Source: Alphaproteobacteria bacterium (GTDB lineage: Bacteria > Pseudomonadota > Alphaproteobacteria > SMXS01). Taken from it: a DNA stretch of 64,000 bases. Position 1 is the first letter of the stretch. The number at the start of each line of letters is the position of its first letter. Below the pieces are notes generated by a model, which did no database searches, had not been told where the DNA came from, and saw nothing but the letters and a program-made list of their open reading frames with translations. The translations under genes were made by a program, and so were the position numbers. Below, piece after piece: positions 1 to 64,000 of the stretch. The stretch is from the NCBI GenBank assembly GCA_028284945.1, contig JANQQJ010000028.1:62001-126000 (forward strand), in the 5' to 3' direction.

Positions 1-849
1 GCAGCCGAAGGCACAACCCGATATCTCGATACAGCGCTAATGCTCGCGCGCGATGCCTACCCCGACCGGATCGCCGAGATCGATGTTCTGGCCAGTGAAA
101 TCACCCCTGCCCAACCAAGCGCCGTCGCTGCGGCACCAGCGCCGCCTCCCCCGCCGGCGGAAGACCCGCCCGCCGAACCAGCCAAGCCTGTTGGTTTTTT
201 CTCATTCTCCGGCTGGAGCGGTTCAGTTGAACTCGGGGCGACGCTCACCACGGGCGATACGGATGAAAAGGCGCTGACCTCTGCCTTTGATCTGGTCAAC
301 GAGCGCGCCCGCTGGCGGCACAAATTGGGCGCCAGTTTCGACTTCACCCGCACCGCCGGCGCGACGACCAAACAGGCGCTCGCAGCCTATTACCAGCTCG
401 ACTACAAATTCAGTGAGCGGCTCTATGCCTTCGGTCGGTTCGAATATGACGACGACAGGTTTAGCGGGTTTGATTGGGAACTGCAGGAAGCCGTCGGCGT
501 TGGTTACCGGCTTTTCCAGGGGGACACCTACTTCTTCGATGTCGAAGGCGGCGTGATCTATGAGCAGATGAAGTTGACGGCCACCGGCATGACTGACTCC
601 CAATTCGGCGGCCGGGCCAATGCGATCTTCAACTGGGACATTTCAGAAACCTTTAGCCTGAACAACGAGACCACAGTCCTCGTCACAGAAGGCGGCGAGA
701 GCCTTGAGAATACCATCGCGGTTCAGACGAAGATCACCGACAGCATCTCCGGCAAGCTGTCATTCAACGTCGAATGGGAATCGGATGTGCCGGCTGGCGC
801 ATCGAAAACCAACACCGAGACCAAGGCAACGATTCTCTACGGTTTCTAA
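1..849 (+). CDS. DUF481 family outer-membrane protein, 5' end outside window
   Basis: The frame is open from the first base, so the protein probably starts upstream; an internal ATG at 40 is the first in the window. A Pro/Ala-rich linker (about residues 25-55 from that ATG) is followed by a beta-rich region with the pattern SGSVELGATLTTGDT and many alternating aromatic strands, ending in YGF with a terminal aromatic. This is typical of the DUF481 'salt-induced outer membrane protein' family, predicted to form an outer-membrane beta-barrel. Function in transport or stress is unproven. The 3' end overlaps the convergent alanine racemase gene by 4 bases. Confidence 0.8.
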   Translation, partial: AAEGTTRYLDTALMLARDAYPDRIAEIDVLASEITPAQPSAVAAAPAPPPPPAEDPPAEPAKPVGFFSFSGWSGSVELGATLTTGDTDEKALTSAFDLVNERARWRHKLGASFDFTRTAGATTKQALAAYYQLDYKFSERLYAFGRFEYDDDRFSGFDWELQEAVGVGYRLFQGDTYFFDVEGGVIYEQMKLTATGMTDSQFGGRANAIFNWDISETFSLNNETTVLVTEGGESLENTIAVQTKITDSISGKLSFNVEWESDVPAGASKTNTETKATILYGF

Positions 850-1943
850 CCGCCAGAGTAGTGCCGTTCAAACCGTCGGCCCAATCCAGTGAGAACCTCA
901 TAGGAAATGAGTCCGCCTGCGTCCGCCTGCTGATCGAGAAGGACGTTGGGGCCTATCAGTTCAATCAATTCACCAGGCGTGGTCGCGTCTTCGGACGCTA
1001 TGGTGACATCAAGAGTGATCAGATCCATCGAAACCCGGCCAACCATGGGCACGTGATACCCGGCGACAAAGCCCTGGCCGTGATTGGTCAGGGGCGTTGG
1101 CAGTCCGTCGGCATAGCCAGCGGCGACCGTCGCCAGCCGCATCCGGCCGTCGACTGTGTAGAGCGCCTCATACCCGATGGTCGCGGGTGGGTCGATCCAG
1201 CGCTGCTGCAACACCCGGGCCTTTGCAGTCACGACCGGCGCAAATGGATTGGCCACGCCATGCGTCGGGTTGCCGCCATAAAGCGCAATACCCACGCGCA
1301 CCGCATCGAAGTGATAGGCGGGTCCCAGCAAAACACCCGCTGAATTCGCCAGGCTTTTCCGGACATAGGGGTACATCGGGATCACCTCGTTGAAGAGGGC
1401 GAGTTGTGCCGCGTTCTGCGGGTGATCGATCTGCCCGGCACAGGCCAGATGACTCATGATCTCGACCAGGTTCAAACCATGGAGATTTGAGGCAAGCGCG
1501 CCTGCTTCTTCCGGTGCCAGCCCCAGCCGGTTCATACCCGTATCAACATGGATGATACAGGGCGCGCCCTGCCCGGCCTGACGCCAGCGTTCGACCTGCT
1601 CCATGTCGTTGAGAACCGGAACGAGACGGTGCTCAAGAAACACCCCTTCATCTCCGGGCATCAGCCCGTTGAGCACGATGACTTCAGCAGACCGCGCAAT
1701 TGTTTTGAGTTCAATGCCCTCTGTCACCGTGGCGACGAAAAAGCGTTTGCACCCGGCACCCTGAAGCGCCTTTACCACCGGCTCGATCCCCAAGCCATAG
1801 GCGTTGGCCTTGACGGCCGCGCCAACCTGCGCCCCCTCGGCGCGCGCGCAGATGTCGCGATAATTCGCGACGAGCGCCCCCAGATCAATCTCCAGGACGC
1901 CGGGGCTAAGAACCGTTGAGTTGTCAGAAGCAGGTGGCGGCAT
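846..1943 (-). CDS. alr: Alanine racemase
   Basis: PLP enzyme interconverting L- and D-alanine for peptidoglycan. The pyridoxal-lysine motif AAVKANAYGLG (Lys about 45) starts the barrel, followed by HVDTGMNRLGL, RVGIALYGGNP and the C-terminal beta-domain with IGYEALY (the catalytic tyrosine region) and GRVSMDLITLDV. About 365 residues, normal for the family. I chose the ATG at 1943 because it gives the usual short lead-in to LEIDLGALVANYR; a GTG at 1964 would add seven residues. No strong ribosome site is visible at either. It is convergent with the DUF481 gene and divergent from the LLM oxidoreductase. Confidence 0.95.
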   Translation of the reverse strand: MPPPASDNSTVLSPGVLEIDLGALVANYRDICARAEGAQVGAAVKANAYGLGIEPVVKALQGAGCKRFFVATVTEGIELKTIARSAEVIVLNGLMPGDEGVFLEHRLVPVLNDMEQVERWRQAGQGAPCIIHVDTGMNRLGLAPEEAGALASNLHGLNLVEIMSHLACAGQIDHPQNAAQLALFNEVIPMYPYVRKSLANSAGVLLGPAYHFDAVRVGIALYGGNPTHGVANPFAPVVTAKARVLQQRWIDPPATIGYEALYTVDGRMRLATVAAGYADGLPTPLTNHGQGFVAGYHVPMVGRVSMDLITLDVTIASEDATTPGELIELIGPNVLLDQQADAGGLISYEVLTGLGRRFERHYSGG

Positions 1944-2134
1944 GAGAGCTTGTTTGCACCACACGACGGGCCAACGCGCAAGGCGTTTTGGCAGACTGTC
2001 TCGACTGACATAGGGACAACATCATTGCCCCACCCGCCAATATGGGTAATGTGCATCCCATACACCGTAAACGGCTGCCCATAATATGCCCCGCAGGCTC
2101 GTCAGGCAGCGGTCCAATGTCAGGGAGACACCTT

Positions 2135-3178
2135 ATGAAACTCGGACTTTTGCTCGGCTACTCGGGCGGCACCATGGATATGGCCCTTGATATGGCCAAA
2201 GACGTCGAGGCCATGGGCTTCGATTCGGCCTGGACGGCAGAAGCCTATGGCTCTGACGCTGTGACGCCAGCCGCATGGGTTCTGGCCAACACGACAAAGC
2301 TGAAGGTTGGCACGGCGATCATGCAAATCCCGGCGCGGACACCTGCGATGACGGCCATGACCGCGATGACCCTGAACGCGCTGTCCGGCGACCGCTTCAT
2401 TCTGGGGCTTGGCCCGTCGGGCCCGCAAGTCGCTGAAGGGTGGCATGGCGTGCCTTATGGCAAGCCGATGACCAAGATTAAGGAATATATCGAGATCATT
2501 CGGATCATCCTGAAGCGTGAGGGTCGCCTCGACTATCAGGGTGAGGAATTCCAGGTGCCCAATACCGGCGAAGGCACCACGGGACTGGGTAAGCCGCTCA
2601 AGAGCATTCTGCACGGCAACCCGGATATGCCGATCTATACCGCCGCGATTACACCGGGCGGTCTGCGCACCTCTGCCGAAGTGGCCGACGGCGTGTTCCC
2701 GATCTGGATGAACCCGAGCCGCTATGACGTTTTGGAACAGAACCTGAATGAAGGCTTCGCAAAAGCCGGCAACAGCAAGAGCCTGGATAACTTCGATGTG
2801 GCGCCGTTCGTGACCGTTGCCATGGGTGATGATATCGACAAGTGCCGCGACATGGTGCGGCCCGGCATGGCGCTTTACATCGGTGGCATGGGCGCGCGAT
2901 CGAAGAACTTCTACAACGACTATGTGAAGCGCCTGGGCTACGAGGATGCGGCGATCAAGATCCAGGACCTGTTCCTGGACGGCAAGAAAGAAGAAGCCGC
3001 AGCAGCCATTCCGGACGAACTGATCGACAGCGTCGCGCTGATCGGCTCGAAGGATAAGATCGTCGGCGATCTGGAAGCCTGGAAAGAAGCCGGCAAGAAG
3101 AAGCATGTCGGTTCCATGATGCTGGGCTGCCGCCAGCCGGAAGCCCTCAAAGCCATCGCCGAGACGATGCTGTCTTAG
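2135..3178 (+). CDS. LLM-class oxidoreductase, Rv3520c family (F420-dependent type)
   Basis: Luciferase-like monooxygenase fold, about 347 residues. It begins MKLGLLLGYSGGTMDMA and keeps the family blocks FDSAWTAEAYGSDA, LGLGPSGPQVAEGWHG, NTGEGTTGLGKPLK and LYIGGMGARSKNFY, which resemble the mycobacterial Rv3520c group (TIGR03559) annotated as F420-dependent. Whether this host makes F420 or the enzyme uses FMN cannot be seen here. Start chosen at 2135 because an AGGGAG-like site lies just upstream (about 2122) and earlier in-frame starts add residues unlike the family. Substrate unknown. A palindromic repeat follows the stop codon. Confidence 0.88.
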   Translation: MKLGLLLGYSGGTMDMALDMAKDVEAMGFDSAWTAEAYGSDAVTPAAWVLANTTKLKVGTAIMQIPARTPAMTAMTAMTLNALSGDRFILGLGPSGPQVAEGWHGVPYGKPMTKIKEYIEIIRIILKREGRLDYQGEEFQVPNTGEGTTGLGKPLKSILHGNPDMPIYTAAITPGGLRTSAEVADGVFPIWMNPSRYDVLEQNLNEGFAKAGNSKSLDNFDVAPFVTVAMGDDIDKCRDMVRPGMALYIGGMGARSKNFYNDYVKRLGYEDAAIKIQDLFLDGKKEEAAAAIPDELIDSVALIGSKDKIVGDLEAWKEAGKKKHVGSMMLGCRQPEALKAIAETMLS

Positions 3179-3188
3179 AAGCTCTCAA

Positions 3189-3257
3189 TGTCATTCCGGC
3201 GAAAGCCGGAATCCAGATCATCCCTTATCCTGGACCCCGGCCTTCGCCGGGGTGACA
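3189..3257. repeat. Dispersed palindromic repeat, VTPAKAGVQ type
   Basis: A 69-base element bounded by TGTCA and TGACA. It contains two perfect hairpins: ATTCCGGC-GAAA-GCCGGAAT (3193-3212) and CCCCGGC-CTTC-GCCGGGG (3235-3252). Elements of this sort are scattered through many alphaproteobacterial genomes and read as VTPAKAGVQ in one frame. It sits between two convergent genes and its right half is translated as the tail of the flavodoxin gene. It may also act as a two-way transcription stop, although no T-run is present. Confidence 0.85.
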
Positions 3258-3727
3258 GGTGGGTTTAGCTTTTCAACAAAAGCATCCAGAGACTCTTCAA
3301 ACCCCGGCGCTTCTACCTGATCGGTTTTAAGGGCCAAGGTCGCTTCCGCAGGTCGTTTTAGAACGTCTGCCATGCCATCGAAAGCGATGTCCGGGTCCGA
3401 TTGTCCCCCATAGGTCACAAACAGGCCGACCCGGTCAGGCAACTTTGGGTTTCCGGCCAAGAACGCCCTGACCGGGAGCGATGGGTAACTGGTCCAGATC
3501 GGTGTACCAATCAGAACGAGGTCGTAGTCACCCGCAATCTTCGGCGCCTCGATTTCGGGCAGATTGCCCTTCACACTGTGATAGCCCGCCAGCAGGAAGC
3601 GGATCGCTCCGGTTCTGAAGCGCTCACAATGGATTTCTGCCAAATCAGCGTCTAGCCGATCCGCCAGGGCGGACGCCACCGTTCGGGTGGTACCCGTTCT
3701 CGAATAGTAGATGATGAGCGTCTTCAT
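3218..3727 (-). CDS. Flavodoxin-fold protein with repeat-derived C-terminus
   Basis: Starts MKTLIIYYSRTGTTRTVA, the phosphate-binding loop of flavodoxins (SRTGTT), followed by LVLIGTPIWTSYPS and FVTYGGQSD around the flavin. About 169 residues, so a single FMN-binding domain, probably a cytosolic electron carrier or quinone-type reductase. The last 14 residues (PPVTPAKAGVQDKG) are encoded by the dispersed repeat at 3189-3257, so the native C-terminus was probably replaced or extended. A perfect 10-bp inverted repeat ends seven bases upstream of the start codon, where a ribosome site should be, and no Shine-Dalgarno sequence is evident. Confidence 0.85.
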   Translation of the reverse strand: MKTLIIYYSRTGTTRTVASALADRLDADLAEIHCERFRTGAIRFLLAGYHSVKGNLPEIEAPKIAGDYDLVLIGTPIWTSYPSLPVRAFLAGNPKLPDRVGLFVTYGGQSDPDIAFDGMADVLKRPAEATLALKTDQVEAPGFEESLDAFVEKLNPPVTPAKAGVQDKG

Positions 3728-3734
3728 GACCGCA

Positions 3735-3768
3735 CCCGCGATAACCCTATGAAGAGCATTATCGCGGG
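3735..3768 (-). promoter_or_regulatory. Perfect 10-bp inverted repeat upstream of flavodoxin start
   Basis: CCCGCGATAA (3735-3744) and TTATCGCGGG (3759-3768) are exact reverse complements with a 14-base loop. On the minus strand the hairpin ends seven bases before the flavodoxin ATG, covering the expected ribosome-binding region. It could be a repressor operator, an RNA hairpin limiting translation, or a terminator remnant for the upstream VOC gene; there is no T-run after it. Confidence 0.45.
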
Positions 3769-3838
3769 CTACGGGTCAAACCGCCTTGACGACGGTCAAT
3801 TGTCTGAACTTGCTCCGGGCCTTACTCGACCTGTCGGT

Positions 3839-4417
3839 CTAGGCGAAGCTGTGCGCCTCGATCGACTTGTAAGGCACGATGACAGCTTGGCCTGACGACC
3901 AATCGATGCTGCGGGCCGGGTCGGTTTTGCCGTCCCAGTCCTCAGCGCCAGCTTTGACAATGTCGAACATGGCCTCGATCGCCTCTCCGCGCGCCATCAG
4001 CTGGATCATCACGCCGGGCTGATCCTCGGAATCGATATAGGCATGGCCGTCGCCATAACGCTGGCGCACCGTATAATTCATGCCCTTATCCTTCAGCTCG
4101 GTGAGTTTGTCTTCGATACTGTCGACCCAGACCGCAAGATGCTGCAGGCCGCCCGCCGGATTAGTTTTGAGATACTCCTCGTAAATGCAGGCCTCGTCAC
4201 CGCAGGGCTGGATGATTTCGATCTGCTGGTCGCCGGAATAGGCGAAGCCGGCTTTCAGCTCCAGCTTCTTGGCTTCGCCGTCGACAACACCATCAAAATC
4301 CTTCAGGTGCTCGACAAAGAACGGACCAACGCCCCGCGCCGTCCAGTGTTCGATCGCCTTGTCGATATCCGGCACCACATAGCCTTGCTGCACGACCGGT
4401 CCAAATACGTTGCTCAT
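3839..4417 (-). CDS. VOC (glyoxalase-fold) family protein
   Basis: About 192 residues beginning MSNVFGPVVQQGYVVPDIDKA, with the paired beta-alpha-beta-beta-beta modules of the vicinal oxygen chelate superfamily. Visible blocks include HWTARGVGPFFVEHL, GGLQHLAVWVDSIED (a likely metal-ligand His) and AYIDSEDQPGVMIQL (likely Glu/Gln side). Start chosen at 4417 because AGGAGACGAAG lies directly before it; upstream codons look non-coding. It resembles the VOC gene at 60468-61004 in length and layout, including a shared 'DWDGTDP/DWDGKTDP' tail motif. The reaction and substrate are not recognisable. Confidence 0.8.
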   Translation of the reverse strand: MSNVFGPVVQQGYVVPDIDKAIEHWTARGVGPFFVEHLKDFDGVVDGEAKKLELKAGFAYSGDQQIEIIQPCGDEACIYEEYLKTNPAGGLQHLAVWVDSIEDKLTELKDKGMNYTVRQRYGDGHAYIDSEDQPGVMIQLMARGEAIEAMFDIVKAGAEDWDGKTDPARSIDWSSGQAVIVPYKSIEAHSFA

Positions 4418-4520
4418 TCTTCGTCTCCTGTATTCTGATTTGTTTGTGGGTGTAGGATAGCGGAAGAGGTGCCGCGAGCGTATATCCTTTATACGCGAAG
4501 GAAAAACACAGGGCAGTTGC

Positions 4521-4955
4521 ATGTCATTTCATCGCTTTTCAGGACGATTACAGAAAATCGGAGTCCTTTGGCTTGCATTAGTCGCCCTGTCGATTGGCAT
4601 GCTTGCCGGGACGAATTCGGCCAGGGCAGCGAGCTACATCAACTACTATTGCGACTGCACACCCAACTCTGACGGCGTCTGCAGATGCTTTAAGATGGGT
4701 AGCTACACAATCGAACCCTCTGGCACGTCGAAGGAGTTCAGGGGCCACTGCAGCAACGCCACGGTCCAAAAACGCCGGGTCGACATTACCGGAAAGAAGA
4801 ACGGCACCTCCTGCGCAAAGACGGACACAATCTTTGGCTATGCGTCGGCGTCCTGCACCAACTGGAACCCGATAGAGTCGGACGGCATTAACATCTCGGT
4901 CCGCTGCGCGATTGATAATCCCAGCCTGGTCAACGGTGACCTAAACGCACCCTAG
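4521..4955 (+). CDS. Small secreted cysteine-rich protein, unknown
   Basis: 144 residues with a long positively charged n-region and a clear signal peptide (VLWLALVALSIGMLAG, likely cut after NSARA). The mature part is short and rich in paired cysteines (NYYCDCTPNSDGVCRCF, then further single Cys), suggesting disulfide-bonded periplasmic or exported protein. No family is recognised. It is divergent from the VOC gene with only about 100 bases between, and its end overlaps the convergent CoA-transferase gene by 4 bases. Confidence that it is a real gene rests on the signal peptide and cysteine pattern. Confidence 0.6.
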   Translation: MSFHRFSGRLQKIGVLWLALVALSIGMLAGTNSARAASYINYYCDCTPNSDGVCRCFKMGSYTIEPSGTSKEFRGHCSNATVQKRRVDITGKKNGTSCAKTDTIFGYASASCTNWNPIESDGINISVRCAIDNPSLVNGDLNAP

Positions 4956-6151
4956 TTGCCGACAACCCCCTCCAAACGAAGGGCGGTAATTTCGTCGGCG
5001 CTGAGTCCGTACTCAGCCAACACCTCGTCCGTCTGCTCGGCGAGCTTGGGCGCCGCACCGAGATTATCGGCGGGCGTGCCTTCAAACCTCGCGGCATGGC
5101 GCGCCTGACGGATCCTGCCCGCATGCGGGTGGTCATATTCGACGAGCGATTCATTGGCGACGACCTGCGGATGATCGAGGACATCCTTGCGCTTTAGGAC
5201 CGGCGCACAGGGCACGCCGGCATCGTCCAGAATATCGAACCATTCCTGTGTGGTTTTTTCTGTCAGGACGCTCTGGGTCAGTTCCAGCCGGTCATTGATG
5301 TTGAGGTCGCGCAGCGCCGGGGTTTTGAAGCGCTCATCCTCCAGCCATTCGGGATGACCGACAGCATGGCAGAGCGCCTCCCACTGGGCGTTGCTCATCA
5401 CCGCGACGCTCATATAGCCATCGGCAGTTTCGTAAATCAGATCAATGAAGCTGGCCGCGCGTTGTTCCGACACTTCCTTGCCCACGAAAGTCTGACCGCC
5501 CATGTCGGACGACCAGAGAAACTGGGTGACCGCATCCATCATGGAAAGCCGAACATGCTGGCCCTGCCCCGTCCGCTCCCGCGCCAGCAGCGCGGCGGTA
5601 ATCGCCTGAAACGCAGTCATCGCCGTCAGTTTGTCCGGCAGGATGGTGCGCACCAGCCGCGGCCGCGCCTTATCCGATCCGCCCTGTATAGATGCGAGGC
5701 CAGATAGCGCCTGGATGATCGGGTCATAGACCGGCTTGTGCGAATAGGGTCCCTTTTCACCGAACCCGGAGATTGAGACATAGACCAGCTTCGGGTTTTC
5801 CGCCTTCAGCGCTTCATAACCAACACCAAGCCGGTCAACGACACCGGGCCGGAAATTTTGCATGAACACATCGGCGCCACGCACCATGCGCTTCAGCACG
5901 TCGACCCCGGCCTGTTGTTTGAGATCGATGGTGATGGAACGTTTGTTACGGTTGTTGTTCAGGAATGTCGCGTGCAGCCCGCCCGACCGATTGCCCCCTG
6001 CACGCACATAATCACCCACCTTGGGCGGTTCGATCTTGATCACATCAGCGCCCTGATCCCCCAGCAGCATGGTCGCAAATGGCCCGGAAATCATGCTGGT
6101 AACATCGAGGATCCTGTATCCCTCCAGCGGTCCACTCATCGAGCTGGTCAT
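4952..6151 (-). CDS. CaiB/BaiF family (class III) CoA-transferase
   Basis: 399 residues opening with GPLEGYRILDVTSMISGPFA and GADVIKIEPPKVGD, the signature of the class III transferases that move CoA between carboxylic acids. The segment LPDKLTAMTAFQAI carries the likely catalytic Asp. The C-terminal part (FDILDDAGVPCAPV, HPHAGRIRQARHAARF) is also typical. The start codon overlaps the stop of the upstream quinone reductase (ATGA), so the two are co-translated. Substrate unknown; the P450 and VOC neighbours suggest catabolism of a carboxylated compound. Confidence 0.9.
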   Translation of the reverse strand: MTSSMSGPLEGYRILDVTSMISGPFATMLLGDQGADVIKIEPPKVGDYVRAGGNRSGGLHATFLNNNRNKRSITIDLKQQAGVDVLKRMVRGADVFMQNFRPGVVDRLGVGYEALKAENPKLVYVSISGFGEKGPYSHKPVYDPIIQALSGLASIQGGSDKARPRLVRTILPDKLTAMTAFQAITAALLARERTGQGQHVRLSMMDAVTQFLWSSDMGGQTFVGKEVSEQRAASFIDLIYETADGYMSVAVMSNAQWEALCHAVGHPEWLEDERFKTPALRDLNINDRLELTQSVLTEKTTQEWFDILDDAGVPCAPVLKRKDVLDHPQVVANESLVEYDHPHAGRIRQARHAARFEGTPADNLGAAPKLAEQTDEVLAEYGLSADEITALRLEGVVGN

Positions 6152-6747
6152 TTCGCTTTCACCTTCACCACCGTTTCACCCGCCTTACGCGCTCGCGCGA
6201 GCCACTTTTCATAGACCTTGTTCTGTTGTCCGCGTGTGGGGCCGAATTTGAACAATCTGACCGGCTTGATCCCCACAAAACCAAATACCTGGCCCCTGAT
6301 CAATTTGGGCAGCGGATTGCCGTATTTGAGCCAAAGATACCACGGCGGCGTGTCCATCGTGATCAGGGCGTCACCGCTGCGCCCGGCCAGCAAGCGGTCC
6401 CAGAATGGCCCCTTCTCACGGTATTTGAAGGCAACGCCCGGCAACACCACCCGATCGACAAAACCCTTAAGCAGCGCCGGCATCTGCCCCCACCACATGG
6501 GGAAAACCAACGTCAGGTGCTCACACCATTCAAGACCATCGGCAATTTCCTGCAGGCCCGGTTCCCACTCCTGCCGTTGCTTGTAGCCTTCGTGCAAAAC
6601 CGGATCGAACTCTACATCGCGCAAGTGAAAAACGCGTATGTCCGCACCCGCGGCGGTTGCCCCTTCAACATAGGCATTCAGCACTGCGTCACAGAGCCGA
6701 TCCCGCCCCGGATGGCCGTTGATCACCAAAATTCGCCTGCCTGGCAT
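6148..6747 (-). CDS. NAD(P)H quinone reductase, flavodoxin fold (MdaB/KefF-like)
   Basis: About 199 residues. RRILVINGHPGRDRLCDAV is the FAD/FMN-binding start of the NQO1/MdaB family, followed by the diagnostic LVFPMWWGQMPALLKGFVDRV. Start at 6747 chosen because GGAGAAG lies seven bases upstream; a TTG at 6762 is less likely. Predicted cytosolic two-electron reductase of quinones. Overlaps the CoA-transferase gene by 4 bases, so the pair forms an operon, divergent from the SnoaL-like and P450 pair. Confidence 0.85.
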   Translation of the reverse strand: MPGRRILVINGHPGRDRLCDAVLNAYVEGATAAGADIRVFHLRDVEFDPVLHEGYKQRQEWEPGLQEIADGLEWCEHLTLVFPMWWGQMPALLKGFVDRVVLPGVAFKYREKGPFWDRLLAGRSGDALITMDTPPWYLWLKYGNPLPKLIRGQVFGFVGIKPVRLFKFGPTRGQQNKVYEKWLARARKAGETVVKVKAK

Positions 6748-6823
6748 ACAGAACTTCTCCAATCAGCCTATTTGACGGCGGACAGGCTACAACGCATGCT
6801 TCAGATCAAACAGGGGAGATTCC

Positions 6824-7354
6824 ATGACCGAAAACGGTACCCACCGGCTTCACGAGATGGCCGCGCGGGACGAAATCTATCAATTGGTATGCACCTATAT
6901 GCGGGGCCAAGACCGGCTGGACCCGGAAATCCACCGGTCGGTGTTCTGGGACGATGCCTATTGCTCCTATGGCATCTATGAAGGCGGACCGAATGGTTTT
7001 GTCGAGTTCGCACAGGGCGCGCTGAAGGACCATCTATCCAATCACCACATGATCGGCCAGGTGCAGATTGAGGTGGAGGGCACGGAAGCCTTCGGCGAGG
7101 TCTATTATCAGGCCTTTCACCGCATCAGGGACGAGGATGGCACCGAGCATGACCTGTTTGTCTGCGGCCGTTATGTCGACCGCTATGAACAACGCGATGG
7201 GGTCTGGAAGATCGCCTATCGCTCCGAACTGGTCGACTGGGTGCGCGACGACCCGGCGACTGATTCATGGCTCAAAGATAGCGGCATGTTGCCCGGCGCC
7301 CGAAAACCAGACGACCCTCTCTATAACCGCCAAGCCATGTACAAAAAACCATGA
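6824..7354 (+). CDS. SnoaL/NTF2-like protein
   Basis: 176 residues with the SnoaL-like alpha+beta-barrel pattern: an N-terminal helix (MAARDEIYQLVCTYMRGQDRLD), a central FWDDAYCSYGIYEGG block and a long C-terminal strand pair ending in RYEQRDGVWKIAYRSELVDW. Such proteins act as small dehydratases, isomerases or ring-hydroxylase subunits; which one is not visible. A good AGGGGAGATT site precedes the ATG. Its stop overlaps the P450 start by 4 bases (ATGA), so it most likely works in the same pathway. Confidence 0.8.
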   Translation: MTENGTHRLHEMAARDEIYQLVCTYMRGQDRLDPEIHRSVFWDDAYCSYGIYEGGPNGFVEFAQGALKDHLSNHHMIGQVQIEVEGTEAFGEVYYQAFHRIRDEDGTEHDLFVCGRYVDRYEQRDGVWKIAYRSELVDWVRDDPATDSWLKDSGMLPGARKPDDPLYNRQAMYKKP

Positions 7355-8586
7355 GTGTCTCCGATTACAGTTTGACCGACCCGGCGGTGCAGGAGTGCCC
7401 GTACCCGTTTTATGAAGCCATGCGCCGCGAGCAGCCGGTTTACCGGATGCCGGAAACCGGGTTCTATATCGTCAGTCGCTACGATGACCTAAAGGAAGTG
7501 CTGCGCGACGTGGACACGTTCTCAAACCAGTTCACGTCGGCGCGGGCGAAAGCCATTGGGGCGGCTGACAGTCCGATCACCAAAATGTACCAGACGAAGG
7601 GATGGGCGCCGGTTCCCGCCCTGCAACAGACCGACCCGCCGGTCCACACCCGGTTCCGCCGGCCCATTGATCGCACTTTTACCGCCAGCCGGGTGCGCGA
7701 AATGGTACCCTATATCGATGGCATCGTCAGCGACCTGATCGACGGGTTCATCGACAACGGCGAGACCGATTTCGTCGAGAGCTTTGCTGTCCCCCTGCCC
7801 TGTTATGTCATCGCCGACCAATTCGGCGTGCCGCGATCCGACGTACCGAAGCTGAAAAAATGGTCCGACGCGCTGATGGATCAGATCGGCATGATGATGT
7901 CACCGGAACGCGAGCAGCAGGTCGCCGATGAAATTCTGGAGTTTCAGACCTATTTCGACGGCGTGTTCGAAGACCGGATGAAGAACCCGCAGGATGACAT
8001 GCTATCGGACGTGGTCACGGTGCTGCCCGGTGAAGAGGCGCTCGATATGAATGAGCTGCTCAGCACCATGTCCCAGCTGTTGACCGGCGGCAACGATACG
8101 ACAACCGGCTCACTGGCCGAAGGCATGCTGCTGTTGGTCCAGCACCCGGACCAAATGGCGAAGCTGCGCGCTGACCCGTCGTTCATTAAAAATTTCGTCG
8201 AGGAAGTTTTGCGGATCGAGTCCCCCGTTCAGGGGCTGATGCGCGTAACCACCAGAGATGTTGAACTGGGTGGCACCGTGATCCCAAAAGGGGCTGTGGT
8301 TGTTGTCCGCTACGCCTCTGCCAATCGGGACGAAGCCCGGTTTGACTGTCCGGCTGAATTTCAGATCGATCGCAAAGATGCAGGCGCGCACATGGCGTTT
8401 GGTGCCGGCATTCACTTCTGTCCCGGCGCCATGCTGGCACGGCAGGAGATGATCAGCGCGTTCAGCCAACTGCTTGACCGTCTGCAAGACGTTGAGCTCT
8501 CCGTGCCGGAAACCGAGCTGGCACACTTTCCAAGCATGTTCCACCGGCGGCTGAAATCTCTGCCCATTCGCTTTCGAAAAGCTTAG
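7351..8586 (+). CDS. Cytochrome P450 (class I bacterial type)
   Basis: 411 residues, soluble, without a membrane anchor. The heme-ligand loop FGAGIHFCPGAMLAR places the axial Cys at 357; the K-helix ExxR is E285-V-L-R288; the I-helix oxygen-activation motif is LLTGGNDTTTG (about 244-253). The substitution of Asn-Asp for the more common Glu/Asp-Thr pairing is within normal variation. Redox partners (ferredoxin, ferredoxin reductase) are not encoded nearby. Co-translated with the SnoaL-like gene; substrate unknown. Confidence 0.95.
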   Translation: MSVSDYSLTDPAVQECPYPFYEAMRREQPVYRMPETGFYIVSRYDDLKEVLRDVDTFSNQFTSARAKAIGAADSPITKMYQTKGWAPVPALQQTDPPVHTRFRRPIDRTFTASRVREMVPYIDGIVSDLIDGFIDNGETDFVESFAVPLPCYVIADQFGVPRSDVPKLKKWSDALMDQIGMMMSPEREQQVADEILEFQTYFDGVFEDRMKNPQDDMLSDVVTVLPGEEALDMNELLSTMSQLLTGGNDTTTGSLAEGMLLLVQHPDQMAKLRADPSFIKNFVEEVLRIESPVQGLMRVTTRDVELGGTVIPKGAVVVVRYASANRDEARFDCPAEFQIDRKDAGAHMAFGAGIHFCPGAMLARQEMISAFSQLLDRLQDVELSVPETELAHFPSMFHRRLKSLPIRFRKA

Positions 8587-8709
8587 CCAACACAGCATTA
8601 CAATGGCCAACCAAGCAATTGACTGATGGCCGTCAAAAAGCCAGTTTAGGAGCCTATCCCCTCGTCCTGGCAACCCTTCATCCGGGGCACACATGTTGAG
8701 TCATTGTGG

Positions 8710-9642
8710 ATGAAACTTGCCTATCTCATTCGGGCCCACCGGGACCCGGCACAACTGGCCCGATTGATCGAGGCGCTTCGGTATTCGGGGACGCGCTTCT
8801 TCATTCATATTGACCGCAAAGTCGATCAAGCACCATTCGAAGACATCCTCTCAAAGGCTGGCGATGTACACTTTATCCGTAATCGCACCGAACTGAACTG
8901 GGGCGGCTTCAGCATGGTCGAGGCGACGCTTCGGTCTTTGAGAGAAATGCTGGAAGAAGTCGGTGACGCGTCCCCTGATTACATCGCACTTTTAAGCGGG
9001 CAGGATTACCCGATTAAATCTAACGCGGAAATCCATGACTTCTTCGAAACCCATCGCGGGAAAGACTTCTTGAGCTATGCCAAGATTCCGGCACCGTTTT
9101 GGGGTGACCTGGAACATCAACGGATTACCAAATTCAATTTTTACAACGAGAAAATCCTGACATGGCCGGCAAACAAAGATGGCCGCATCGGCGACCGGAA
9201 GACGCTTCGACTTTACATTGCGACCAAACTGGCCAGCTGGTTGCTGCCGGAGCGCAGGCCACCACCCGGTTGGGAGGCCTATGGCGGTTCGGCCTGGTGG
9301 TGTCTGAGCCGCGAAACCACTGAATATGTGGTCCGCAAGGCAGATGAGTCGCCGGAACTAGCGAACTTCTTCCGGTGGACATTGCATCCTGAGGAAATGT
9401 TTTTTCAAACTCTGTTGGTCAATTCTCCCCACGCTGACAGACTTGTCGGGGAGTACCTTGAAGACAAGCTTGGTGACTATCTTTGGTACCAGAACTGGGG
9501 TAGCGCGCCACGACCAGAGGTGCTGACGGTGAATGACTTTGATGCTATCAGACACGCAGAGCGGCTTTTTGCACGCAAGTTTGATCCAGCGCATGACAGC
9601 CGTATCCTTGATATGATTGACGAGGCGAGGAGCACCGCGTGA
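8710..9642 (+). CDS. GT14-family glycosyltransferase, copy 1
   Basis: About 310 residues. MKLAYLIRAHRDPAQLARLI, FIHIDRKVD, NRTELNWGGFSMVEATL, YIALLSGQDYPIKS and GGSAWWCLSRE followed by HPEEMFFQTLL match the core-2/I-branching beta-1,6-N-acetylglucosaminyltransferase fold (GT14), which uses a UDP-sugar without a DxD metal motif. ATG at 8710 chosen; a TTG two codons earlier is possible. No signal or membrane segment, so it should act on cytosolic glycan intermediates. Followed, with a 4-base overlap, by a full-length paralogue. Confidence 0.85.
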   Translation: MKLAYLIRAHRDPAQLARLIEALRYSGTRFFIHIDRKVDQAPFEDILSKAGDVHFIRNRTELNWGGFSMVEATLRSLREMLEEVGDASPDYIALLSGQDYPIKSNAEIHDFFETHRGKDFLSYAKIPAPFWGDLEHQRITKFNFYNEKILTWPANKDGRIGDRKTLRLYIATKLASWLLPERRPPPGWEAYGGSAWWCLSRETTEYVVRKADESPELANFFRWTLHPEEMFFQTLLVNSPHADRLVGEYLEDKLGDYLWYQNWGSAPRPEVLTVNDFDAIRHAERLFARKFDPAHDSRILDMIDEARSTA

Positions 9643-10619
9643 AGATCGCCTACATCATTCGGGCCCATCAATATCCTGAATTGCTAAAACGCCTGGTTGA
9701 CGCGCTCCGTGCACCGGGTGTCCGGCTCTATATCCACATCGACAAAAAAGTCGCGGAACAACCCTTCCGTGACGTGCTGGATCCAGATGGCCACGCCGCG
9801 GATATCTCGTTTGTGAACCAACGGGTAGAGATGAACTGGGGCGGCTACAGCATGATCCGCGCCACGCTCAATGCACTTCACCAGATCATTGAGGAAACAG
9901 CAGATGACCCGCCTGACTATTTCTTCCTTTTGAGCGGTCAGGACTATCCGATCCTGTCGAACCGGGAAATCGCCGAATTCATGGAAGCGCATCGCGGCAA
10001 GGAGTTCCTCAGCTATGCCAAAATGCCCGTTCCATTTTGGTCGGAACGCGAGATGCGCCGGTTCACGGAGTACCAGTTCTATGACTTCAAATCGCTGGTC
10101 TGGCCCGCCTATCACACCGGCAAGATTGGCATCCGAAAGACCTATCGGCTCTACATAACAACCCAACTGGCCCGCATTTTGTTGCCCAAGCGCAAGATAC
10201 CCGATGGTCTGGTCCCCTATGGCGGGTCGGCCTGGTGGGCGCTCAGCCTGGACTGCATCCAGTATTGCCTGAAGCTCCTGGAAGATCGCCCAGAGATTGA
10301 CCGATACTTCAAGTGGACCTCACACCCTGAAGAAATTTTCTGGCAGACGATCATCATGAACTCGGAATTTGCCGACAACGTCATCGGCGAGTTCCTGGAA
10401 ACGCATTTGAGCGATTATCTGCGGTTTCAGATCTGGGGTCCGCTGTATCGCCCTCGTGAACTTCTTGTCTCTGATTGGGACGACATCATCGGGTCAGGGC
10501 GGATGTTCGCCAGGAAGTTCGACGAGAACGTTGATGCCGAAATCCTCAGGATGATCGACGAACGCCGCGCGAAGATCGATTCATCCGAACCGGTTGCCAG
10601 TTCGGCATCGGAACCGTAG
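9639..10619 (+). CDS. GT14-family glycosyltransferase, copy 2
   Basis: 326 residues starting with GTG inside the stop of copy 1 (GTGA). It is homologous to copy 1 along its whole length: IRAHQYPELLKRLVDALR, LYIHIDKKV, RVEMNWGGYSMIRATL, FFLLSGQDYPILSN, GGSAWWALSLD and HPEEIFWQTII. The tail beyond about residue 305 is Ser/Glu-rich and not shared. A tandem duplication with divergence suggests the two add sugars at different positions of one glycan. Probably one operon with the MIOX-like genes and glf downstream. Confidence 0.85.
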   Translation: MKIAYIIRAHQYPELLKRLVDALRAPGVRLYIHIDKKVAEQPFRDVLDPDGHAADISFVNQRVEMNWGGYSMIRATLNALHQIIEETADDPPDYFFLLSGQDYPILSNREIAEFMEAHRGKEFLSYAKMPVPFWSEREMRRFTEYQFYDFKSLVWPAYHTGKIGIRKTYRLYITTQLARILLPKRKIPDGLVPYGGSAWWALSLDCIQYCLKLLEDRPEIDRYFKWTSHPEEIFWQTIIMNSEFADNVIGEFLETHLSDYLRFQIWGPLYRPRELLVSDWDDIIGSGRMFARKFDENVDAEILRMIDERRAKIDSSEPVASSASEP

Positions 10620-10646
10620 CATTTCGCTCGGCAGAAAGAGGCGACA

Positions 10647-11366
10647 TTGCGCTGGATCAGGAAACAATTCCGCAAAGAAATTCTGAGGCGAGGCTACATT
10701 CACGAGCCACGGCTTCATGACGATTTCCATGAAAAGGCGTTCGCCATCCAGGACCGCCATCAGCAACAGACTTCCGACGATGTCCAATCGCTTTCAACAA
10801 AGCATGAAAAGCCGGTACTGGGTGATGTCCATGTTTATGAATTGCTGGAACGCCTCGCCTTTGTCTATGACCCCAGTGACCCGGCTCTTGGAACCACAAG
10901 CCAGCTGATCCATACGCTTCAGGTGGTTGAAGCCATGGAAGATGACGGCGTCACGGACCCAGACATGATTGTGACCGCGCTGATCCACGACCTCGGAAAG
11001 CTTCTCTTTACAGCCGGAGAGGCACCCGAGAACGTGTTTTGCATGATCGAGCCTATTGGCGACTATGTCGATGGCGTCGGGCTTGATGCCTGCATTTTTC
11101 AATGGAACCATGACGAGTTCATCTATTCGCGGTTCAAAGATCACGTCAGTGACGACATGGCCTGGGTGCTTCGATATCACAGCATTTACCCAGACCAATG
11201 CGCACGACTGATGACACCGGAAGAGCGTGAGAAGACGGAACGCCTCCTCAAGCCATTTCAACACTACGACCAGGACTTCAAATCGACCTACTACGCGCCC
11301 GACCGGCGTCTGGAAGACTATCGCGCACTGATCGAAGAAAGGTTTCCAGATCCGATCAGTTTCTGA
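10647..11366 (+). CDS. Inositol-oxygenase-like HD-domain protein, copy 1 (all metal ligands present)
   Basis: 239 residues with a TTG start after an AAAGAGG site. It follows the myo-inositol oxygenase (MIOX, PF05153) pattern: DPSDPALGTTSQLIHTLQ, LIHDLGK, QWNHDEFIY, LRYHSIYP, FQHYDQDFKS and a C-terminal LEDYRALIEERFPDPISF. By comparison with mouse MIOX the six di-iron ligands are all present: H89, H114, D115, H155, H178, D208. MIOX-type enzymes use a mixed-valent di-iron centre to oxidise a diol or hydroxyl substrate with O2. Its setting among glycosyltransferases and a galactofuranose gene suggests a sugar-linked substrate, which is inference. Confidence 0.8.
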   Translation: MRWIRKQFRKEILRRGYIHEPRLHDDFHEKAFAIQDRHQQQTSDDVQSLSTKHEKPVLGDVHVYELLERLAFVYDPSDPALGTTSQLIHTLQVVEAMEDDGVTDPDMIVTALIHDLGKLLFTAGEAPENVFCMIEPIGDYVDGVGLDACIFQWNHDEFIYSRFKDHVSDDMAWVLRYHSIYPDQCARLMTPEEREKTERLLKPFQHYDQDFKSTYYAPDRRLEDYRALIEERFPDPISF

Positions 11367-11374
11367 CGAGGGCA

Positions 11375-12124
11375 ATGGGGGAGCCAACTTTGGTGGACAG
11401 CTTCGACAGGCGGCACTGGGTCCGGGCCTGGCTTGAGGACCGTGGCTGGATCATTCGCCGCAAGCAGCGTGGATACGACCTATTTCGCGAATGCGCGCAA
11501 TCGCTGGAAGATGCCACCTATCGGCAGACCCCCGAAGACGCTCAAGCGTACGCGAACCGCTTTTTGGAACCAGTCTTCGGTACATTGCCGATGATGGATC
11601 TGCTGGAGCGCCTCGCAGAGGTGACCGATCCTTCCGATCAATCGCTCGGTAGCACCAACCAACTCGAGCACGTGTTGCAGGTGGTTTACGAAATGGAAGA
11701 GGATGGCATTGAGGACCGGGATTTCCTGGTCATGGGTCTGGTCCACGACCTGGGCAAACTTCTGTTGCTGACGGATCATCCGATACACTCACTATTGGGC
11801 GTACCAAAACCTGTCGGCCCTAAACAGCGCAGGGCTGGCCTCGATAGCTGTACCTTCCGGTGGACCGTCGACGAATACGCGTATTTCCGTTTGCGCGATC
11901 ACCTGCCTGAACCGATGGCCTGGTTGCTTCGCTACCACACGATCGACATAGACGGCTCGACGGATCTCATGGACGATCGCGACCTTGAGTATCGTGAACG
12001 CTATCTCCGACCGTTTTACCGGTATGATCAGGGATCAAAGTCACCCTATTATCGATCGCCCCGCCGCCTTGAGGACTATCGTGACCTCATCGAAAGCTAT
12101 TTTCCTGAACCGATTGCGTTTTGA
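11375..12124 (+). CDS. Inositol-oxygenase-like HD-domain protein, copy 2 (one ligand lost)
   Basis: 249 residues, eight bases after copy 1 and clearly related: TDPSDQSLGSTNQLEHVLQVV, GLVHDLGK, LLRYHTID, YRYDQGSKSPYY and LEDYRDLIESYFPEPIAF. Five of the six MIOX-type ligands remain (H99, H124, D125, H188, D218). The sixth is changed: where copy 1 has WNHDE, this one has WTVDE, putting Val at position 165. The second iron site should therefore be weakened, so it may be a mono-iron enzyme, a partner subunit of copy 1, or inactive. ATG at 11375 follows GAGGGCA; other starts within 20 residues are possible. Confidence 0.75.
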   Translation: MGEPTLVDSFDRRHWVRAWLEDRGWIIRRKQRGYDLFRECAQSLEDATYRQTPEDAQAYANRFLEPVFGTLPMMDLLERLAEVTDPSDQSLGSTNQLEHVLQVVYEMEEDGIEDRDFLVMGLVHDLGKLLLLTDHPIHSLLGVPKPVGPKQRRAGLDSCTFRWTVDEYAYFRLRDHLPEPMAWLLRYHTIDIDGSTDLMDDRDLEYRERYLRPFYRYDQGSKSPYYRSPRRLEDYRDLIESYFPEPIAF

Positions 12125-12200
12125 CGGGTTTCAGCGCTTGACTCAGCCGCCTCTGTAAGCGACTGATCCGCCAGCAAAACCAAGCAGAAGTGGGCCTGTC

Positions 12201-13298
12201 TTGAAAGAGATCATCGTCGTCGGCGCGGGATATTCCGGCGCCGTTGTTGCCGAGCAACTCGCGTCAGCAGGCCACAAGGTCCGGGTTCTGGAAAAGCGCG
12301 GCCATATTGCGGGCAATGCGTTCGATCAAAAGGATGAACATGGTGTGCTGGTCCACCGGTATGGACCGCACATCTTCCACACCAATTCCGACGTGGTGTT
12401 TGACTATCTCAGCAAGTTCACCGATTGGATTGATTACGAACACCGTGTTTTGGCCCAGGCTGACGGGGCGCTACACCCCATACCGATCAATCTCGACACG
12501 ATTAACGGCATCTTCGGCACCTCATTCACCGAAGACGAGGCAGAGGCGCATCTGAAATCCATTCGCGAACCTGTCGATCAGGTCAAAACCAGTGAAGACG
12601 TGGTTGTCTCAACCGTTGGCCGAAAGCTCTATGAAGCATTCTTCCAGGGCTACACCCGCAAACAATGGGGGTTGGACCCCTCCGACCTCGACGCAACGGT
12701 GACGGCGCGCATCCCGTACAGGACCAACCGCGACGACCGCTACTTCACGGATACGCATCAGGCCATGCCCGCCGACGGGTATACGGCCATGTTCGAGCGC
12801 ATCCTCGATCACTCCAATATTTCTGTCGAACTGGGCGTCGACTTCTTCGCCGAACGCGACCGCCTGAAACCGTCCCATATCGTCTATTCCGGTCCCGTCG
12901 ATACTTATTTCGACCAATGCTACGGCGCCCTCGCCTACCGGTCCTTGCGCTTTGAACACGAACACATTGCAGATCAGGACAGTTACCAGCCTGTGGCGAC
13001 GGTCAACTATCCCAACGACCACGCGTTCACGCGGATCACCGAATTCAAGAAACTGACTGGTCAAACTGTCAGCGGCACCTCAATCGTCCGCGAATACCCG
13101 ACGGATGACGGCGACCCTTATTACCCCGTTCCCCGCCCGGAGACTCAGGTGCTTTATCATCGCTATCGCGAGCTGGTTAACAAAGAACGGCATGTCACGT
13201 TCGTCGGACGATTGGCGCAGTACCGCTACTACAATATGGATCAGGCCACAGCAGCCGCCCTCAAGGCCGCGCGGACGCTGCTCGACGGCATCGCCTAG
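12201..13298 (+). CDS. glf: UDP-galactopyranose mutase
   Basis: 365 residues beginning (TTG) KEIIVVGAGYSGAVVAEQLA, the FAD Rossmann motif, then LEKRGHIAGNAFD, YGPHIFHTNSD and the C-terminal EYPTDDGDPYYPVPRP and TFVGRLAQYRYYNMDQ. This flavoenzyme converts UDP-galactopyranose to UDP-galactofuranose, the donor for surface polysaccharides, O-antigens or S-layer glycans. Its position right after the two GT14 and two MIOX-like genes makes it the best clue that the cluster builds a surface glycan. A galactofuranosyltransferase of the GlfT type is not seen here. Confidence 0.93.
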   Translation: MKEIIVVGAGYSGAVVAEQLASAGHKVRVLEKRGHIAGNAFDQKDEHGVLVHRYGPHIFHTNSDVVFDYLSKFTDWIDYEHRVLAQADGALHPIPINLDTINGIFGTSFTEDEAEAHLKSIREPVDQVKTSEDVVVSTVGRKLYEAFFQGYTRKQWGLDPSDLDATVTARIPYRTNRDDRYFTDTHQAMPADGYTAMFERILDHSNISVELGVDFFAERDRLKPSHIVYSGPVDTYFDQCYGALAYRSLRFEHEHIADQDSYQPVATVNYPNDHAFTRITEFKKLTGQTVSGTSIVREYPTDDGDPYYPVPRPETQVLYHRYRELVNKERHVTFVGRLAQYRYYNMDQATAAALKAARTLLDGIA

Positions 13299-13341
13299 CC
13301 ATGGCACCCTCCGCCTGAACGGAGATGACAGGAGCAGGCAT

Positions 13342-14130
13342 TTGAGCGAGTTCATCAAAACAAGTATCGACGGCAATGGCATTGCGACCCTGTTGATCGA
13401 CCGGCCCGAACGGCGCAACGCCATGTCGTTCGAGATGCTGGGCGCGTTTATCAAAACCGTGGCTGAGCTGGGTGAAGACGACGGCGTCCGGGCCATCCTC
13501 CTGACCGGCGGCACTGAGGGTGCGTTTTGCGCCGGTACCGACCTGAGCGACCTTGGCTCAGTTCCCGGCAAGGACCGCGGCCTGCGTGGGTCGGCCGAAG
13601 ATACCGACCGCTGGTGGCCACTGGTGCAGTGCCCAAAGCCGATCATTGCCGCCATAGACGGCCCGGCCGTGGGTATGGGGGCCGAGTTCACCAGCCAGTG
13701 CGACGTCCGGATTGCTACCCCACGCGCCCGGTTCGCCTGGAACTTTGTTCATCGGGGATTGGTGCCTGATACGGGTGCAGGCACCTGGTTGTTGCCCAAA
13801 CTGATCGGTCCGCAGCGGGCGCTGCGACTGCTGTATTCAGGCGAATTCCTGTCGGCGGAAGACGCCTTGGCGATCGATTATGTGACAGCTGTCGTCGCGC
13901 CCGAAGACCTGCTGGCAGCAGCGCGGAAAGAAGCCGAAACCTATCTGAACGGCTCACCCTTCGCGATGGCCCGGATGAAAGCGCTTGTTTATCGCGGCAT
14001 GGAACGATCTGTCGGCGACCATATGACCGCGCACACAGAAGCATTGGGGGCATGCTTTAAGTCGGAAGACCATGCTGAAGGCGTCAATGCCTTCCTGGAA
14101 AAACGCGCTCCGGTCTTCACAGGGCGTTAA
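13342..14130 (+). CDS. Enoyl-CoA hydratase/isomerase family protein
   Basis: About 262 residues with the crotonase fold. LIDRPERRNAMSFEML, GTEGAFCAGTDLSDLG (oxyanion-hole loop) and AAIDGPAVGMGAEFTSQCDVRIA are the family signatures; the loop FVHRGLVPDTGAGTWLLPKLIG includes the usual second catalytic region. The frame is open further upstream across the end of glf, but TTG at 13342 with GGAG eleven bases before it gives the normal N-terminus. Probable beta-oxidation or related CoA-ester hydration or isomerisation; exact substrate unknown. Confidence 0.88.
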   Translation: MSEFIKTSIDGNGIATLLIDRPERRNAMSFEMLGAFIKTVAELGEDDGVRAILLTGGTEGAFCAGTDLSDLGSVPGKDRGLRGSAEDTDRWWPLVQCPKPIIAAIDGPAVGMGAEFTSQCDVRIATPRARFAWNFVHRGLVPDTGAGTWLLPKLIGPQRALRLLYSGEFLSAEDALAIDYVTAVVAPEDLLAAARKEAETYLNGSPFAMARMKALVYRGMERSVGDHMTAHTEALGACFKSEDHAEGVNAFLEKRAPVFTGR

Positions 14131-14142
14131 AGCGTTCATCCC

Positions 14143-14943
14143 GTGTCGATAATCTCGATTCAGTCTCAGGTTGCCTATGGCTGTGCAGGCAACACAATCG
14201 CCGTGCCAATTCTGCAGCGGCTCGGCGCGACTGTCTGGCCGGTGCCGACCACCTTGCTGTCGAACACACCAATCTATCCGACTGTTGAGGGCGGCCCCGT
14301 TAAGCCACAACGGCTGGCCGCGCTGCTGAACGGTGTTCTGGAACGCAGCGGCGCAGAGGGAATCGATGCGGTCCTGACCGGATATATGGCGAGCGCAGAA
14401 AACGCCCGCGTAACCGCTGCTTTCATCGAAAACGTGAAGGCTGCTAATCCCAAAGTGATTTACCAATGCGACCCGGTGATGGGCGACGCCACGAAGGGGC
14501 TCTACGTCCCGGACGAGGTGGCGCAGGCGATCTGCGAAGACCTGGTTCCGCGCGCCGATATCCTGGTCCCCAATCTGTTTGAAGCCTCTTTCCTGACGCA
14601 CAGTGAAGTGCCTGAACCAGATGCGCTCGCCCGGCGTCTATCCGGCGTTACACAGGGTATCGGCATCGTCAAAAACATACCGTCGGCACACACCATCACC
14701 AATCTGGCATCCGGTGATCAGGCCGACTGGACCGCCGAGTGCCCGAAGCTCGACGCTCACTTTACCGGCACCGGTGACGCGTTCTCAGCGGCGTTTCTGG
14801 GTTTCTTTCTTCAGGACCTTGACGGCGGCCGGGCGCTTCACGCCGCGACCGATCTGGTATTTCGATTGATCGAGGAGGCCGATACGCTGGGCCTGACCGA
14901 AATAGACTTTGCCCGGCTGCGCAAGTGGGAGGCAGTGACTTGA
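14143..14943 (+). CDS. pdxY: Pyridoxal kinase
   Basis: 266 residues of the ribokinase fold, GTG start. SIISIQSQVAYGCAGNTIAVP is the PdxY/PdxK N-terminus (usually SxQSxVxxGxVGN), followed by VLTGYMASAEN, QCDPVMGD and the C-terminal GTGDAFSAAFLGFFL with the catalytic Asp. It phosphorylates pyridoxal in the PLP salvage pathway in the cytosol. It may be co-transcribed with the enoyl-CoA hydratase upstream (12-base gap) and overlaps the hydrolase downstream by 4 bases. PdxY rather than PdxK is a preference from sequence pattern only. Confidence 0.88.
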   Translation: MSIISIQSQVAYGCAGNTIAVPILQRLGATVWPVPTTLLSNTPIYPTVEGGPVKPQRLAALLNGVLERSGAEGIDAVLTGYMASAENARVTAAFIENVKAANPKVIYQCDPVMGDATKGLYVPDEVAQAICEDLVPRADILVPNLFEASFLTHSEVPEPDALARRLSGVTQGIGIVKNIPSAHTITNLASGDQADWTAECPKLDAHFTGTGDAFSAAFLGFFLQDLDGGRALHAATDLVFRLIEEADTLGLTEIDFARLRKWEAVT

Positions 14944-15797
14944 CCGACCAGTTTCCGATCATTCCCATCAAGACGATATCGGGCCTCACTTTCGATGCCT
15001 GGATAGCTGGCCCGGATAACGGGCCATTGGTCATCCTGCTGCATGGCTTTCCACAATCCAGGCACACATGGCGCCACCAATTACCCGCGCTTGCCGCCGC
15101 CGGATATCGCGCCATCGCACCAGACCAGCGCGGATATTCGCCCGGCGCGCGGCCTGACCCCGCAGACCTTTCAAACTATCACTATGACCGTTTGGTCGAA
15201 GACGTGCTTGAGATTGCCAGCGCCGTTGGGCATGAGAGCGACCAGTTTCATCTGGTAGGGCATGACTGGGGCGGTCAGGTTGCTTGGGGTGTGGCTGCTC
15301 GCCACCCGGAACGGCTTGCCTCGCTGACGATCCTGTCCCGGCCGCATCCGGAGGCCTTTGTCCGCGCTCTCAGAGCGCCTGACGGGGACCAAAAGCACCG
15401 GTCGCGGCACCACCGGGCGTTTCTCGATCCGAAAACCGCGGGACTCCTGCTCGAAGAAAATGCCAGGCGCTTGCGCCGCAATCTGAAATCGACCGGCGTG
15501 CCGGATGACGCGGCCGACCTTTATCTTTCTGTGCTGGGCAATGCAGATGCGCTGGAAGCAGCCCTGGCATGGTACCGGGCGCAGACCGACCTGAAGGTCG
15601 AGCTCGGTGCCATAAACGTACCAACAATGTATATCTGGGGAGACGCCGATGCCTCTGTCGGGCGCATGGCAGCTGAAGGCACTGCCGACTTCGTTTCCAC
15701 GCCATACCGGTTCGAAACCCTGCCAGGTGTCGGCCATTTCAGCACAGATGAAGCACCGGAATTGGTGACACGGCTGTTACTAGAGCATCTGAAATAG
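14940..15797 (+). CDS. Alpha/beta-hydrolase, epoxide-hydrolase type
   Basis: About 285 residues with a TTG start overlapping the pdxY stop (TTGA). HGFPQSRHTWRHQLPALA holds the oxyanion hole and LVGHDWGGQVAW the nucleophile elbow, in which the nucleophile is Asp109 rather than Ser, as in epoxide hydrolases and haloalkane dehalogenases. A cap region with likely Tyr residues follows, then the IWGDADASVG acid loop and catalytic His in GVGHFSTDEAPE. Cytosolic; substrate unknown. A later ATG giving the same fold is absent, supporting the TTG. Confidence 0.85.
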   Translation: MTDQFPIIPIKTISGLTFDAWIAGPDNGPLVILLHGFPQSRHTWRHQLPALAAAGYRAIAPDQRGYSPGARPDPADLSNYHYDRLVEDVLEIASAVGHESDQFHLVGHDWGGQVAWGVAARHPERLASLTILSRPHPEAFVRALRAPDGDQKHRSRHHRAFLDPKTAGLLLEENARRLRRNLKSTGVPDDAADLYLSVLGNADALEAALAWYRAQTDLKVELGAINVPTMYIWGDADASVGRMAAEGTADFVSTPYRFETLPGVGHFSTDEAPELVTRLLLEHLK

Positions 15798-15819
15798 CTG
15801 TCTTGCCGACAACCTGTAA

Positions 15820-18573
15820 TTAGCTCAGCAGCGTTTCTACCGAAGTAATCCTTTGGTCGAGCAGGCCACGGACCCGGCTGGCGAGATCTTTCCGGCCAAA
15901 GGGTTTGCGCAAAAGCGGGAACGGCTCGTCGAGCTGGCCATTGCGTTCAATCACGTCTTCGGAATAGCCCGACACCAACAGCACCGCACAGCCGGGCAGG
16001 TCTTCCCGCACTGTCAGCGCCAGTTCAATGCCATCCATCCCACGCGGCTGCATCACGTCAGTCACGACCATGTCGGGCTTAAGGCCCTCATGCAGCATCC
16101 AGCGGGCATCGCTGGCCGAAGAGGCATCGCGCACGTCATAGCCCAGGCCCTTCAATGACCCGACGATCAGTTTGCGCACCTCTTCATCGTCTTCCACGAC
16201 CAGCATGGTCTCGCTGCCGCCCGGCACTTCGGCCAGTTCCGGGTCGAGGTCGGGGGTCTGTTCTGCCCGCGCATCGGCCCGCGGCAGGTAAATGGAGACG
16301 GTGGTGCCCTGCCCCTCCTCGCTTTCCATCTCAATATGACCACCGGACTGTTTGACAAAGCCATAAACCATGGAGAGGCCGAGGCCGCTGCCCTTTTTGA
16401 CTTCCTTTGTGGTGAAGAACGGCTCGAAGGCCCGGTCCAACACATCCTGCGGCATACCGGTGCCGGTATCGGTCACGGTAAGAATCACATAGTCGCCCGG
16501 TTCCAATACGCGCAGGCGCGCGGCCAGCGCATCGTTGACCTGAACATTGGATGAGGAAATCGTCAGCGTACCGCCCTCTGGCATGGCATCACGGGCGTTG
16601 ATCGCCAGATTGATAAGCGCATTTTCAAGCTGCCCAGGGTCAACCAATGGATGCCCGACATCCTCATCCAGATCGGTCACCACGTTGATGTGAGACCCCA
16701 ATGTCCGGTTCAGCAACTCATACATATCGGCCACCAGCCGATTGAGCGACGTGGGCGCCGGCCGCAGCAGTTGTTTGCGGGAAAACGCCAACAGCCGTTG
16801 CGTCAGTTCGGCACCGCGCCCCACGGCTTTCAGTGCAGAGTCCGCATAGCGCTCAGCATCCGACCCGTTAGCAACTTCCTCACGCAGAAACTCAATATTT
16901 CCTTGTACTGCCATCAAAAGGTTATTGAAATCGTGGGCCAACCCACCGGTCAATTCGCCCACAGCCTGCATTTTGTGGGCCTGTAGGAGCTGCCGCTCGA
17001 TTTCGCGCCGATCCGTCAGATCTTCCCCCGAGCCAAGAACGCTGACGACACGACCCCCATCATCGCGAATACGGGTGAGGTGCCAACCGATCACCCGGCG
17101 GCCACCGGTCTTGTCGCGAATTTCGTTTTCCAGATAGGGGGAATCTTCGCCCGTCCCGCCGACGATGGCGGCAAAGGCCCGTCTGGCTTCCTCGCGCTCT
17201 TTGTCATCGACCAGAAGGTCAAACCAGTCTTTGCCGGCAAGCTCTTCCTCGGTAAAGCCGATGACCTCTGTACCCTTGCGGTTGAAGCGGGACACATGTC
17301 CCTCCCGGTCGAGCGACATGATGATCGACGCCGCCACATCGAGATATTGCTCGGCCCGTTCCTTTTCCCGGTCGAGATTGCGGTTCGCCACCACACGCTC
17401 GGTGATATCGATCACAACACCTTCCAGCGCCAACACCTCGCCGCTATCGGCATATTGCGGTGTGCCCTGCTGCATCACCCATTTCACGTCACCGCCCCGG
17501 CTAACAACCCGGTAGCTAACCTGAAACGGGCGGGCGCGGTTCACCGCCTCAAGGATTTCACCACGCAGACGCTTCTCATCTTCGGGGTGAACCAGATCGG
17601 CAAAAGCAGCCAACCGATTGTCGATCAACGCTTCTGGGGTGTAACCCAGAACCTCGAAACAACCTTTGCTGACCAGCTCCATGGTCCAGAACAGGTCGTT
17701 GCGGCACCTGAACACGAACCCGCCGGGCAGACTGTCCATCAGACTGGCGAGCCGGCGTTCCGTCTCATTAAGAGCGGCTTCGGTATGGCGTTGTGCGGTG
17801 ATATCGACACAGGAGGCCATGACACCAATCGGATCCCCGCCCGCCGAATGCACCAGATTGGCTGACACCTGAACGACACGCCGGGCCCCCTCATGGCCTT
17901 TCGCATCGACGGTCCCGACCCAACGGCCGGTATCCATCAACGTCTGCCAGACCAGCGCTGCTTCTTCCCTGCGGCTCCAATAGCTGTCGATACCGCGGCC
18001 AACCAGATCGTCGGCCATGTCATAACCCAGCATTCCGGCAAATGCGCGGTTGGCATAGGTGGTCTGGCCGCTCATATCGAACATCGCCATCGGGCTGATG
18101 GCGGACGCCATGGCCGCGTCGCGAATTCGCGCCTCCTGCTCGACCTTGCGGCGTTCCGTAACAATTTCTGTCACCATGACAAGCCCGCCGACCTGGTCGT
18201 CATCTGTACGCCACGGCTGCAGTTCCCACCGCATACGCTCCCGCTGACCGTCGGCCCTTAGAAACACGTCTTCGGATGACATGCTTTCGCCAGTCAGACA
18301 GCGATCATGGAGTTCGCGCCACATGGCGTCTGCTTCGGGCATGAGCTCATAGAGGTTTAGGCCAATGACATCCCGGTCACCCAGGCCGTAATCCCCGCGC
18401 CAGCGGTCGCTAACCGCCAGATAGCGCATCTCGCGGTCGAACATCGCCATCGCAATCGGGGTGTGGCGGATGAAAAGCTGGATGAGGGCACGGGCCGACA
18501 TCAATTCGTCGGCAATTCGTTTTTTCTGGCCAAGCGGGGCCAATACTGATCCAAGACCCTTGCCGTCACTCAT
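15820..18573 (-). CDS. Hybrid sensor histidine kinase with four PAS domains and a receiver
   Basis: 917 residues, no membrane segment, so a cytosolic sensor. Four PAS/PAC repeats (about 28-143, 145-265, 270-395, 405-525) each end with a DIT/D-type PAC signature. The HisKA segment VGELTGGLAHDFNNLL carries the phospho-accepting His; the ATPase has NLAINARDAMPEGG (N box), DTGTGM (G1) and GSGLGLSM (G2). A C-terminal receiver (about 795-905) has MVVTDVMQPRGMDG with the phospho-Asp and LLRKPFG with the Lys. It lies 62 bases downstream of the REC-EAL gene on the same strand, so the two are likely one phosphorelay affecting c-di-GMP. Confidence 0.92.
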   Translation of the reverse strand: MSDGKGLGSVLAPLGQKKRIADELMSARALIQLFIRHTPIAMAMFDREMRYLAVSDRWRGDYGLGDRDVIGLNLYELMPEADAMWRELHDRCLTGESMSSEDVFLRADGQRERMRWELQPWRTDDDQVGGLVMVTEIVTERRKVEQEARIRDAAMASAISPMAMFDMSGQTTYANRAFAGMLGYDMADDLVGRGIDSYWSRREEAALVWQTLMDTGRWVGTVDAKGHEGARRVVQVSANLVHSAGGDPIGVMASCVDITAQRHTEAALNETERRLASLMDSLPGGFVFRCRNDLFWTMELVSKGCFEVLGYTPEALIDNRLAAFADLVHPEDEKRLRGEILEAVNRARPFQVSYRVVSRGGDVKWVMQQGTPQYADSGEVLALEGVVIDITERVVANRNLDREKERAEQYLDVAASIIMSLDREGHVSRFNRKGTEVIGFTEEELAGKDWFDLLVDDKEREEARRAFAAIVGGTGEDSPYLENEIRDKTGGRRVIGWHLTRIRDDGGRVVSVLGSGEDLTDRREIERQLLQAHKMQAVGELTGGLAHDFNNLLMAVQGNIEFLREEVANGSDAERYADSALKAVGRGAELTQRLLAFSRKQLLRPAPTSLNRLVADMYELLNRTLGSHINVVTDLDEDVGHPLVDPGQLENALINLAINARDAMPEGGTLTISSSNVQVNDALAARLRVLEPGDYVILTVTDTGTGMPQDVLDRAFEPFFTTKEVKKGSGLGLSMVYGFVKQSGGHIEMESEEGQGTTVSIYLPRADARAEQTPDLDPELAEVPGGSETMLVVEDDEEVRKLIVGSLKGLGYDVRDASSASDARWMLHEGLKPDMVVTDVMQPRGMDGIELALTVREDLPGCAVLLVSGYSEDVIERNGQLDEPFPLLRKPFGRKDLASRVRGLLDQRITSVETLLS

Positions 18574-18635
18574 GATCTAAAGCATCCGCGCGCTGAATTT
18601 TCGTGTTCCCCATCAGGAAACCGTTCCGGAGCGCG

Positions 18636-19856
18636 CTAACCGTAAAGGTCCATGGCCGGGACCGCGGAAATCTGAGCCATAATGTCGCTCATCAGCCCAG
18701 GGCGGCTGAAATAATAGCCCTGTGCATAATCGCAGCCCAAATTCGTCAGGGTCCGTGCTGCCGACGGCGTCTCTACACCCTCGGCGCAGACCCGCATGCC
18801 CAGATTGTGGCCCAGATTGACGATCGACTGAACGATGGTAAACGCCTCTTCACTGTCGTCCATCTCACTCACAAAGGATCGATCAATCTTCAATTCGGTA
18901 AAGGGCATCCGGTAAATCTGGATCAGCGAGGAAAAGCCGGTGCCGAAATCGTCAAGTGAGAGGCCGAAACCCTTAAGTCTGAAGCGGCTGAGCACATCCA
19001 TGAAATGCGGGTCTTCCGTGACGGCCGAATTCTCCGTAATTTCCAGAACGATCTGTTCTGCCTCAACCCCATGCGCCATCGCCTCATCGGCCAGGAAATC
19101 CGGCAGATCAAGGTCAGCGAGCAAAGCCGGTGAAATGTTCACCGCCACGTTGAGCCCGGTTCCGCGCGCTTTCCACTGAGCCAATTCCTGGATCACCTGG
19201 CGAAAGACCGACTGTGTCAGTTCATCGATGATCTGCATGTCCTCGGCAGCGGAAATGAACTTTGGCGGCGGAATCAAGGCACCGTGCTGATTTTGCCAGC
19301 GGGCCAGCGCCTCAAAGCCAATAATTTCAAATCGGTCACCCTCGACAGGTAAACTGAGGACTTTATTAGGGTCTGCCGGTTCCTGCTTGCCCGCCAGCCG
19401 AACTTTCGGCTGATAATGAACAAACAATTGCTCTTCTGTGATCGCCCGTTTCAAGTCTTCAGGTGTGAAATCACCGGCTTGGCGCAGCTGCTTGCGCAAT
19501 TCATCTTTCAGGGTCGATACGGAAACCGGCTTGGTCAGGGCGCCTAGAATATTCAGCCCAAGCGAGAGGCCCAAGCGCTCGGCCGTTTGAACAACCTTCG
19601 GGTCGAAGCCGCTAAGCAACCAGATTTTCGATTTGCATTCCCTGTCAGCCAGAAAACGCAGCATTTGGATGCCATCGACGTTTGGCAGAACCAGATCAAG
19701 CAACAACAGTTCCGGATCACCCGGCTCGATAGCCGTCTTAAGCCCCTCGAAATCCTGCACGGCACGCGCACGGAAGCCGACTTGCTGCGCCGCTTCAACG
19801 ACGAGTTGTCCTACCAGATCATCGTCATCTATGACGACCAGAGACTTATCGGTCAC
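18636..19856 (-). CDS. REC-EAL response regulator, c-di-GMP phosphodiesterase
   Basis: 406 residues. The receiver domain (about 1-125) has VVIDDDDLVG, LLLLDLVLPNVDG (phospho-Asp) and GALTKPVS (Lys). The EAL domain (about 150-395) has every catalytic block: GFEALARWQ, VNISPALL, LEITENSAV, LDDFGTGFSSL, LKIDRSFVS, CAEGVET and AQGYYFSRP. It should therefore be an active phosphodiesterase hydrolysing c-di-GMP, switched by phosphorylation. The hybrid kinase immediately downstream is the natural partner, and a PAS-GGDEF cyclase is divergently transcribed across a 500-base gap. Confidence 0.92.
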   Translation of the reverse strand: MTDKSLVVIDDDDLVGQLVVEAAQQVGFRARAVQDFEGLKTAIEPGDPELLLLDLVLPNVDGIQMLRFLADRECKSKIWLLSGFDPKVVQTAERLGLSLGLNILGALTKPVSVSTLKDELRKQLRQAGDFTPEDLKRAITEEQLFVHYQPKVRLAGKQEPADPNKVLSLPVEGDRFEIIGFEALARWQNQHGALIPPPKFISAAEDMQIIDELTQSVFRQVIQELAQWKARGTGLNVAVNISPALLADLDLPDFLADEAMAHGVEAEQIVLEITENSAVTEDPHFMDVLSRFRLKGFGLSLDDFGTGFSSLIQIYRMPFTELKIDRSFVSEMDDSEEAFTIVQSIVNLGHNLGMRVCAEGVETPSAARTLTNLGCDYAQGYYFSRPGLMSDIMAQISAVPAMDLYG

Positions 19857-20362
19857 TCAGTATTCCTCCTTGCCGTATGCACCCGTAACCCATGGCACAT
19901 TTTGGCAAGATTGCCGGCCCACTCTCATTGTACCGGTTGCGCCCCACATTTCAAATGCTCCAGTCCGCAGGCGGCCAAGCCGCTAGTACAATTGTTACGC
20001 GACTGTACAAGACTATTCTCAATATTCAAGTTTTTCATCGAAATCATAGTAGTGAGTCGCGTTGTATTTCTAAAATTTGGATCAAATAAATTGAGTTGTA
20101 CTCAATCGTGGAATGCATACTCTCAGGACCAGCTTGGGGAACTGCCGAAGATCGGCAGACAGGAATCGTGCGTGAACTCGATTGGTCACAGCAGCGATAA
20201 AGCTATGAGACATGAATAACGTAAAGACAACGGATTTTAGAACCTCGGCCGGGCACCGGGGAACAGCATGTCATATTAAGCATCCGCATATTTTTGACCG
20301 AACAGCGGATCACCTTGTCCGTCGTTCCGGTCCAACCCATCTGTTGTGTGAGGACACGGCAA
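19857..20362. other. Divergent intergenic region between c-di-GMP genes
   Basis: No convincing gene is seen here. Its right part is AT-rich. It contains a small perfect inverted repeat, TTGAGT-TGT-ACTCAA, at 20091-20105, and must hold the promoters of both the REC-EAL gene and the PAS-GGDEF gene. The TTG at 20294 that would extend the cyclase leftwards is less well supported than the one at 20363. Confidence 0.5.
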
Positions 20363-21292
20363 TTGATTGATTTAGATAAAGATAAGCTCAACGATCTGGT
20401 TGGCATGGCCGAAGAAGTCGGTCAGGTCGGCTACTGGCGGCTATCTGCTGAAACCAACAAGTTTCAGTGGTCCCCGCGCATTTATAGAATTTACGGCTAT
20501 CGGCTCTATCCCAACGAAATAGACAGGGTTGAAGCGCTGGCGGCCTTTCACGCCGATGAACGTGACCTTCTCAACGAATGCCTGCGGTCGGCGATTGACC
20601 GGCGCGAGGATTTCCACCTTGATGCCCGGATTATCCGGCCTGACGGCAGTGTCCGATATGTGAAGGTGGCAGGAAAGCCGTTTCCCGGAAACGGTGGGCC
20701 GGTGACAGAGGTTCTCGGCATTCTGGTCGACATCACGGACTACAAACGCACTGAAAACAAGTTGCGACGATTGGCGGAGACAGATGCGCTAACCGGTGCC
20801 GTTAACGTTCGCCGGTTCGAATCTGTCGCGCAAGCCGAACTGCGCCGCGGGGCCCGCTTCGGTGGCGAGGCTGCACTGGCCATCCTAGATATCGACGGTT
20901 TCAAGGGAATCAACGACACTTTTGGCCACCTGGTCGGCGACGAGGTGTTGCGGGTCTTTGTGAAAACGCTGGTCGATAATCTTCGTGAAGTTGACATTGT
21001 CGCCCGGATCGGCGGTGACGAGTTCGCCATATTGATGCCGGAAACCAAGGTCGCCGACGCGATCATCCCGATTGAGCGTGTTGCCGCCTCGGTTAGAAGC
21101 CTGTCTATCGACCGCGAGAATGTAACGCTTTGCCTGACATTCAGCAGCGGCGTCACGCAAATGACACCGGATTCAGAACTGCGTGATGTTCTCAGAGCCG
21201 CGGATACGCTGCTTTACAGGGCAAAAAAGGCAGGACCGAACCGCGTCGAGATCTTCGGTGCCGGCGACGATCGCAAGCAAGCCACGTCCTAG
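20363..21292 (+). CDS. PAS-GGDEF diguanylate cyclase
   Basis: About 309 residues. A PAS domain (GYWRLSAETNKFQWSPRIYR through VLGILVDITDYKRTE) is followed by the GGDEF domain with ARIGGDEFAIL. The inhibitory I-site RxxD (REVD) sits five residues before GGDEF, so product feedback control is expected. The catalytic motif is intact, so it should make c-di-GMP. TTG at 20363 was chosen because TGAGGA lies about ten bases upstream; an in-frame TTG at 20294 would add 23 residues without a good ribosome site. Signal for the PAS domain unknown. Confidence 0.88.
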   Translation: MIDLDKDKLNDLVGMAEEVGQVGYWRLSAETNKFQWSPRIYRIYGYRLYPNEIDRVEALAAFHADERDLLNECLRSAIDRREDFHLDARIIRPDGSVRYVKVAGKPFPGNGGPVTEVLGILVDITDYKRTENKLRRLAETDALTGAVNVRRFESVAQAELRRGARFGGEAALAILDIDGFKGINDTFGHLVGDEVLRVFVKTLVDNLREVDIVARIGGDEFAILMPETKVADAIIPIERVAASVRSLSIDRENVTLCLTFSSGVTQMTPDSELRDVLRAADTLLYRAKKAGPNRVEIFGAGDDRKQATS

Positions 21293-21447
21293 ACACACTC
21301 CCTAAAACATGTAGCTGCCTTGCCTATACAGCGGTGGCTGGCGCGATAGTCTCATCAAAACTGCCAGGGCAGGCTTGCGTTGGCCGCGTAAACCTGCAAT
21401 CTGTGGTGCTTAAGTAATAAATGCGTGGCAAAAAAGGGAGCGGCTGC

Positions 21448-21915
21448 GTGACTGAAGCCTATTCTGACCTCATCGGTCTTATCGAACGCTTGCACCGGCG
21501 TTGCCTTGATGTAATCAAGGCGGAAATCGACCGGCTTGAAATCCGGGATTTGAACGCTGCCCAGGCGATGATTCTGTTTAATATCGGCGAGCGCGAACTG
21601 CCGATGGGCGAGCTGATCGAGCGCGGCTACTATCTCGGCTCCAATGTTTCCTACAACATCAAAAAGATGGTGGAGAACGAATACGTCGTTCAGACACGCT
21701 CCCCCTATGACCGCCGATCGTTCCATGTTCGCAGCTCTGAAAAGGGCATGGAGATCTGCAATCGGTTGGAAGTCCTGTTCGCCTGGCATGCGAAACAGCT
21801 GGAAGATGGTCTGCTATCGCCCGATGACATGTCATCAAGCCGCGAGGCGCTTGGCAAACTGGAAGGCTTCTGGTCGTCCGCGCGTCATACCACGCCACCC
21901 GAAACAGCAAGCTAA
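21448..21915 (+). CDS. MarR-family regulator, LdtR-like
   Basis: About 155 residues with a winged helix: SDLIGLIERLHRRCLDVIK, NAAQAMILFNIGERELPMGEL, ERGYYLGSNVSYNIKKM (recognition helix) and SPYDRRSFHVRSSEKG (wing). This resembles the alphaproteobacterial LdtR group, known in Rhizobiales/Liberibacter to control L,D-transpeptidase genes and envelope stress; the assignment is from memory of the family. GTG at 21448 with GGGAG nine bases before is preferred; an ATG at 21421 directly after a TAATAA lacks a ribosome site. It is the last gene before the tad locus. Confidence 0.75.
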   Translation: MTEAYSDLIGLIERLHRRCLDVIKAEIDRLEIRDLNAAQAMILFNIGERELPMGELIERGYYLGSNVSYNIKKMVENEYVVQTRSPYDRRSFHVRSSEKGMEICNRLEVLFAWHAKQLEDGLLSPDDMSSSREALGKLEGFWSSARHTTPPETAS

Positions 21916-22292
21916 GCCCAAATCATTAATTCGGTAGACCTCTGGTGTTCGACACCAGGGGCTAAAGTTGTGCGCCTGAACAACGGCGCAATCGGCGCTT
22001 CAACTGATACGCCCTTGCGCGCGCACCCTGCCAGGAAACTATCCTCGCCCCCACTGGAACCGCAGATTTCTGCGGAAAACCCCCTGCTCACGTGATCCGC
22101 CTGCAGTGATCGCCTAGAAATTACTTAAAAACTCAAATAAAAAAATTTGTTTCAATTTTTATTTACCTTTTTACTAATAAAAAGGTTTTGATTATTACTT
22201 TGTCATATGTTTTTTTACTTCGTGTTCGGCCATGGCGACATTGGTTGTTAACCGGGTCGACGCAAACACAAACCAAAGGATTGGAGAAACTA
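21916..22292. promoter_or_regulatory. AT-rich leader and promoter region of the tad locus
   Basis: About 375 bases without a gene. A weak hairpin CCTCTGGTG-TTCGA-CACCAGGGG at 21939-21961 may end the MarR transcript. From 22120 to 22215 the DNA becomes very AT-rich compared with its surroundings, as expected for a strong pilin promoter or a nucleoid-protein target. Inside it lies the perfect palindrome at 22166-22185. Confidence 0.5.
22166..22185. promoter_or_regulatory. Perfect palindrome CCTTTTTA-CTAA-TAAAAAGG
   Basis: Eight-base arms with a four-base spacer, about 108 bases before the flp1 start codon and inside the AT-rich block. Its position and symmetry fit an operator for a dimeric regulator, possibly the LdtR-like protein encoded just upstream; that link is inference. 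Confidence 0.4.
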
Positions 22293-22454
22293 ATGTCTAA
22301 ACTCATCAACAAGTTCATGGCCAACACCGACGGCGCGACGCTGATCGAGTACGGCCTGATCGCAGCGCTCGTCGCTGTTGCTCTGGTTGGCGCACTTGGC
22401 GGCCTGGAAAGCAACTTGAGCACGCTGTTCGACGACGTCGGCGCCCAGCTCTAA
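22293..22454 (+). CDS. flp1: Flp/Fap-type major pilin, copy 1
   Basis: 53 residues, the usual size of the Tad pilin precursor. A short basic leader ends in Gly14, followed by ATLIEYGLIAALVAVALVGA: the prepilin peptidase should cut after Gly14, leaving the conserved Glu at +5 and Tyr at +6, then one hydrophobic helix. TTGGAGAAACTA supplies a good ribosome site. First gene of the tad locus; a weak terminator-like hairpin follows, which would let pilin mRNA outnumber the downstream machinery. Confidence 0.93.
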   Translation: MSKLINKFMANTDGATLIEYGLIAALVAVALVGALGGLESNLSTLFDDVGAQL

Positions 22455-22541
22455 GGGCCTAAACGTCACATTCCTGACATTCCAGTTCCCGGAGCTCAGG
22501 ATCGGATGACAGCGGGGGAATAGAGGCAGATCAGCTGCTAC

Positions 22542-22570
22542 GGCTCCCTTCAGCAATGAGAAGCCTTTTT
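22542..22570 (+). terminator. Weak attenuating hairpin with T-run after flp1
   Basis: GGCT (22542-22545) can pair with AGCC (22562-22565), with partial pairing inside, followed by five T. Too weak for a full stop but placed where partial termination between an abundant pilin and its assembly genes is common. Confidence 0.35.
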
Positions 22571-22631
22571 CCCTCGCTGTCGTCTGATGACGTCCCTCAA
22601 ACTCCATCTCGGTCTCCACGGCGAATGAACG

Positions 22632-23099
22632 ATGTCAGATATCAATATCTTCCAACTGCTGATACTTGCCGCGCTCGTCGGAACCTTGATTTGGTGCACG
22701 GTTGAAGACGTCAGGCGGAGAATTATTCCGCACTCGGCAACTGTCGCCGTCATTCTCACATACATTCTATACGCGGCCGCGGGCTTCGCTGACCCTGTAA
22801 GCGGACTGGCTGCCGGCGCAATTTACCTCGTTATTGGTTTTGTCCTTTTTCAATTCAATCTCATGGGCGGCGGAGATGCGAAACTCATTGCAGCCGTCGC
22901 TCTTTGGGCGGGCCTGGAATTTGCACTCCCGCTCGCTTTCTACATCACAATCGCCGGCGGTTTCGTCGCACTTGGCGTGTTGATCACTCAACGCGTCCGC
23001 GTCTACGCCGGCACAGCCGCCAAGGATATCGCGATGACCGTTCCTTACGGGATGGCGATAGCCGCTGGCGGATCACTCGTCGCCCTTCAGGCGGCTTAA
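22632..23099 (+). CDS. cpaA: Prepilin peptidase, A24 family
   Basis: 155 residues, all membrane: about four or five hydrophobic helices. The two aspartates of the A24 aspartic protease are present: Asp26 in VEDVRRRIIP and Asp82 in the GGGD motif (MGGGDAKLIAA). It is the short TadV/CpaA form lacking the N-terminal methylase domain. It matures Flp pilin and the TadE-like pseudopilins at the inner membrane. Fifteen bases before cpaB. Confidence 0.92.
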   Translation: MSDINIFQLLILAALVGTLIWCTVEDVRRRIIPHSATVAVILTYILYAAAGFADPVSGLAAGAIYLVIGFVLFQFNLMGGGDAKLIAAVALWAGLEFALPLAFYITIAGGFVALGVLITQRVRVYAGTAAKDIAMTVPYGMAIAAGGSLVALQAA

Positions 23100-23114
23100 C
23101 GGAGGCGCTTTACG

Positions 23115-23969
23115 ATGCGAGCTCGATTTGTACTTTTGTTGGCGGTCAATGTTCTTCTGGTCATTGGCGTCGTCATTTTCACCCGTTCATGGCTTTCCAG
23201 CGGCGAAACTGTCGAAGCGCCGCAGGTTGTTGCGCAGGTAACGCGCCAAACCGACCTAGTCGAGGTCCTTACAACGGCCAATGACCTGGCGCCCGGCACG
23301 CTGATCAAAGAAGCGCATCTGGAATGGCAGCAATGGCCCGAGGAAAACCTTGCAGAAACCTATGTCTGGAAGGAAATCGAGGCCGAAGACGAAATTGAAG
23401 AGGAAGCCGAAAACCAGGTTCTGGGCGCCGTTGTCCGCTTCGGCCTGGCCAAGGGGCAACCCATCGTGCCTGGCGCAGTTGTTAAGCCGGGCGAACGCGG
23501 GTTCCTTGCAGCGATTCTCGATCCTGACAAAAGGGCCGTCTCGATCCCGGTCAGCGCTGCTGCAGGTGGTGCCGGCTTGATTCTCCCTGGCGACCGGGTT
23601 GATGTCATTCTGACGCAAATGGTCGAATTGGAGACTTTGGATGGCGAAGAAGTACGCCGCCATGCCACAGAGACCTTGCTATCAGACATTCGGGTTATTG
23701 CGTTTGACCAATCTGTCAGTGGCGATCCGACCGATCCAACAGTCGCCCGGACGGCCACTCTTGAAGTTCTGCCGCGCCAGGGCGAAGTCCTCGCACTGGC
23801 TGAAGAGCTGGGCAAGCTTTCGCTAAGCCTTCGCAGCATTCAAAGCGGCAGCGGCAACGCCCGCCGGGGCGCGGTGTGGGATCACCACGCGTCAGCAGCG
23901 CTGTCGGCGCCAAGCGACACCAAACAGTCGCTCATTCCTGAAATTGTCCGCGGCGGCGAAGGAAAATAA
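23115..23969 (+). CDS. cpaB: Flp pilus assembly protein CpaB (RcpC)
   Basis: 284 residues. An N-terminal membrane anchor (FVLLLAVNVLLVIGVVIF) is followed by a SAF domain (VEVLTTANDLAPGTLIKEAHLEW) and the RcpC/CpaB domain with KRAVSIPVSAAAGGAGLILPGDRVDVILT. CpaB is a periplasmic partner of the CpaC secretin. There is an acidic insert rich in Glu (EIEAEDEIEEEAENQV) between the SAF strands. The start has GGAGGCGC nearby. Confidence 0.9.
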   Translation: MRARFVLLLAVNVLLVIGVVIFTRSWLSSGETVEAPQVVAQVTRQTDLVEVLTTANDLAPGTLIKEAHLEWQQWPEENLAETYVWKEIEAEDEIEEEAENQVLGAVVRFGLAKGQPIVPGAVVKPGERGFLAAILDPDKRAVSIPVSAAAGGAGLILPGDRVDVILTQMVELETLDGEEVRRHATETLLSDIRVIAFDQSVSGDPTDPTVARTATLEVLPRQGEVLALAEELGKLSLSLRSIQSGSGNARRGAVWDHHASAALSAPSDTKQSLIPEIVRGGEGK

Positions 23970-24003
23970 TCGGAGGGCTTGGGGCCCAACGGAGGAAAAT
24001 CCC

Positions 24004-25482
24004 ATGATAGTTATACCGCGCAATAACAACACGTCTGGACCAGGGGTCATCAGAGGTCTTGTAGAGGTCCTGCTCGCAGCCTTCCTGCTGGTGGCGCTTC
24101 TGGCAGGGATTACTCCAGGTGCCCAAGCAGCTGACGTCCTGGCGTCAACAGAAGTTCTCGAAGTCGAGATTCAAAAAGGTAAGATCGTCCGGGTTGACCG
24201 CCCTGCAGCCACTGTTTTTGTTGCCAATCCGGATGTTGCGGATGTCGAGACACGGTCGCAACGGACGGTCTTCATCTATGGCCGCCAAGCCGGTGAAACG
24301 ACCCTATATGTCCTCGACTCTGATGACAGGCCGTTGCTCAACGTAACCGTGCGGGTGACACATAACATTTCACGCCTCAATCAGATGATCCGGTCCATTG
24401 CCCCGAACGCCGACGTTAATGTGACATCGATCGACGGTGGCGTGATGGTTGATGGCGCCATTGAGGATCCTCAAAACGCCACCGAGCTGATCACGCTCGT
24501 CCAAAACTTCCTTGGACCCGAAGAAAAAGTTCTGAACCGCTTGTCGGTCACCGCACCCACACAGGTTAACCTTCGTGTCCGGTTCGCTGAAGTCTCAAGA
24601 GAGGTTCTTCGGGTCCTCGGCGTCACCTGGTCCGCACAGGACTTCCCGGACATGATCAGTGCGATCGACCCGATTACCGGTGCACCGATCACCATTATCG
24701 ACCCGACCGATCAGACCACATTCAATATCTTCAGCACCCGCCCGGATTTCTCGCTCGAGGCAGAAGCAAACACGGCGATCATCAATCAGCGGATCGGCCC
24801 AACCAATCTTCAGGCAACGCTCGACGCGCTGGAAAAAGAGAATCTGATTTCGATGCTGGCCGAGCCGAATCTCACCGCCCTTTCAGGTGAAACCGCGAGT
24901 TTTCTTGCCGGCGGTGAATTTCCGATCCCGGTTGGCGTCGACGATAATGAAGTGGGTATCGAGTTCAAAGAGTTCGGCGTCAGTCTCGCATTTACGCCAA
25001 CGGTCCTGAGCGGTAACCGCATTAGCATGCGCGTGCGTCCGGAAGTCAGCCAGTTGACCGACACCGGGGCGATCATTCTGCAAAATATCCAGATCCCCGC
25101 TCTGACCACCCGCCGGGCCGACACCACAATTGAATTGGCGAGCGGGCAAAGCTTTGCCATCGCTGGACTGATTCAGAGCCGGCAAACAAACGACGTCAAC
25201 AAGGTTCCGGGCCTGGGTGATGTGCCCGTGCTAGGCCAGCTCTTTCAGTCCAAGGGCTTTCAGAATCAGGAAACAGAACTGGTGATTATCGCCACGCCTT
25301 ACCTGGTTCGCCCGGTTGGTGGACCGGAGCGGTTGTCAACACCGACAGACTACCCAACCGGTGACCAGCAGTTCCAGCGCAAGCTCATGTCCCAACTGGA
25401 GGGCGAAGAGTCTGATGGAACTGATTCGAAGAAGCTCGCCGGTGAGAAGATCTCCGGTCCCGTTGGCTTCATGTTGGACTAA
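24004..25482 (+). CDS. cpaC: Tad pilus secretin CpaC (RcpA)
   Basis: About 492 residues. A signal peptide (VEVLLAAFLLVALLAG, cut near AQAAD) leads to an N-terminal BON-like/pilus domain (VEIQKGKIVRVDRPAATVFV) and then the type II/III secretin domain: VNLRVRFAEVSREVLR, LISMLAEPNLTALSGETA and VPGLGDVPVLGQLFQSK, with the final strand ETELVIIATPYLVRP. It forms the outer-membrane channel for the pilus. Start at 24004 chosen because CGGAGGAAAATCCC directly precedes it. Confidence 0.94.
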   Translation: MIVIPRNNNTSGPGVIRGLVEVLLAAFLLVALLAGITPGAQAADVLASTEVLEVEIQKGKIVRVDRPAATVFVANPDVADVETRSQRTVFIYGRQAGETTLYVLDSDDRPLLNVTVRVTHNISRLNQMIRSIAPNADVNVTSIDGGVMVDGAIEDPQNATELITLVQNFLGPEEKVLNRLSVTAPTQVNLRVRFAEVSREVLRVLGVTWSAQDFPDMISAIDPITGAPITIIDPTDQTTFNIFSTRPDFSLEAEANTAIINQRIGPTNLQATLDALEKENLISMLAEPNLTALSGETASFLAGGEFPIPVGVDDNEVGIEFKEFGVSLAFTPTVLSGNRISMRVRPEVSQLTDTGAIILQNIQIPALTTRRADTTIELASGQSFAIAGLIQSRQTNDVNKVPGLGDVPVLGQLFQSKGFQNQETELVIIATPYLVRPVGGPERLSTPTDYPTGDQQFQRKLMSQLEGEESDGTDSKKLAGEKISGPVGFMLD

Positions 25483-25506
25483 CGCAGGTTGGCAAGGAGT
25501 AGCATC

Positions 25507-26220
25507 ATGAACAGATCACAACGTCACCCCGCCCCTCTTTACCGCACACGGTTGGCCGTGCCTGCATTGACTGCCTTGCTGCTGGCGGCGTGCTCAACCA
25601 ACGGGGACTACTTTCCTCAACGTGACGGCTACATAGCCACACCGGAACGTAACACGGTTGAAGTTGCATCCAGTGATTACCGCATCGACCTGTCGCCCGG
25701 TCAGACGAGCCTGACCTCAGTTCAGATCGATGGACTGAACACCTTCTTGGCGGCCCAGGGCCGTGAGTACGGTGATCATATCGAGATCTATACAACGCTG
25801 AACTCGGGTCTCGGCCAGCGGAAATCGCGTAATGCAATGATTGTCGATGAACTCCGCAGCGCGTTCATTCGCGGTGGTTATCTGTCGACACGCATTCACT
25901 TGATGAATGAAGCAAACTCGACCGATTCACTTCGTGTTGCCATCCAGCGCTACACTGTCACCCTGCCCGACTGCACGTATGAGGCTGAAAAAGCCGACGA
26001 AGGGTGGACTAACGAACCTGTCGGCGCGCGCCCTTTGGGCTGCGCCAACGAGCGCAACCTGGGGCTTATGGTCGCCGATCCCCGGGATCTCGCTGGATAC
26101 CGCGAACTGGGCCCAACACGCGGTGTCAGGGATTCCGGTGCGATCATCCGCTACGACACGGATAAGGTCAAAGAGATCGTAAAGACAGGGACTGGCTCTG
26201 AGCAAGGAGGAGGCCAGTAA
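25507..26220 (+). CDS. cpaD: Pilus assembly lipoprotein CpaD
   Basis: About 237 residues with a lipoprotein signal (TALLLAACSTN, lipid-anchored Cys) and an OmpA-like periplasmic part containing EIYTTLNSGLGQRKSRNAMIV, typical of CpaD, thought to help place the CpaC secretin. The C-terminus has the family's cysteine pair (LPDCTYEAE and LGCANERNLG). Ribosome site AAGGAG is seven bases before the ATG. Confidence 0.88.
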   Translation: MNRSQRHPAPLYRTRLAVPALTALLLAACSTNGDYFPQRDGYIATPERNTVEVASSDYRIDLSPGQTSLTSVQIDGLNTFLAAQGREYGDHIEIYTTLNSGLGQRKSRNAMIVDELRSAFIRGGYLSTRIHLMNEANSTDSLRVAIQRYTVTLPDCTYEAEKADEGWTNEPVGARPLGCANERNLGLMVADPRDLAGYRELGPTRGVRDSGAIIRYDTDKVKEIVKTGTGSEQGGGQ

Positions 26221-26222
26221 CC

Positions 26223-27440
26223 ATGGAAGTTACGCCCTTGTCACCTGAGGATGCAGCTGCACAGAAGGACCCGTTCCTGGCCTTTGTGACAGACGATCAG
26301 ACCGAACGAGTCATTCGGGAGATCGCGGAATCGCTGCTGCTACCTGAAGATACGGTCAGACGCGGTTCAATCGAAGACGCGCACAACTATCTGCAGCAGG
26401 TCCGTTCGCCGAGCCTGTTGCTTGTTGATGTGGACCAGTCCAGCGATCCTCTGGACGAAATCGTCAAACTCGCTGATGTGTGCGAGTTGGGTACCAAGTT
26501 GATTGCGATCGGCGCCGAGAACGACGTCACCCTGTTCCGTGACCTTTTGACAATGGGCGCGACGGACTATCTGGTTAAGCCACTCGACAAAGAGAACCTC
26601 CTTCGTTCTGTCAGTGCCATGGACGACCGGGGCGCTGGTCTGTCCTCAATGGGCCGGTTGGGCAAGTCCGTGTCCTTCATCAGCACCCGTGGTGGCGCTG
26701 GCGCTACGACGATTGCGGCAAATTGCGGTTGGGTCATATCGCAAGCCGCGAAACGCCGCGTCAACCTAATCGACATGGATCTTCATTTCGGAAACCTGGC
26801 GCTCATTCTTGGTGCAGAGGCAACAGAAGGTCTTGCAGATGGGTTGCGCCAGCCGGACCGGATCGATCAGCTGTTCCTAGAACGGGTGATGACGCCTTGC
26901 GGCGATCGTCTTTTCGTCGTCGGCGGTGAAGAAAGCCTATCTGAGGCATTTCACGGCGGCGACCGCGGTGCGGTGGACATCCTTGTCAACGAGCTTCGGT
27001 CGAAATTCCACTTCGTCTTGATGGACCTGCCACGGTCATCTTCTGATGTCGTTTACCGGGCCGTCCAACTATCCAGCACAACGGTTCTGGTGAGCGATCT
27101 GTCGCTTGCCGGTATGCGAGACACCGTGCGCCTGATCAAATTCATTCAGGAAAACAGCCCCGGCGGTCAAATCGTTCTGGTTGTCAATAAGATCGGCGAA
27201 AACCCGAAAGCAGAAATTCCGATAGCCGAATTCGAAAAAGGTGTCGGTCAGTCTGTCGACTTTCAAATCGCGTTCGAACCCAACACCATTATGCGTGCGG
27301 CTAATCTTGGTCAGCCGCTTGCTGAAGTACGCAGTGACGCTGCCAAAGTGATCGAGCAACTTGCTGAAAAAATTGCTGGGCCCTCGCCCGCCACACAATC
27401 GAAGAAGAAGTCCTTTTTACAGTCCATCTTGAAGGGGTAA
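26223..27440 (+). CDS. cpaE: Tad pilus localisation ATPase CpaE (TadZ)
   Basis: 405 residues. An atypical receiver-like domain (about 15-140, LLLVDVDQSSDPLDEI, TDYLVKPLDKENLL) is followed by a MinD/ParA-type ATPase domain with STRGGAGATTIAANCGW as the deviant Walker A, DMDLHFGNLAL and FHFVLMDLPRSSSDVV as Walker B. The missing Lys in the P-loop is common among CpaE proteins, which position the pilus machine at the cell pole. Two bases after cpaD and three bases before cpaF. Confidence 0.92.
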   Translation: MEVTPLSPEDAAAQKDPFLAFVTDDQTERVIREIAESLLLPEDTVRRGSIEDAHNYLQQVRSPSLLLVDVDQSSDPLDEIVKLADVCELGTKLIAIGAENDVTLFRDLLTMGATDYLVKPLDKENLLRSVSAMDDRGAGLSSMGRLGKSVSFISTRGGAGATTIAANCGWVISQAAKRRVNLIDMDLHFGNLALILGAEATEGLADGLRQPDRIDQLFLERVMTPCGDRLFVVGGEESLSEAFHGGDRGAVDILVNELRSKFHFVLMDLPRSSSDVVYRAVQLSSTTVLVSDLSLAGMRDTVRLIKFIQENSPGGQIVLVVNKIGENPKAEIPIAEFEKGVGQSVDFQIAFEPNTIMRAANLGQPLAEVRSDAAKVIEQLAEKIAGPSPATQSKKKSFLQSILKG

Positions 27441-27443
27441 CCT

Positions 27444-28880
27444 ATGTTCGGCCGACGGTCGCCCGATTCCGTGTCCAATGGCGAGGCCAAGCCGGCGGAC
27501 CCTGCACCAGGAGCCATTATCTCGAGTGAGGTGATGGCAACGGATGTAACAGACACTCAGATTCAACCTGCTGGTGGAGACGCCGGGCCTGCTGCGCGTC
27601 AGCCCGCGAACCGGACGTCGTCTGTTGCCAATCGCGATGAAATTCTTGCCGATGTCTTGGAACGCATTGATGCTTCGGCTGCCGTGCGGATGTCGCGGGA
27701 AGAACTCCAAACCGAACTTGGCGGTCTCGTCAGTGAAATTCTGATCGAACGTCGCATTGTCCTAGGGCAGCGCGAGCAGCAGGAACTGACCAAGGTTCTG
27801 GTCGACGAAATGGTGGGCTTCGGTCCGCTTGAGCCGCTGCTGGACGATGAAGCGGTCACCGATATCATGGTCAACGGCCCAGATCAGATCTTTGTCGAAC
27901 GCAAAGGCAAACTCGAGCTAACGGACGTCCAATTCCGTAACAATGCGCACGTGATGAATGTTGCGCAGCGGATTGTGAGCCGGGTTGGCCGGCGCATTGA
28001 TGAATCGGTTCCGTTGGTCGATGCCCGACTGCCTGACGGCAGCCGCGTGAACATTATCGCGCCACCGCTTGCGCTGGATGGCACGTCCATCTCAATTCGT
28101 AAGTTCGCGAAAAAGAAAATCACCCTCGACGTCATGATTCGGACCAATAACATTTCCGAAAGCATGGCAACCGTGATGAAAATCGCTGCCGCATGCCGGC
28201 TCAATATCTTGATCTCGGGCGGCACGGGTTCCGGTAAGACAACCCTTCTCAATGCGATGTCACGCATGATCGATATCGGCGAGCGCATCGTGACGATCGA
28301 AGACGCGGCGGAATTGCAGCTGCAGCAGCCCCATGTTGTGCGGCTGGAAACCCGACCACCCAATATCGAGGGCACTGGCGAAATCACCATGCGCGATCTG
28401 GTAAAGAACGCCCTGCGTATGCGGCCTGACCGTATCATCCTGGGTGAGATCCGTAGTTCTGAAGCCATCGACATGCTTCAGGCCATGAATACCGGCCATG
28501 ATGGCTCGCTCAGTACGATTCACGCCAATTCAGCCCGTGAAGCACTGATCCGGCTAGAAAACATGGTCTCAATGGGCGGGTTTTCGCTGACCGAGCGGGC
28601 GTTGAGCACTCAGGTCGCTAACGCCATCGACATGATCGTCCAGATTGAACGTATGCGCGATGGCGTTCGCCGCGTCGTTCAGGTCGCGGAGATCGTCGGG
28701 ATCGAAGGCGACGTCATTCTGATGCAAGACCTCTACAACTTCGAACACAGTGGTGAACTTCGCGATGGCAAACTGGTCGGTGAATTCGCCTATACCGGCC
28801 TGCGCCCCCACTTCTTGAAGACCGCAGCGCATTTTGGCCTTGATCGGTCGCTGCTCGCAGCCTTGGGTGAGGGTCACTGA
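27444..28880 (+). CDS. cpaF: Tad secretion ATPase CpaF (TadA)
   Basis: 478 residues of the VirB11/GspE AAA-type superfamily. GFGPLEPLLDDEAVTDIMVNG is the CpaF N-domain signature; LISGGTGSGKTTLLNA is Walker A; RMRPDRIILGEIRSSEA is Walker B; STIHANSAREALIRLE is the His box. It powers pilus assembly and probably retraction from the cytosol. The first 60 residues are a variable Pro/Ala-rich tail. Confidence 0.96.
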   Translation: MFGRRSPDSVSNGEAKPADPAPGAIISSEVMATDVTDTQIQPAGGDAGPAARQPANRTSSVANRDEILADVLERIDASAAVRMSREELQTELGGLVSEILIERRIVLGQREQQELTKVLVDEMVGFGPLEPLLDDEAVTDIMVNGPDQIFVERKGKLELTDVQFRNNAHVMNVAQRIVSRVGRRIDESVPLVDARLPDGSRVNIIAPPLALDGTSISIRKFAKKKITLDVMIRTNNISESMATVMKIAAACRLNILISGGTGSGKTTLLNAMSRMIDIGERIVTIEDAAELQLQQPHVVRLETRPPNIEGTGEITMRDLVKNALRMRPDRIILGEIRSSEAIDMLQAMNTGHDGSLSTIHANSAREALIRLENMVSMGGFSLTERALSTQVANAIDMIVQIERMRDGVRRVVQVAEIVGIEGDVILMQDLYNFEHSGELRDGKLVGEFAYTGLRPHFLKTAAHFGLDRSLLAALGEGH

Positions 28881-29893
28881 TGGAAGTGCTGCTGAATAAT
28901 CCAGGCATTGTCCTCGGGCTTTGCGCCTTCGCCCTGGTGCCGACGGCGTTTCTGTTGGCCTATGGATCGACCGAAGAACGCACGATGCGCCGGCGGATCG
29001 AAAAAGTCGCGTTGCTTGAGGCCCCTGGCGCCCAGGCGGCCCGGCAGAACGACCCCGCCAAGGCCAAACTTGATATCCGGGCCAACAAAAAGGGCAAGAA
29101 GACAATCCTGCCCGAAGACAGCCGGTTCAGCCTTCTGGCTCCAAACTTCGACATTTTGAGGCTCAAACTGGAGCGCGCCGGGCTTACTTTCGGACCAGGC
29201 GCCCTGGCCGGCATTGTTGTTGGGTTGTCTCTGGCCGCAACACTGATCCTCGTGATGACTGCCCCCTTACCTTTCGGGGCGGCAGCAGCAGCGGGCCTGG
29301 CGATCGGCGTGGTTGTGCCAACCCTGGTTATCCGATCCCGTGGCGCCCGGCGTGCCAAAGCATTCTTGGCTGACTTGCCTGATGCGATCGATCTGATCGT
29401 CCGCAGCGTCCGGTCAGGCCTGCCCGTGAGCGAGTCACTCCATGCCATTGCCCGCGATTTGACCGGCCCCGCATCGGTTGAGTTCAAGCGCGTCAGTGAT
29501 CAGATGATGATCGGCATCGATATGGAAGAAGCGCTGAACCGGTCCGTACAGCGTCTCGGCCTTACCGACTATGCGTTCCTAGCTGTCTCATTGTCGATCA
29601 CGCGCGATACCGGCGGTAATCTTAGTGAGACGTTGACAAACCTGGCCAAATTGCTCCGCTCGCGTCAGCAGATGCATCTGAAAATCCGCGCCTATTCCTC
29701 CGAAGCCCGCGCGTCCGCCATGATCATTGGCCTGCTGCCATTTATCGTGATGGGCATTCTGGTTGTGATCAATCCGGAATACATGATGACGCTTTTCATC
29801 CATCCAACCGGTCACGACGTTCTTACATTTGCCGGCATAAGCATGGCTATCGGCTTCGGTGTCATGGCCAAAATGGTGAGGTTTGACTTTTGA
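28880..29893 (+). CDS. tadB: Tad platform protein TadB (CpaG)
   Basis: 337 residues with an N-terminal membrane helix, a central pair (GALAGIVVGLSLAATLILVM and the following helix) and two C-terminal helices. It has the T2SS-F platform domain: LPDAIDLIVRSVRSGLPVSESLHAIA and ITRDTGGNLSETLTNLAKLLRSR. The start ATG shares one base with the cpaF stop. It forms the inner-membrane platform together with TadC. Confidence 0.92.
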   Translation: MEVLLNNPGIVLGLCAFALVPTAFLLAYGSTEERTMRRRIEKVALLEAPGAQAARQNDPAKAKLDIRANKKGKKTILPEDSRFSLLAPNFDILRLKLERAGLTFGPGALAGIVVGLSLAATLILVMTAPLPFGAAAAAGLAIGVVVPTLVIRSRGARRAKAFLADLPDAIDLIVRSVRSGLPVSESLHAIARDLTGPASVEFKRVSDQMMIGIDMEEALNRSVQRLGLTDYAFLAVSLSITRDTGGNLSETLTNLAKLLRSRQQMHLKIRAYSSEARASAMIIGLLPFIVMGILVVINPEYMMTLFIHPTGHDVLTFAGISMAIGFGVMAKMVRFDF

Positions 29894-30864
29894 GCCCGGT
29901 TGCCTTCTTCGATACTTTGTCGGCTGCAGAGATTGTCCCCATTGGTGCGGCAATCATGATCGTCGCATTCACGATTGTCGTTTGGTTTTCTGTGATCGAA
30001 CGCGATCCGATGCGCGACCGCGTGAAAGCCATGTCGGCCCACCGCGAGCATCTGCGGCAACGCCATATCAAAAAGCAATCGGATGCGTCAAAGCCGTCAT
30101 TCAGAGAACGCAAGAGCCTGTTCAGTTCCTTTGCATCAGAGATGCGGCGCGCCAAGGGTGAAACGACGGAAAAAGTCCGTCTCTCGCTTGCTCAAGCGGG
30201 CTGGCGTTCCAATGAAGCCCTGGGCATCTTCTTTGCCGCTAAAATGCTTGGGCCGTTCGCCATGTTCGGGCTGTCGTTCGTCGCGTACTACATGTTTGAA
30301 TCTCTACAGGACATGCAGCCGGCCTTGCGGACCGCTTCAATGGGTATCGCCGTCTTGTGCGGCTTCATTATTCCTGACGTTGTCGTCTCAAGAATGGCGC
30401 GTCGCCGGGGTATCAAACTTGAGCGCGGATTACCAGATGCGCTCGATTTGATGGTGGTCTGTACCGAGGCTGGCTTGGGTATGGATTCGGCTTTTGACCG
30501 CGTCTCGAACGAAGTGGGCCGATCTCATCCGGAAGTCGCCGATGAATTGAGCTTAACTTCTGTTGAACTGAACATCTTGCCGAACCGGACCGAAGCGCTG
30601 AACAACCTTGTCGGTCGAACCGGTGTTTCAACCATCGAGTCCGTCGTCAGCACTCTGGCGCAGACGGAACGATACGGAACCCCCGTGTCTCAGTCGTTCC
30701 GGGTCCTGGCCGCTGACTTCAGGGAAGCCCGGCTGCTCCGTGCCGAAGAAAAAGCGGCACGGCTGCCTGCCACACTGACCATTCCGATGGTTCTGTTTAT
30801 TCTACCTTGCCTGTTTGCGGTGCTGCTGGGGCCGGCGATCATTAACTCCCTCGACACCTTCTAA
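29890..30864 (+). CDS. tadC: Tad platform protein TadC (CpaH)
   Basis: 324 residues, TTG start overlapping the tadB stop (TTGA). Membrane helices near the N-terminus, middle and C-terminus flank the T2SS-F domain: LPDALDLMVVCTEAGLGMDSAFDRV and LAQTERYGTPVSQSFRVLAADFREARLLRAEEKAARLP. It pairs with TadB. The next gene is convergent, only 11 bases away, with no visible terminator between. Confidence 0.92.
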   Translation: MSPVAFFDTLSAAEIVPIGAAIMIVAFTIVVWFSVIERDPMRDRVKAMSAHREHLRQRHIKKQSDASKPSFRERKSLFSSFASEMRRAKGETTEKVRLSLAQAGWRSNEALGIFFAAKMLGPFAMFGLSFVAYYMFESLQDMQPALRTASMGIAVLCGFIIPDVVVSRMARRRGIKLERGLPDALDLMVVCTEAGLGMDSAFDRVSNEVGRSHPEVADELSLTSVELNILPNRTEALNNLVGRTGVSTIESVVSTLAQTERYGTPVSQSFRVLAADFREARLLRAEEKAARLPATLTIPMVLFILPCLFAVLLGPAIINSLDTF

Positions 30865-30875
30865 GTCTGCCGAAT

Positions 30876-32681
30876 CTAATAGGGTTGCACGGCGCACCCG
30901 GTGCCGGTGCCGGCAACCTCGCTGCACACCCGGCGCGCGCGATCAAAGTCGGGTACCGGTCCAAGCTTGAGAATAGCGCCGGACGGCGTGGTGCTGATAT
31001 TCGAGAGCAGACCAGAAATCAGCCCCTTAAGGTCCGCCTGAATACTGCGCCAAGTCGATTCTGCTATCGCCTGGCTTTCAAACGGTCCAATTTCAACGCT
31101 CCAATCGCCCGTATCCGAAGGCACATGTGACGAGGCGGTAGCCGCATTACCATCAGCGGCGACAGCGACTGTCTCCGACCGCAGCTGCCCGTTTGACGGA
31201 CGAGCGATCGTACCAGCAGGCAGGCCAGAAACAGCTTCCTCCGTAACGCTGGCCACCGCTAACTCAGTCGACCGGTCATCAGCGATCGCGATTTCCTCAG
31301 CATCCGACACGTCGGCAGCTACCGGTATCAGTATCTCATCCTGCTGGGCAACAGGATCCGCCGCCGGCGGTTCGACAACAACAGGCAAATCAGTCTGTTC
31401 ACCCGCTGACTGCTCAACAACGACCTCCACAATAGTGACGTCGGACGGAGTACTCTCGACAGGGATCGGCCGGGAGTCACCGGCAGCGGTAGATGGGGTG
31501 TCATCTACGACAATGGGAATTTCCGTCGGCGCCGGTTCCTCTTGCAGGCCGACGGTGATCTCAGCCGTCTCGCCGGCAGCCTCTTCTGCAACAACGGGTT
31601 CATTTGCGCGACCAGTATCAGAATCCGCCGAGGGGATTGTCGCCTCAGAAGTCGCTGGCTCACTGATCGCTGATGGCGTTTGCGGCGCGCGTACCGTTTG
31701 TGCAGGGGCCGGATTAATATCTTCCGGGGCCTTTTTCACCGGAGGCATCTCCGCCTGGGCTTGTTCAGGTTCACCTAACGGTAGGGACTGTGCACCCTGA
31801 CCTGTTCGGCCGGCCATCAGATGATGCATTCTGGCATAGAGTTCGAGGTTCTGGTCCGCCCTCTCATTACCCAGGTCCTGCCGCGCCAGCCGCTCCGCAT
31901 CGCTGGTCCGGCCAGCGAGCCCATAGAGCAAGGCCAGATTTTGCCGGTGCTGAACGGTGGCGACCCCAGAACTTTCAATCCGCTCGAGCAGGCGAATACC
32001 GTCCTCGAGTTTTCCAGACAAGGCATATGAAAGCGCAAGATTGTTTTGCACCAACAGGTTCCCGGGCGCCCGCGTCATCGCTGCAATGTACTGCTGTTGT
32101 GCTTCGGTGTGCCGATCCATCATGTCGAGCACCACGCCACGGCCGTTCATCGCCTGAACATCGTTTGGCGCCCGTTCGAGCGCGATGTCATATTCTTTGA
32201 GTGCCGCGTCAGCCTGACCCAACCATGCCAACGCCCGCCCATACCCCCTGTGCAAAGCGACGTCCTTGTACCCAGCTGCCAGGCCGCTTTCGAAAGCTGA
32301 CGCGGCTTGCCCGGGCTTGCCGAGCTGCAGCAAAATCTCACCGGCCCGGATATAGGGTTTAACGCCGCCTTTGCGTTCCGAAATCGCCTGCGAATAATAG
32401 GTCGCCGCAGAGACCAGATCGCCTGACCGCTCAGCGGCTTCGGCAAGTGTCAAAGAGACACTGTAATTGTCCACCATACGCGCCGGTGGCTGCCCGGATT
32501 GTGTGCTTGCCTTCTGTGTGGACGTTGACGGCGAGCCCGCGCAACCGGCAACGACTAGCATTGCCGCAACCGTCAGTCCCTGGCCCGCAGCTCGAACGGC
32601 CAGTCCTCCGCCTGATTTCTGCACAAAAAGCATTTTCACGTTTTTCCACCCCGCCCCAGCCATAGGTGCTGTTTTGAGCAT
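30876..32681 (-). CDS. tadD: TadD-like TPR lipoprotein with C-terminal SPOR-like domain
   Basis: About 601 residues. A signal with lipobox (VAAMLVVAGCAGS) is followed by several TPR repeats, e.g. GYGRALAWLGQADAALKEYD, MNGRGVVLDMMDRHTEAQQ and VQNNLALSYALSGKLEDGI, as in TadD, the lipoprotein aiding secretin assembly. Then comes a 200-residue low-complexity stretch rich in Glu, Pro, Val and Thr, and a SPOR-like end (WSVEIGPFESQAIAESTWRS, GAILKLGPVPDFDRARRVC). Ordinary TadD is about half this length. ATG at 32681 has GGAGG some 13 bases upstream; later ATGs at 32663 and 32633 are possible. Confidence 0.8.
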   Translation of the reverse strand: MLKTAPMAGAGWKNVKMLFVQKSGGGLAVRAAGQGLTVAAMLVVAGCAGSPSTSTQKASTQSGQPPARMVDNYSVSLTLAEAAERSGDLVSAATYYSQAISERKGGVKPYIRAGEILLQLGKPGQAASAFESGLAAGYKDVALHRGYGRALAWLGQADAALKEYDIALERAPNDVQAMNGRGVVLDMMDRHTEAQQQYIAAMTRAPGNLLVQNNLALSYALSGKLEDGIRLLERIESSGVATVQHRQNLALLYGLAGRTSDAERLARQDLGNERADQNLELYARMHHLMAGRTGQGAQSLPLGEPEQAQAEMPPVKKAPEDINPAPAQTVRAPQTPSAISEPATSEATIPSADSDTGRANEPVVAEEAAGETAEITVGLQEEPAPTEIPIVVDDTPSTAAGDSRPIPVESTPSDVTIVEVVVEQSAGEQTDLPVVVEPPAADPVAQQDEILIPVAADVSDAEEIAIADDRSTELAVASVTEEAVSGLPAGTIARPSNGQLRSETVAVAADGNAATASSHVPSDTGDWSVEIGPFESQAIAESTWRSIQADLKGLISGLLSNISTTPSGAILKLGPVPDFDRARRVCSEVAGTGTGCAVQPY

Positions 32682-32714
32682 TGTATGAGTCCGCCTCCAT
32701 GGCGTTTCCCGCAC

Positions 32715-32937
32715 CTTACACTGTTAACAGATTGTTAAAAGCTGTCCGTTTAGGCTACCTGCCCGAAGGCCCCATCCGCAATGCCGGTCTGACAGGAATT
32801 ATATATTTCGGCATCGCGATAGCTCGTATCCTTAGAACAAATTCGAAGAATTTGAAATAAAGCCTAAACAAAAATTCATTTGAATACTTCGACCACTTGT
32901 GCTTTAATACTCAAATCTAAAATCTTGAATCAAAAAA
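32715..32937. promoter_or_regulatory. AT-rich region before the second pilin
   Basis: 223 bases with no gene, AT-rich from about 32800. It holds the 13-mer AATTTGAAATAAA at 32849-32861, also found at 34687-34699 in the divergent tadE/tadG region. Likely promoter region for flp2 and, leftward, for tadD. Confidence 0.45.
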
Positions 32938-33117
32938 ATGGCGTTTCTACCTGTGACGAGTGCTTTAAAATTATTCGCCGAGGGCAAGGACGGTGCGACT
33001 TTGATTGAGTACGCACTGATCGTGGCTCTTATGGTACTGGTTGTTGCCGTTTCTGTTGGGTCACTCGGCCAAGCGGTTCTAACCATGTACACTGAGATCG
33101 CAGGCGCCCCTTACTGA
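32938..33117 (+). CDS. flp2: Second Flp-type pilin (small, easily missed)
   Basis: 59 residues. After a short leader with SALKLFAEGKDG comes the processing site Gly19 followed by ATLIEYALIVALMVLVVAVS: Glu at +5 and Tyr at +6 as in flp1, with the same single hydrophobic helix and a short polar tail ending APY. The match at the cleavage site with flp1 (DGATLIEYxLIxAL) is strong evidence that it is real. The ribosome site is poor, preceded only by an A-run, so expression may be low. It stands alone between tadD and the tadE-type genes, both on the other strand. Confidence 0.88.
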   Translation: MAFLPVTSALKLFAEGKDGATLIEYALIVALMVLVVAVSVGSLGQAVLTMYTEIAGAPY

Positions 33118-33367
33118 TTCCAGTCTACACAACCAGTTTGGGCGCTTACGGTCAGTTGACGCGCCCGGCCCTCTCCCTACTTTCTCGAAGTGAAGCTGAC
33201 GATTTTCACCCCTGTGCCGTCAGGCTCAGACTCCGTTAATGCACCTCTGCGAGAGACGGTTTATCGGGCAGCTTTAAGGGTAACCTGAGCGGCTGGGCGG
33301 GCCTGCGATACAAAGAAGCCGACTTAACTTTAGCCTAAACTGAAACTCAAAATGCCCGGTGTCGCAG
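33118..33367. other. Intergenic region after flp2
   Basis: 250 bases between the convergent ends of flp2 and a pseudopilin gene. A short hairpin GGGCGC (33140-33145) with GCGCCC (33161-33166) may help end the flp2 transcript, but no T-run follows. Nothing else is recognised. Confidence 0.4.
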
Positions 33368-33967
33368 CTAGATGCAACTTGGGTCGTCCAGGCTGAGATT
33401 GTCGCAAAGAAGAACTGTTCTGGATCGCCTGGGTTTTGCGAAGTACTCATTATCGAGAGTATAGCCGCTAAAGAAAAAGTCGGTTATCGGCCCCGCATAG
33501 CTGTAATCGATACGTGCGAGGATCACACTTTCATTGGCGGCAAGCACACCGGTCGGCAACTGTTCTGGAAATGCAACGCCTTGCGCATATGGTGGCGTCC
33601 CTGAACTCGACGCAGACCAATGCACCAGAATGTTGTCATTTGTGTCACGGACAATGCTGATGACCTCAATCGTCGCATCATCCCCATCGAACGGATGCAT
33701 GATGGCTTCAGATGCGGAGTAAACATCCGTCAGTCCATTGGGATCAATTTCACGGACCCGGCTCACGAGATCGGCGACCGAGTTGGTCATGGTCGTAACC
33801 TTGCGATCAACCAGCAACACATCGACCGTCTCTACCAGCCCCAAAAGAATCACGACCAGAACAGGGGCTACAAACGCCATTTCAACGGCTGCGTTGCCGC
33901 GCCGGTCTCTCAGGAGCTTTTTGAGCGCGGAACGGCGGCCCAGCTTTGACGACGTTGATTTAGACAT
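33368..33967 (-). CDS. TadE/TadF-like pseudopilin
   Basis: About 199 residues beginning MSKSTSSKLGRRS, then RDRRGNAAVEMAFVAPVLVVI: the TadE-type leader with a Gly-Asn-x-Ala-x-Glu processing region and one hydrophobic helix, followed by a variable periplasmic domain. It has a single Cys pair near the end (LLCDNLSLDDPSC). Start at 33967 chosen because GAGGAG lies upstream and the codons before it overlap the preceding gene. Probably co-transcribed with the TadE gene upstream (26-base gap). It differs from the two TadE paralogues, so could be TadF. Confidence 0.8.
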   Translation of the reverse strand: MSKSTSSKLGRRSALKKLLRDRRGNAAVEMAFVAPVLVVILLGLVETVDVLLVDRKVTTMTNSVADLVSRVREIDPNGLTDVYSASEAIMHPFDGDDATIEVISIVRDTNDNILVHWSASSSGTPPYAQGVAFPEQLPTGVLAANESVILARIDYSYAGPITDFFFSGYTLDNEYFAKPRRSRTVLLCDNLSLDDPSCI

Positions 33968-33992
33968 AATCACCGATTGGTCTCCTCGACCA

Positions 33993-34598
33993 TCAACTCT
34001 CTTCAGGAGCGTCAGAGCTGGACTCGATCGTCGGGAACGGCTCGTTTCTGAACGCAACCGTCGACTCGATCACCATTCGACCATCGGCATCGATATAGTG
34101 ACTAAGCAGATGCTGCATGCCCGGCGTCAGGAGGTCCCACTTGTAGTAGGTCCTGACCAGAATGACTTCATTCTCTGAACCGGCATTGAAAGAGGTCAGA
34201 ACCGCCCCGCTTTCATCATCTGTCTCGGGCGGGCTCATATCCACATCCCCGAAGCCTGGATAATTCCGGACGTCGAAGAAGAAGTTATCAGATGTGGTAT
34301 CGCACTCCAGCAGCCCCTCCATGGCTTCGCAGACTGCATCACGAAACAGCTCTTCGGCCGTGGCCTCTTGTCCCTCGGCAGCAGCGGCCTGCTGCAACTC
34401 GCCTGTACGGATCTGGCGCGCCGTATCCTGGGTCGCACTGTCAAGCAGTCCGCTGGCCCAATAGACCAGCCCGAGCTCGATAATGCCCATGACCAAAACG
34501 AAAAAGGGCCCAGCGACCATAGCAAACTCGATAACGACGTTACCGCGCCGGTCCTTGGCAAACCTTCGACTGCGTTTTGAGAGCGGACTAAAGATCAT
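33993..34598 (-). CDS. tadE: TadE family pseudopilin, copy 1
   Basis: 201 residues. The leader FAKDRRGNVVIEFAMVAGPFFVLVMGIIELGLVY carries the RGN-x-x-x-EF processing site and helix; the mature part has ARQIRTGELQQAAAA, a Cys pair (DAVCEAMEGLLECD), DVRNYPGFGDVDMSPPETD and VILVRTYYKWDLLTP. It is clearly homologous to the gene at 36738-37307. TadE-type pseudopilins are cut by CpaA and sit at the base or tip of the pilus machine. Transcribed away from tadG. Confidence 0.88.
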   Translation of the reverse strand: MIFSPLSKRSRRFAKDRRGNVVIEFAMVAGPFFVLVMGIIELGLVYWASGLLDSATQDTARQIRTGELQQAAAAEGQEATAEELFRDAVCEAMEGLLECDTTSDNFFFDVRNYPGFGDVDMSPPETDDESGAVLTSFNAGSENEVILVRTYYKWDLLTPGMQHLLSHYIDADGRMVIESTVAFRNEPFPTIESSSDAPEES

Positions 34599-34882
34599 AG
34601 CTGTTCCTTACACGTTGCCCCCAGCCGCAAACGTAACAAAACAACCACCTCATTCCAACAAAAAAACAGAATAAATATACTATATAAATTTGAAATAAAT
34701 TCTTTTCATACTAAAAATAATTTCTATTACAATAGAAAATACTTATTACTGTACTAAAACAATCGCATTTGTTAGGTATATTCGACAGCCGTCCAACAAA
34801 CGGCCGCTTAAATTGAGCCGAAGACTCGTGTCGTTACCTGGGCCAACACCCGCGAGCACCGGCGTATCAGAGGAAGAAGGCG
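34599..34882. promoter_or_regulatory. AT-rich divergent promoter region of tadE and tadG
   Basis: 284 bases, extremely AT-rich from 34660 to 34770. It contains AATTTGAAATAAA at 34687-34699, identical to the 13-mer before flp2. No gene is visible. It must carry the promoters of both divergent operons. Confidence 0.55.
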
Positions 34883-36508
34883 ATGAAATTTTGGCCTGAT
34901 GCTATCTCACGTTTCACCACCTGGCACGGCGTTCAGCGATGGGCACGAGACACAGCCGGTGCAACGGTTGTTATGTATGCGGTCCTGGCCGTACCGGTTT
35001 TGGGGTTCGTTGGCGCAGCCGTGGACTATTCACGCTTGCACTCGGGTCAAGTGGAACTGCAAAACGCATTGGATGCTTCCGCACTGGCTGCCGGCCGGGC
35101 ATACGAGAATACCATTGGTAATGTTGCCACTCGTGAAGCCGCGGCCATCACCGCCGCCAACAACTTCTTCGCCGCAAATTTCCCATCCGATTTTCAGGGA
35201 ATGTCCGCTCCGCTGTTGGCAATCAATGTTTCGGAAACCGACGTCGCCGTAACCGCTGTCGCTACCATGCCGACACGGTTCATGCAGTTGCTTTCTGTGC
35301 CGTCGATGAATGTCCTGGCGGACACGACCGTGGTCCGCAATGGCCGCGGCGTCGAACTCGTCCTAGTCATGGATAACACCGGTTCGATGCGCGGCAGGAT
35401 CGGCGGCGCATCGGTCAACAAAATGGATACCATGATCGCCGCGGCCCATACACTGGTCGACATTTTGTACGGCGAACGTGAGACAATTGAGAACTTCTAT
35501 GTGTCGCTGGTGCCCTATGCCGCAATGGTTAACATTGGATCGGGGCGGACCGGCTGGGTGAATTCATTCGACGAATCAACGCTTTTTGCCGGTACGGACT
35601 GGAAAGGCTGCGTTATGGGTCGTAACGATCCCTATGACGAAACTGACGACCCGCCCTCTGTCGCCCTGTGGGATGTTATGGCTTGGCCGTCCACCAAGGA
35701 TCAGATCTTCTACGACAAGAACGACAACGAATTGAAGGTCACCGAAGATGGCGAACTCATCTATATGATAGGTGACAATGAGTGGCCGCCGATCGATGAC
35801 GCCAACAGCGCGCAGAACAACGGCACCGGTCCCAATTTGGGATGTCCGCCGGCGATCACGCCGCTGATCCAGTCCAAGACGGATGTGAAGGCGGCGATTG
35901 ACGAAATGCAGCCCTGGCACCGCGGTGGCACCATGGCCAATCTTGGACTGGCTTGGGGCTGGCGGGTGATTTCACCCCGTTGGCGCGGCCTTTGGGGTGG
36001 CGATACGCCGGACGAATTCCCGCTCGACTACGATTATCCCAACTGGGAAAAAGTCGTGATCATGCTCACCGACGGCGTTAATCAGTGGTACGACTGGCCG
36101 GGGAAAAGCGACAAGGGCGATGATGGCAAAACCCGCCTGACCGGCCTGCCGGGCAAAAATTGCTGTTCCGGCAGCAGCAGTGCAGAGGTCGACAAAGACG
36201 ATGTTCCCGACGGCGCCGACTACACCGCCTATGGCCGGATCGAAGAGGAGCGCCTGGGCAGCGGCAGCTTTAATGCGGTTCAGGGAATCCTCGACGACAA
36301 GATGGAAGATGTCTGCGAAGATATGCGCAACAACAATGTGATCATCTTCACCATCACTTTCGGGGTGAACGATTCGAGCACCAAAACAACGTTCCAGAAC
36401 TGTGCCGGCCGTCCGGATCAATACTTCAATTCGCCGACCAATTCTGACCTGCAAGCTGCGTTCGTGGCGATTGCGACGGAAATCAACAATCTCCGGATTT
36501 CTGAGTAG
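34883..36508 (+). CDS. tadG: TadG-like pilus protein with von Willebrand A domain
   Basis: 541 residues. An N-terminal TadG helix (AGATVVMYAVLAVPVLGFVGAAVDYSRL) follows a short leader, then about 110 residues of TadG domain and a vWA domain. LVLVMDNTGSMRGRIG is the metal-ion-dependent adhesion site, and VIMLTDGVNQWYDW a later MIDAS strand. A large insert (about 240-370), rich in Asp, Trp and Cys, lies between vWA strands. The C-terminus NNNVIIFTITFGVND then PTNSDLQAAFVAIATEI is typical. Expected outside the inner membrane as an adhesion or pilus-tethering protein. AGAGGAAGAAGG precedes the ATG and a strong terminator follows. Confidence 0.9.
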   Translation: MKFWPDAISRFTTWHGVQRWARDTAGATVVMYAVLAVPVLGFVGAAVDYSRLHSGQVELQNALDASALAAGRAYENTIGNVATREAAAITAANNFFAANFPSDFQGMSAPLLAINVSETDVAVTAVATMPTRFMQLLSVPSMNVLADTTVVRNGRGVELVLVMDNTGSMRGRIGGASVNKMDTMIAAAHTLVDILYGERETIENFYVSLVPYAAMVNIGSGRTGWVNSFDESTLFAGTDWKGCVMGRNDPYDETDDPPSVALWDVMAWPSTKDQIFYDKNDNELKVTEDGELIYMIGDNEWPPIDDANSAQNNGTGPNLGCPPAITPLIQSKTDVKAAIDEMQPWHRGGTMANLGLAWGWRVISPRWRGLWGGDTPDEFPLDYDYPNWEKVVIMLTDGVNQWYDWPGKSDKGDDGKTRLTGLPGKNCCSGSSSAEVDKDDVPDGADYTAYGRIEEERLGSGSFNAVQGILDDKMEDVCEDMRNNNVIIFTITFGVNDSSTKTTFQNCAGRPDQYFNSPTNSDLQAAFVAIATEINNLRISE

Positions 36509-36537
36509 CAGACACTCTAGCTAACCGGCCCAAGATC

Positions 36538-36573
36538 AAGGGCGGTCCCTGGCCAGGGGGCCGCCCTTATTCT
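36538..36573 (+). terminator. Strong rho-independent terminator after tadG
   Basis: AAGGGCGG (36538-36545) pairs with CCGCCCTT (36561-36568), with further CC/GG pairing inside, then a T-rich ATTCTTT. It sets tadG apart from the tadE paralogue that follows. Confidence 0.85.
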
Positions 36574-36737
36574 TTGACCGAACACAATCGTTCAATACTG
36601 CCAAAAAAAATCAAACTTATTTAAAATTTGAAGTTTTTCTTGGCCTGACACCCATTTTCAGTTAGCTTTCTCAGCAAGTTTGGGATCAGGGGCTACAGGA
36701 ACTCAGCCGGTGCATTGTGCGTGCGGCTGCAATTGTC

Positions 36738-37307
36738 ATGAAGAACATCCGTCCAACCGGCGCAATTCAGCGTCTTCGACAGTCGAAATCCGGCAACGTC
36801 GCAGTTGAGTTTGCCCTTGTGGCGACGCCTTTTCTGCTGTTGGTGACCGGAATCATGGAACTGGGCATGACTTATATGGCGTCCACACTCCTCGAGAACG
36901 CCACAGAGCAAGCGGCTCGAGAGATCAGAACCGGAGCGTTGCAGAAGGCCGCCGCTGCTGACGAAGAAAAAGATGCTCAACAGCTGTTCAAGGAAACGTT
37001 CTGCGCCAACATGAAGGGGCTGATTTCCTGTGATGGGACGGCCAAGTCCTATGCAGACGTCCGCAACTACAGCAAATTCAGCGAGGTCGATCTTTCGCCG
37101 CCGGACACAGATGAGGTCACCGGCGTTATCATAACGTCGTTCGACCCCGGCACCCGTGATGAGGTTGTGTTGGTGCGGACCTATTATCGTTGGGATCTGG
37201 TAACGCCCTTCCTGTCGCGCTTGCTTAGTGGCGAGACGGATGAAGAAGGCCATCTGATTCTGTCGTCGACAGTTGCCTTCCGCAACGAGCCCTTTAAGCT
37301 CGAATAG
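36738..37307 (+). CDS. TadE family pseudopilin, copy 2
   Basis: About 189 residues: RLRQSKSGNVAVEFALVATPFLLLVTGIMELGMTY is the leader and helix, then AREIRTGALQKAAAA, a Cys pair (ETFCANMKGLISCD), DVRNYSKFSEVDLSPPDTD, VVLVRTYYRWDLVTP and STVAFRNEPFKLE. It aligns along its whole length with copy 1. ATG at 36738 gives the same leader length as copy 1; a GTG at 36717 is possible. It has its own AT-rich upstream region (36600-36650), including AATTTGAA, after the tadG terminator. Convergent with the btuD gene. Confidence 0.85.
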   Translation: MKNIRPTGAIQRLRQSKSGNVAVEFALVATPFLLLVTGIMELGMTYMASTLLENATEQAAREIRTGALQKAAAADEEKDAQQLFKETFCANMKGLISCDGTAKSYADVRNYSKFSEVDLSPPDTDEVTGVIITSFDPGTRDEVVLVRTYYRWDLVTPFLSRLLSGETDEEGHLILSSTVAFRNEPFKLE

Positions 37308-37312
37308 CTGGG

Positions 37313-38092
37313 CTAATCCGCATCAATCCGCCGCCACGGCAGCGTAAAGCGTTGACCGTCATGTTCACCATGGGCGCTGGCAACCCGATAGGCCGCCTGA
37401 ACATTGTCATCGGTCAACACCTCGTGCGGGGCGCCGTCGCATAGCAACCCACCGTCACGCATCAGAAACAAACGGTGACAAAACCGTTCAGCCAGCACCA
37501 GGTCGTGCAGCACGGCGATGACCAACCCGCCCTCTTCCGCATAGCGGCGCAGGACCTCCATAATTTCGAGCTGATGATAGGGATCTAAAGCCGCAACCGG
37601 TTCATCCACCAGCAGAACCCGTGCCTCGACCGCCAGCGCCCGCGCCAGCAGCGCCCGCGCCCGCTCGCCGCCCGACAGCGTATCAATGGTCCGGTCGGCC
37701 AGCTCGGTGACCGAGGCCAGTGACATCGCCCGCTCAACCTTGTCTTCATCGTCGAAGCCGTGACGCTGAAACGGTGCGCGGTGCGGCAGCCGGCCCAAGG
37801 TCGTGAGCTGACGCACACTTAGCGGCCAATGGACCGGCTGACCTTGTGCCAGATAGGCAACATTTTGAGCCAATGTTCGCCGGGCAATGGCTTCTAAACG
37901 CTGGCCATCGAGCTTCACAATCCCCTCAGACAGAATCAGGTTGGCCAGAGCTCGCACCAGGGTCGTTTTCCCTGCACCGTTCGGACCGATCAGCCCGACC
38001 AGCGTCCCTTCAGTCGCCCTGAAATTGACGTGACTGACCGCCGCCAGTTCATCAAACCGAACCGTTACATTTTTTGCGCTCAGTACCGTCAT
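37313..38092 (-). CDS. btuD: Vitamin B12 ABC transporter ATPase
   Basis: 259 residues of the FecE/BtuD family. LIGPNGAGKTTLVRAL is Walker A, DTLSGGERARALLARALAV the ABC signature, VLLVDEPVAALDP Walker B, and VLHDL the switch His. Last gene of an operon that begins with a cobalamin riboswitch and a BtuB-type receptor, so B12 or a related corrinoid is the likely substrate rather than iron. It overlaps btuC by 4 bases. Confidence 0.88.
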   Translation of the reverse strand: MTVLSAKNVTVRFDELAAVSHVNFRATEGTLVGLIGPNGAGKTTLVRALANLILSEGIVKLDGQRLEAIARRTLAQNVAYLAQGQPVHWPLSVRQLTTLGRLPHRAPFQRHGFDDEDKVERAMSLASVTELADRTIDTLSGGERARALLARALAVEARVLLVDEPVAALDPYHQLEIMEVLRRYAEEGGLVIAVLHDLVLAERFCHRLFLMRDGGLLCDGAPHEVLTDDNVQAAYRVASAHGEHDGQRFTLPWRRIDAD

Positions 38093-39081
38093 GCGGCGGC
38101 CCGCCGCGATCTAAGGATCAGCATCAGGAAGAATGGTGCGCCGATCAACGCCGTGACCACGCCCAGTTTCAGCTCCGGCCCCTGCATCGGCAATCGGACG
38201 ACGACGTCGGCGGCCAGCATGACGGCGGCACCCGCCAGCATGCTAGGCAACAGCAACCTGCTGGGGTGATAGCCAACCAGAGGCCGCATCAGATGGGGCA
38301 CGACCAGCCCAATAAACCCGATCATCCCAGCGACCGAAACCAGCGCGCCAACGGCAAGCCCCGTGCCCAAAATCACACGCAGTGTGGCCCAGCCGGGGCT
38401 GAAACCAAGGCTCTTCGCCGTATCCTGCCCCAGACTGAGTGCGTCGAGCGCCCGGCCTGTGCTCAATACGAGGAGAAGCCCTATCGCGGCAAAGGGCGCC
38501 GCCACCCAGACATGATCCATGCTGCGATCGGCCAGCGAGCCCAGCATCCAAAAGACAATCTCCAGCGCGGCAAAAGGGCTGGGCGCCAGATTAAGCGCCA
38601 GAGACGTGAGCGCCCCGGCAAAGGCGTTAATCGCAACACCGGCCAGGATCAACGTCATCACATCGGGCCGCCGGCCGGCCAAACCATATAGCAGGCCCAG
38701 CGCAACCAAGGCACCGACCAACCCGCCCATGGGGACCGCCATCTGACCACCGAACAAGCCGAAATAAAACACAACAACCGCACCCAGCGCTGCGCCGCTG
38801 GAGGCGCCGACCAGCCCTGGTTCCGCGAGCGGGTTACGCAACAGCCCCTGCAAAGCCGCCCCACAGGCACCAAGAACGGCACCGCCGATCAGCCCCAGAA
38901 GCGCTCGGGGCAGCCGAACCTCAAAAAGAATAATGTCCGCGACATCGGCACCCACATTCTCCGATGCAGGCAACCAGACCCCGCCCCGGCCAATCATCAG
39001 GGAGAGTGTGAATAGGCCAATGACAGAAGCAATGAGGCCGGCGTAAACCAGCCAGGGTCTGGAGGGGCCGGCATTCGTCAC
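38089..39081 (-). CDS. btuC: Vitamin B12 ABC transporter permease
   Basis: 330 residues, about nine or ten membrane helices, of the FecCD family. EVRLPRALLGLIGGAVLGACGAALQGLLRNPLAEPGLVGASSGAA is the hallmark region (shown here in pieces: RLPRALLG, LQGLLRNPLAEP, LVGASSGAALGA). GFIGLVVPHLMRPLVGYHP is the coupling region for the ATPase. Overlaps both btuF and btuD by 4 bases, which supports co-translation. Confidence 0.9.
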   Translation of the reverse strand: MTNAGPSRPWLVYAGLIASVIGLFTLSLMIGRGGVWLPASENVGADVADIILFEVRLPRALLGLIGGAVLGACGAALQGLLRNPLAEPGLVGASSGAALGAVVVFYFGLFGGQMAVPMGGLVGALVALGLLYGLAGRRPDVMTLILAGVAINAFAGALTSLALNLAPSPFAALEIVFWMLGSLADRSMDHVWVAAPFAAIGLLLVLSTGRALDALSLGQDTAKSLGFSPGWATLRVILGTGLAVGALVSVAGMIGFIGLVVPHLMRPLVGYHPSRLLLPSMLAGAAVMLAADVVVRLPMQGPELKLGVVTALIGAPFFLMLILRSRRAAA

Positions 39082-40019
39082 CGGCCGGACACTTCAGCAG
39101 TCTCGGGCATGGTTCGTTCGGCCAGCAGTCTGGCTGCCTCAGCCAGCCGGGGCGTTCCACAGTTCCACAGCGTGGTCGGCACCCTCACGACGGGTTTACC
39201 CGTTCGGATCGCCGTAAGCGCCGGATGATGGAGCACCATATTGGCTTGGGAAGGCGCGTCCAGCCGGTAGTCGCCCAGTACCAGAAGGTCAGGATCGGCG
39301 CCGACAACATCTTCAACAGACATTTTCACCCAACCCTCCATGCCGTAGTCAACGGCCACGTTTTCTAACCCCAGATGCAGCATTACCTCGTTGAACAGGC
39401 TCGAAGCGCCAGCAGAATATCCATTGGCACCATAGACCAACGCCCTGTAGTCCGCGTCCCGCAGCGCGTTACGCGTTAGTGCCAAGTCGCGGTCAAAGGC
39501 GGCGATAAGCGCCCTGCCCCTGGCCGGTACGCCCAACACTCTGGCAACCGTTCGAATATTGGCGCGAACGTCATCCAGAGTCACCGCTGTGGGAACCACG
39601 TGCACCGGTATCCCCTGGCGCGCCAGCATCGCCTTGGCAAAAGGTGAGTTAAACGGCCCGACAAAGACCAGGTCCGGCTGCAGCACGATAATCTCTTCGG
39701 CCAACCCATGGTTCGCAGGATAGCGGGCAGCCTGTTCCGCCATCGCCGAATCCGCCGGATCCTGCGTAACCCAATGGACTGAGACGATCTGATCCGGATC
39801 GGCCAGCAGCATGACAAGCTGGTCTGTGCAGAGGCTCATGGTGGCCACCCGCTCGGGCGATGCGGCAAAGGCAGGGCCGCTACCCCAGATGAGAGCAGCT
39901 AGGCATAAGCACGCAATAAACTTTGGATAGGCCCCCTCACCCTCCCGCTCACGCGGGTCCCTCCCTCTCCCCTTAGGGGAGAGGGTTGGGGTGAGGGGAA
40001 TGCCACCGGCTTGTCGCAA
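39078..40019 (-). CDS. btuF: B12-binding periplasmic protein, signal peptide interrupted by a repeat
   Basis: 313 residues. The mature part (from ASPERVATMSLCTDQLVMLL) is a BtuF/FecB-type substrate-binding protein: VSVHWVTQDPADSAM, LAEEIIVLQPDLVFVG, GTPRLAEAARLLAER. The likely signal peptide FIACLCLAALIWGSGPAFA is preceded by PLTPTLSPKGRG and the following residues (22 in all), which are encoded exactly by a 66-base dispersed repeat. The first possible start is TTG at 40019, one base after the btuB stop. No other start lies between repeat and signal peptide, so the repeat appears to sit inside the translated leader. Confidence 0.8.
   Translation of the reverse strand: MRQAGGIPLTPTLSPKGRGRDPREREGEGAYPKFIACLCLAALIWGSGPAFAASPERVATMSLCTDQLVMLLADPDQIVSVHWVTQDPADSAMAEQAARYPANHGLAEEIIVLQPDLVFVGPFNSPFAKAMLARQGIPVHVVPTAVTLDDVRANIRTVARVLGVPARGRALIAAFDRDLALTRNALRDADYRALVYGANGYSAGASSLFNEVMLHLGLENVAVDYGMEGWVKMSVEDVVGADPDLLVLGDYRLDAPSQANMVLHHPALTAIRTGKPVVRVPTTLWNCGTPRLAEAARLLAERTMPETAEVSGR
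39933..39998. repeat. Dispersed palindromic repeat, PLTPTLSP type, inside btuF
   Basis: 66 bases bounded by CCCCTCACCC and GGGTGAGGGG. It contains two smaller hairpins: CCCGC-TCAC-GCGGG (39944... at 39944-39957) and CTCTCCCC-TTA-GGGGAGAG (39965-39983). Elements reading as PLTPTLSPxGRG are common across proteobacterial genomes. Its length is a multiple of three, so btuF stays in frame. Confidence 0.85.
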
Positions 40020-40020
40020 A

Positions 40021-41979
40021 TTACTCCCCCAGCCTTACACGCAGACCGCCATAAGCACCAATGCCGGGAGACCGGAACGAAAAGACCTCTTCATAGTCTT
40101 CGTCCAGCGCGTTTTCGATCCGCCCGAACAACGCGATGTTGTCGGTCAACTGATACTCCGCCGCCAGCGTAACCAGCACATAGCTGTCCAGGGTCACCCG
40201 GGACTCCGGTGTCGCGGCGATGAACTCGTTATCGAGCTGCTTACCGTTGTAAGAGACATCCAGATTGACGTTGCCGCGCCCATCGCTGAACGCATAGTTC
40301 GCATTGAAATTGGCGATATGCTTGGGCCGCCGCACCTCACGCATGCCGTCCGGTTGACGCGACTTGGTATAGGTATAGCTGCCAGAAATAGAGATCTGGT
40401 CACTGAGCTGCGCGGCCATGATCACCTCGACGCCCTCACGCTTGCTCTTCCCGTCCAGGTTCTCGACGGTGGATAGGAATGTCGCAAAGTCAAATACGGT
40501 TACAATCTCGTCGGTCAAATCGGCATTGAAATAGGTGACATCCAGCTTCAGCCGGTCGTCAAAGAAACGCTGTTCGACACCAACGTCAAAACTTTCCGAT
40601 TTTTCAGGTCTGAGGTTGGGGTTACCCAAAAAGAAGTCGGGGAAGAACCCGAATAGCTCAAAGAACCCGGGATTGGTAATGGCTGTCCCCCAACTGCCAT
40701 GCAGCCGGGTGCCACTGCCCGGCATCAACCAGGCAGCAGCAACCCGGTAGGTGGTTGCATTATCAAAAAGCGTATTGTCGTCATGGCGGATGCCAGCAGA
40801 CAAATAGACTTGGTCGGCAAAGCCGACACGGTATTCACCAATGAAACTGTCCTGATTGTCTGACCGGCGCTGGTTTTCAAGCGCGTCAGGCACGGCACCG
40901 AAGTTCTCGAAATCCAGTTCTTCACGTTCATAAGCCGCAGTGAGCGTGTGTTTCGCCCCCATAACAGAGGGCGTATCCAGATTGACGGTAAACTGCTGGG
41001 TAAATTTGAGCCGCTCACCTTCATTGCCCGTCAGGTCGTTGCTGTCATTAACGAATTCACGTTCGCTGCGGGAATAGCCAACGGCAGTCTTGAACGCGAA
41101 GGCATTTTCGAAAAACGAGCCGTCAATACTGAGTCCTGTATAGAGCTGCTCGATGAACTGACGATTCATCGCATCGACCGCAAGGCCATTTGTAGGTGTT
41201 GGCGGAAAGTCAAAATCCTGGCCATCATTGTCGGTCCGCGTATCACCATAGCGGAGAACGGCTTGAGCCGAGACACCGTCAAACAGCTGAGCCCGCGCTT
41301 TGCCGTTGACGGTAATGATCCGCGATCCGTCCTTTTCATCGCCAAAACGTGACAGATTGATCCCATCGGTTTCCAGATATCCGGCAGAGACAGCGCCGGT
41401 GAACCGCTCGACGCCGCCAGAGATCAGGGCGGTCGCTTGAACTGTCCCAAACGAGCCGCCTTCAAGTGATGCCGCGGCCTCAAACCCAGGCTCACCGCCC
41501 TTGGTGATGACATTGATCACACCGCCGATGGCATCAGAACCATAGAGCGCGCTTTGAGCGCCACGCAGGATTTCAACCCGCTCTATCCCGATCGCCAGTA
41601 GCCCAGAGAAATCAAACTCACCGTTGATGTTGAGTTCGTTGGCTTCGATCCCGTCAATCAGCACGAGCGTGTGATTGCCTTCAGCACCGCGGATCCGCAC
41701 CTGGCTGAGCTGACCAGGGCCGCCGGTCCGATTCACCGCCAGCCCCGGAATCGCGCGCAGCAAATCCGACATAATGGGGATCTGCCGCCGCTCGATTTCC
41801 TCACCTTCCAGCAGCGAGATACTCGTCCCCAGGGTATCTGCCGCCACTGGTGTCCGGGCACCTGTTGCGACAATCGTGTCGCCGGGGAAGAGGCCGTCTT
41901 CAGCGGCAGCGGACAAAGAATTCATGGTAACCAGAGTGCCGCCTAAAAGCGTGGCGAAGCAGATATTTATTCGTGTCAT
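40021..41979 (-). CDS. btuB: TonB-dependent vitamin B12 receptor
   Basis: 652 residues. Signal peptide (CFATLLGGTLVTMNSLSAAAE), then a TonB-box-like stretch and plug domain: DTIVATGARTPVAADTLGTS, LLRAIPGLAVNRTGGPGQL, IRGAEGNHTLVLIDGIEAN and SALYGSDAIGGVINVITKGG. The barrel ends with a terminal RVRLGE, and EDYEEVFSFRSPGIGAYGGL is the usual BtuB-like C-terminal region. A cobalamin riboswitch about 200 bases upstream and the btuFCD genes after it point to B12 import across the outer membrane. Confidence 0.93.
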   Translation of the reverse strand: MTRINICFATLLGGTLVTMNSLSAAAEDGLFPGDTIVATGARTPVAADTLGTSISLLEGEEIERRQIPIMSDLLRAIPGLAVNRTGGPGQLSQVRIRGAEGNHTLVLIDGIEANELNINGEFDFSGLLAIGIERVEILRGAQSALYGSDAIGGVINVITKGGEPGFEAAASLEGGSFGTVQATALISGGVERFTGAVSAGYLETDGINLSRFGDEKDGSRIITVNGKARAQLFDGVSAQAVLRYGDTRTDNDGQDFDFPPTPTNGLAVDAMNRQFIEQLYTGLSIDGSFFENAFAFKTAVGYSRSEREFVNDSNDLTGNEGERLKFTQQFTVNLDTPSVMGAKHTLTAAYEREELDFENFGAVPDALENQRRSDNQDSFIGEYRVGFADQVYLSAGIRHDDNTLFDNATTYRVAAAWLMPGSGTRLHGSWGTAITNPGFFELFGFFPDFFLGNPNLRPEKSESFDVGVEQRFFDDRLKLDVTYFNADLTDEIVTVFDFATFLSTVENLDGKSKREGVEVIMAAQLSDQISISGSYTYTKSRQPDGMREVRRPKHIANFNANYAFSDGRGNVNLDVSYNGKQLDNEFIAATPESRVTLDSYVLVTLAAEYQLTDNIALFGRIENALDEDYEEVFSFRSPGIGAYGGLRVRLGE

Positions 41980-42175
41980 TTATGTCCTCCATAGCGACAT
42001 GAAAGCTGGGGACAGATGCACGAAGAGCGTCAGCGCAAAGGCGCGCTGCGTTTGTTGTTATGCAGGACAATTGTCGTCCCATTGTCGGCCTCCGCCGTGC
42101 ATCAACCCCTGTTCAAGGTGTCGCCACGACGGTTTCGGCCGCTCCACCCACTCAGCCCGGTGCGTGGTAGGACGA
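41980..42175. other. Leader between riboswitch and btuB
   Basis: 196 bases of the btuB leader downstream of the aptamer on the minus strand. No gene is visible; it should carry the expression platform of the riboswitch. I could not assign a clear terminator, so control at translation is as likely as at transcription. Confidence 0.4.
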
Positions 42176-42340
42176 CGTGATGGCAGGTCTCCTGGCTCGC
42201 GGGTCAGTATCGCAATGCGCCTTCCCAGGCATAGATGCCCAGTGGCGTGATGGCATTACGACTCGCCGCTTACAGTTGCGGGGACAGCCATGGCTTAAAC
42301 CGGATTGATGGCCCGGTTCCTCCATGTTCCCTTTAAAGCC
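42176..42340 (-). promoter_or_regulatory. Cobalamin (B12) riboswitch
   Basis: On the minus strand the 5' part reads AAAGGGAACATGG, the conserved core is TGTCCCCGCAACTGTAAGCG, and the B12 box is AGCCAGGAGACCTGCCATC (42179-42197). These are the classic conserved elements of the AdoCbl aptamer, in the right order and spacing. It should shut off btuB, F, C and D when B12 is plentiful. Confidence 0.95.
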
Positions 42341-42505
42341 CTTTTTGGGGCGCCATCAGGACCGGACCATAAGGATGAGGCCCGCGAGACGCAATTATCT
42401 TTCTTTTTTGCTTTCAGCGCCCGGTTCCGGTTGACGGGAACAGCAAATGGGATCAGGTTCCGCGGCCCTGGCGAATTTCCGTCAGGACATTGGAAAGAAG
42501 AACCG
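42341..42505. promoter_or_regulatory. Divergent promoter region of the B12 and rtcB operons
   Basis: 165 bases holding the start of the riboswitch transcript to the left and the leader of the rtcB transcript to the right. It includes a small hairpin GTTCC...GGAAC at about 42424-42440. No sigma-54 signature of the -24/-12 type, known for some rtcB operons, was found by eye. Confidence 0.35.
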
Positions 42506-42610
42506 ATGGTTTCGGCAAACCTCAATAGCAAGCACATGGCCGCGCTGGTCTCCCCAACAGCGCATTACGGCGATGTGCGTCCTTGGGAGGGGATTGCCGG
42601 AATCCACTAG
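42506..42610 (+). CDS. Possible 34-residue leader peptide of the rtcB transcript
   Basis: An ATG with GGAAAGAAG eight bases upstream opens a 34-codon frame (MVSANLNSKHMAALVSPTAHY...) that ends at TAG 42608-42610. The stop lies inside the multi-hairpin element that competes with the downstream terminator, so a ribosome finishing here would break the upstream 7-bp stem. There is no run of a single amino acid as in classic attenuators. It may simply be chance inside a non-coding leader. Confidence 0.3.
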   Translation: MVSANLNSKHMAALVSPTAHYGDVRPWEGIAGIH

Positions 42611-42645
42611 CTTTACTCGCTAAAACTGGTTCTTCCGACCCTCCC
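42585..42645 (+). promoter_or_regulatory. Closed multi-hairpin (tRNA-like) leader element
   Basis: GGGAGGG (42585-42591) pairs perfectly with CCCTCCC (42639-42645), closing 47 bases. Inside are GATT-GCCGG-AATC (42592-42604), TAGC-TTTACTC-GCTA (42608-42622, a seven-base loop like an anticodon arm) and a weak GG-TTCTT-CC arm (42628-42636). The layout recalls a small cloverleaf but is 61 bases long and lacks a proper T-loop, so it is not a tRNA. The closing CCCTCCC is also the left arm of the following terminator, so the two folds exclude each other. Confidence 0.45.
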
Positions 42646-42677
42646 TCGGCACATGGCTCTGGGAGGGTTTTTCTTTT
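42638..42677 (+). terminator. Rho-independent terminator in the rtcB leader
   Basis: ACCCTCCC (42638-42645) pairs with GGGAGGGT (42661-42668) around a 15-base loop and is followed by TTTTCTTTT. It lies about 260 bases upstream of rtcB. Its left arm can instead pair with GGGAGGG at 42585-42591, giving a terminator/antiterminator switch. Confidence 0.8.
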
Positions 42678-42718
42678 CCAGGGCCGTATTTGCACAACCT
42701 ATGGAAAAGAGACGACCC

Positions 42719-42934
42719 ATGTGGGCCTATATTGAATTTCACACCTATCGCGCACGGCTTATGGCGGGAACTCGTGGTGTGCCTGAAGGGACCCGGCCGG
42801 TAACTCCGGTCAAATACCCCCTGGGCACAGGCGATGACCGCAAGCGTGTTTCGGATACCAACAATTACAGGACGGACGGCTGCTCGTTTCGGCCGGCCAT
42901 CACCAAATTATGCTCTAATTTATGGAGTCACTGA
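42719..42934 (+). CDS. Possible small protein upstream of rtcB
   Basis: About 71 residues starting MWAYIEFHTYRARLMAGTRG, after GGAAAAGAG, and ending two bases before the chosen rtcB start, which would suit translational coupling. It is rich in Arg, Thr and Pro, with two Cys near the end. No family is recognised and third-codon GC is lower than in the neighbouring genes, so coding status is uncertain. It shares only the string TRGVP with the start of RtcB, probably by chance. Alternatively the stretch is untranslated leader RNA. Confidence 0.35.
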   Translation: MWAYIEFHTYRARLMAGTRGVPEGTRPVTPVKYPLGTGDDRKRVSDTNNYRTDGCSFRPAITKLCSNLWSH

Positions 42935-42936
42935 AA

Positions 42937-44160
42937 ATGAAGACCTACGAGGAATTGCAGAGCTTTGGCGCGCCGATCAAGGCATGGACGCGGGGTGTGC
43001 CGGTCGCAGACAACGCACTGGTCCAGCTGCAGAACGTGGCGCAGCTGCCCTTTGTGCATAGTCACGTCGCGGTGATGCCAGACGTTCACTGGGGCAAGGG
43101 TGCCACGGTGGGCAGCGTGATCCCCTGCAAGGGCGCGATTGTCCCGGCTGCTGTCGGCGTCGACATCGGTTGTGGCATGATGGCCGTGCGGACCAGCCTG
43201 GGTGCGATCCATCTGCCTGACAATCTGGGTCCCTTGCGGACGGCGATTGAACGGGCGGTCCCCCATGGCCGGACGGCGAATGGCGGGCCCAATGACCGGG
43301 GGTCCTGGTCGACGGTGCCGGCACGGGCTGCCAACCGGTGGCAGACCGAGTTTGCCGCGCGTTACGATGCTTTGGCCGACAAGCACAAGGCGTTGCGCAA
43401 GGCGAACACGGTTCATCACCTGGGTACCTTGGGCACCGGCAACCACTTCATCGAGCTTTGCCTCGATGAGGAGGGCATGGTCTGGGTGATGCTGCACTCC
43501 GGCAGCCGTGGGATCGGCAACAAGATCGGCACCTATTTCATCGAGCAGGCCAAGCGCGAGATGGAGCGGTACCATGTCGGGCAGTTTCTGCCCGACAAGG
43601 ACCTGTCCTACCTGGTCGAACACACGGAAATCTTCGATGACTATATCGAAGCCGTCGGCTGGGCGCAGGAGTTCGCCATGGCCAACCGTGAGGTGATGAT
43701 GAGCCGCGTGCTGGAGGCGATGCGCAAGCATCTGCCCCGGTTCAAGCTCTCAAAGGAAGCGGTGAACTGCCACCACAACTATGTGGCGCGGGAAAACCAC
43801 TTCGGCACCAATGTGTGGCTGACCCGTAAGGGCGCTGTGCGGGCCCGCAAGAACGACCTGGGGATTATTCCCGGGTCGATGGGCGAACGGTCCTTCATCG
43901 TGCGGGGCAAAGGGAACGACCAGTCGTTCCATTCCTGCTCCCACGGGGCCGGGCGTGTCATGTCGCGGGGCGAGGCCAAGCGGACCTTTACGCTGGCTGA
44001 CCACCGCGCAGCCACCGAAGGCGTCGAGTGCCGTAAGGACAAGGACGTCATCGACGAAACGCCAATGGCATACAAAAACATCGACGCGGTGATGGCCGCC
44101 CAAGCCGAACTGGTCGATGTGGAACACACCCTCAAGCAGGTGCTCTGCGTGAAGGGGTAA
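42937..44160 (+). CDS. rtcB: RNA-splicing ligase RtcB
   Basis: 407 residues, close to the E. coli protein in length and sequence pattern. It joins RNA 2',3'-cyclic phosphate or 3'-phosphate ends to 5'-OH ends using GTP and Mn2+. Metal ligands and catalytic residues are visible: Asp76 and Cys79 in GVDIGCGM, His170 in GTGNHF, His187 in MLHSGSRG, His279/280 in NCHHNYV, and the guanylylated His336 in CSHGAGRVMSR. ATG at 42937 has GGAG nine bases upstream. No RtcA cyclase, archease or sigma-54 RtcR activator lies nearby; instead two unknown small genes follow. Confidence 0.96.
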   Translation: MKTYEELQSFGAPIKAWTRGVPVADNALVQLQNVAQLPFVHSHVAVMPDVHWGKGATVGSVIPCKGAIVPAAVGVDIGCGMMAVRTSLGAIHLPDNLGPLRTAIERAVPHGRTANGGPNDRGSWSTVPARAANRWQTEFAARYDALADKHKALRKANTVHHLGTLGTGNHFIELCLDEEGMVWVMLHSGSRGIGNKIGTYFIEQAKREMERYHVGQFLPDKDLSYLVEHTEIFDDYIEAVGWAQEFAMANREVMMSRVLEAMRKHLPRFKLSKEAVNCHHNYVARENHFGTNVWLTRKGAVRARKNDLGIIPGSMGERSFIVRGKGNDQSFHSCSHGAGRVMSRGEAKRTFTLADHRAATEGVECRKDKDVIDETPMAYKNIDAVMAAQAELVDVEHTLKQVLCVKG

Positions 44161-44216
44161 GCAAAAGGAGCTGGGCCAACAGGTCCAGCGCCAACCAGCA
44201 TGTGACGGAGGCTATA

Positions 44217-44456
44217 ATGCCCAAAATGTTGTGCGAATGCGGGACGATACTTCGATGGTCTGAGATTCCCAACCCCATAGAGTGGCTGCTGATCAAAGAC
44301 ACAGACTACGACCAGTTCCCAGAAATGATCGACAGCGAGGAACTCTACAAGGCGACGACCAGCTTGCTCCGCTGTCCCTCGTGTGACCGGCTTTGGGTTT
44401 TCTGGGATGGCTGGAAAAACGACCCTACGCCCTACGAGCCCGGTTCGATAAAGTGA
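44217..44456 (+). CDS. Small zinc-ribbon-like protein in the rtcB locus
   Basis: 79 residues after a good GGAGG site. Two cysteine knuckles, MLCECGTILRWSE near the start and LLRCPSCDRLWVFWDGW near the end, could bind one zinc; the middle is acidic. No named family is recognised. It lies 56 bases after rtcB and 39 before the next unknown gene on the same strand, so probably belongs to the same transcript. A role in binding or recruiting damaged RNA is speculation. Confidence 0.65.
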   Translation: MPKMLCECGTILRWSEIPNPIEWLLIKDTDYDQFPEMIDSEELYKATTSLLRCPSCDRLWVFWDGWKNDPTPYEPGSIK

Positions 44457-44495
44457 TGCTCAACCGATGTAGTTAAACAGCATCTGGAGACGGCC

Positions 44496-44951
44496 ATGCG
44501 TGACGACATGTTCAAGGTGATTGTGGAACGGCCCCGCTGGGGGTCGCGCATGAAGACATATCGCGGCACCAAGGGCGGCAACTTCGAGGACATGCCGAAG
44601 AACCAGGGCATGCGGCGGCACACCTACCGCAAGGAACTCAACGAAAACCTGGCACCGCTGAAACGCTATCTGGAGCGCAACTGCAACCGCCCCTGGAACA
44701 AGGTTTTCAGCGAGATCAGCGCCAAGATCGACGGCCGAAGCACGGTGAAAGCCCATGTCCGCGACCACATCGAAGATCTGGTGGCGCTTCACATCGGCAT
44801 CGGCGCGGACAGCAAGCTGTTCGACCGCCAGCGCCCCAATATCAACTGGCGCGGCAAGCGATGGCACCAACGCTTCTATGTCGCCCCGAAAAGCGGCATT
44901 CTGCGTGACTCAAGGCTCTACTGGCGCAAGCAGGGAATATACAAACGTTGA
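44496..44951 (+). CDS. Conserved-looking basic protein of unknown function in the rtcB locus
   Basis: 151 residues, strongly basic (many Arg and Lys), with no signal or membrane segment. It begins MRDDMFKVIVERPRWGSRM and has KELNENLAPLKRYLERNC, NRPWNKVFSEISAKIDGR, VKAHVRDHIEDLV and a C-terminal HQRFYVAPKSGILRDS. I believe similar uncharacterised proteins occur in other phyla, but I cannot name a family. The charge and context next to RtcB suggest nucleic-acid binding, which is inference. Its stop overlaps the start of the patatin gene by 4 bases. Confidence 0.7.
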   Translation: MRDDMFKVIVERPRWGSRMKTYRGTKGGNFEDMPKNQGMRRHTYRKELNENLAPLKRYLERNCNRPWNKVFSEISAKIDGRSTVKAHVRDHIEDLVALHIGIGADSKLFDRQRPNINWRGKRWHQRFYVAPKSGILRDSRLYWRKQGIYKR

Positions 44952-46180
44952 GGATCACCGCCCTATCGGACACGCCCCGGACACGGACACGCCTGATCGG
45001 CACCATTCTTCTTGGCGTCCTGCTGGCCGGCTGCAGTACCCTGTCCCGCCTGCCCGCCGTACCGCCCGAGGCCAATGCGACCGTTGAAATCCTGGCGGAG
45101 GAGAACATTCGGTTTCGGGTACCCATCGACATTCATCTGCTTGCCCGGGAAGGTGAGCGGGCGCAGGACCGTGAAATCGGCAAGGGTCCGCCCCGTGCAA
45201 AGAGCCGAAACCTGGGGCCAGCCGATTTCCTCGCCCTGTCCGGCGGTGGCGATAGCGGGGCCTTTGGGGCGGGCTTTCTGGTCGGCTGGTCGGAACACGG
45301 GTCCCGGCCAGACTTCAAGATGGTCACCGGCGTCAGCACGGGTGCTCTGGCCGCACCCTTTGCTTTCCTTGGACCGAACTACGACGCGACGCTGGAGACG
45401 GTCTACACCCGGATCGGCCCAGAGGATATTCTGGAAGAACAATATCTGTCCGGCGGTCTGTTCGGGGACGCGGTGGCCGACAGCAGCCCACTGAAAGCCC
45501 TGATCGCAAAACATATCGACAGTGACGTATTGGACGCCATTGCCGCGGAGTATGCCAAGGGGCGGCTGCTGTGGATCATTACGACGGACCTGGATTCAAT
45601 GACACCGGTGATCTGGAACATGGGGGCGATTGCCTCCAGCCAGTCTGAAGGCGCGCTCAAACTATTCCGGGACGTTCTGGCCGCATCCGCCGCCATTCCG
45701 GGGATTTTTCCGCCGGTGATGATCGACGCCGAGGTCGACGGATTGCCCTATCAGGAAATGCATGTGGATGGCGGTGTCTCCGCGCAGGTCTTCTTTTATC
45801 CGCCATCAATCCGCGCGACCGATACCAGCATCAAACCGCGCAAACGCCGGTTGTTCATCATCAGGAACGCGCGCATCGCGCAGGACACGGTGACGACGGA
45901 CCGCAGTACGCTGGACATTCTGCAACGGGCGATTTCCGCCATGATCCGCTCGCAAGGGATTGGCGATCTCTACCGGATTTTTGCCACCACGCAACGTGAT
46001 GACATCGAGTTTAACCTGGCCCACATCGAAGAAGAGTTTTCAGTGCCGAAGGAAGAGGACTTCGACACCGGCTTCATGAACTCCCTGTTCCGCTATGGCA
46101 AATCTGTCGCGCGGAATGGGTTCGACTGGCGACACGAACCGCCGGGCTTCAGCCTCCCGAAAAAGGACGCCAACGAATAG
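44948..46180 (+). CDS. Patatin-like phospholipase lipoprotein
   Basis: 410 residues, TTG start overlapping the previous stop (TTGA). A lipoprotein signal ends LLGVLLAGCSTL (lipid Cys29). The patatin domain has LALSGGGDSGAFGAGF (oxyanion-hole glycines), the nucleophile Ser130 in TGVSTGA and the second dyad residue Asp274 in HVDGGVS. It should be an envelope-anchored lipid acyl hydrolase. Why it is translationally coupled to an RtcB-linked gene is unclear. ATG starts within the first 60 codons are absent. Confidence 0.88.
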   Translation: MRITALSDTPRTRTRLIGTILLGVLLAGCSTLSRLPAVPPEANATVEILAEENIRFRVPIDIHLLAREGERAQDREIGKGPPRAKSRNLGPADFLALSGGGDSGAFGAGFLVGWSEHGSRPDFKMVTGVSTGALAAPFAFLGPNYDATLETVYTRIGPEDILEEQYLSGGLFGDAVADSSPLKALIAKHIDSDVLDAIAAEYAKGRLLWIITTDLDSMTPVIWNMGAIASSQSEGALKLFRDVLAASAAIPGIFPPVMIDAEVDGLPYQEMHVDGGVSAQVFFYPPSIRATDTSIKPRKRRLFIIRNARIAQDTVTTDRSTLDILQRAISAMIRSQGIGDLYRIFATTQRDDIEFNLAHIEEEFSVPKEEDFDTGFMNSLFRYGKSVARNGFDWRHEPPGFSLPKKDANE

Positions 46181-46182
46181 GG

Positions 46183-46590
46183 TCAGCTGTCAGGTTGTGC
46201 CGTCACCAATGGAAGCTCAGCGGCGCACGCCTCGGAAATTTTGGTTTTGTTATCGCGCAAACACTGGAACATGTAGCCACCACCAGACTCAGCGCCGGCA
46301 CAATAGCTCTTGATATCACCGGCGCAGGCTGCATTGACAGACGCGAGCTTATCGAAAAAGCCTTCCAGCAACCGGCCGATCCCGTCCGTCGCGGCATAGC
46401 AATCTTCAGATAGGGTTGCCGTGTTGGCATAAAGGCAGGCCAACACCCGGCCGTCGCCCGGTTCGACATCGCCGCAATAGAAATCAATGTCTTCAGCACA
46501 GCGCTTGAACATGCCGTCAGCCAAGGCAGGGCCGCTGAACACCGCCATCAATCCCAGCATCGCAGCGGCAGTGAAGTATTTTGCTTTCAT
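46183..46590 (-). CDS. Secreted cysteine-rich-repeat protein
   Basis: 135 residues. A signal peptide (TAAAMLGLMAVFSGPALA) is followed by two repeats of the type CAEDIDFYCGDVEPGDGRVLACL and CAGDIKSYCAGAESGGGYMFQCL, the 'cysteine rich repeat' (PF00839-like) layout also seen in the Golgi apparatus protein 1 family. Eight or more cysteines should form disulfides in the periplasm. Function unknown. Convergent with the patatin gene, two bases apart. Confidence 0.8.
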   Translation of the reverse strand: MKAKYFTAAAMLGLMAVFSGPALADGMFKRCAEDIDFYCGDVEPGDGRVLACLYANTATLSEDCYAATDGIGRLLEGFFDKLASVNAACAGDIKSYCAGAESGGGYMFQCLRDNKTKISEACAAELPLVTAQPDS

Positions 46591-46618
46591 CTGTTTGCTC
46601 CGTTTCCTGGTTGACAGC

Positions 46619-46966
46619 TTATGGGTTCGCGATGACGTAAACGGTTACGCCATCTTCAATAATTTCGCGGTAATAGACCGAGTCACACAGCCAGTATGCG
46701 GACCCTGCGATGACCACGGCAACGCAGTCCGGTGACAGGGAGTCGATATAGTCCTGTCGGCGTTCTATACGCCGTGCTGTCCGTCTGGCCGTGCGGCGCG
46801 CAACCCGTCGCGCCTGGCGCCGGTCCGACGCGTCGGCCTGCGCCGTTCGCGCCCCGAACAGTTCGGCGAGATAGAAACTTGTGGATTTCGGTTCTGGCGG
46901 CGCCTTGGCAATCAGGCCAAGGCCCAGGATCAATCCCGCTAAAACAATGCATCTCAGTATCAGCAT
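46619..46966 (-). CDS. Small envelope protein with Arg-rich segment
   Basis: About 115 residues from the ATG at 46966. A hydrophobic start (MLILRCIVLAGLILGLGLIA) acts as signal or anchor, then an Arg-rich helix (RRQARRVARRTARRTARR) and a C-terminal beta-rich domain (VAVVIAGSAYWLCDSVYYRE, VTVYVIANP). The last part resembles small DUF6515-type domains, but I am not certain. A longer frame from 47074 exists but lacks a signal in a sensible place. Confidence 0.6.
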   Translation of the reverse strand: MLILRCIVLAGLILGLGLIAKAPPEPKSTSFYLAELFGARTAQADASDRRQARRVARRTARRTARRIERRQDYIDSLSPDCVAVVIAGSAYWLCDSVYYREIIEDGVTVYVIANP

Positions 46967-47102
46967 GCCACCCCTCACGACTGCTGTTGGCGCGGTCACA
47001 ACGTTACCGCTCGGTACGAAAACCCTAGGCGACACATTCGATGGTTGTAAAGGAACGATTTCGGCGCGCGGCAATTGGAGCCCGGGAGAGGAACGGCAAG
47101 CC

Positions 47103-47624
47103 CTAGCCTGGTTGCGTTAACGCAAGGCCTCGCGCGGCTTGCGCCAAAAACAAGATAACAAACGACATACCGGCACCGAACAGAGCGCGCAAAAAGCGCC
47201 GCCGCTTCATTTCCCGCAGGCGCGATACGACCAGCAACTCGTGGGCAATTTCGGCAACGGGTTCAGCGTCTTGCAAATCTTCCAGCAAATGCGCGGCACC
47301 GTCATGGTCATCCGGGTTCACATAGAGAATCCGTTTAGCGCCAACGCCTGACTGCGCGTTGGCACCCGGCGCGGTCTTGCGGGTGGGATAAAGAACATAG
47401 CCGAACAGAAGGATCGGTAGCACCACGATAAGCCATGCCCCAATGACAAATCCAAGGCCCGTCTCCTGGGTGCCGCCCAGAGTTTCTCCAAAGCGGAAGA
47501 CAATCCCGAGCGCGAAGATATATCCGACGCCCATAATCTGCGCCTTGGTGTCATAGGCCCGTACAGTGGCCTGCGCCTCATTGAGGCTGTTTCGCAACAA
47601 GTCAACTTGCTGATCGGTTGCCAT
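47103..47624 (-). CDS. Pycsar-effector-like membrane protein (DUF5706 type), orphan
   Basis: 173 residues from ATG 47624, preceded by GGAAGGAGA. The N-terminal LLRNSLNEAQATVRAYDTKAQ, two adjacent membrane helices (QIMGVGYIFALGIVFRFG and WLIVVLPILLFGYVLYP), the loop KRILYVNPDD, and a third helix (AGMSFVILFLAQAA) after SRLREMKRRRFLRALF follow the layout of the PycTM/DUF5706 family, whose members disrupt membranes after binding cCMP or cUMP in Pycsar defence. No nucleotide cyclase is encoded beside it, so it may be a housekeeping relative. Divergent from the epoxide hydrolase gene. Confidence 0.6.
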   Translation of the reverse strand: MATDQQVDLLRNSLNEAQATVRAYDTKAQIMGVGYIFALGIVFRFGETLGGTQETGLGFVIGAWLIVVLPILLFGYVLYPTRKTAPGANAQSGVGAKRILYVNPDDHDGAAHLLEDLQDAEPVAEIAHELLVVSRLREMKRRRFLRALFGAGMSFVILFLAQAARGLALTQPG

Positions 47625-47740
47625 GATTCCAAATCTCCTTCCCGGCTCAAATTCTTGAGGGTGATAGGCATCCTGCGCAAGAGCGATTTGACAGAGCCCA
47701 ATCCGGCCCGCAGGCTGACACCCAGAGGGGAGAACAGGAC

Positions 47741-48922
47741 ATGACGCCTGAATCATTTGTCGTTGAGATCGATCAGAACCGGCTCAATGACCTAAACCGC
47801 CGGTTGGACGCAACACGCTGGGCGGATGATTTCGCCAATGACGACTGGAAGTATGGCACCAATGGCGCCTATCTGCGCGAACTCGTTGGTTATTGGCAAG
47901 ACGGCTATGACTGGCGCGCCGAGGAAGCGGCCATCAACCGGTTCGACCATTTCAAGGTCACCATCGACGACGTACCGATTCACTTTATTCTGAAGAAGGG
48001 AAAGGGCCCGAACCCGATCCCCATCATCCTGAGCCATGGGTGGCCGCTGGTGTTCTGGGACTATAAGGACATGATCGAACCACTGGCTGACCCGGCAGCC
48101 CATCTCGGTGACCCGGCCGACGCGTTCGATGTGATTGTACCCTCCCTGCCCGGTTATGGATTTTCGACGCCGCTGCGCAAGCCGGGGGTGAACTTCATGG
48201 CCACTGCCGATCTGTGGCGCACGCTGATGCAGGACGTGCTGGGCTATGACCGTTTCGCCGCATCGGGCATCGATTGGGGTACCCTGGTCACGGGGCAGCT
48301 TGGCCACAAACATGCCGACGCCATGATCGGCATTCATAGCTGCGGCTATATTCCTCTCACCCTGCTGAGCCATAAAAAGGCATGGGACTTCGCCGACCCC
48401 GGTTTCAGTCAGATGAGCGACGAGGACCAGGCCGTACAGCTTAAGTTCCTGCGCAAGATTTCCAGCCACCTAGCGGTCCATATCCTTGACCCGCAAACCC
48501 TGACCTTTGCCCTTAATGACTCACCGGTGGGCCTGCTCGCCTGGCTGCTTGAGCGGCGGCGGCTTTGGGGTGACACCGGCGGAGACGTCGAATCCGCCTT
48601 CACCTGCGATCACCTGCTGACCACCACTATGCTCTATTGGCTGACCGAAAGTTTCGGGACCTCTGTCCGCTATTACGCCGAGGCCGCCAACGACCCCTGG
48701 ACTCCGTCACACGATAGGCAGCCGGTTATCGAAGCGCCACACGGGCTCTCTTTCTTTGCTGGGGATATTGGGGGCGGCCGGCGCATTCCGATGGACATGC
48801 TCGAACGAGCGACCAATCTGCATTATGTCGCTGAACACCCCAAGGGCGGGCACTTCGCGCCAGTGGAAGTCCCCGGCCTGGTGGTCGAAGACATCCGCGC
48901 GACGTTCAGGGACTTGCGTTAG
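47741..48922 (+). CDS. Epoxide hydrolase with EHN domain
   Basis: 393 residues, the length of the microsomal-type epoxide hydrolases. The N-terminal EHN domain (FVVEIDQNRLNDLNRRLDATRW, DWKYGTNGAYLRELVGYW) packs on an alpha/beta-hydrolase core with SHGWPLVFWD (oxyanion hole), PSLPGYGFSTP, the nucleophile Asp178 in ASGIDWGTLV and the His in PKGGHFAPVE. It opens epoxides to diols; the substrate is unknown. GAGGGGAGAACAGG precedes the ATG. Its 3' end overlaps the convergent LysR gene by 4 bases. Confidence 0.92.
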   Translation: MTPESFVVEIDQNRLNDLNRRLDATRWADDFANDDWKYGTNGAYLRELVGYWQDGYDWRAEEAAINRFDHFKVTIDDVPIHFILKKGKGPNPIPIILSHGWPLVFWDYKDMIEPLADPAAHLGDPADAFDVIVPSLPGYGFSTPLRKPGVNFMATADLWRTLMQDVLGYDRFAASGIDWGTLVTGQLGHKHADAMIGIHSCGYIPLTLLSHKKAWDFADPGFSQMSDEDQAVQLKFLRKISSHLAVHILDPQTLTFALNDSPVGLLAWLLERRRLWGDTGGDVESAFTCDHLLTTTMLYWLTESFGTSVRYYAEAANDPWTPSHDRQPVIEAPHGLSFFAGDIGGGRRIPMDMLERATNLHYVAEHPKGGHFAPVEVPGLVVEDIRATFRDLR

Positions 48923-49809
48923 CAGAGTTCCTTGCACAAGACGTTAAAGACGGCGTGCACACGGGGGGTCATCTCAAGTTCTCTATGGACCGTAATCCAG
49001 GTGTCTTCAGAGATTACCGGCAGGTCAACCGGGACCCTTTCCAGTAACGGATCGTCATCGCCGACGGCTTCAGCCAGCAAGCCAATCCCTAGACCCTGCT
49101 TGACCAGTTCGCGGGAAACCATCCAGTCGTCAGCGACAACCTTGAAGTTTTCCGGTTGAAGCTCCAGCCCAAGCTGGTTCAACCTTCGTCGCAGACGATC
49201 AGACGGCTCAAAGTCGACAAAGTCGACGCGCGATAAGTCCTCCTTGGACAATGGATTTCCAGCTCTATTCAGATAATCAGCCGTCGCATAAAGGCGGAAC
49301 CGAACTCGTTCTGCTGTAACTTTGCTGCTCACCAATTCGGGCTCCGTGGGCTCCACATGGCGCATCGCGATGTCGGCTTCACGCAGCCGAAGATCTTTCT
49401 GATCCGTCGAGACCACCAGGTCTATTTTGATGCCCGGCTGAAAGTGCCGCAGGGTCAACAGGGCCGGCGGCAGAAGGAAGCCGGCAGCCGATACGCTTGC
49501 CGAAATACGAACGGTTCCCGTAACGCGCTTTGCCTGGCCGGCAGCTTTCAAGGACACCTGGTTCGCAGCCTCGCCCATCACACGAAGTTCTTCGACCAAC
49601 CGAAGACCGCTCATCGTCGGCGTCATTTTCCGTCCGACACGCTCGAAAAGCGGCACACCGAGCTCTGCTTCCAGCGCCGAAATCTGCCTGCTGATGGTCG
49701 GTTGGGTTAGGTTGAGCGCACGCGCGGCCGCCGACAGCGATCCTTCTTCCACTGTAGCGAGAAAGGCTCGAGCGCGGTTCCAATCGAAAGTCGCATAACG
49801 AGAAAACAT
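48919..49809 (-). CDS. LysR-family transcriptional regulator
   Basis: About 296 residues. The helix-turn-helix (FDWNRARAFLATVEEGSLSAAARALNLTQPTISRQISALE, seen as separate LysR blocks) starts a few residues after the ATG at 49809, as usual; a longer start at 49863 would add 18 atypical residues. The effector domain runs from about 90 (VTGTVRISASVSAAGFLLPP). It is divergent from the DUF4386 gene, 108 bases away, and probably controls it. A small inverted repeat covers its start codon. Confidence 0.9.
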   Translation of the reverse strand: MFSRYATFDWNRARAFLATVEEGSLSAAARALNLTQPTISRQISALEAELGVPLFERVGRKMTPTMSGLRLVEELRVMGEAANQVSLKAAGQAKRVTGTVRISASVSAAGFLLPPALLTLRHFQPGIKIDLVVSTDQKDLRLREADIAMRHVEPTEPELVSSKVTAERVRFRLYATADYLNRAGNPLSKEDLSRVDFVDFEPSDRLRRRLNQLGLELQPENFKVVADDWMVSRELVKQGLGIGLLAEAVGDDDPLLERVPVDLPVISEDTWITVHRELEMTPRVHAVFNVLCKELC

Positions 49810-49821
49810 ACGTAAACGTAT
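49808..49821. promoter_or_regulatory. Inverted repeat ATACG-TAAA-CGTAT at the lysR start
   Basis: Five-base perfect arms around four bases, overlapping the LysR start codon and facing the divergent DUF4386 gene. LysR proteins often bind such T-N11-A type sites to repress themselves. Short enough to occur by chance. Confidence 0.35.
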
Positions 49822-49917
49822 ATTAATGGTACAAATTTTGCCAGTTGCTATACGAAAACGCATTTATAAACTGTGGTTGAAGGACCGGCGCAACCTGAAT
49901 GAAAGCGGGCTTTTGAA

Positions 49918-50604
49918 ATGACGGTCGACGAGGACGTGCGACGGCTGAACTTTACCGTCCGGATAACCGGCGGCCTCTATGTCGCCGTTGCCGCCATCTA
50001 TGGAGTCGGCGCGTTCATGCTTGAGGACGCTCTGTCCACCGGATCAGGCGCTGACACAGCCGACGGATACCACCTTGGCCTTTTGTTTCAGCTTGCCGCC
50101 GCATGGGGAACGCTCGCCCTGGCGTTCGGCCTTTACGTCACATTGCGCTCCGCGGGCAAAGACCTCGCGCAGTTTGCGTTGATATCCAGAGCTGTGGAAG
50201 CCACGCTTTTTGGCGCAGCGAGCGTCATCGCCTTTCAAGCCGCAGACCTGATGCGGGAACCGGAATTGATCCCCGGATTGACTGACGTTGATAGAGGCGC
50301 CCTCGTGACCCTGCTTCTGCAACTCAAGGGCAATGCAGAGACCGTTGCGATTACGTTCTACGGCTTCGGATCAACCGCGTTTTTTTGGCTGTTCCTCAAA
50401 TCCAGACTTATCCCCAAGCCTCTTTCGGTACTGGGCATAGTGGGGACCATGCTGATCTTTATATGGTCGGTGTCGGAGCTGCTCCTGCCCCTCGAGACCG
50501 AATGGACCGGCTACTTCTTCTGGGGCCCGATCTCATTAATCGAGCTCGCGGTAGGCTTCTGGCTAATCTGCTTCGGAGCCAATTACCGACATAAAGGTGC
50601 CTAA
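49918..50604 (+). CDS. DUF4386 family membrane protein
   Basis: 228 residues with about six membrane helices, e.g. ITGGLYVAVAAIYGVGAF, LGLLFQLAAAWGTLALAFGL, FGSTAFFWLFLKS, VLGIVGTMLIFIWSVSELL and FWGPISLIELAVGFWLI. This is the layout of the DUF4386 family, of unknown function. Divergent from lysR, which likely regulates it. The 130 bases after it are AT-rich with no clear gene. Confidence 0.8.
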   Translation: MTVDEDVRRLNFTVRITGGLYVAVAAIYGVGAFMLEDALSTGSGADTADGYHLGLLFQLAAAWGTLALAFGLYVTLRSAGKDLAQFALISRAVEATLFGAASVIAFQAADLMREPELIPGLTDVDRGALVTLLLQLKGNAETVAITFYGFGSTAFFWLFLKSRLIPKPLSVLGIVGTMLIFIWSVSELLLPLETEWTGYFFWGPISLIELAVGFWLICFGANYRHKGA

Positions 50605-50733
50605 TTGGAAATATTTACAGCATACGCATTCTGTATGTATTGAATAAAATTAGAATATTTGAAGCACTATCTATTTTAGAGCATCTTTCTCTCTTCCGAA
50701 GAGTAATCGATATTTTTAGTAGAGAGATTTAAT

Positions 50734-52215
50734 ATGGTCATGTTCCGTGGGTTCCGACATCCACATGAAGGTTATCAAACCGACGATCCGGCAAAATTCG
50801 ATGAGTTCCTAATTCCGTTAATCAACTCGCTGGCGCAAGAGGCCGTTCTTTTCCACCGGCTCTATCCACCGCCAACCGGGAACCAGCCCAACAGCTATTT
50901 CGGCGGACTACCTAAGATGCCAGCCGATCTCGATTGGCCAACCTACGCGGGAACCGGCAACAGAATGACGTTTTTGGGTCAGATCGACGTGTCCGAGTTG
51001 CCCGACTTTGCTGGACGGTCCGCGCTACCGGCTGAGGGAACGCTATACTTCTTCTCAGATACCGACAATGAGCGCTATATCGAGGTTCACCAAAACAACT
51101 TTGCTACGGTTCTTTACAGCTCATCCGACCCGTCAACGCATGCTATCCGCCAAGCTCCGGATGACCTGATCCCGATCTATGGCACCTATCACGACTATGA
51201 AATCGAACACCTAGGGCGGGGAACATTTCTGCGCGGATCCAAAACGCTCCACAAGTGGCTCATACGTCCATTCGCATTCGAGAGCTTTCCCGAGGAGCAT
51301 CCCTCTCTGGCCGATCTCGGTCCTTTCTCGACTGCCGACCAAGAAGATGTACTCGGCCGATACCAGGAACTGGCAGATGAAATGCGGCCATATGCTTTAC
51401 GTAGTGCACTGAAAAAGGTCGGCCTTTACGACGGAGAAGTGCCCAGGAGCCACAACGGCGTAGATATCCAACTCGAAGAACCCGAAAAGCATCCGCACCG
51501 CGACGATCTGTTCTGGCCCGGTGACGGCTTCCCATGGCTATGGGCTTTCGTTGATGTTGCCGCGCCCCTGCTGACGTGGGGCATCGATATGATGGACCAA
51601 GGCCTTGCGGATGACTCTCCGCGTCCAGGTAGTAGCGCCGACTTAGATTTGCTCTCCAAGATCAAGAAAGTAGGTAGCAAGTTCGAGCGGGACCAAGCCA
51701 GAAGGGTTCTTTATGGCCTCAAACAAGAAATGGAAGATCTTCACAGCGCAGCCATTGAGGCAGATCGGCTTGCTCAAGTTCCAGCGCCTGTCCAGGAGCG
51801 CTTTGAGAAATGCTTTAAGACACTTGAAGAAACCCGAAAGGGAGTCGGCGGTTATATTGGTTCGGTGTCGCACCCATGGAAGAGGAATCTATCCGAAGCC
51901 GTGGCGTATTCTTTAACCGCTGGCAAAGGGGCCGCCAGCGTAATCTCCGACATGGGATTCACGACATTTGCGCCACATATCGACGGGCTTGAATGGAATT
52001 CAATCGGTGGCCCAACAATGCACCAGATGTTCGGAAGTGGCTATTTCCAGTACAACAGACCGGAATTCACCAAGACCGCACACATGCTGATGCAGTTTGA
52101 TACGGATTGGGCGGTCCCGTTCAGCTGGGCCGATGTCGGCACCCTGCAGTTCTGGATTCAGCCCGACGACCTCGCCAATCTGCGCTTTGATCGCACGAAG
52201 GTTACTGTCTCATAG
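50734..52215 (+). CDS. DUF1963 (YwqG-like) family protein
   Basis: 493 residues. The N-terminal blocks NSYFGGLPKMPADLDWPTY and MTFLGQIDVSELPDF, followed by GTLYFFSD, and the C-terminal MLMQFDTDWAVPFSWADVGTLQFWIQPDDL are the hallmarks of DUF1963, an uncharacterised fold also called YwqG. Between the two halves is an extra helical stretch of about 200 residues (250-420) with EERK-rich segments not usual in the short family members. No signal peptide. The AT-rich 130 bases upstream should hold the promoter; the ATG follows AGAGAGATTTAAT. Confidence 0.85.
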   Translation: MVMFRGFRHPHEGYQTDDPAKFDEFLIPLINSLAQEAVLFHRLYPPPTGNQPNSYFGGLPKMPADLDWPTYAGTGNRMTFLGQIDVSELPDFAGRSALPAEGTLYFFSDTDNERYIEVHQNNFATVLYSSSDPSTHAIRQAPDDLIPIYGTYHDYEIEHLGRGTFLRGSKTLHKWLIRPFAFESFPEEHPSLADLGPFSTADQEDVLGRYQELADEMRPYALRSALKKVGLYDGEVPRSHNGVDIQLEEPEKHPHRDDLFWPGDGFPWLWAFVDVAAPLLTWGIDMMDQGLADDSPRPGSSADLDLLSKIKKVGSKFERDQARRVLYGLKQEMEDLHSAAIEADRLAQVPAPVQERFEKCFKTLEETRKGVGGYIGSVSHPWKRNLSEAVAYSLTAGKGAASVISDMGFTTFAPHIDGLEWNSIGGPTMHQMFGSGYFQYNRPEFTKTAHMLMQFDTDWAVPFSWADVGTLQFWIQPDDLANLRFDRTKVTVS

Positions 52216-52242
52216 GGCCACCATCGAAATCGCGCCCTTGTC

Positions 52243-53040
52243 CTAACGCACCCCCGCAATTCGCAGATTATCCGGTGCACGGGGTGGAATAACCACCGGT
52301 TCACCGACCCAGGCGCCGATATTCTCGCCTGTGCGGCCATCTGCCATCAGGTCGAGCATTTGCTGGGCGATCTGTTCCGGCTGTATGACAACGTCTTTAA
52401 GCTCCGGCGGTATTTCACCGTCCTCCCAGAGCCCGCGCAGCATCGGCGTATCGGTCGCCCCCATGCACATGCCGTTCACCCGGATATTGTCCTTCGCCAG
52501 ATATTTCGACCAGGCATCGGTTAAACCATTCAGCGCCCATTTCGACGCATTGTAGAGATCTGTATTCGGCTGATTTGTGCCGTCGGACTTCGCAGGGAGC
52601 ACGTAATAGGTGCTGATATTGATGATATCACCATCGCCTGTGGCCTGCAGATGCGGTGTACAGGCCCGGGATAGCATCAAGAGTCCCTTGAAGTTGGTGT
52701 CCATGATGAAGTCCCAGTCTTCCAGCGCCTGTTCCCAGGATGAATCGACCGGTGTCTCCTTCCAGGTGCCTGCATTATTGACCAGGATATTGAGCCCGCC
52801 AAAGGTGTCGACCGTTTCAACAACAACCCGTTCCACATCCTTGCGTTTGGATACATCAGCGACCAGGCCAAGCACCGTGTTGCCGGTTTCGGCTTCAATC
52901 TTGGCAGCCACGTCGGTGATCTTGTCCTGAACGTCGAAGGCGACAACCTTGGCGCCCTGCTGACTGAGCGCACGTGCAAACGCCTCGCCGAGGCCCTGCG
53001 CCGCACCGCTGACAATCGCGACTTTACCATTAAGCGACAT
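52243..53040 (-). CDS. Short-chain dehydrogenase/reductase (SDR), copy A
   Basis: About 265 residues. NGKVAIVSGAAQGLGEAFA is the NAD(P) motif, LNILVNNAGTW the NNAG motif, and YNASKWALNGL the catalytic YxxxK. VVAFDVQDKITD at the end of beta-2 suggests NAD(H). ATG at 53040 has GGAGAGCCTCA before it; the start overlaps the end of the upstream SDR by 11 bases. It is the last of three SDR genes in line behind the molybdopterin oxidoreductase. Confidence 0.9.
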   Translation of the reverse strand: MSLNGKVAIVSGAAQGLGEAFARALSQQGAKVVAFDVQDKITDVAAKIEAETGNTVLGLVADVSKRKDVERVVVETVDTFGGLNILVNNAGTWKETPVDSSWEQALEDWDFIMDTNFKGLLMLSRACTPHLQATGDGDIINISTYYVLPAKSDGTNQPNTDLYNASKWALNGLTDAWSKYLAKDNIRVNGMCMGATDTPMLRGLWEDGEIPPELKDVVIQPEQIAQQMLDLMADGRTGENIGAWVGEPVVIPPRAPDNLRIAGVR

Positions 53041-53929
53041 TGAGGCTCTCCTCGGTAATGTAGATATTGGGGAGCGGTGGCTCGAGCACGGTGGGGCGAC
53101 CAACACACAGATTGATGTTCTGCGCGGTGCGTCCGTCCGGCCCTTCTTTCAGAAGGTCCATCACCACCTGGGCGGTGTCTTCTTTCGCCATCCAGGTATC
53201 CACCTCGGCCTTCTGTTCTTCGTCTTCTTCGCCTCTGGTCTGCGGGAAGCCGAAGAAGTCGCGGATCATCCATGAATCCGTTGCACCCATGCACATGCCG
53301 TTCACCCGGATGCCGTGCGGCCGCAGCGCTTTGGCCCAGGCATAGAGAATGCCATGCAGGCCGGATTTAGACGCATCATAGATATCCATCACCTCGCCGC
53401 CGCCGGAAGGCCGGGGTTTTGGGTGTGGCGGGTGCGGACAGTTCTCGGCATTGCAAATCTCAAAGGGCGAGCCACAGGTGAAATGGTGATCGGTCGAGAC
53501 ATTGATGATCTCGCCGCCCCGCCCCTGCTTCAGCAATTGCTCGATCACAGCACGGCCCATCAGGTACTCGCCCTTAAGGTTGGTGCCGACCATGCCTTCA
53601 TAATCATCGAGGGTTTTATCGAGGTCATCGTCAGCCAGGCTGACCCAGCATTTCCCCGCATTGTTGATCAGAATGTCGATGCCGCCGAAGGCCTCAATCG
53701 TACCATCAACGACCTTGCGGACATCCTCAGGCACGGCAACATCGGCCACCCAACCAACCGCTTTGACACCTTGCGCTTCCAGCTTGGCAGGCAGATCGGT
53801 GATTTCTTCACGGATGTCGCAGACCGCGACATTGCAGCCTTCGGCTGCCAGTGCCTCGGCATAGGCCGGGCCGATGCCGACGGCCGCGCCGGTGACAATC
53901 GCGTTTTTTCCTTTAAGTGAGACCGTCAT
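53030..53929 (-). CDS. SDR, copy B, with Cys/His/Pro-rich insert
   Basis: 299 residues, longer than usual. GKNAIVTGAAVGIGPAYAEAL and INNAG are the cofactor motifs; the catalytic Tyr-Lys is in YDASKSGLHG. Between the catalytic Ser strand (IINVSTDHHF) and this Tyr lies an unusual insert with three Cys and many His and Pro (TCGSPFEICNAENCPHPPHP), which could bind a metal or shape the substrate pocket. NAD preference is likely (VCDIREE). The start overlaps the upstream SDR stop by one base. Confidence 0.87.
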   Translation of the reverse strand: MTVSLKGKNAIVTGAAVGIGPAYAEALAAEGCNVAVCDIREEITDLPAKLEAQGVKAVGWVADVAVPEDVRKVVDGTIEAFGGIDILINNAGKCWVSLADDDLDKTLDDYEGMVGTNLKGEYLMGRAVIEQLLKQGRGGEIINVSTDHHFTCGSPFEICNAENCPHPPHPKPRPSGGGEVMDIYDASKSGLHGILYAWAKALRPHGIRVNGMCMGATDSWMIRDFFGFPQTRGEEDEEQKAEVDTWMAKEDTAQVVMDLLKEGPDGRTAQNINLCVGRPTVLEPPLPNIYITEESLNVA

Positions 53930-54696
53930 TATTGCCCCCCTGCGACGTTGATGTATTGACCCGTGGTGAATTCGGCTGCCGGTGACGCGAAGAACACGGC
54001 GGCCGCACCGCAGTCTTCAATACGGCCGGTGCGCCCGACTGGAATGTTCGACGCGAACATCTCCTCGGCCTGCTCCTTGGTGACCTTCATGGTCTCCGTC
54101 AGGCTTTCGGTGACGAAAACGCCCGGACAGATCACATTGACGGTGATGCCTTTGGGCCCCAGTTCCACTGCCATGGTGCGCGACATGGCGATGACGCCCA
54201 GATTAGCCGTCGAATAGGTTCCGAAACCCGGTGACGGCTGGTGTGCCGCGATGGAAGAAATGTTGATGATCCGCCCGCCATTCGGCATCCGCTTGGCGGC
54301 TTGCTGAGTGCCCCAGAACTTCGTCTTGCTGTTCAGGTTCATCTGCTCATCCCACTTCGCCTCGGTAATGTCGGGAAGCGGGTGCATCTTGCGGTCGAGG
54401 TTACCACCGGCATTGTTGACCATAATGTCCAGACTGCCGAACTCATCGACCACCCGGTCGAGCAGCTTGGGCAGCTGGGTGAAGTCAAGCACGTCCACCG
54501 AGGCGCCAAAACTGCGCCGGCCCAGCGCCTTAATCTTGTCGGCAACTTCCTGAACCGGTCCTTCGCGGCGCGCGCAGACGACGACGTCGGCGCCGCATTC
54601 TGCAAGCGCGAGTGCGATCCCTTCACCAATGCCCATGCTGCCACCGGTGACAACCGCAACCTTACCGTCGAGGCGGAACCTCTCATACATTCCCAT
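53929..54696 (-). CDS. SDR, copy C, with catalytic Lys replaced by Asn
   Basis: 255 residues. GKVAVVTGGSMGIGEGIALAL and IMVNNAGG are intact, as are the Ser pair in IINISSIAAH, but the active-site string is YSTANLGVIAMSR: Tyr161 with Asn at 165 where YxxxK needs Lys. Loss of this Lys usually abolishes or greatly lowers dehydrogenase activity, so it may be a partner or a changed enzyme. The C-terminal FTTGQYINVAGGQ is normal. CARREG after beta-2 suggests NADP. 21 bases after the molybdopterin gene. Confidence 0.87.
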   Translation of the reverse strand: MGMYERFRLDGKVAVVTGGSMGIGEGIALALAECGADVVVCARREGPVQEVADKIKALGRRSFGASVDVLDFTQLPKLLDRVVDEFGSLDIMVNNAGGNLDRKMHPLPDITEAKWDEQMNLNSKTKFWGTQQAAKRMPNGGRIINISSIAAHQPSPGFGTYSTANLGVIAMSRTMAVELGPKGITVNVICPGVFVTESLTETMKVTKEQAEEMFASNIPVGRTGRIEDCGAAAVFFASPAAEFTTGQYINVAGGQ

Positions 54697-54717
54697 ACGT
54701 GAACTCCTGTTAGATGA

Positions 54718-56889
54718 TTATTCAGCCGCAACGCTTTGATCGACGCGTTTGATATTGACCGGAATAGCGCTCATTCGAGGCATGCCGGTCCGATGATCGT
54801 AGTCTTTTTCCACATTGGTCAGCCGGCCCGTATTGGAGCCGATGTAAAACACCTGTTTGTCGTGCTCTGGCGCATCGCCGAACGCATGCGCCATTGAAAT
54901 CACACCGGGCCGCACATCGCTGGCTTCTTCAATCACGCCGAGGATGGAAGCGTGGTCCGATGAAATCTCCACAACATCACCCGCATGGAGGCCCAATGCC
55001 GCAATATCGCCAGGGTTCATGAACGCTGGATTATATTGGTGGTTCTTGACCAGAACCGGAATATCGCGGCCCGATGAATTATAGACATCGTTCATCCGGC
55101 GGCTCACCAACCGGTGGCTATAGGTCGTATCCATCGTGTAACCGGCATGGTCGGTGACCGGCTCAGCGAGCACTTCGCGCAGATCGGCCATCATGAATTC
55201 GTTACCAATATCGAGTTTTTCTTCGCACTCGTCGTCCTTCGGCAACACCGTGATCGACGGATCGTCAAAAATGTGACCGTGCGGGTACTTCTTCACTTCA
55301 TCGAGCGGAATGCGCGATCCGGTACACAACATTTCGAACAGATCGTCGGTGGTGGGCTTATTGACCATATCCAAATCCTGACCGGCGAAGTTCAGCTGCA
55401 GGCCCATGCGCTGCGCCAGACCGTAAAAGAACTCCCATTCCTCCAATAGGTCAGAGCCCGCCGGTGGCTCGACAATCGCCGGCTGGTACATGGCGTAAGG
55501 TTCTGGGTAGCCCGTCGAGAAGCCGTAGAACCAGATGCCTTCGTTCGGTTGGCTGATCGCCGGCGCTTCCAGCCCCAGTTTTGGCGGAATCACATAATCT
55601 GCCAGTTTGGCCGTTGCCGACATCTTAATGTCGAGGGTTACATTAAGGTCGAGCGCCTTCATCGCCTCATAGGTCTTGAGTTGGTCGGGCCAGGCTGCCA
55701 TCGGGTTACCGCCGACACTGATCAACGCTTTAACCTGCCCCTCGCCTTCCAGCAGAATTTCATCGGCCAGCGCGGCAGCAGACAAACCACCGGCATTATC
55801 CGTTAGATCACGCACCCGCAATTGTTCGCCATAGCCCCAGGCCTTCGGTTTTGGCTCGGCCTGTGCCTTACCATGCCGCTTGGGCAATAAGACGAAGGGG
55901 TTGGGCATCTTCTCGCCCTCACGCAGCCACCGGCCGCACAGGGTATTGATCACCAGCACCATATATTCGGTCAGTGTGCCGCGCGGCGCCATATTGGGCC
56001 CGGTGCCTGCTGTCGTCATGCCGCGCTCTGCCTGGGCAAAGGTGCGCGCAGCTTCGACCAGCAGATCCTTATCGACGTCAGCGCGTTCGGCGACATAGTC
56101 GGGCGTAAAGTGCGAGACAACTTCCTTGAGCGTTTCAAAACCGTCGGCATCGCTTTCCAGAAACGCCCGATCGTAGAGTTCTTCTTCGATGATGATATTG
56201 GCAATCCCGGCCAGAATAGTCGGATCCTCGCCCGGTTTGCATTGCAAATGGATGTGGGCTTTTTCAGCGCATTCCGTCCGGCGGGGGTCGATCACGATCA
56301 GTTTCATGCCGCGCTTTAAGCCGTCATAGAGCCGCTTGGCCGGATTATATTGCGGGATGCCGCCCCATTTCGACACGACAGGATTGGCGCCGACCAGCAT
56401 CCAGGTGTCGGAATCTGAAAAGGCGTGAGGTCCTGCATTCCAGCGCCCGTGCAGCGCAATGGCGACCGGTTTGCCCGGCTGGTCGATGGACCCGGACGAA
56501 AACTGCATGGGCGAGCCGATCGCCTTCATAAAGGACGCCGCCATGGTCGACCCGGCTGGATAGGGAAAGGAATAGGTCGCTGCATAGACCGCGACCGACC
56601 GGGGGCCATGTTTCTCAATTAATTCAGTCAGTGTATCGGCGATTTCGTCCAGCGCCTGTTCAGACGCCACGCGCTGGTGCTGGTCCTTAACCCGTTTCTG
56701 CGGCGACAGCACGCGTTCTGGATTATAATGCTGCTTGGGCAGCTGCCGCCCCTTGACGCAGGTGTACCCGAAATACATCGGGTTATCCTTGTCTCCGATC
56801 ACTTTGACGGCTTTACCGTCCTCGACTGTGACTTTGATGCCACAGAAGGAATGGCAAAAGCGGCAAATAGCAGTATGAGTTTCAGCCAC
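54718..56889 (-). CDS. Molybdopterin oxidoreductase (bis-MGD, formate dehydrogenase/nitrate reductase superfamily)
   Basis: 723 residues. An N-terminal [4Fe-4S] site has Cys9, Cys12, Cys16 and Cys44 (AICRFCHSFCGIKV and GYTCVKGRQL), followed by the MopB domains: MTTAGTGPNMAPRGTLTEYM, SVGGNPMAAWPD and a C-terminal MGD-binding barrel (VLVKNHQYNPAFMNPGDIAALGLHAGDVVEIS, in parts). No twin-arginine signal, so cytosolic. The substrate is not recognisable; the residue ligating Mo could not be fixed by eye. MobA and MobB, encoded at 61-62 kb, make its cofactor. First of four genes in a row with three SDRs. Confidence 0.9.
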   Translation of the reverse strand: MAETHTAICRFCHSFCGIKVTVEDGKAVKVIGDKDNPMYFGYTCVKGRQLPKQHYNPERVLSPQKRVKDQHQRVASEQALDEIADTLTELIEKHGPRSVAVYAATYSFPYPAGSTMAASFMKAIGSPMQFSSGSIDQPGKPVAIALHGRWNAGPHAFSDSDTWMLVGANPVVSKWGGIPQYNPAKRLYDGLKRGMKLIVIDPRRTECAEKAHIHLQCKPGEDPTILAGIANIIIEEELYDRAFLESDADGFETLKEVVSHFTPDYVAERADVDKDLLVEAARTFAQAERGMTTAGTGPNMAPRGTLTEYMVLVINTLCGRWLREGEKMPNPFVLLPKRHGKAQAEPKPKAWGYGEQLRVRDLTDNAGGLSAAALADEILLEGEGQVKALISVGGNPMAAWPDQLKTYEAMKALDLNVTLDIKMSATAKLADYVIPPKLGLEAPAISQPNEGIWFYGFSTGYPEPYAMYQPAIVEPPAGSDLLEEWEFFYGLAQRMGLQLNFAGQDLDMVNKPTTDDLFEMLCTGSRIPLDEVKKYPHGHIFDDPSITVLPKDDECEEKLDIGNEFMMADLREVLAEPVTDHAGYTMDTTYSHRLVSRRMNDVYNSSGRDIPVLVKNHQYNPAFMNPGDIAALGLHAGDVVEISSDHASILGVIEEASDVRPGVISMAHAFGDAPEHDKQVFYIGSNTGRLTNVEKDYDHRTGMPRMSAIPVNIKRVDQSVAAE

Positions 56890-57177
56890 GGTCGTCTCCC
56901 CTGAATGACCCGGACGCGCCTACATGCATGCGTGAAGGTTAGGAGCGTACGACGCCGCTGAAACCTTGACAAGGGGCCAGACCGGGGGCCTGTAGAAAAC
57001 CTGTGATCAAACCATTACATTCTTTTCTCGAATGAGTTAGGGTGGTTATGGGAACTAAATCGGAACATGACCGTTTTACGACGTACCACAATTAAACTTT
57101 AACCTTACGCAGCACTGGTGTAATAAATACCGCAGAAGCTGGACCAAGGGCGGCAACTTTGAGGAGGGACGTGCGCA
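56890..57177. promoter_or_regulatory. Divergent promoter region of molybdoenzyme and OmpA genes
   Basis: 288 bases with no gene. A TTGACA at 56966-56971 with TGTAGA 19 bases on could be a weak housekeeping-type promoter. The right part before the OmpA gene is AT-rich. Confidence 0.35.
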
Positions 57178-58071
57178 ATGAATCGCATCCTTAAACCATT
57201 TGTACTCGGGCTTAGCGTTTTGGCGCTGGGTGCGTGTGAAACGACAACACGAAATTTGGACCTGTACAATCAGGCCACCGGCGCGAGCCCCTCGGGATCC
57301 GCTTTTGATACGGCTCTTTACAACGGCTACGTTCAGCTGGCGACGGAAGAGCAAAATCCCTATGCGGATTATACGATTGATGACGCCTCGCGCGACTTCT
57401 ACTCAAACCGGGCACTTGCTGCCGCTGCTGGCCAGACGGTTCTGCCGACTGACCCCGCCGCACGCGCGCTTCCGCCTGGGTCTGTCAGCGAAGTTACAGA
57501 CGGCCGTAACCGCCTGATGGCAGCGCTGGACGGCACGGCACGCGACAAGGCGCCCGCTGCTGCAGCCCGCGCTCAGACACAATTCGACTGCTGGTTGGAG
57601 CAGTTGGAAGAAAATTACCAGCCTGCGGATATCGCACGGTGCCGCCAGGGCTTCCTGGACGCACTGGCCCAAGCTGAAGCAGCACTTCGTCCTGCAGCAG
57701 CTCCGGCCCCCGCTCCGGCTCCGGACCCCGGTCGTCCGGAACCGTTCCTGGTCTTCTTCGACTTCGATGAATCAACGATCACACCTGAATCAGCCCGGGT
57801 TATCTCCCAGGCGGCGAGCCGGGCCCGCGCCGAAGGCGCTGTCTCGATCCAGGTGATCGGTCACACGGATACATCGGGTGGCAGTGCCTATAACGACCGG
57901 CTGTCCATGCGCCGCGCCAATGCGGTGAAGGACGAGCTGGCCCGGAACGGCATCGATGCATCGACCATTACGGTTGAAGGCCGCGGCGAATCAGATCCGC
58001 TGGTCCCGACCGCGGACGGTGTTCGTGAGCCGCAGAACCGGCGTGCCGAAGGCATCTGGATCTACCGGTAA
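57178..58071 (+). CDS. OmpA-family lipoprotein
   Basis: 297 residues. A lipoprotein signal (FVLGLSVLALGACETT) is followed by a helical middle and an Ala/Pro linker (AAPAPAPAPDPGRPEP), then an OmpA C-terminal peptidoglycan-binding domain: FLVFFDFDESTITPES, VIGHTDTSGGSAYNDRLS and VEGRGESDPLVPTADG. It anchors the outer membrane to peptidoglycan, Pal-like, though no tol genes are beside it. GGAGGGACG precedes the ATG, and a strong terminator follows the stop. Confidence 0.92.
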   Translation: MNRILKPFVLGLSVLALGACETTTRNLDLYNQATGASPSGSAFDTALYNGYVQLATEEQNPYADYTIDDASRDFYSNRALAAAAGQTVLPTDPAARALPPGSVSEVTDGRNRLMAALDGTARDKAPAAAARAQTQFDCWLEQLEENYQPADIARCRQGFLDALAQAEAALRPAAAPAPAPAPDPGRPEPFLVFFDFDESTITPESARVISQAASRARAEGAVSIQVIGHTDTSGGSAYNDRLSMRRANAVKDELARNGIDASTITVEGRGESDPLVPTADGVREPQNRRAEGIWIYR

Positions 58072-58105
58072 GACGAGTTCCGGTCCCTCGCGGACCGAAC
58101 GAAAC

Positions 58106-58140
58106 AAGGGCGCGTGCCGCGGCACGCGCCCTTTTTCTTT
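58106..58140 (+). terminator. Strong rho-independent terminator after ompA-like gene
   Basis: AAGGGCGCGTGCC (58106-58118) pairs perfectly with GGCACGCGCCCTT (58121-58133), then TTTCTTT. A 13-bp GC-rich stem with a T-run. Confidence 0.95.
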
Positions 58141-58164
58141 GCTTCTCGTCGAGAGGCTACAGGT

Positions 58165-59085
58165 TTAAGTGTTCAGGAAATTGAGCGGCAATCCTGGGCG
58201 CGGCCAGTCACAGGCGATTAGCCGGCCCGTGGTCGAGAGCGTAATGTAAGCCGTCTGAAGGCCATCACCGCCAAAGCAGATATTGGTCACCAGCAGGTCA
58301 TCGAACGGAAAGTGTTCAAAGCTGGACCCGTCCGGTGCTGCGCTGGTGATCCCTCCATTGATCAGGGTCGCAACACAGACGTTGCCTTCCGCATCAACAG
58401 CCATGCTGTCAAAAAGCTGATAACCCTCTGGCCCGCAAACCAGCCGGCCCGGCATGCCTGGCGCGCGGGTGACTTGCCCCGGCGCATCGATATCGACCGC
58501 CCAAAGCCGGCACGTGGTGGTTTCAGCATAATAGAGCGTCTTTTCATCCGGTGAGAGCGCACAGCCATTAGGCGTGATCACGCCATCGATGATCCGGGTG
58601 ATCGCGCTGCCGTCCGGTTGGGCGTAGTAGAGCGCGCCCATATCCATGTCGTAGGGACGACGCTTGCCCAAATCGGTGAAATAGAACCCGCCCTGCTTGT
58701 CGAACACGATGTCATTGGGCCCGCGCAGGTTCCGGCCATCACATGCCGTGTAGAGGACCTGCCATTCGCCAGTGTCCGGGTTAACGCGGTCAATGCGCCC
58801 GGTTTCATAGTCAGCCGGCTGATGCCCGGGCCGCAGCAAGCCTTCCTTGCTTTCGGTCCACTCAAAGCCGCCATTATTGCAGACATAAATCCAACCGTCC
58901 GGACCCATGGCAGCGCCATTTGGGCCGCCACCCAAATCAGCTACGACCTCGATTGTGCCATCCGTCAGAACGCGTGACAGCGTCCCACGTTCGATCTCGA
59001 CCACAATCACCGAGCCGTCCGGCATGGCGATCGGGCCTTCCGGAAAGCGCAGGCCCGAGGTGATTTCTCGTACATTCATGCTCAT
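58165..59085 (-). CDS. SMP-30/gluconolactonase family protein, copy 1
   Basis: About 306 residues of six-bladed propeller: GLRFPEGPIAMPDGSVIVVE, GGGPNGAAMGPDGWIYVCNN, GPNDIVFDKQGGFYFTDLG, TPNGCALSPDEKTLYYAET and LVTNICFGGDG. The Glu in PEGP, Asn in GPND and Asp in SPDE are the metal ligands of the SMP-30 fold. It probably hydrolyses a lactone in sugar or hydroxy-acid breakdown. ATG at 59085 chosen because AAGGAG lies nine bases upstream. A close paralogue is directly upstream. Confidence 0.9.
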   Translation of the reverse strand: MSMNVREITSGLRFPEGPIAMPDGSVIVVEIERGTLSRVLTDGTIEVVADLGGGPNGAAMGPDGWIYVCNNGGFEWTESKEGLLRPGHQPADYETGRIDRVNPDTGEWQVLYTACDGRNLRGPNDIVFDKQGGFYFTDLGKRRPYDMDMGALYYAQPDGSAITRIIDGVITPNGCALSPDEKTLYYAETTTCRLWAVDIDAPGQVTRAPGMPGRLVCGPEGYQLFDSMAVDAEGNVCVATLINGGITSAAPDGSSFEHFPFDDLLVTNICFGGDGLQTAYITLSTTGRLIACDWPRPGLPLNFLNT

Positions 59086-59109
59086 TTCAGACATCTCCTT
59101 CGTGGGTGT

Positions 59110-60021
59110 CTATTTGTTTAAAAAATTCAGCGGGAGCCCAGGGGTCGGCCATTCACAGGATACAAGCCGCCCAGTAGTCGACAGGGTGATATAGGCCGTC
59201 CTCAGCCCGTCGCCGCCAAAGCAGATATTGGTGACGTATTGATCGTCGAACGGGAAGTATTCCGCGCTGGAGCCATCCGGCGCGATGCTGGTAATGCCGC
59301 CCTGCTCGAGCGTGCCGACACAGATGTTTCCCGCCACATCCACCGCCATCGAGTCAAAGTGCTGATACCCGCCCGGACCATATACCAGCCGGCCCGGTAT
59401 GCCTGCCGTCCTGGAAATTTCGCCGGGCGCCGTGATATCGACGGCCCATAGTCGACATGGCACCGTTTCGGCGAAATAGAGGGTCTTTTCATCGGGTGAC
59501 AACGCGCAGCCATTTGGCCCGGTCAGGCCATTGATGATCCGTTTGATCGAGCTGCCATCGGGTAACGCGTAGTAGATCGCGCCGACATCGACGTCGAATT
59601 CCCGGCGTTTGCCGAAGTCCGTGAAATAGAACCCGCCGTATTGGTCAAAAACCAGATCATTGGGGCCGCAGAGGGGATGGCCGTCGCATTCAGTATAAAG
59701 CACCTGCCACTCGCCGGTTTCCGGGTTGACCCGGTCGATGCGGCCGGATGTGTAATCGGCCGGCGTGTTGGGTCCCATAAGGCCTTCATCCGACGTGACC
59801 AGATCAAGCCCGCCGCAATTGCAGACGTAAATCCAGCCGTCCGGCCCCATGGCCGCCCCGTTGGGTCCGCCGCCCAGTTCAGCAATGACCTCAATGGTGC
59901 CGTCTGCCGCAACGCGCGACAGCGTTCCGCGCATAATCTCGACGACAATCACCGAGCCATCCGGCATGGCGACGGGCCCTTCTGGAAACACCAGCCCGGA
60001 TGCGACTTCGATGACCTTCAT
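59110..60021 (-). CDS. SMP-30/gluconolactonase family protein, copy 2
   Basis: 303 residues, homologous to copy 1 throughout: GLVFPEGPVAMPDGSVIVVE, GGGPNGAAMGPDGWIYVCNC, GPNDLVFDQYGGFYFTDFG, GPNGCALSPDEKTLYFAET, VTNICFGGDGLRTAYITLS. The same metal-ligand positions are present. A tandem duplication 25 bases apart; the two may hydrolyse different lactones of one pathway. Likely in one transcript with the two small genes upstream. Confidence 0.9.
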   Translation of the reverse strand: MKVIEVASGLVFPEGPVAMPDGSVIVVEIMRGTLSRVAADGTIEVIAELGGGPNGAAMGPDGWIYVCNCGGLDLVTSDEGLMGPNTPADYTSGRIDRVNPETGEWQVLYTECDGHPLCGPNDLVFDQYGGFYFTDFGKRREFDVDVGAIYYALPDGSSIKRIINGLTGPNGCALSPDEKTLYFAETVPCRLWAVDITAPGEISRTAGIPGRLVYGPGGYQHFDSMAVDVAGNICVGTLEQGGITSIAPDGSSAEYFPFDDQYVTNICFGGDGLRTAYITLSTTGRLVSCEWPTPGLPLNFLNK

Positions 60022-60042
60022 AATATGCGCCTGAGCTTCGCG

Positions 60043-60387
60043 TTACTTCGGCCCGAACCCGATTTCTTCGAGATACCAGCCAGCGCCGACAATCTGCATT
60101 GAGTTGTTGTTGGGCTCACGCTTGTCCCACCCGTTCGGGTCGGCCTGATAGGCACCCAAGATTTTTTCGGCGGCCTCTGCGTCCTCGCCCTCGAACTCAT
60201 AAATGGTCAGAAACTGTGATGGTGACTCACCCATAAATCCTCTGGCCGCCTTGTAGCAGGTGACCGATTTCACATTCGGGCAGTTGTAGGTGTCTTCAAC
60301 ATGATTGCCGATATACCAATCCTGGAACGCCTGTTCCTGATCGACATGCGGTTGCACCAGCCCCACGAGAACCAGCTTCTTTCCCAT
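60043..60387 (-). CDS. Small dimeric alpha/beta-barrel protein (EthD-like)
   Basis: 114 residues. KKLVLVGLVQPHVDQEQAFQDWYIGNHVED, with the pattern of a strand, an acidic loop and DWY-NHV, and later SQFLTIYEFEGEDAEAAEKI resemble the EthD/ABM ferredoxin-like barrel proteins, which act as small dimeric catabolic enzymes or accessory proteins. The His in GNHVED could be catalytic. Exact family uncertain. It precedes the two SMP-30 genes on the same strand. Confidence 0.7.
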   Translation of the reverse strand: MGKKLVLVGLVQPHVDQEQAFQDWYIGNHVEDTYNCPNVKSVTCYKAARGFMGESPSQFLTIYEFEGEDAEAAEKILGAYQADPNGWDKREPNNNSMQIVGAGWYLEEIGFGPK

Positions 60388-60467
60388 TTTCGTCTCCCGT
60401 TTTCTTTGAAATTTGCCTTTGAAGGGACGACGAGCGTAGGCACTGGCCTATCCCTTGGCAAGCAAGC

Positions 60468-61004
60468 TTAGAGCGCGACAGGGCGCACCGGATCAGTTCC
60501 ATCCCAATCGCGCGCGGCTTCGGTCAGCATGATCTGGAAGTCGACCAGGTCCTGACGCTTCTCAACCAACTCGACCATGATGCCCATATCGACCCGCGTA
60601 TCGACATAGGCAAACCGGCCGCCAATATCAGGTGCGCCACCAGTGGTGACAGCAGTGTAACTGAGCCCCTCATAATGCGCGAGGGCCGCGTCGAAATCCT
60701 CACACCAGACGCCGATATGATGGAACCCACCCTGATCCGGCGCAAAGACATCGCGATAAGCGCTGTCGCCATCATTGTGTTGCTGGATCAGTTCAATCTC
60801 GATATCGCCGGCCTGGGCAAGCGCAAAGCTGGCGTCCAGTGTGGCCGGCGTGCCGCGATAGGTGACCGGCCCTAGATCGAGGTGAGAATAGAAATAGAAC
60901 GGCCCGACACCGAAGTGTTGGACCCAATGCTGCATCGCGGCTTCGATATTCGGGACCACATAAGAATTCTGGAAGACTGTCAGTCCTGGGGCAAGTTCGC
61001 GCAT
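60468..61004 (-). CDS. VOC (glyoxalase-fold) family protein
   Basis: 178 residues: NSYVVPNIEAAMQHWVQHFGVGPFYFY at the start of the first module and GGFHHIGVWCEDFDAALAHYEG in the second, with GRFAYVDTRVDMGIMVELVEK giving the last metal-ligand strand. It ends with ARDWDGTDPVRP, similar to the VOC protein at 3839-4417. The two probably act on related substrates. Directly downstream of mobA on the same strand. Confidence 0.85.
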   Translation of the reverse strand: MRELAPGLTVFQNSYVVPNIEAAMQHWVQHFGVGPFYFYSHLDLGPVTYRGTPATLDASFALAQAGDIEIELIQQHNDGDSAYRDVFAPDQGGFHHIGVWCEDFDAALAHYEGLSYTAVTTGGAPDIGGRFAYVDTRVDMGIMVELVEKRQDLVDFQIMLTEAARDWDGTDPVRPVAL

Positions 61005-61013
61005 TCTTATCTC

Positions 61014-61649
61014 CTATGAAGTACCGTTCTGGCGGGCGAGCGTTTCCGCTTCCGCCAGCTCTTCAGCAGTATTGATGTTAAAAAACGGATCAACCGGTTG
61101 ATCGGAAAAGCTAATCGCCGGAGCGCCAATCCGGTCAATCCAAAGACCAGTCTTGCGTTCGCCCCCATCCAGAAAAGACCGCAGATCGTCGGCCATACTG
61201 GTTGGAAACAGGCCAACCACCGGGTGACGGTGCCCTCCAGACTGCGCCACCACAGCCTCGGCGTCCGGATACATGTCGATCCCCAGTATAAGACGGCGCA
61301 CCAGATCCAGCGGCAGAAACGGCGTATCGCTGGGTACGGTGGCGACCCAGGGATAGGTCGGAAGCTGCGCCTGTGCCCAGTCCATCACGGTCAGCAGCCC
61401 CGACAATGGCCCCAGATGCCCGGGAAGAGCATCGGGCACTACGTCAACGTCGTAGTCGTCCCACCAGCCTGGATCGCCATTCGTGTTGAGCATCAGACGC
61501 TCGACCTGTGGTGCGAACCGGTCAGTGATGTGCCGTAGAATCGGTTTGCCCACGAGTTCCGATCTCATCTTGGCGGTCACACCCATACGGGTCGACCGTC
61601 CCCCAGCGATGATCGCCCCCAGCACGCCGCTTGTGATTTTACTTTGCAT
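61014..61649 (-). CDS. mobA: Molybdenum cofactor guanylyltransferase MobA
   Basis: About 211 residues. GVLGAIIAGGRSTRMGVTAKM is the nucleotidyltransferase loop (normally LAGGxSxRMGxDK), followed by PLSGLLTVMDWA and PWVATVPSDTPFLPLDLV (metal-binding Asp). It attaches GMP to molybdopterin to make the MGD cofactor. ATG at 61649 after GGTGGAGG is preferred over a GTG at 61658. It is divergent from mobB, 45 bases apart, and in the same direction as the catabolic genes at 58-61 kb. Confidence 0.92.
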   Translation of the reverse strand: MQSKITSGVLGAIIAGGRSTRMGVTAKMRSELVGKPILRHITDRFAPQVERLMLNTNGDPGWWDDYDVDVVPDALPGHLGPLSGLLTVMDWAQAQLPTYPWVATVPSDTPFLPLDLVRRLILGIDMYPDAEAVVAQSGGHRHPVVGLFPTSMADDLRSFLDGGERKTGLWIDRIGAPAISFSDQPVDPFFNINTAEELAEAETLARQNGTS

Positions 61650-61694
61650 CGCCTCCACCTAAGATGCCGCTCACTATAAACGGGATTTGCTGCC

Positions 61695-62204
61695 ATGCAC
61701 GTTATGGGGATCGTCGGATGGAAGAACAGCGGCAAGACCACTTTGGTGGTCGAGCTGGTTCGGATCTTGACTGGCAAAGGCTTCAAGGTCGCGACTGTTA
61801 AACATGCCCACCACGAATTCGATATCGACCAGCCGGGTAAGGACAGCTATCGCCACCGGGAGGCCGGTGCAACCGATGTCATCGTCGCATCAGGCGCGCG
61901 TTGGGCGCAGGTGCATGAATTGCGCGACGAAACAGAGCCGGAGCTCAATGATCTGTTGCCCAAAGTCTCGCCTGATATCGATATCGTACTGGTGGAAGGG
62001 TTCAAGCGCGACCCGCATGCCAAGATCGAGGTTGTGCCCCCGGACTTTGATGGCGAGCTGCTCACCGCCCGTGATCTCCATGTCGTGGCCGTCGCCAGTG
62101 ACACGGACGACTTGCCACCAGTTCGCGTACCGGTCCTAAAACGGTCAGACCCCGCTCAAGTGGCGGCCTTCATCCTCGGCCACCTTGGCCTGACCGCTGA
62201 TTGA
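61695..62204 (+). CDS. mobB: Molybdopterin-guanine dinucleotide adapter MobB
   Basis: 169 residues. VMGIVGWKNSGKTTLVVEL is a P-loop, then KVATVKHAHHEFDIDQPGKDS and IDIVLVEGFKRDPHAKIEV are MobB signatures. It is a GTPase thought to help load MGD into enzymes such as the molybdopterin oxidoreductase at 54.7 kb. Its stop overlaps a possible TTG start of the IscU-like gene. Confidence 0.93.
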   Translation: MHVMGIVGWKNSGKTTLVVELVRILTGKGFKVATVKHAHHEFDIDQPGKDSYRHREAGATDVIVASGARWAQVHELRDETEPELNDLLPKVSPDIDIVLVEGFKRDPHAKIEVVPPDFDGELLTARDLHVVAVASDTDDLPPVRVPVLKRSDPAQVAAFILGHLGLTAD

Positions 62205-62236
62205 CCAACGCCCGGCGGCGGCGTAGGTATCGCGCC

Positions 62237-62701
62237 ATGCTCAATGATCTCTATAGCAAGGATGTGCTGCGCTTGGCCGCGGTCATCAGCCGCACCGAGC
62301 GGCTCGATGGACCGGACGTGACGGTCAGCCGCCGTGCGCCAACTTGCGGCAGCAGCATTACGGTCGATCTCACAGTCGATGAAGTCGGCCGGGTGGTGGA
62401 CTATGGGCAGGATATCCATGCCTGCGCATTGGGCCAGGCCGCTGCGTCCATCGTCGCAAAAAACGTGATCGGCAAGGCATTGAAGGACCTGCAGCCGGTT
62501 ACTGATCGCGTTCGCGCCATGCTTCTTGACGGCACCGAACGGCCTGGCGGCGACTGGGCGGCATTCGAAGCCCTGGCACCGGTGCACGGCTTTGCACCGC
62601 GCCATGGCGCCGTGATGCTGGCGCTGGAAGCGGTTATTGATGGGCTGAGCCAGCTTGCTGGAACATCAGCGCCCGACGATCAGCTCACACGGCGGTCGTG
62701 A
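62237..62701 (+). CDS. IscU/SufU-like iron-sulfur scaffold protein
   Basis: About 154 residues: MLNDLYSKDVLRLAAVISRT opens like NifU/IscU-type scaffolds, with cysteines in APTCGSSITVDL and IHACALGQAAASIVAKNVIG. The third Cys of true IscU is replaced near VHGFAPRHGAVM by His, as in a group of alphaproteobacterial scaffold-like proteins often linked to mob genes. It may serve [Fe-S] supply for the molybdoenzyme, which is inference. A TTG at 62201 overlapping the mobB stop would add 12 basic residues. Its 3' end overlaps the convergent acyl-CoA synthetase gene. Confidence 0.8.
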   Translation: MLNDLYSKDVLRLAAVISRTERLDGPDVTVSRRAPTCGSSITVDLTVDEVGRVVDYGQDIHACALGQAAASIVAKNVIGKALKDLQPVTDRVRAMLLDGTERPGGDWAAFEALAPVHGFAPRHGAVMLALEAVIDGLSQLAGTSAPDDQLTRRS

Positions 62702-64000
62702 CCCTTCCAATAGGGTTCGCGCATTACATGCTTGAGCAGCTTACCGGACGCATTGCGCTGCAGCGCCTCTACGAACTCAACCTGTTTGGGCACCTTATAG
62801 CCGGCAATCTGCGACCGGGCGAAGGTGACCAGATCTTCCGCGGTCAATTCCTGGCCGGGCTCAAGCGCGACAATGGCAAGAACTTCCTCGCCCCACTTTT
62901 CTGACGGCACGCCGATAACGGCAGCTTCGCGCACGGCGGGGTGCTCAAACAGCGCGGCTTCCACTTCAGCGCAATAGATATTCTCACCGCCCGAGACGAT
63001 CATGTCCTTCAGCCGGTCCTGGATGTAGACATAATCTTCCTCGTCCATCTTCCCGACATCGCCGGAATAGTACCAGCCGTCTTCATCTAGCACTTCCGCG
63101 GTCGCCTCAGGCTTCTTGTAGTAGCCCGTCATGGGGTGTTCGATACGGATGGCGATTTCGCCCGACTGCCCGCGTGGCACCTCCTTGCGCGTTGTCGGAT
63201 CGACGATCTTCATCTCGTGGAATTCGCCCGGCTTGCCAGCACTTTTCATTTTTTCGGTGGGTGTCAGCGTATGGTCTTCGGGCTCCAGGAACGTCGCGCT
63301 GCCACCGATCTCCGTCATGCCGTACATCTGCAGGAAGCCGCAGCCGATATATTCGACCGCTTCGCGCATCAGTTCAGGCGGGATCGGCGAGGCACCATAG
63401 GAGATCAGGTTGATAGCGCTCAGATCAGCGCCCTGTTTTGCCTTGTCGATCAAGATTTTAAGGACCGCAGGCACCATGAAGATCTTGGAAACCTTGTAAT
63501 CCAGAATAGCCTGGGTGGATTTCTGGATATCGAAGTCCGGATGAATCACAACGGTGGTGCCCATACGGATATTGGTCATGATCGACCCATTGCCGCTGAG
63601 GTGGAAGTTGGGCGCGATACAGAGCGACACCTCGTCCGGATCGTACTCTTTCCAGGTACCGACAATCTCTGGATCATCGGGGGCCTTCGGCCCCCCTTCC
63701 CAGCCCAGATAGACCGTGGCGTTGGACAGCATCACCCCTTTCGGGCGGCCCGTTGTGCCACTGGTGTAAAGCTGAACATCGACGTCTTTCGGCCCGGCCT
63801 CGATTCCCGGATCAGACGCATCCTGAGCATCGCGCCATTCCGCGAAATCGCCCCAATTACCCTTGGGGCCGTCCAGAACGATCACGGTTTCGAGCTTGGG
63901 CAGTTGGTCTTGAATGGTCTCCACAAGCCCGGCAAATTCGTCGGTAACGAACAGCACCTTAATATCGGCATCGTCCATCACATACTGGACTTCCGGCGGC
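62680..64000 (-). CDS. AMP-binding acyl-CoA synthetase, 5' end outside window
   Basis: The frame is open to the window edge, so the N-terminal part is missing; the last 440 residues are present. QLYTSGTTGRPKGVMLSNAT is the AMP/phosphate loop, LQMYGMTEIGGSATF the A5 motif, YYSGDVGKMDEEDYVYIQDR the A7 motif, SGGENIYCAEVE the A8 hinge region and RNASGKLLKHVM the catalytic Lys. It activates a carboxylic acid as its CoA thioester; chain length cannot be told. Probably part of the same lipid or xenobiotic breakdown theme as the CoA-transferase and hydratase elsewhere in the window. Confidence 0.93.
   Translation of the reverse strand, partial: PPEVQYVMDDADIKVLFVTDEFAGLVETIQDQLPKLETVIVLDGPKGNWGDFAEWRDAQDASDPGIEAGPKDVDVQLYTSGTTGRPKGVMLSNATVYLGWEGGPKAPDDPEIVGTWKEYDPDEVSLCIAPNFHLSGNGSIMTNIRMGTTVVIHPDFDIQKSTQAILDYKVSKIFMVPAVLKILIDKAKQGADLSAINLISYGASPIPPELMREAVEYIGCGFLQMYGMTEIGGSATFLEPEDHTLTPTEKMKSAGKPGEFHEMKIVDPTTRKEVPRGQSGEIAIRIEHPMTGYYKKPEATAEVLDEDGWYYSGDVGKMDEEDYVYIQDRLKDMIVSGGENIYCAEVEAALFEHPAVREAAVIGVPSEKWGEEVLAIVALEPGQELTAEDLVTFARSQIAGYKVPKQVEFVEALQRNASGKLLKHVMREPYWKGHDRRVS

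Follow-up and report, generated by a model that had tools for sequence, protein, structure and literature searches.

The five genes at positions 8710 to 13298 of the window, which is the whole 64,000-nucleotide stretch of DNA under analysis, are on balance best explained as a small operon for the assembly of a glycan or glycolipid that may lie at the cell surface, and this operon would include a tailoring oxygenase of the HD-domain di-iron type. An oxygenase-modified glycan had been proposed in a preliminary description, and it still provides the best reading: the grouping of a family 14 glycosyltransferase (GT14), a protein resembling myo-inositol oxygenase (MIOX), and UDP-galactopyranose mutase (GLF) recurs, with a sulfotransferase added in two relatives, and the same MIOX-like clade also adjoins glycan genes in three unrelated phyla. 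The genes are as follows.

8710..9642, + strand: GT14a, glycosyltransferase family 14 (PF02485), Pfam 95.9 bits, with a match to XylT1 at E 1e-25
9639..10619, + strand: GT14b, a second GT14, PF02485 72.5 bits
10647..11366, + strand: MIOXa, a short MIOX-like HD-domain protein with the full di-iron ligand set, PF05153 85.8 bits
11375..12124, + strand: MIOXb, a diverged MIOX-like paralogue with one iron ligand gone, PF05153 63.7 bits
12201..13298, + strand: glf, UDP-galactopyranose mutase, PF03275 255.8 bits and TIGR00031 368.7 bits

All five open reading frames are co-directional, as had been described, and their Pfam and NCBIfam matches exceed the curated cut-offs of 23.4 bits for PF02485, 25 bits for PF05153 (passed by both MIOX-like proteins), and 303.75 bits for the NCBIfam equivalog TIGR00031. 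The GT14a reading frame can also be opened from a TTG at position 8704; the ATG at 8710 agrees with the N-termini of homologues. The two GT14 genes overlap by four bases, and a gap of eight bases separates MIOXa from MIOXb. Scans for promoters and terminators gave scores no better than those of shuffled sequences, and thus the limits of the operon were set by gene spacing alone. The P450 and SnoaL genes upstream lie outside of the conserved block. No flippase, polymerase, or priming transferase is encoded in the run.

GT14a and GT14b are 53% identical, in keeping with the duplication noted in the preliminary description. Both retain the equivalents of E529 (the catalytic glutamate), R598 and K599 (the Arg-Lys pair of the donor site), and W392 of xylosyltransferase 1 (XT1), the residues of which were taken from PMC5992326. 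The position of D494 in XT1 is occupied by an alanine in all five bacterial GT14s compared, GT14a and GT14b among them. Each protein displays the PF02485 match, the catalytic glutamate, and the basic pair for the diphosphate that define the class. As judged from these residues, the pair can be assigned as glycosyltransferases of the metal-independent GT14 type with their catalytic residues intact. The tree branch leading to GT14b has a length of 0.88 versus 0.21 for GT14a. The model of GT14a was poor (pLDDT of 63) and was left out of the analysis. Two relatives contain a second, distant GT14 (∼28% identical) that adjoins neither MIOX nor GLF.

The AlphaFold2 model of MIOXa has a pLDDT of 90.2, and its best structural match is mouse MIOX with bound substrate (2huo), with a Z-score of 26.2 and an rmsd of 2.8 over 216 residues. 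Matches to PPR-repeat entries in the PDB were set aside as low-complexity helix matches. The di-iron ligands of MIOXa, namely H89, H114, D115, H155, H178, and D208, are complete and follow the order H...HD...H...H...D. Besides the ligands, five of the six MIOX positions tested are retained as the equivalents of D85, D88, K127, S221, and K257. The HD superfamily consists mostly of phosphohydrolases (PMC8177086), and MIOXb has lost a ligand, both of which would suit a reading in which these proteins carry a di-metal site but act as hydrolases or binding proteins of the HD fold rather than as oxygenases. We consider that reading improbable, given that the match to MIOX far surpasses those to HD hydrolases (Z of 8 or less) and exceeds those to PhnZ (Z of 12.5) and TmpB (Z of 11.3), and that eight of the nine members of the clade to which MIOXa belongs preserve the oxygenase ligand pattern and the substrate-side lysines.

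MIOXb is 45-46% identical to MIOXa and lies on a long branch of the tree (1.09). It departs from the H...HD...H...H...D set, with V165 replacing the H194 ligand, and it carries T189 in place of S221. Because both the ligand and S221 have been lost, MIOXb probably does not work as a standard di-iron oxygenase; it more likely represents a partner subunit or a copy in decay than a second oxygenase. The earlier assignment of a di-iron oxygenase-like pair thus stands for MIOXa, with all six ligands, and is weakened for MIOXb.

Both proteins fall in a "short" clade that stands on a long branch of its own, apart from canonical MIOX, with support of 100/100. A 29-residue loop and the VGDT.P.GC motif (G141, D142) are missing in all nine short members and present in all four canonical ones. 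The amphipathic helix at the N-terminus of the short clade is basic, unlike that of canonical MIOX, and its moment exceeds that of shuffled sequences in some members only; membrane binding through this helix is offered simply as a suggestion. The complete metal site, the retained equivalents of D85, D88, K127, S221, and K257, and the close fit to substrate-bound mouse MIOX could also signify that MIOXa works as a conventional myo-inositol oxygenase and converts imported inositol to free D-glucuronate, its adjacency to the GT14 and glf genes reflecting either the supply of glucuronate to the glycan or mere proximity. This explanation is regarded as unlikely in light of the lost G141-D142 loop with its 29 residues, the long branch, and the neighboring genes, which are those of glycan assembly rather than transporters or uronate genes. 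By comparison, two canonical cyanobacterial MIOX genes (L058, L059) adjoin sugar-transporter-like genes, and the Francisella MIOX gene adjoins those for glucuronate catabolism (PMC3479022). Inositol synthase (PF07994) is missing in seven of the eight genomes with a short MIOX, including all four from the family, which likewise argues against a conventional myo-inositol oxygenase. UxaC is absent from the same four family genomes, a weaker point in that three of the four canonical-MIOX genomes also lack it; as a marker of catabolism it fails to separate the two clades.

Ten genomes of the family were sampled. In all four that contain a short MIOX, a GT14 gene is found at a distance of zero to two genes, across three chromosomal settings, and the grouping of GT14 with the short MIOX exceeds chance. 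GLF directly adjoins MIOX in three of these four. Two relatives show the gene order GT14-sulfotransferase-MIOX-GLF, and a third has GT14-MIOX. GT14 stands alone in a further pair of genomes from the genus, where it directly adjoins a gene for a beta-lactamase-fold protein, and it is between these two genes that the sulfotransferase-MIOX-GLF block lies in two relatives. Since its flanking genes are direct neighbors in two genomes, the block is gained or lost as one unit. In two relatives, one of which carries a short MIOX, GLF is located elsewhere in the genome and is fused to a GT4-type domain. Separation of the five genes in relatives, which the preliminary description had named as evidence against its proposal, was thus observed in part, with GT14 alone twice and GLF apart once: the grouping recurs, but the set is not fixed. 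The isolated GT14 genes, the displaced GLF, and the lack of GT14 in distant genomes with a short MIOX would all fit neighbors that share no pathway, with the GT14s serving one glycan, GLF another, and MIOX a passenger. We give this little credence in view of the constant proximity of the short MIOX to GT14 across three settings and of the direct contact between GLF and MIOX.

Beyond the four family genomes, the short clade is rare and patchy, with members in Myxococcota, Cyanobacteriota, Omnitrophota, and one Pseudomonadales. These distant loci lie on short metagenomic contigs, and three of the four adjoin glycan genes: a PF03407 transferase in L022, a Wzt-type ABC gene and a PseF-like CMP-sugar gene in L023, and a Wzx-type flippase with several glycosyltransferases in L024. 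The fourth, L025, lies outside of any glycan cluster. L023 and L024 also have flavoproteins of the UGM superfamily (PRK07208-type). None of the four distant genomes contains a GT14. No further short-clade member was found among 398 Pseudomonadota genomes, in which the matches were short generic HD stretches, 285 genomes of the Omnitrophota phylum, 58 of the phylum of L022, or 292 of the Cyanobacteriota phylum, where only canonical MIOX turned up. Viral contigs gave 37 pattern matches and no relatives, and plasmids gave just two matches, both distant and of the canonical type.

The glf product is the single TIGR00031 match in the genome. It is a full-length equivalog match to UDP-galactopyranose mutase and lies near the Deinococcus enzyme 3hdq, against which it scores 477 bits. 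The source genome also contains galE, for the supply of UDP-galactose. Participation of galactofuranose, as raised in the preliminary description, is therefore plausible for this run. GLF does not track the MIOX clade: of the four distant genomes with a short MIOX, three gave no TIGR00031 match, and thus galactofuranose was rejected as an unlikely general substrate of the clade.

In the operon that we favor, GT14a and GT14b would transfer sugars onto a membrane-linked acceptor, and GLF would supply UDP-galactofuranose either to them or to a glycosyltransferase encoded outside of the run. MIOXa, with an Fe(II)/Fe(III) center and O2 (chemistry from PMC8177086), would oxidize a cyclitol or sugar within, or bound for, the operon's glycan at a vicinal-diol carbon, probably with C-C cleavage, and leave a carboxylate. 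Its basic N-terminal helix may seat it at the inner membrane face. More tentatively, and with the balance against so broad a claim, the short clade could form a class with a new function among the HD-domain mixed-valent di-iron oxygenases, one that tailors glycans by oxidatively cleaving a C-C bond in a bound cyclitol or sugar, here possibly at a diol in galactofuranose or in an inositol headgroup, with MIOXb as a non-catalytic partner. Such a modification has not been described for these oxygenases. The placement of a clade with this fold next to glycan genes across several phyla would suggest that bacterial surface glycans contain an acidic or ring-opened sugar not yet recognized. The sulfotransferase-MIOX-GLF block, present or absent at one site in close relatives, provides a natural direct comparison.

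In agreement with the preliminary description, no pathway with this gene set was found in the literature that could be searched. GT14a and GT14b resemble xylosyltransferase 1 and the core-2 GlcNAc transferases in PF02485 and the catalytic glutamate, and share with XT1 the adjacent Arg-Lys for the UDP diphosphate; they differ from XT1 by the absence of a Xylo_C domain and by the D494 to alanine change. The GLF enzyme itself is ordinary, whereas its neighbors are unusual. With PhnZ and TmpB, the short clade shares the ligand pattern of the HD-domain mixed-valent di-iron oxygenases, although the fold match is weaker and no phosphonate genes lie near the run. The YxxE substrate loop of PhnZ and TmpB (PMC8177086) is not among the invariant columns of the short-clade alignment; MIOXa has a single YIHE close to its N-terminus that is absent from relatives. 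MIOXa is most similar to MIOX in fold, in its six iron ligands, and in the substrate-side residues, whereas its clade is set apart from the canonical enzymes by the missing loop and motif, by the extra basic helix, and by a location near glycan genes rather than those for uptake or uronate catabolism. The HD-domain oxygenases listed in a 2020 paper were MIOX, PhnZ, and TmpB alone, all of which function in small-molecule catabolism (PMC8177086); the short clade would extend this group to biosynthesis.

The five genes are arranged, almost without gaps, as the preliminary description had set out:

8710-9642 (alternative start TTG at 8704), + strand, open reading frame of GT14a, a family 14 glycosyltransferase (PF02485)
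9639-10619, + strand, open reading frame of GT14b, a second family 14 glycosyltransferase
10647-11366, + strand, open reading frame of MIOXa, a MIOX-like protein (PF05153)
11375-12124, + strand, open reading frame of MIOXb, a second MIOX-like protein
12201-13298, + strand, open reading frame of GLF, a UDP-galactopyranose mutase

In profile searches all five gene products exceeded the curated family cut-offs by a wide margin, and the described order is borne out. The amino acid sequence identity is 53% between GT14a and GT14b and 45-46% between MIOXa and MIOXb. A promoter and terminator scan between the five genes gave no signal exceeding shuffles, and thus it is from their spacing that we infer co-transcription. 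The run is preceded by a SnoaL-like and a P450 gene (6824-8586), which overlap by four bases and lie immediately 5' of the GT14 pair, and is followed by crotonase, pyridoxal kinase and alpha/beta hydrolase genes. None of these neighbors recurs in the relatives' blocks.

Elsewhere in the window, a cobalamin riboswitch (RF00174, 114.7 bits, 42165-42372, - strand) lies 5' of a TonB-receptor-like open reading frame (40021-41979, - strand) and apparent vitamin B12 ABC-transporter genes. By eye, a gene row at 22188-34598 resembles a Flp/Tad pilus cluster (pilin, prepilin peptidase, CpaB/C/D/E/F-like, TadB/C-like and pseudopilins). Two similar, adjoining SMP-30/gluconolactonase-like open reading frames at 58165-60021 (- strand) form a tandem duplicate.

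The predicted model of MIOXa (pLDDT 90.2) matches substrate-bound mouse MIOX (2huo) with a Z of 26.2 and human MIOX with a Z of 24.3, whereas the fold match is much weaker for PhnZ (Z 12.5) and TmpB (Z 11.3); the remaining HD proteins reach Z values of 8.2 or less. In the alignment (mouse numbering), the ligands His 98, His 123, Asp 124, His 194, His 220 and Asp 253 are conserved in MIOXa, as are Asp 85, Asp 88, Lys 127, Ser 221 and Lys 257. The predicted fold and the aligned ligands place MIOXa in the MIOX family; as one sequence feature of the myo-inositol oxygenase group is missing, the assignment does not extend to myo-inositol oxygenase itself. In MIOXb, His 194 is replaced by valine and Ser 221 by threonine, such losses being confined to this protein among nine short-clade members, and its branch in the tree is long. 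The earlier term "duplicated oxygenases" is therefore apt for both proteins with regard to ancestry, but with regard to activity probably for MIOXa only.

The nine short proteins belong to the window, to three relatives and to four distant genomes. One branch with a support of 100/100 divides them from four bacterial canonical MIOX proteins; since tree and alignment include just four canonical sequences, the depth of this split is a rough estimate. A 29-residue segment and the motif VGDT.P.GC are absent from all nine and present in all four. The motif region is replaced in the short members by EAPENV.C or a similar stretch, and Gly 141 and Asp 142 fall within the missing segment.

Ten family genomes, including the window's own, were sampled, and four carry a short MIOX. 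Two relatives, L014 and L015, display the order GT14, sulfotransferase (PF13469), MIOX and GLF; in a third, L016, GT14 precedes MIOX and the neighbors differ. The L014 block is flanked by pseudouridine synthase, GT14 and beta-lactamase-fold genes. These occur in the same order in genomes L076 and L077, where GT14 directly adjoins the beta-lactamase-fold gene. This is one chromosomal site, with sulfotransferase-MIOX-GLF behind GT14 in L014 (7494-11287) and without it in L076 (9119-10060) and L077 (9207-10145). The sulfotransferase, MIOX and GLF genes were acquired or lost together at this site, as a unit. In two relatives GLF lies elsewhere, at the same site in both. In L087 it forms the end of an open frame of ~850 codons (8823-11360, - strand) that also matches a GT4-type domain (PF13692), possibly a glycosyltransferase-mutase fusion, and L086 contains a similar GLF open frame at about 9400-10470. 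As to separation of the five genes in relatives, raised in the preliminary description, the answer is mixed: GT14 and MIOX stay together in L014, L015 and L016, with GLF beside MIOX in the first two, but GT14 stands alone in L076 and L077, and GLF is located elsewhere in one of the relatives with a short MIOX.

A scan of 84,980 species genomes with exact short motifs, a demand by which diverged members were surely missed, yielded six loci: four in distant genomes and one each on the contigs of L014 and L015. In L022 (Myxococcota by taxonomy line), a PF03407 sugar transferase begins 10 bases 3' of MIOX, after which the contig ends. L023 (Cyanobacteriota) contains a PseF-like cytidylyltransferase, a Wzt-type ABC protein, a methyltransferase, MIOX and a cut UGM-superfamily flavoprotein, and L024 (Omnitrophota) a flippase, a UGM-superfamily flavoprotein, a methyltransferase and MIOX followed by several glycosyltransferases in a row. 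No glycan cluster surrounds the short MIOX of L025 (Pseudomonadales). By eye, the N-terminus of that protein (7860-8660) resembles a twin-arginine (Tat) signal, which, if real, would make the di-iron oxygenase periplasmic. Searches of the four distant genomes revealed no GT14 in any and no GLF in three, and therefore glycan genes, rather than GT14 or GLF, are the shared theme of the clade. Text searches of open-access papers turned up neither a glycan cluster described as containing a relative of inositol oxygenase nor a GT14-MIOX operon.

Canonical MIOX genes are differently placed. In two cyanobacteria (L058 and L059), they lie near genes annotated by eye as ABC-transporter-like, periplasmic-binding-protein-like, sugar-transporter-like and gluconate-kinase-like, and Francisella MIOX is located with glucuronate catabolism (PMC3479022). 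Seven of the eight short-MIOX genomes lack inositol-phosphate synthase (PF07994). UxaC is likewise absent from seven of the eight but also from three of the four canonical-MIOX genomes, and hence does not discriminate between them.

GT14a aligns over its full length with human xylosyltransferase 1 (XT1; E 1e-25), in which Glu 529 is the presumed catalytic base and Arg 598-Lys 599 bind the diphosphate (PMC5992326). The equivalents of these residues and of Trp 392 are retained in GT14a, GT14b and the GT14s of three relatives; the Asp 494 position is alanine in all five. In XT1, as in these five bacterial GT14s, the Arg-Lys pair is drawn from a single stretch, whereas C2GnT-L takes its diphosphate residues from two regions (PMC5992326). 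GLF, a full match to UDP-galactopyranose mutases, is present as a single copy in the window's genome, which also encodes galE.

In the HD-domain oxygenases, the substrate is bound at Fe1 while Fe2 activates O2, and a four-electron C-C or C-P cleavage follows without need of an external reductant (PMC8177086). Given its complete ligand set, MIOXa would be expected to share this chemistry. The loss of the loop and the glycan-gene context suggest a linked cyclitol or sugar rather than free inositol as its substrate. MIOXb might bind and stabilize MIOXa or the substrate, or it may be a decaying copy. Mouse MIOX and MIOXa have the fold, as predicted, and the six aligned ligands in common, but the region of Gly 141 and Asp 142 is gone from MIOXa.

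Follow-up and report, generated by a model that had tools for sequence, protein, structure and literature searches.

The closest tested precedent for the locus described here is PA5471.1-armZ(-PA5470) of Pseudomonas aeruginosa, where the 13-amino-acid leader peptide PA5471.1 controls the RtcB-like gene armZ, which is turned on by blocked leader translation, by ribosome inhibitors, or by loss of the CCA-adding enzyme (PMC13041342, PMC12057347, PMC3516279). In a cca mutant, i.e., in response to a tRNA defect, the ribosome association of the PA5471.1 leader and the expression of armZ both increase (PMC13041342, PMC12057347). RNA damage also turns on rtcB in the rtcBA operon of Escherichia coli and Salmonella, with damaged tRNAs as the signal (PMC7790460), but there the response depends on RtcR, a CARF-domain activator protein, and a sigma54 promoter. 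A third point of reference is the family of trp/his-type attenuators, including trpL/rnTrpL of Alphaproteobacteria, in which the leader open reading frame (ORF) stops near the antiterminator strand and the pairings A:B, B:C, and C:D are combined with an intrinsic terminator. A search of mostly open-access literature turned up no attenuator described for rtcB proper or for Hen1/Pnkp operons.

The window analyzed in the current study is a stretch of 64,000 nucleotides from a 3.56-Mb alphaproteobacterial genome assembly without close relatives in the comparison set; its class follows from the relatives of its rtcB. Its plus strand carries a switch element followed by rtcB, and a second rtcB copy is located on contig C20 of the same genome. 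The leader of the window rtcB is very probably a ribosome-mediated (leader-peptide) transcription attenuator, composed of the following elements.

42431 to 42458, plus strand: putative promoter, TTGACG and TCAGGT spaced by 16 nt, with a weak -10 element.
42506 to 42610, plus strand: leader ORF (uORF) of 34 codons, MVSANLNSKHMAALVSPTAHYGDVRPWEGIAGIH and stop, with GGAAAGAAG upstream as the ribosome-binding site.
42507 to 42523, plus strand: segment A, the start of the uORF, which can pair with 42587-42606 and partly hide segment B.
42532 to 42578, plus strand: hairpin in the predicted folds, inside the uORF just 5' of segment B.
42585 to 42591, plus strand: segment B, GGGAGGG, the 5' strand of the antiterminator, inside the W-E-G codons of the uORF.
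42639 to 42645, plus strand: segment C, CCCTCCC, common to the antiterminator (B:C) and the terminator (C:D).
42661 to 42677, plus strand: segment D, GGGAGGGT (42661-42668; GGGAGGG at 42661-42667), and the T-tract of the intrinsic terminator.
42937 to 44160, plus strand: rtcB, encoding the RNA ligase RtcB (Pfam PF01139, E 6e-129), the regulated gene, with a GGAG ribosome-binding site just 5' of its ATG at 42937.

The candidate promoter at 42431 lies at the same distance from the uORF as the elements TTGACT-17-GATAGT and TTGACA-17-CATAGT in the leaders L132 and L133; a generic promoter scan of 41900-43100 called no promoter. Upstream, the minus strand encodes btuB (40021-41979) with a cobalamin riboswitch (42165-42372). 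A terminator of btuB, or one common to both genes, was rejected because btuB and its riboswitch run in the opposite direction, and the minus strand of the hairpin lacks a T-tract.

The preliminary description had segments B (42585-42591) and D (42661-42668) competing for segment C (42639-42645), and all three sequences are found exactly at these positions. Its T-tailed terminator was likewise borne out: the pairing C:D followed by TTTTTCTTTT makes a strong intrinsic terminator between the leader and rtcB (42637-42677, about -21 to -22 kcal/mol in the predicted fold), and the z score is -3.3 for 42612-42677 (1 of 200 shuffles equally good) and -2.83 for the whole of 42585-42677 (0 of 200). The alternative pairing uses the 5' strand of this terminator, and the corresponding B:C fold (42577-42650) has a predicted energy of -24.8 kcal/mol at a z score of -1.5. 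In the nascent RNA before segment D is made, B:C is the minimum-energy fold (-22.7 kcal/mol at 42647), whereas the model prefers the terminator once D is present (-35.4 versus -25.5 kcal/mol with B:C forced) and re-pairs the upstream strand. Since full-length folding thus favors the terminator by about 10 kcal/mol, antitermination must be kinetic. Tested against shuffled upstream sequence, B:C is marginal in the window (p = 0.06 for the helix, 0.13 for the energy) and reaches significance through the comparison with relatives.

The 61-base element closed by B and C had been described as a multi-hairpin structure with a tRNA-like fold. The closing pairing stands, but the model yields a single interrupted hairpin inside it, and the supposed anticodon-like arm with its seven-base loop (TAGC-TTTACTC-GCTA) instead holds in its stem the stop of a previously unnoticed leader ORF. 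This uORF extends from ATG 42506 to TAG 42608-42610 on the same strand as rtcB, and its end overlaps the antiterminator strand: the codons TGG GAG GGG (Trp-Glu-Gly) contain segment B, which lies 17-23 nt before the stop, i.e., at the edge of the footprint of a terminating ribosome. For the region 42507-42612, the predicted energy is -48.6 kcal/mol (z -3.67), a value equaled by none of 200 shuffles, and the hairpin at 42532-42578 is possibly an RNA polymerase pause hairpin. All four segments of a leader-peptide attenuator are therefore present, namely, the pairings A:B, B:C, and C:D and an ORF covering A and B.

DNA homology searches with the leader in 95 relatives returned chance matches only, since the leaders diverge too fast and their conservation becomes visible only by position before rtcB. 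A set of 201 rtcB leaders, chosen by their position before the gene, was examined for a terminator preceded by a stretch complementary to its 5' strand. The same terminator sequence precedes rtcB in many Alphaproteobacteria, and a terminator plus segment B was detected in 87 of the 201 leaders, including 57 of the 98 from the order and family samples. In 86 of these 87, a uORF of a length similar to that of the window uORF stops shortly after B, and the order of uORF, C after B, terminator, and rtcB is shared. Both the position and the pairing logic of the terminator/antiterminator switch proposed for the window are thus conserved in relatives. The medians over 59 nonredundant leaders are 31 codons for the uORF, 17 nt from the start of B to the stop, and about 52 nt from B to C. 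When the uORF is strictly required to start with ATG, to have a ribosome-binding-site-like motif, to span 22-46 codons, and to stop 3-30 nt past B, 64 of the 87 leaders qualify versus 2.1 expected from dinucleotide shuffles. These counts are not independent because the leaders are related, yet they come from several families whose peptide sequences are unrelated to one another. Read in the +1 and +2 frames, the uORFs contain 70 and 30 stops, respectively, over the same 1771 codons.

The antiterminator is equally recurrent. The minimum-energy fold before segment D includes B:C in 59/59 nonredundant leaders (median -25.2 kcal/mol, versus -20.5 for the terminator). For the competing pairing of B with upstream sequence (segment A in the window), the median probability over the 59 leaders is 0.67. 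As B had been picked for its pairing, B:C was tested against shuffled upstream sequence, and the combined leaders gave p values of 6e-13 (helix) and 9e-17 (energy). Covariation, named in the preliminary description as a check to make on related leaders, was found in the genus g290, where all three strands have changed together at unchanged spacing (B/C/D is GGGCUG/CAGCCC/GGGCUG instead of GGAGGG/CCCUCC/GGAGGG). Elsewhere, the register of C varies between CCCTCC, CCCCTC, and AACCCC, each with matching B and D.

The leader peptide itself is a different matter. The pN/pS values of four groups are 0.95, 0.90, 0.98, and 0.67, so that the residues are not under purifying selection in three of the four. 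A conserved peptide was rejected on the basis of these values, which make it improbable that the peptide has a function of its own. Among the 59 nonredundant leader peptides, no codon runs were found, and no family has a repeated control codon. Since the residues drift and codon runs are missing, it is the frame, the length, and the stop that are kept, not the peptide, a pattern that would fit a sensor of general ribosome progress instead of one amino acid.

The sequences show the ORF, the potential for the pairings A:B, B:C, and C:D, the conservation of these parts, and their recurrence before RNA-repair genes. From them, we infer a working switch with the following response and signal. RNA polymerase would make a leader with the 34-codon ORF. 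In healthy cells the leader ribosome would translate to the stop and cover or have passed B, which stays hidden, so that C pairs with D and RNA polymerase terminates near 42675. A stall within the first ~20 codons, caused by cleavage of a required tRNA or by damage to or inhibition of the ribosome, would occupy A and leave B free; B:C would then form instead of the terminator, and rtcB would be transcribed. Without any translation, A:B would hide B and termination would stay on, and readthrough would accordingly, in this model, depend on translation of the leader. A link between the switch and RNA damage is plausible.

Compared with its nearest precedent, the locus shares with PA5471.1-armZ a short leader ORF, a terminator formed from segments 3:4, the proposed antitermination upon ribosome stalling, and an RtcB-family protein as the target, with armZ being inducible by a tRNA defect. 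PA5471.1 is a 13-amino-acid leader in a gammaproteobacterium, and armZ encodes an RtcB-like anti-repressor controlling an efflux pump, whereas the alphaproteobacterial leaders have 20-45 codons and precede rtcB proper, a Pnkp/Hen1 operon, and a Ro60 gene. The occurrence of the switch at these genes suggests that the control of armZ is part of a wider habit in which RtcB-family genes are placed under ribosome-stalling control.

The layout of the rtcB leaders is also identical to that of trp-type attenuators. A classic amino-acid-specific attenuator with particular control codons that was reused for rtcB is nevertheless an unlikely explanation. Gln codons are enriched in the leaders (8.5% versus 1.7% in rtcB), and codons Q3/F4 matter in PA5471.1 (PMC13041342), but the window peptide has no Gln, no family has consecutive codons for a single regulated amino acid, the amino acids drift freely, and the target serves RNA repair, rtcB not being a biosynthetic gene.

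Less probable still is an arrangement in which 42506-42677 is a separate gene for a small RNA or small protein, closed by the terminator, while transcription of rtcB starts from its own promoter within 42678-42936. The 259 nt between the terminator and rtcB in the window would provide the room, and a second ORF (42701-42934) is found there, with an upstream stretch AAAGAGACGACCCATG like the start of the Brevundimonas uORF. In most relatives, however, the terminator lies only 40-110 nt from rtcB, so that a promoter would hardly fit; moreover, the peptide lacks sequence conservation, and the alternative pairing B:C would have no explanation.

The B-C spacer bears on the remaining alternative. 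Its hairpins differ between families, are not tRNA-like, and have neither a conserved sequence nor a conserved fold, which argues against a conserved sensor domain between B and C. ARAGORN detected no tRNA in the element, and Rfam scans at gathering and E-value thresholds gave no match above threshold, i.e., no T-box riboswitch, tRNA-like sensor, or YrlA RNA model; a hit to ctRNA_p42d (17.6 bits, gathering cutoff 50) was discarded as mere terminator resemblance. The tRNA mimic formerly proposed as the sensor was therefore abandoned. A translation-independent riboswitch in which 42585-42645, as a T-box-like element or a tRNA mimic, recognizes tRNA or its fragments would agree with the mutually exclusive pairings and with the response of RtcR-type systems to damaged tRNAs (PMC7790460), but it is very improbable given the variable spacer and the negative scans, and a pure RNA sensor would not explain why 86 of 87 leaders have a uORF that ends at B.

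The layout of the proposed attenuator is not confined to rtcB. A search of the window's own genome with the pattern CCCTCC-N8-30-GGAGGG-N-TTTT retrieved only two sites, the rtcB leader and one on contig C26 (L249/L250; G000:C26:5687 and 1-5776). The latter has the same layout, with a 31-codon GTG uORF (VQHGFYNLTISLEGRHFLPGDLNLCARLMGG and stop), a ribosome-binding site, and a TTGACT/TAGAAC promoter-like pair. It directly precedes a small ORF, which is followed by genes for RlaP (PF10127, 1.7e-81), Hen1 (PF12623, 7e-40 on the first 97 residues), a Thg1-like protein (PF04446), and Pnkp/ligase (PF16542). Judged by these domains, the operon is of the bacterial Pnkp/Hen1 type of RNA-repair operon; Pnkp/Hen1 complexes mend RNA cut by ribotoxins (PMC4411300). 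Of the Hen1 operons of five other Alphaproteobacteria, one (L258) has a GC-rich terminator at a distance of about 23 nt from Hen1 but no convincing uORF, and the others lack a comparable terminator with uORF; the Hen1 link thus comes from the window's own genome alone. The pattern is rare in 20 other genomes (0 to 6 matches each), where rtcB follows the sites that have both B and a uORF, except for one site before a TROVE/Ro60 gene (L262; G654:C13:218375, minus strand). Here, an attenuator with a 32-codon uORF is located about 1 kb upstream of the gene (PF05731, 28.8 bits at a cutoff of 23).

RtcR, the known sigma54 activator of rtc operons, is absent from all 19 searched genomes that have the attenuator, whereas 8 of the 17 whose rtcB lacks it encode RtcR (p 0.0008). 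In the window's own genome, the only RtcR is encoded next to the second rtcB on contig C20, together with a Ro60 homologue and a tRNA-like element; the leader of this rtcB copy lacks the attenuator. The RtcR and the tRNA- or Y-RNA-like piece to which the earlier analogy points hence exist in this genome, but at the C20 locus. Between 42325 and 44693, a scan allowing up to 3 mismatches detected no -24/-12-like site, a sigma54 promoter for the window rtcB was consequently rejected, and the gene has no adjacent rtcR.

Since one genome has this switch at two repair systems that are unrelated to each other, and many Alphaproteobacteria have it at rtcB, a common regulon is predicted. The broader proposal that the translating ribosome serves as the RNA-damage sensor in Alphaproteobacteria, and that a codon-blind class of attenuators forms a regulon for rtcB, RlaP-Hen1-Thg1-Pnkp, and Ro60 that replaces RtcR, has in our estimation an even chance of being correct. 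If the leader ribosome is indeed the sensor, this would directly account for the detection of cut tRNAs or ribosomes in bacteria without RtcR, and any cut tRNA that stalls it in the leader would switch on the very ligase that mends it.

Several further observations concern the surroundings of these genes. The 42701-42934 frame between the terminator and the window rtcB comprises 77 codons, has the start region AAAGAGACGACCCATGTGGGCCTAT, which resembles the Brevundimonas uORF start, and shows no Pfam match; it ends 2 nt before the rtcB ATG and could be translationally coupled to rtcB. In some Hyphomonadaceae-type leaders (L091, and L182, L188, and L194 with similar spacing), the terminator lies ~300 nt before rtcB, and in L091 a small protein gene (beginning VRVYQCRFRRGAERTVAWIEARGAKV) is found in between. 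A repeated array of 'GTGGTGAAGAG'-like units, which may encode Y-RNA/tRNA-like RNAs, lies between the attenuator and the TROVE/Ro60 gene of L262. The RtcR-type rtcB leaders L137, L139, L142, L143, and L124 (own C20) contain repeated tRNA-like pieces in a swapped order, GCGAATGCCGGCGGGACTACAT ... GGTTCGANNCC ... CTCGTCGCC; L139, L142, and L143 matched no Rfam family, and ARAGORN mostly called no tRNA in the RtcR-type leaders. In the own RtcR-type rtcBA locus (L041, about 120-210; G000:C20), a tRNA-Ser-like gene was recognized by eye directly beyond rtcA.
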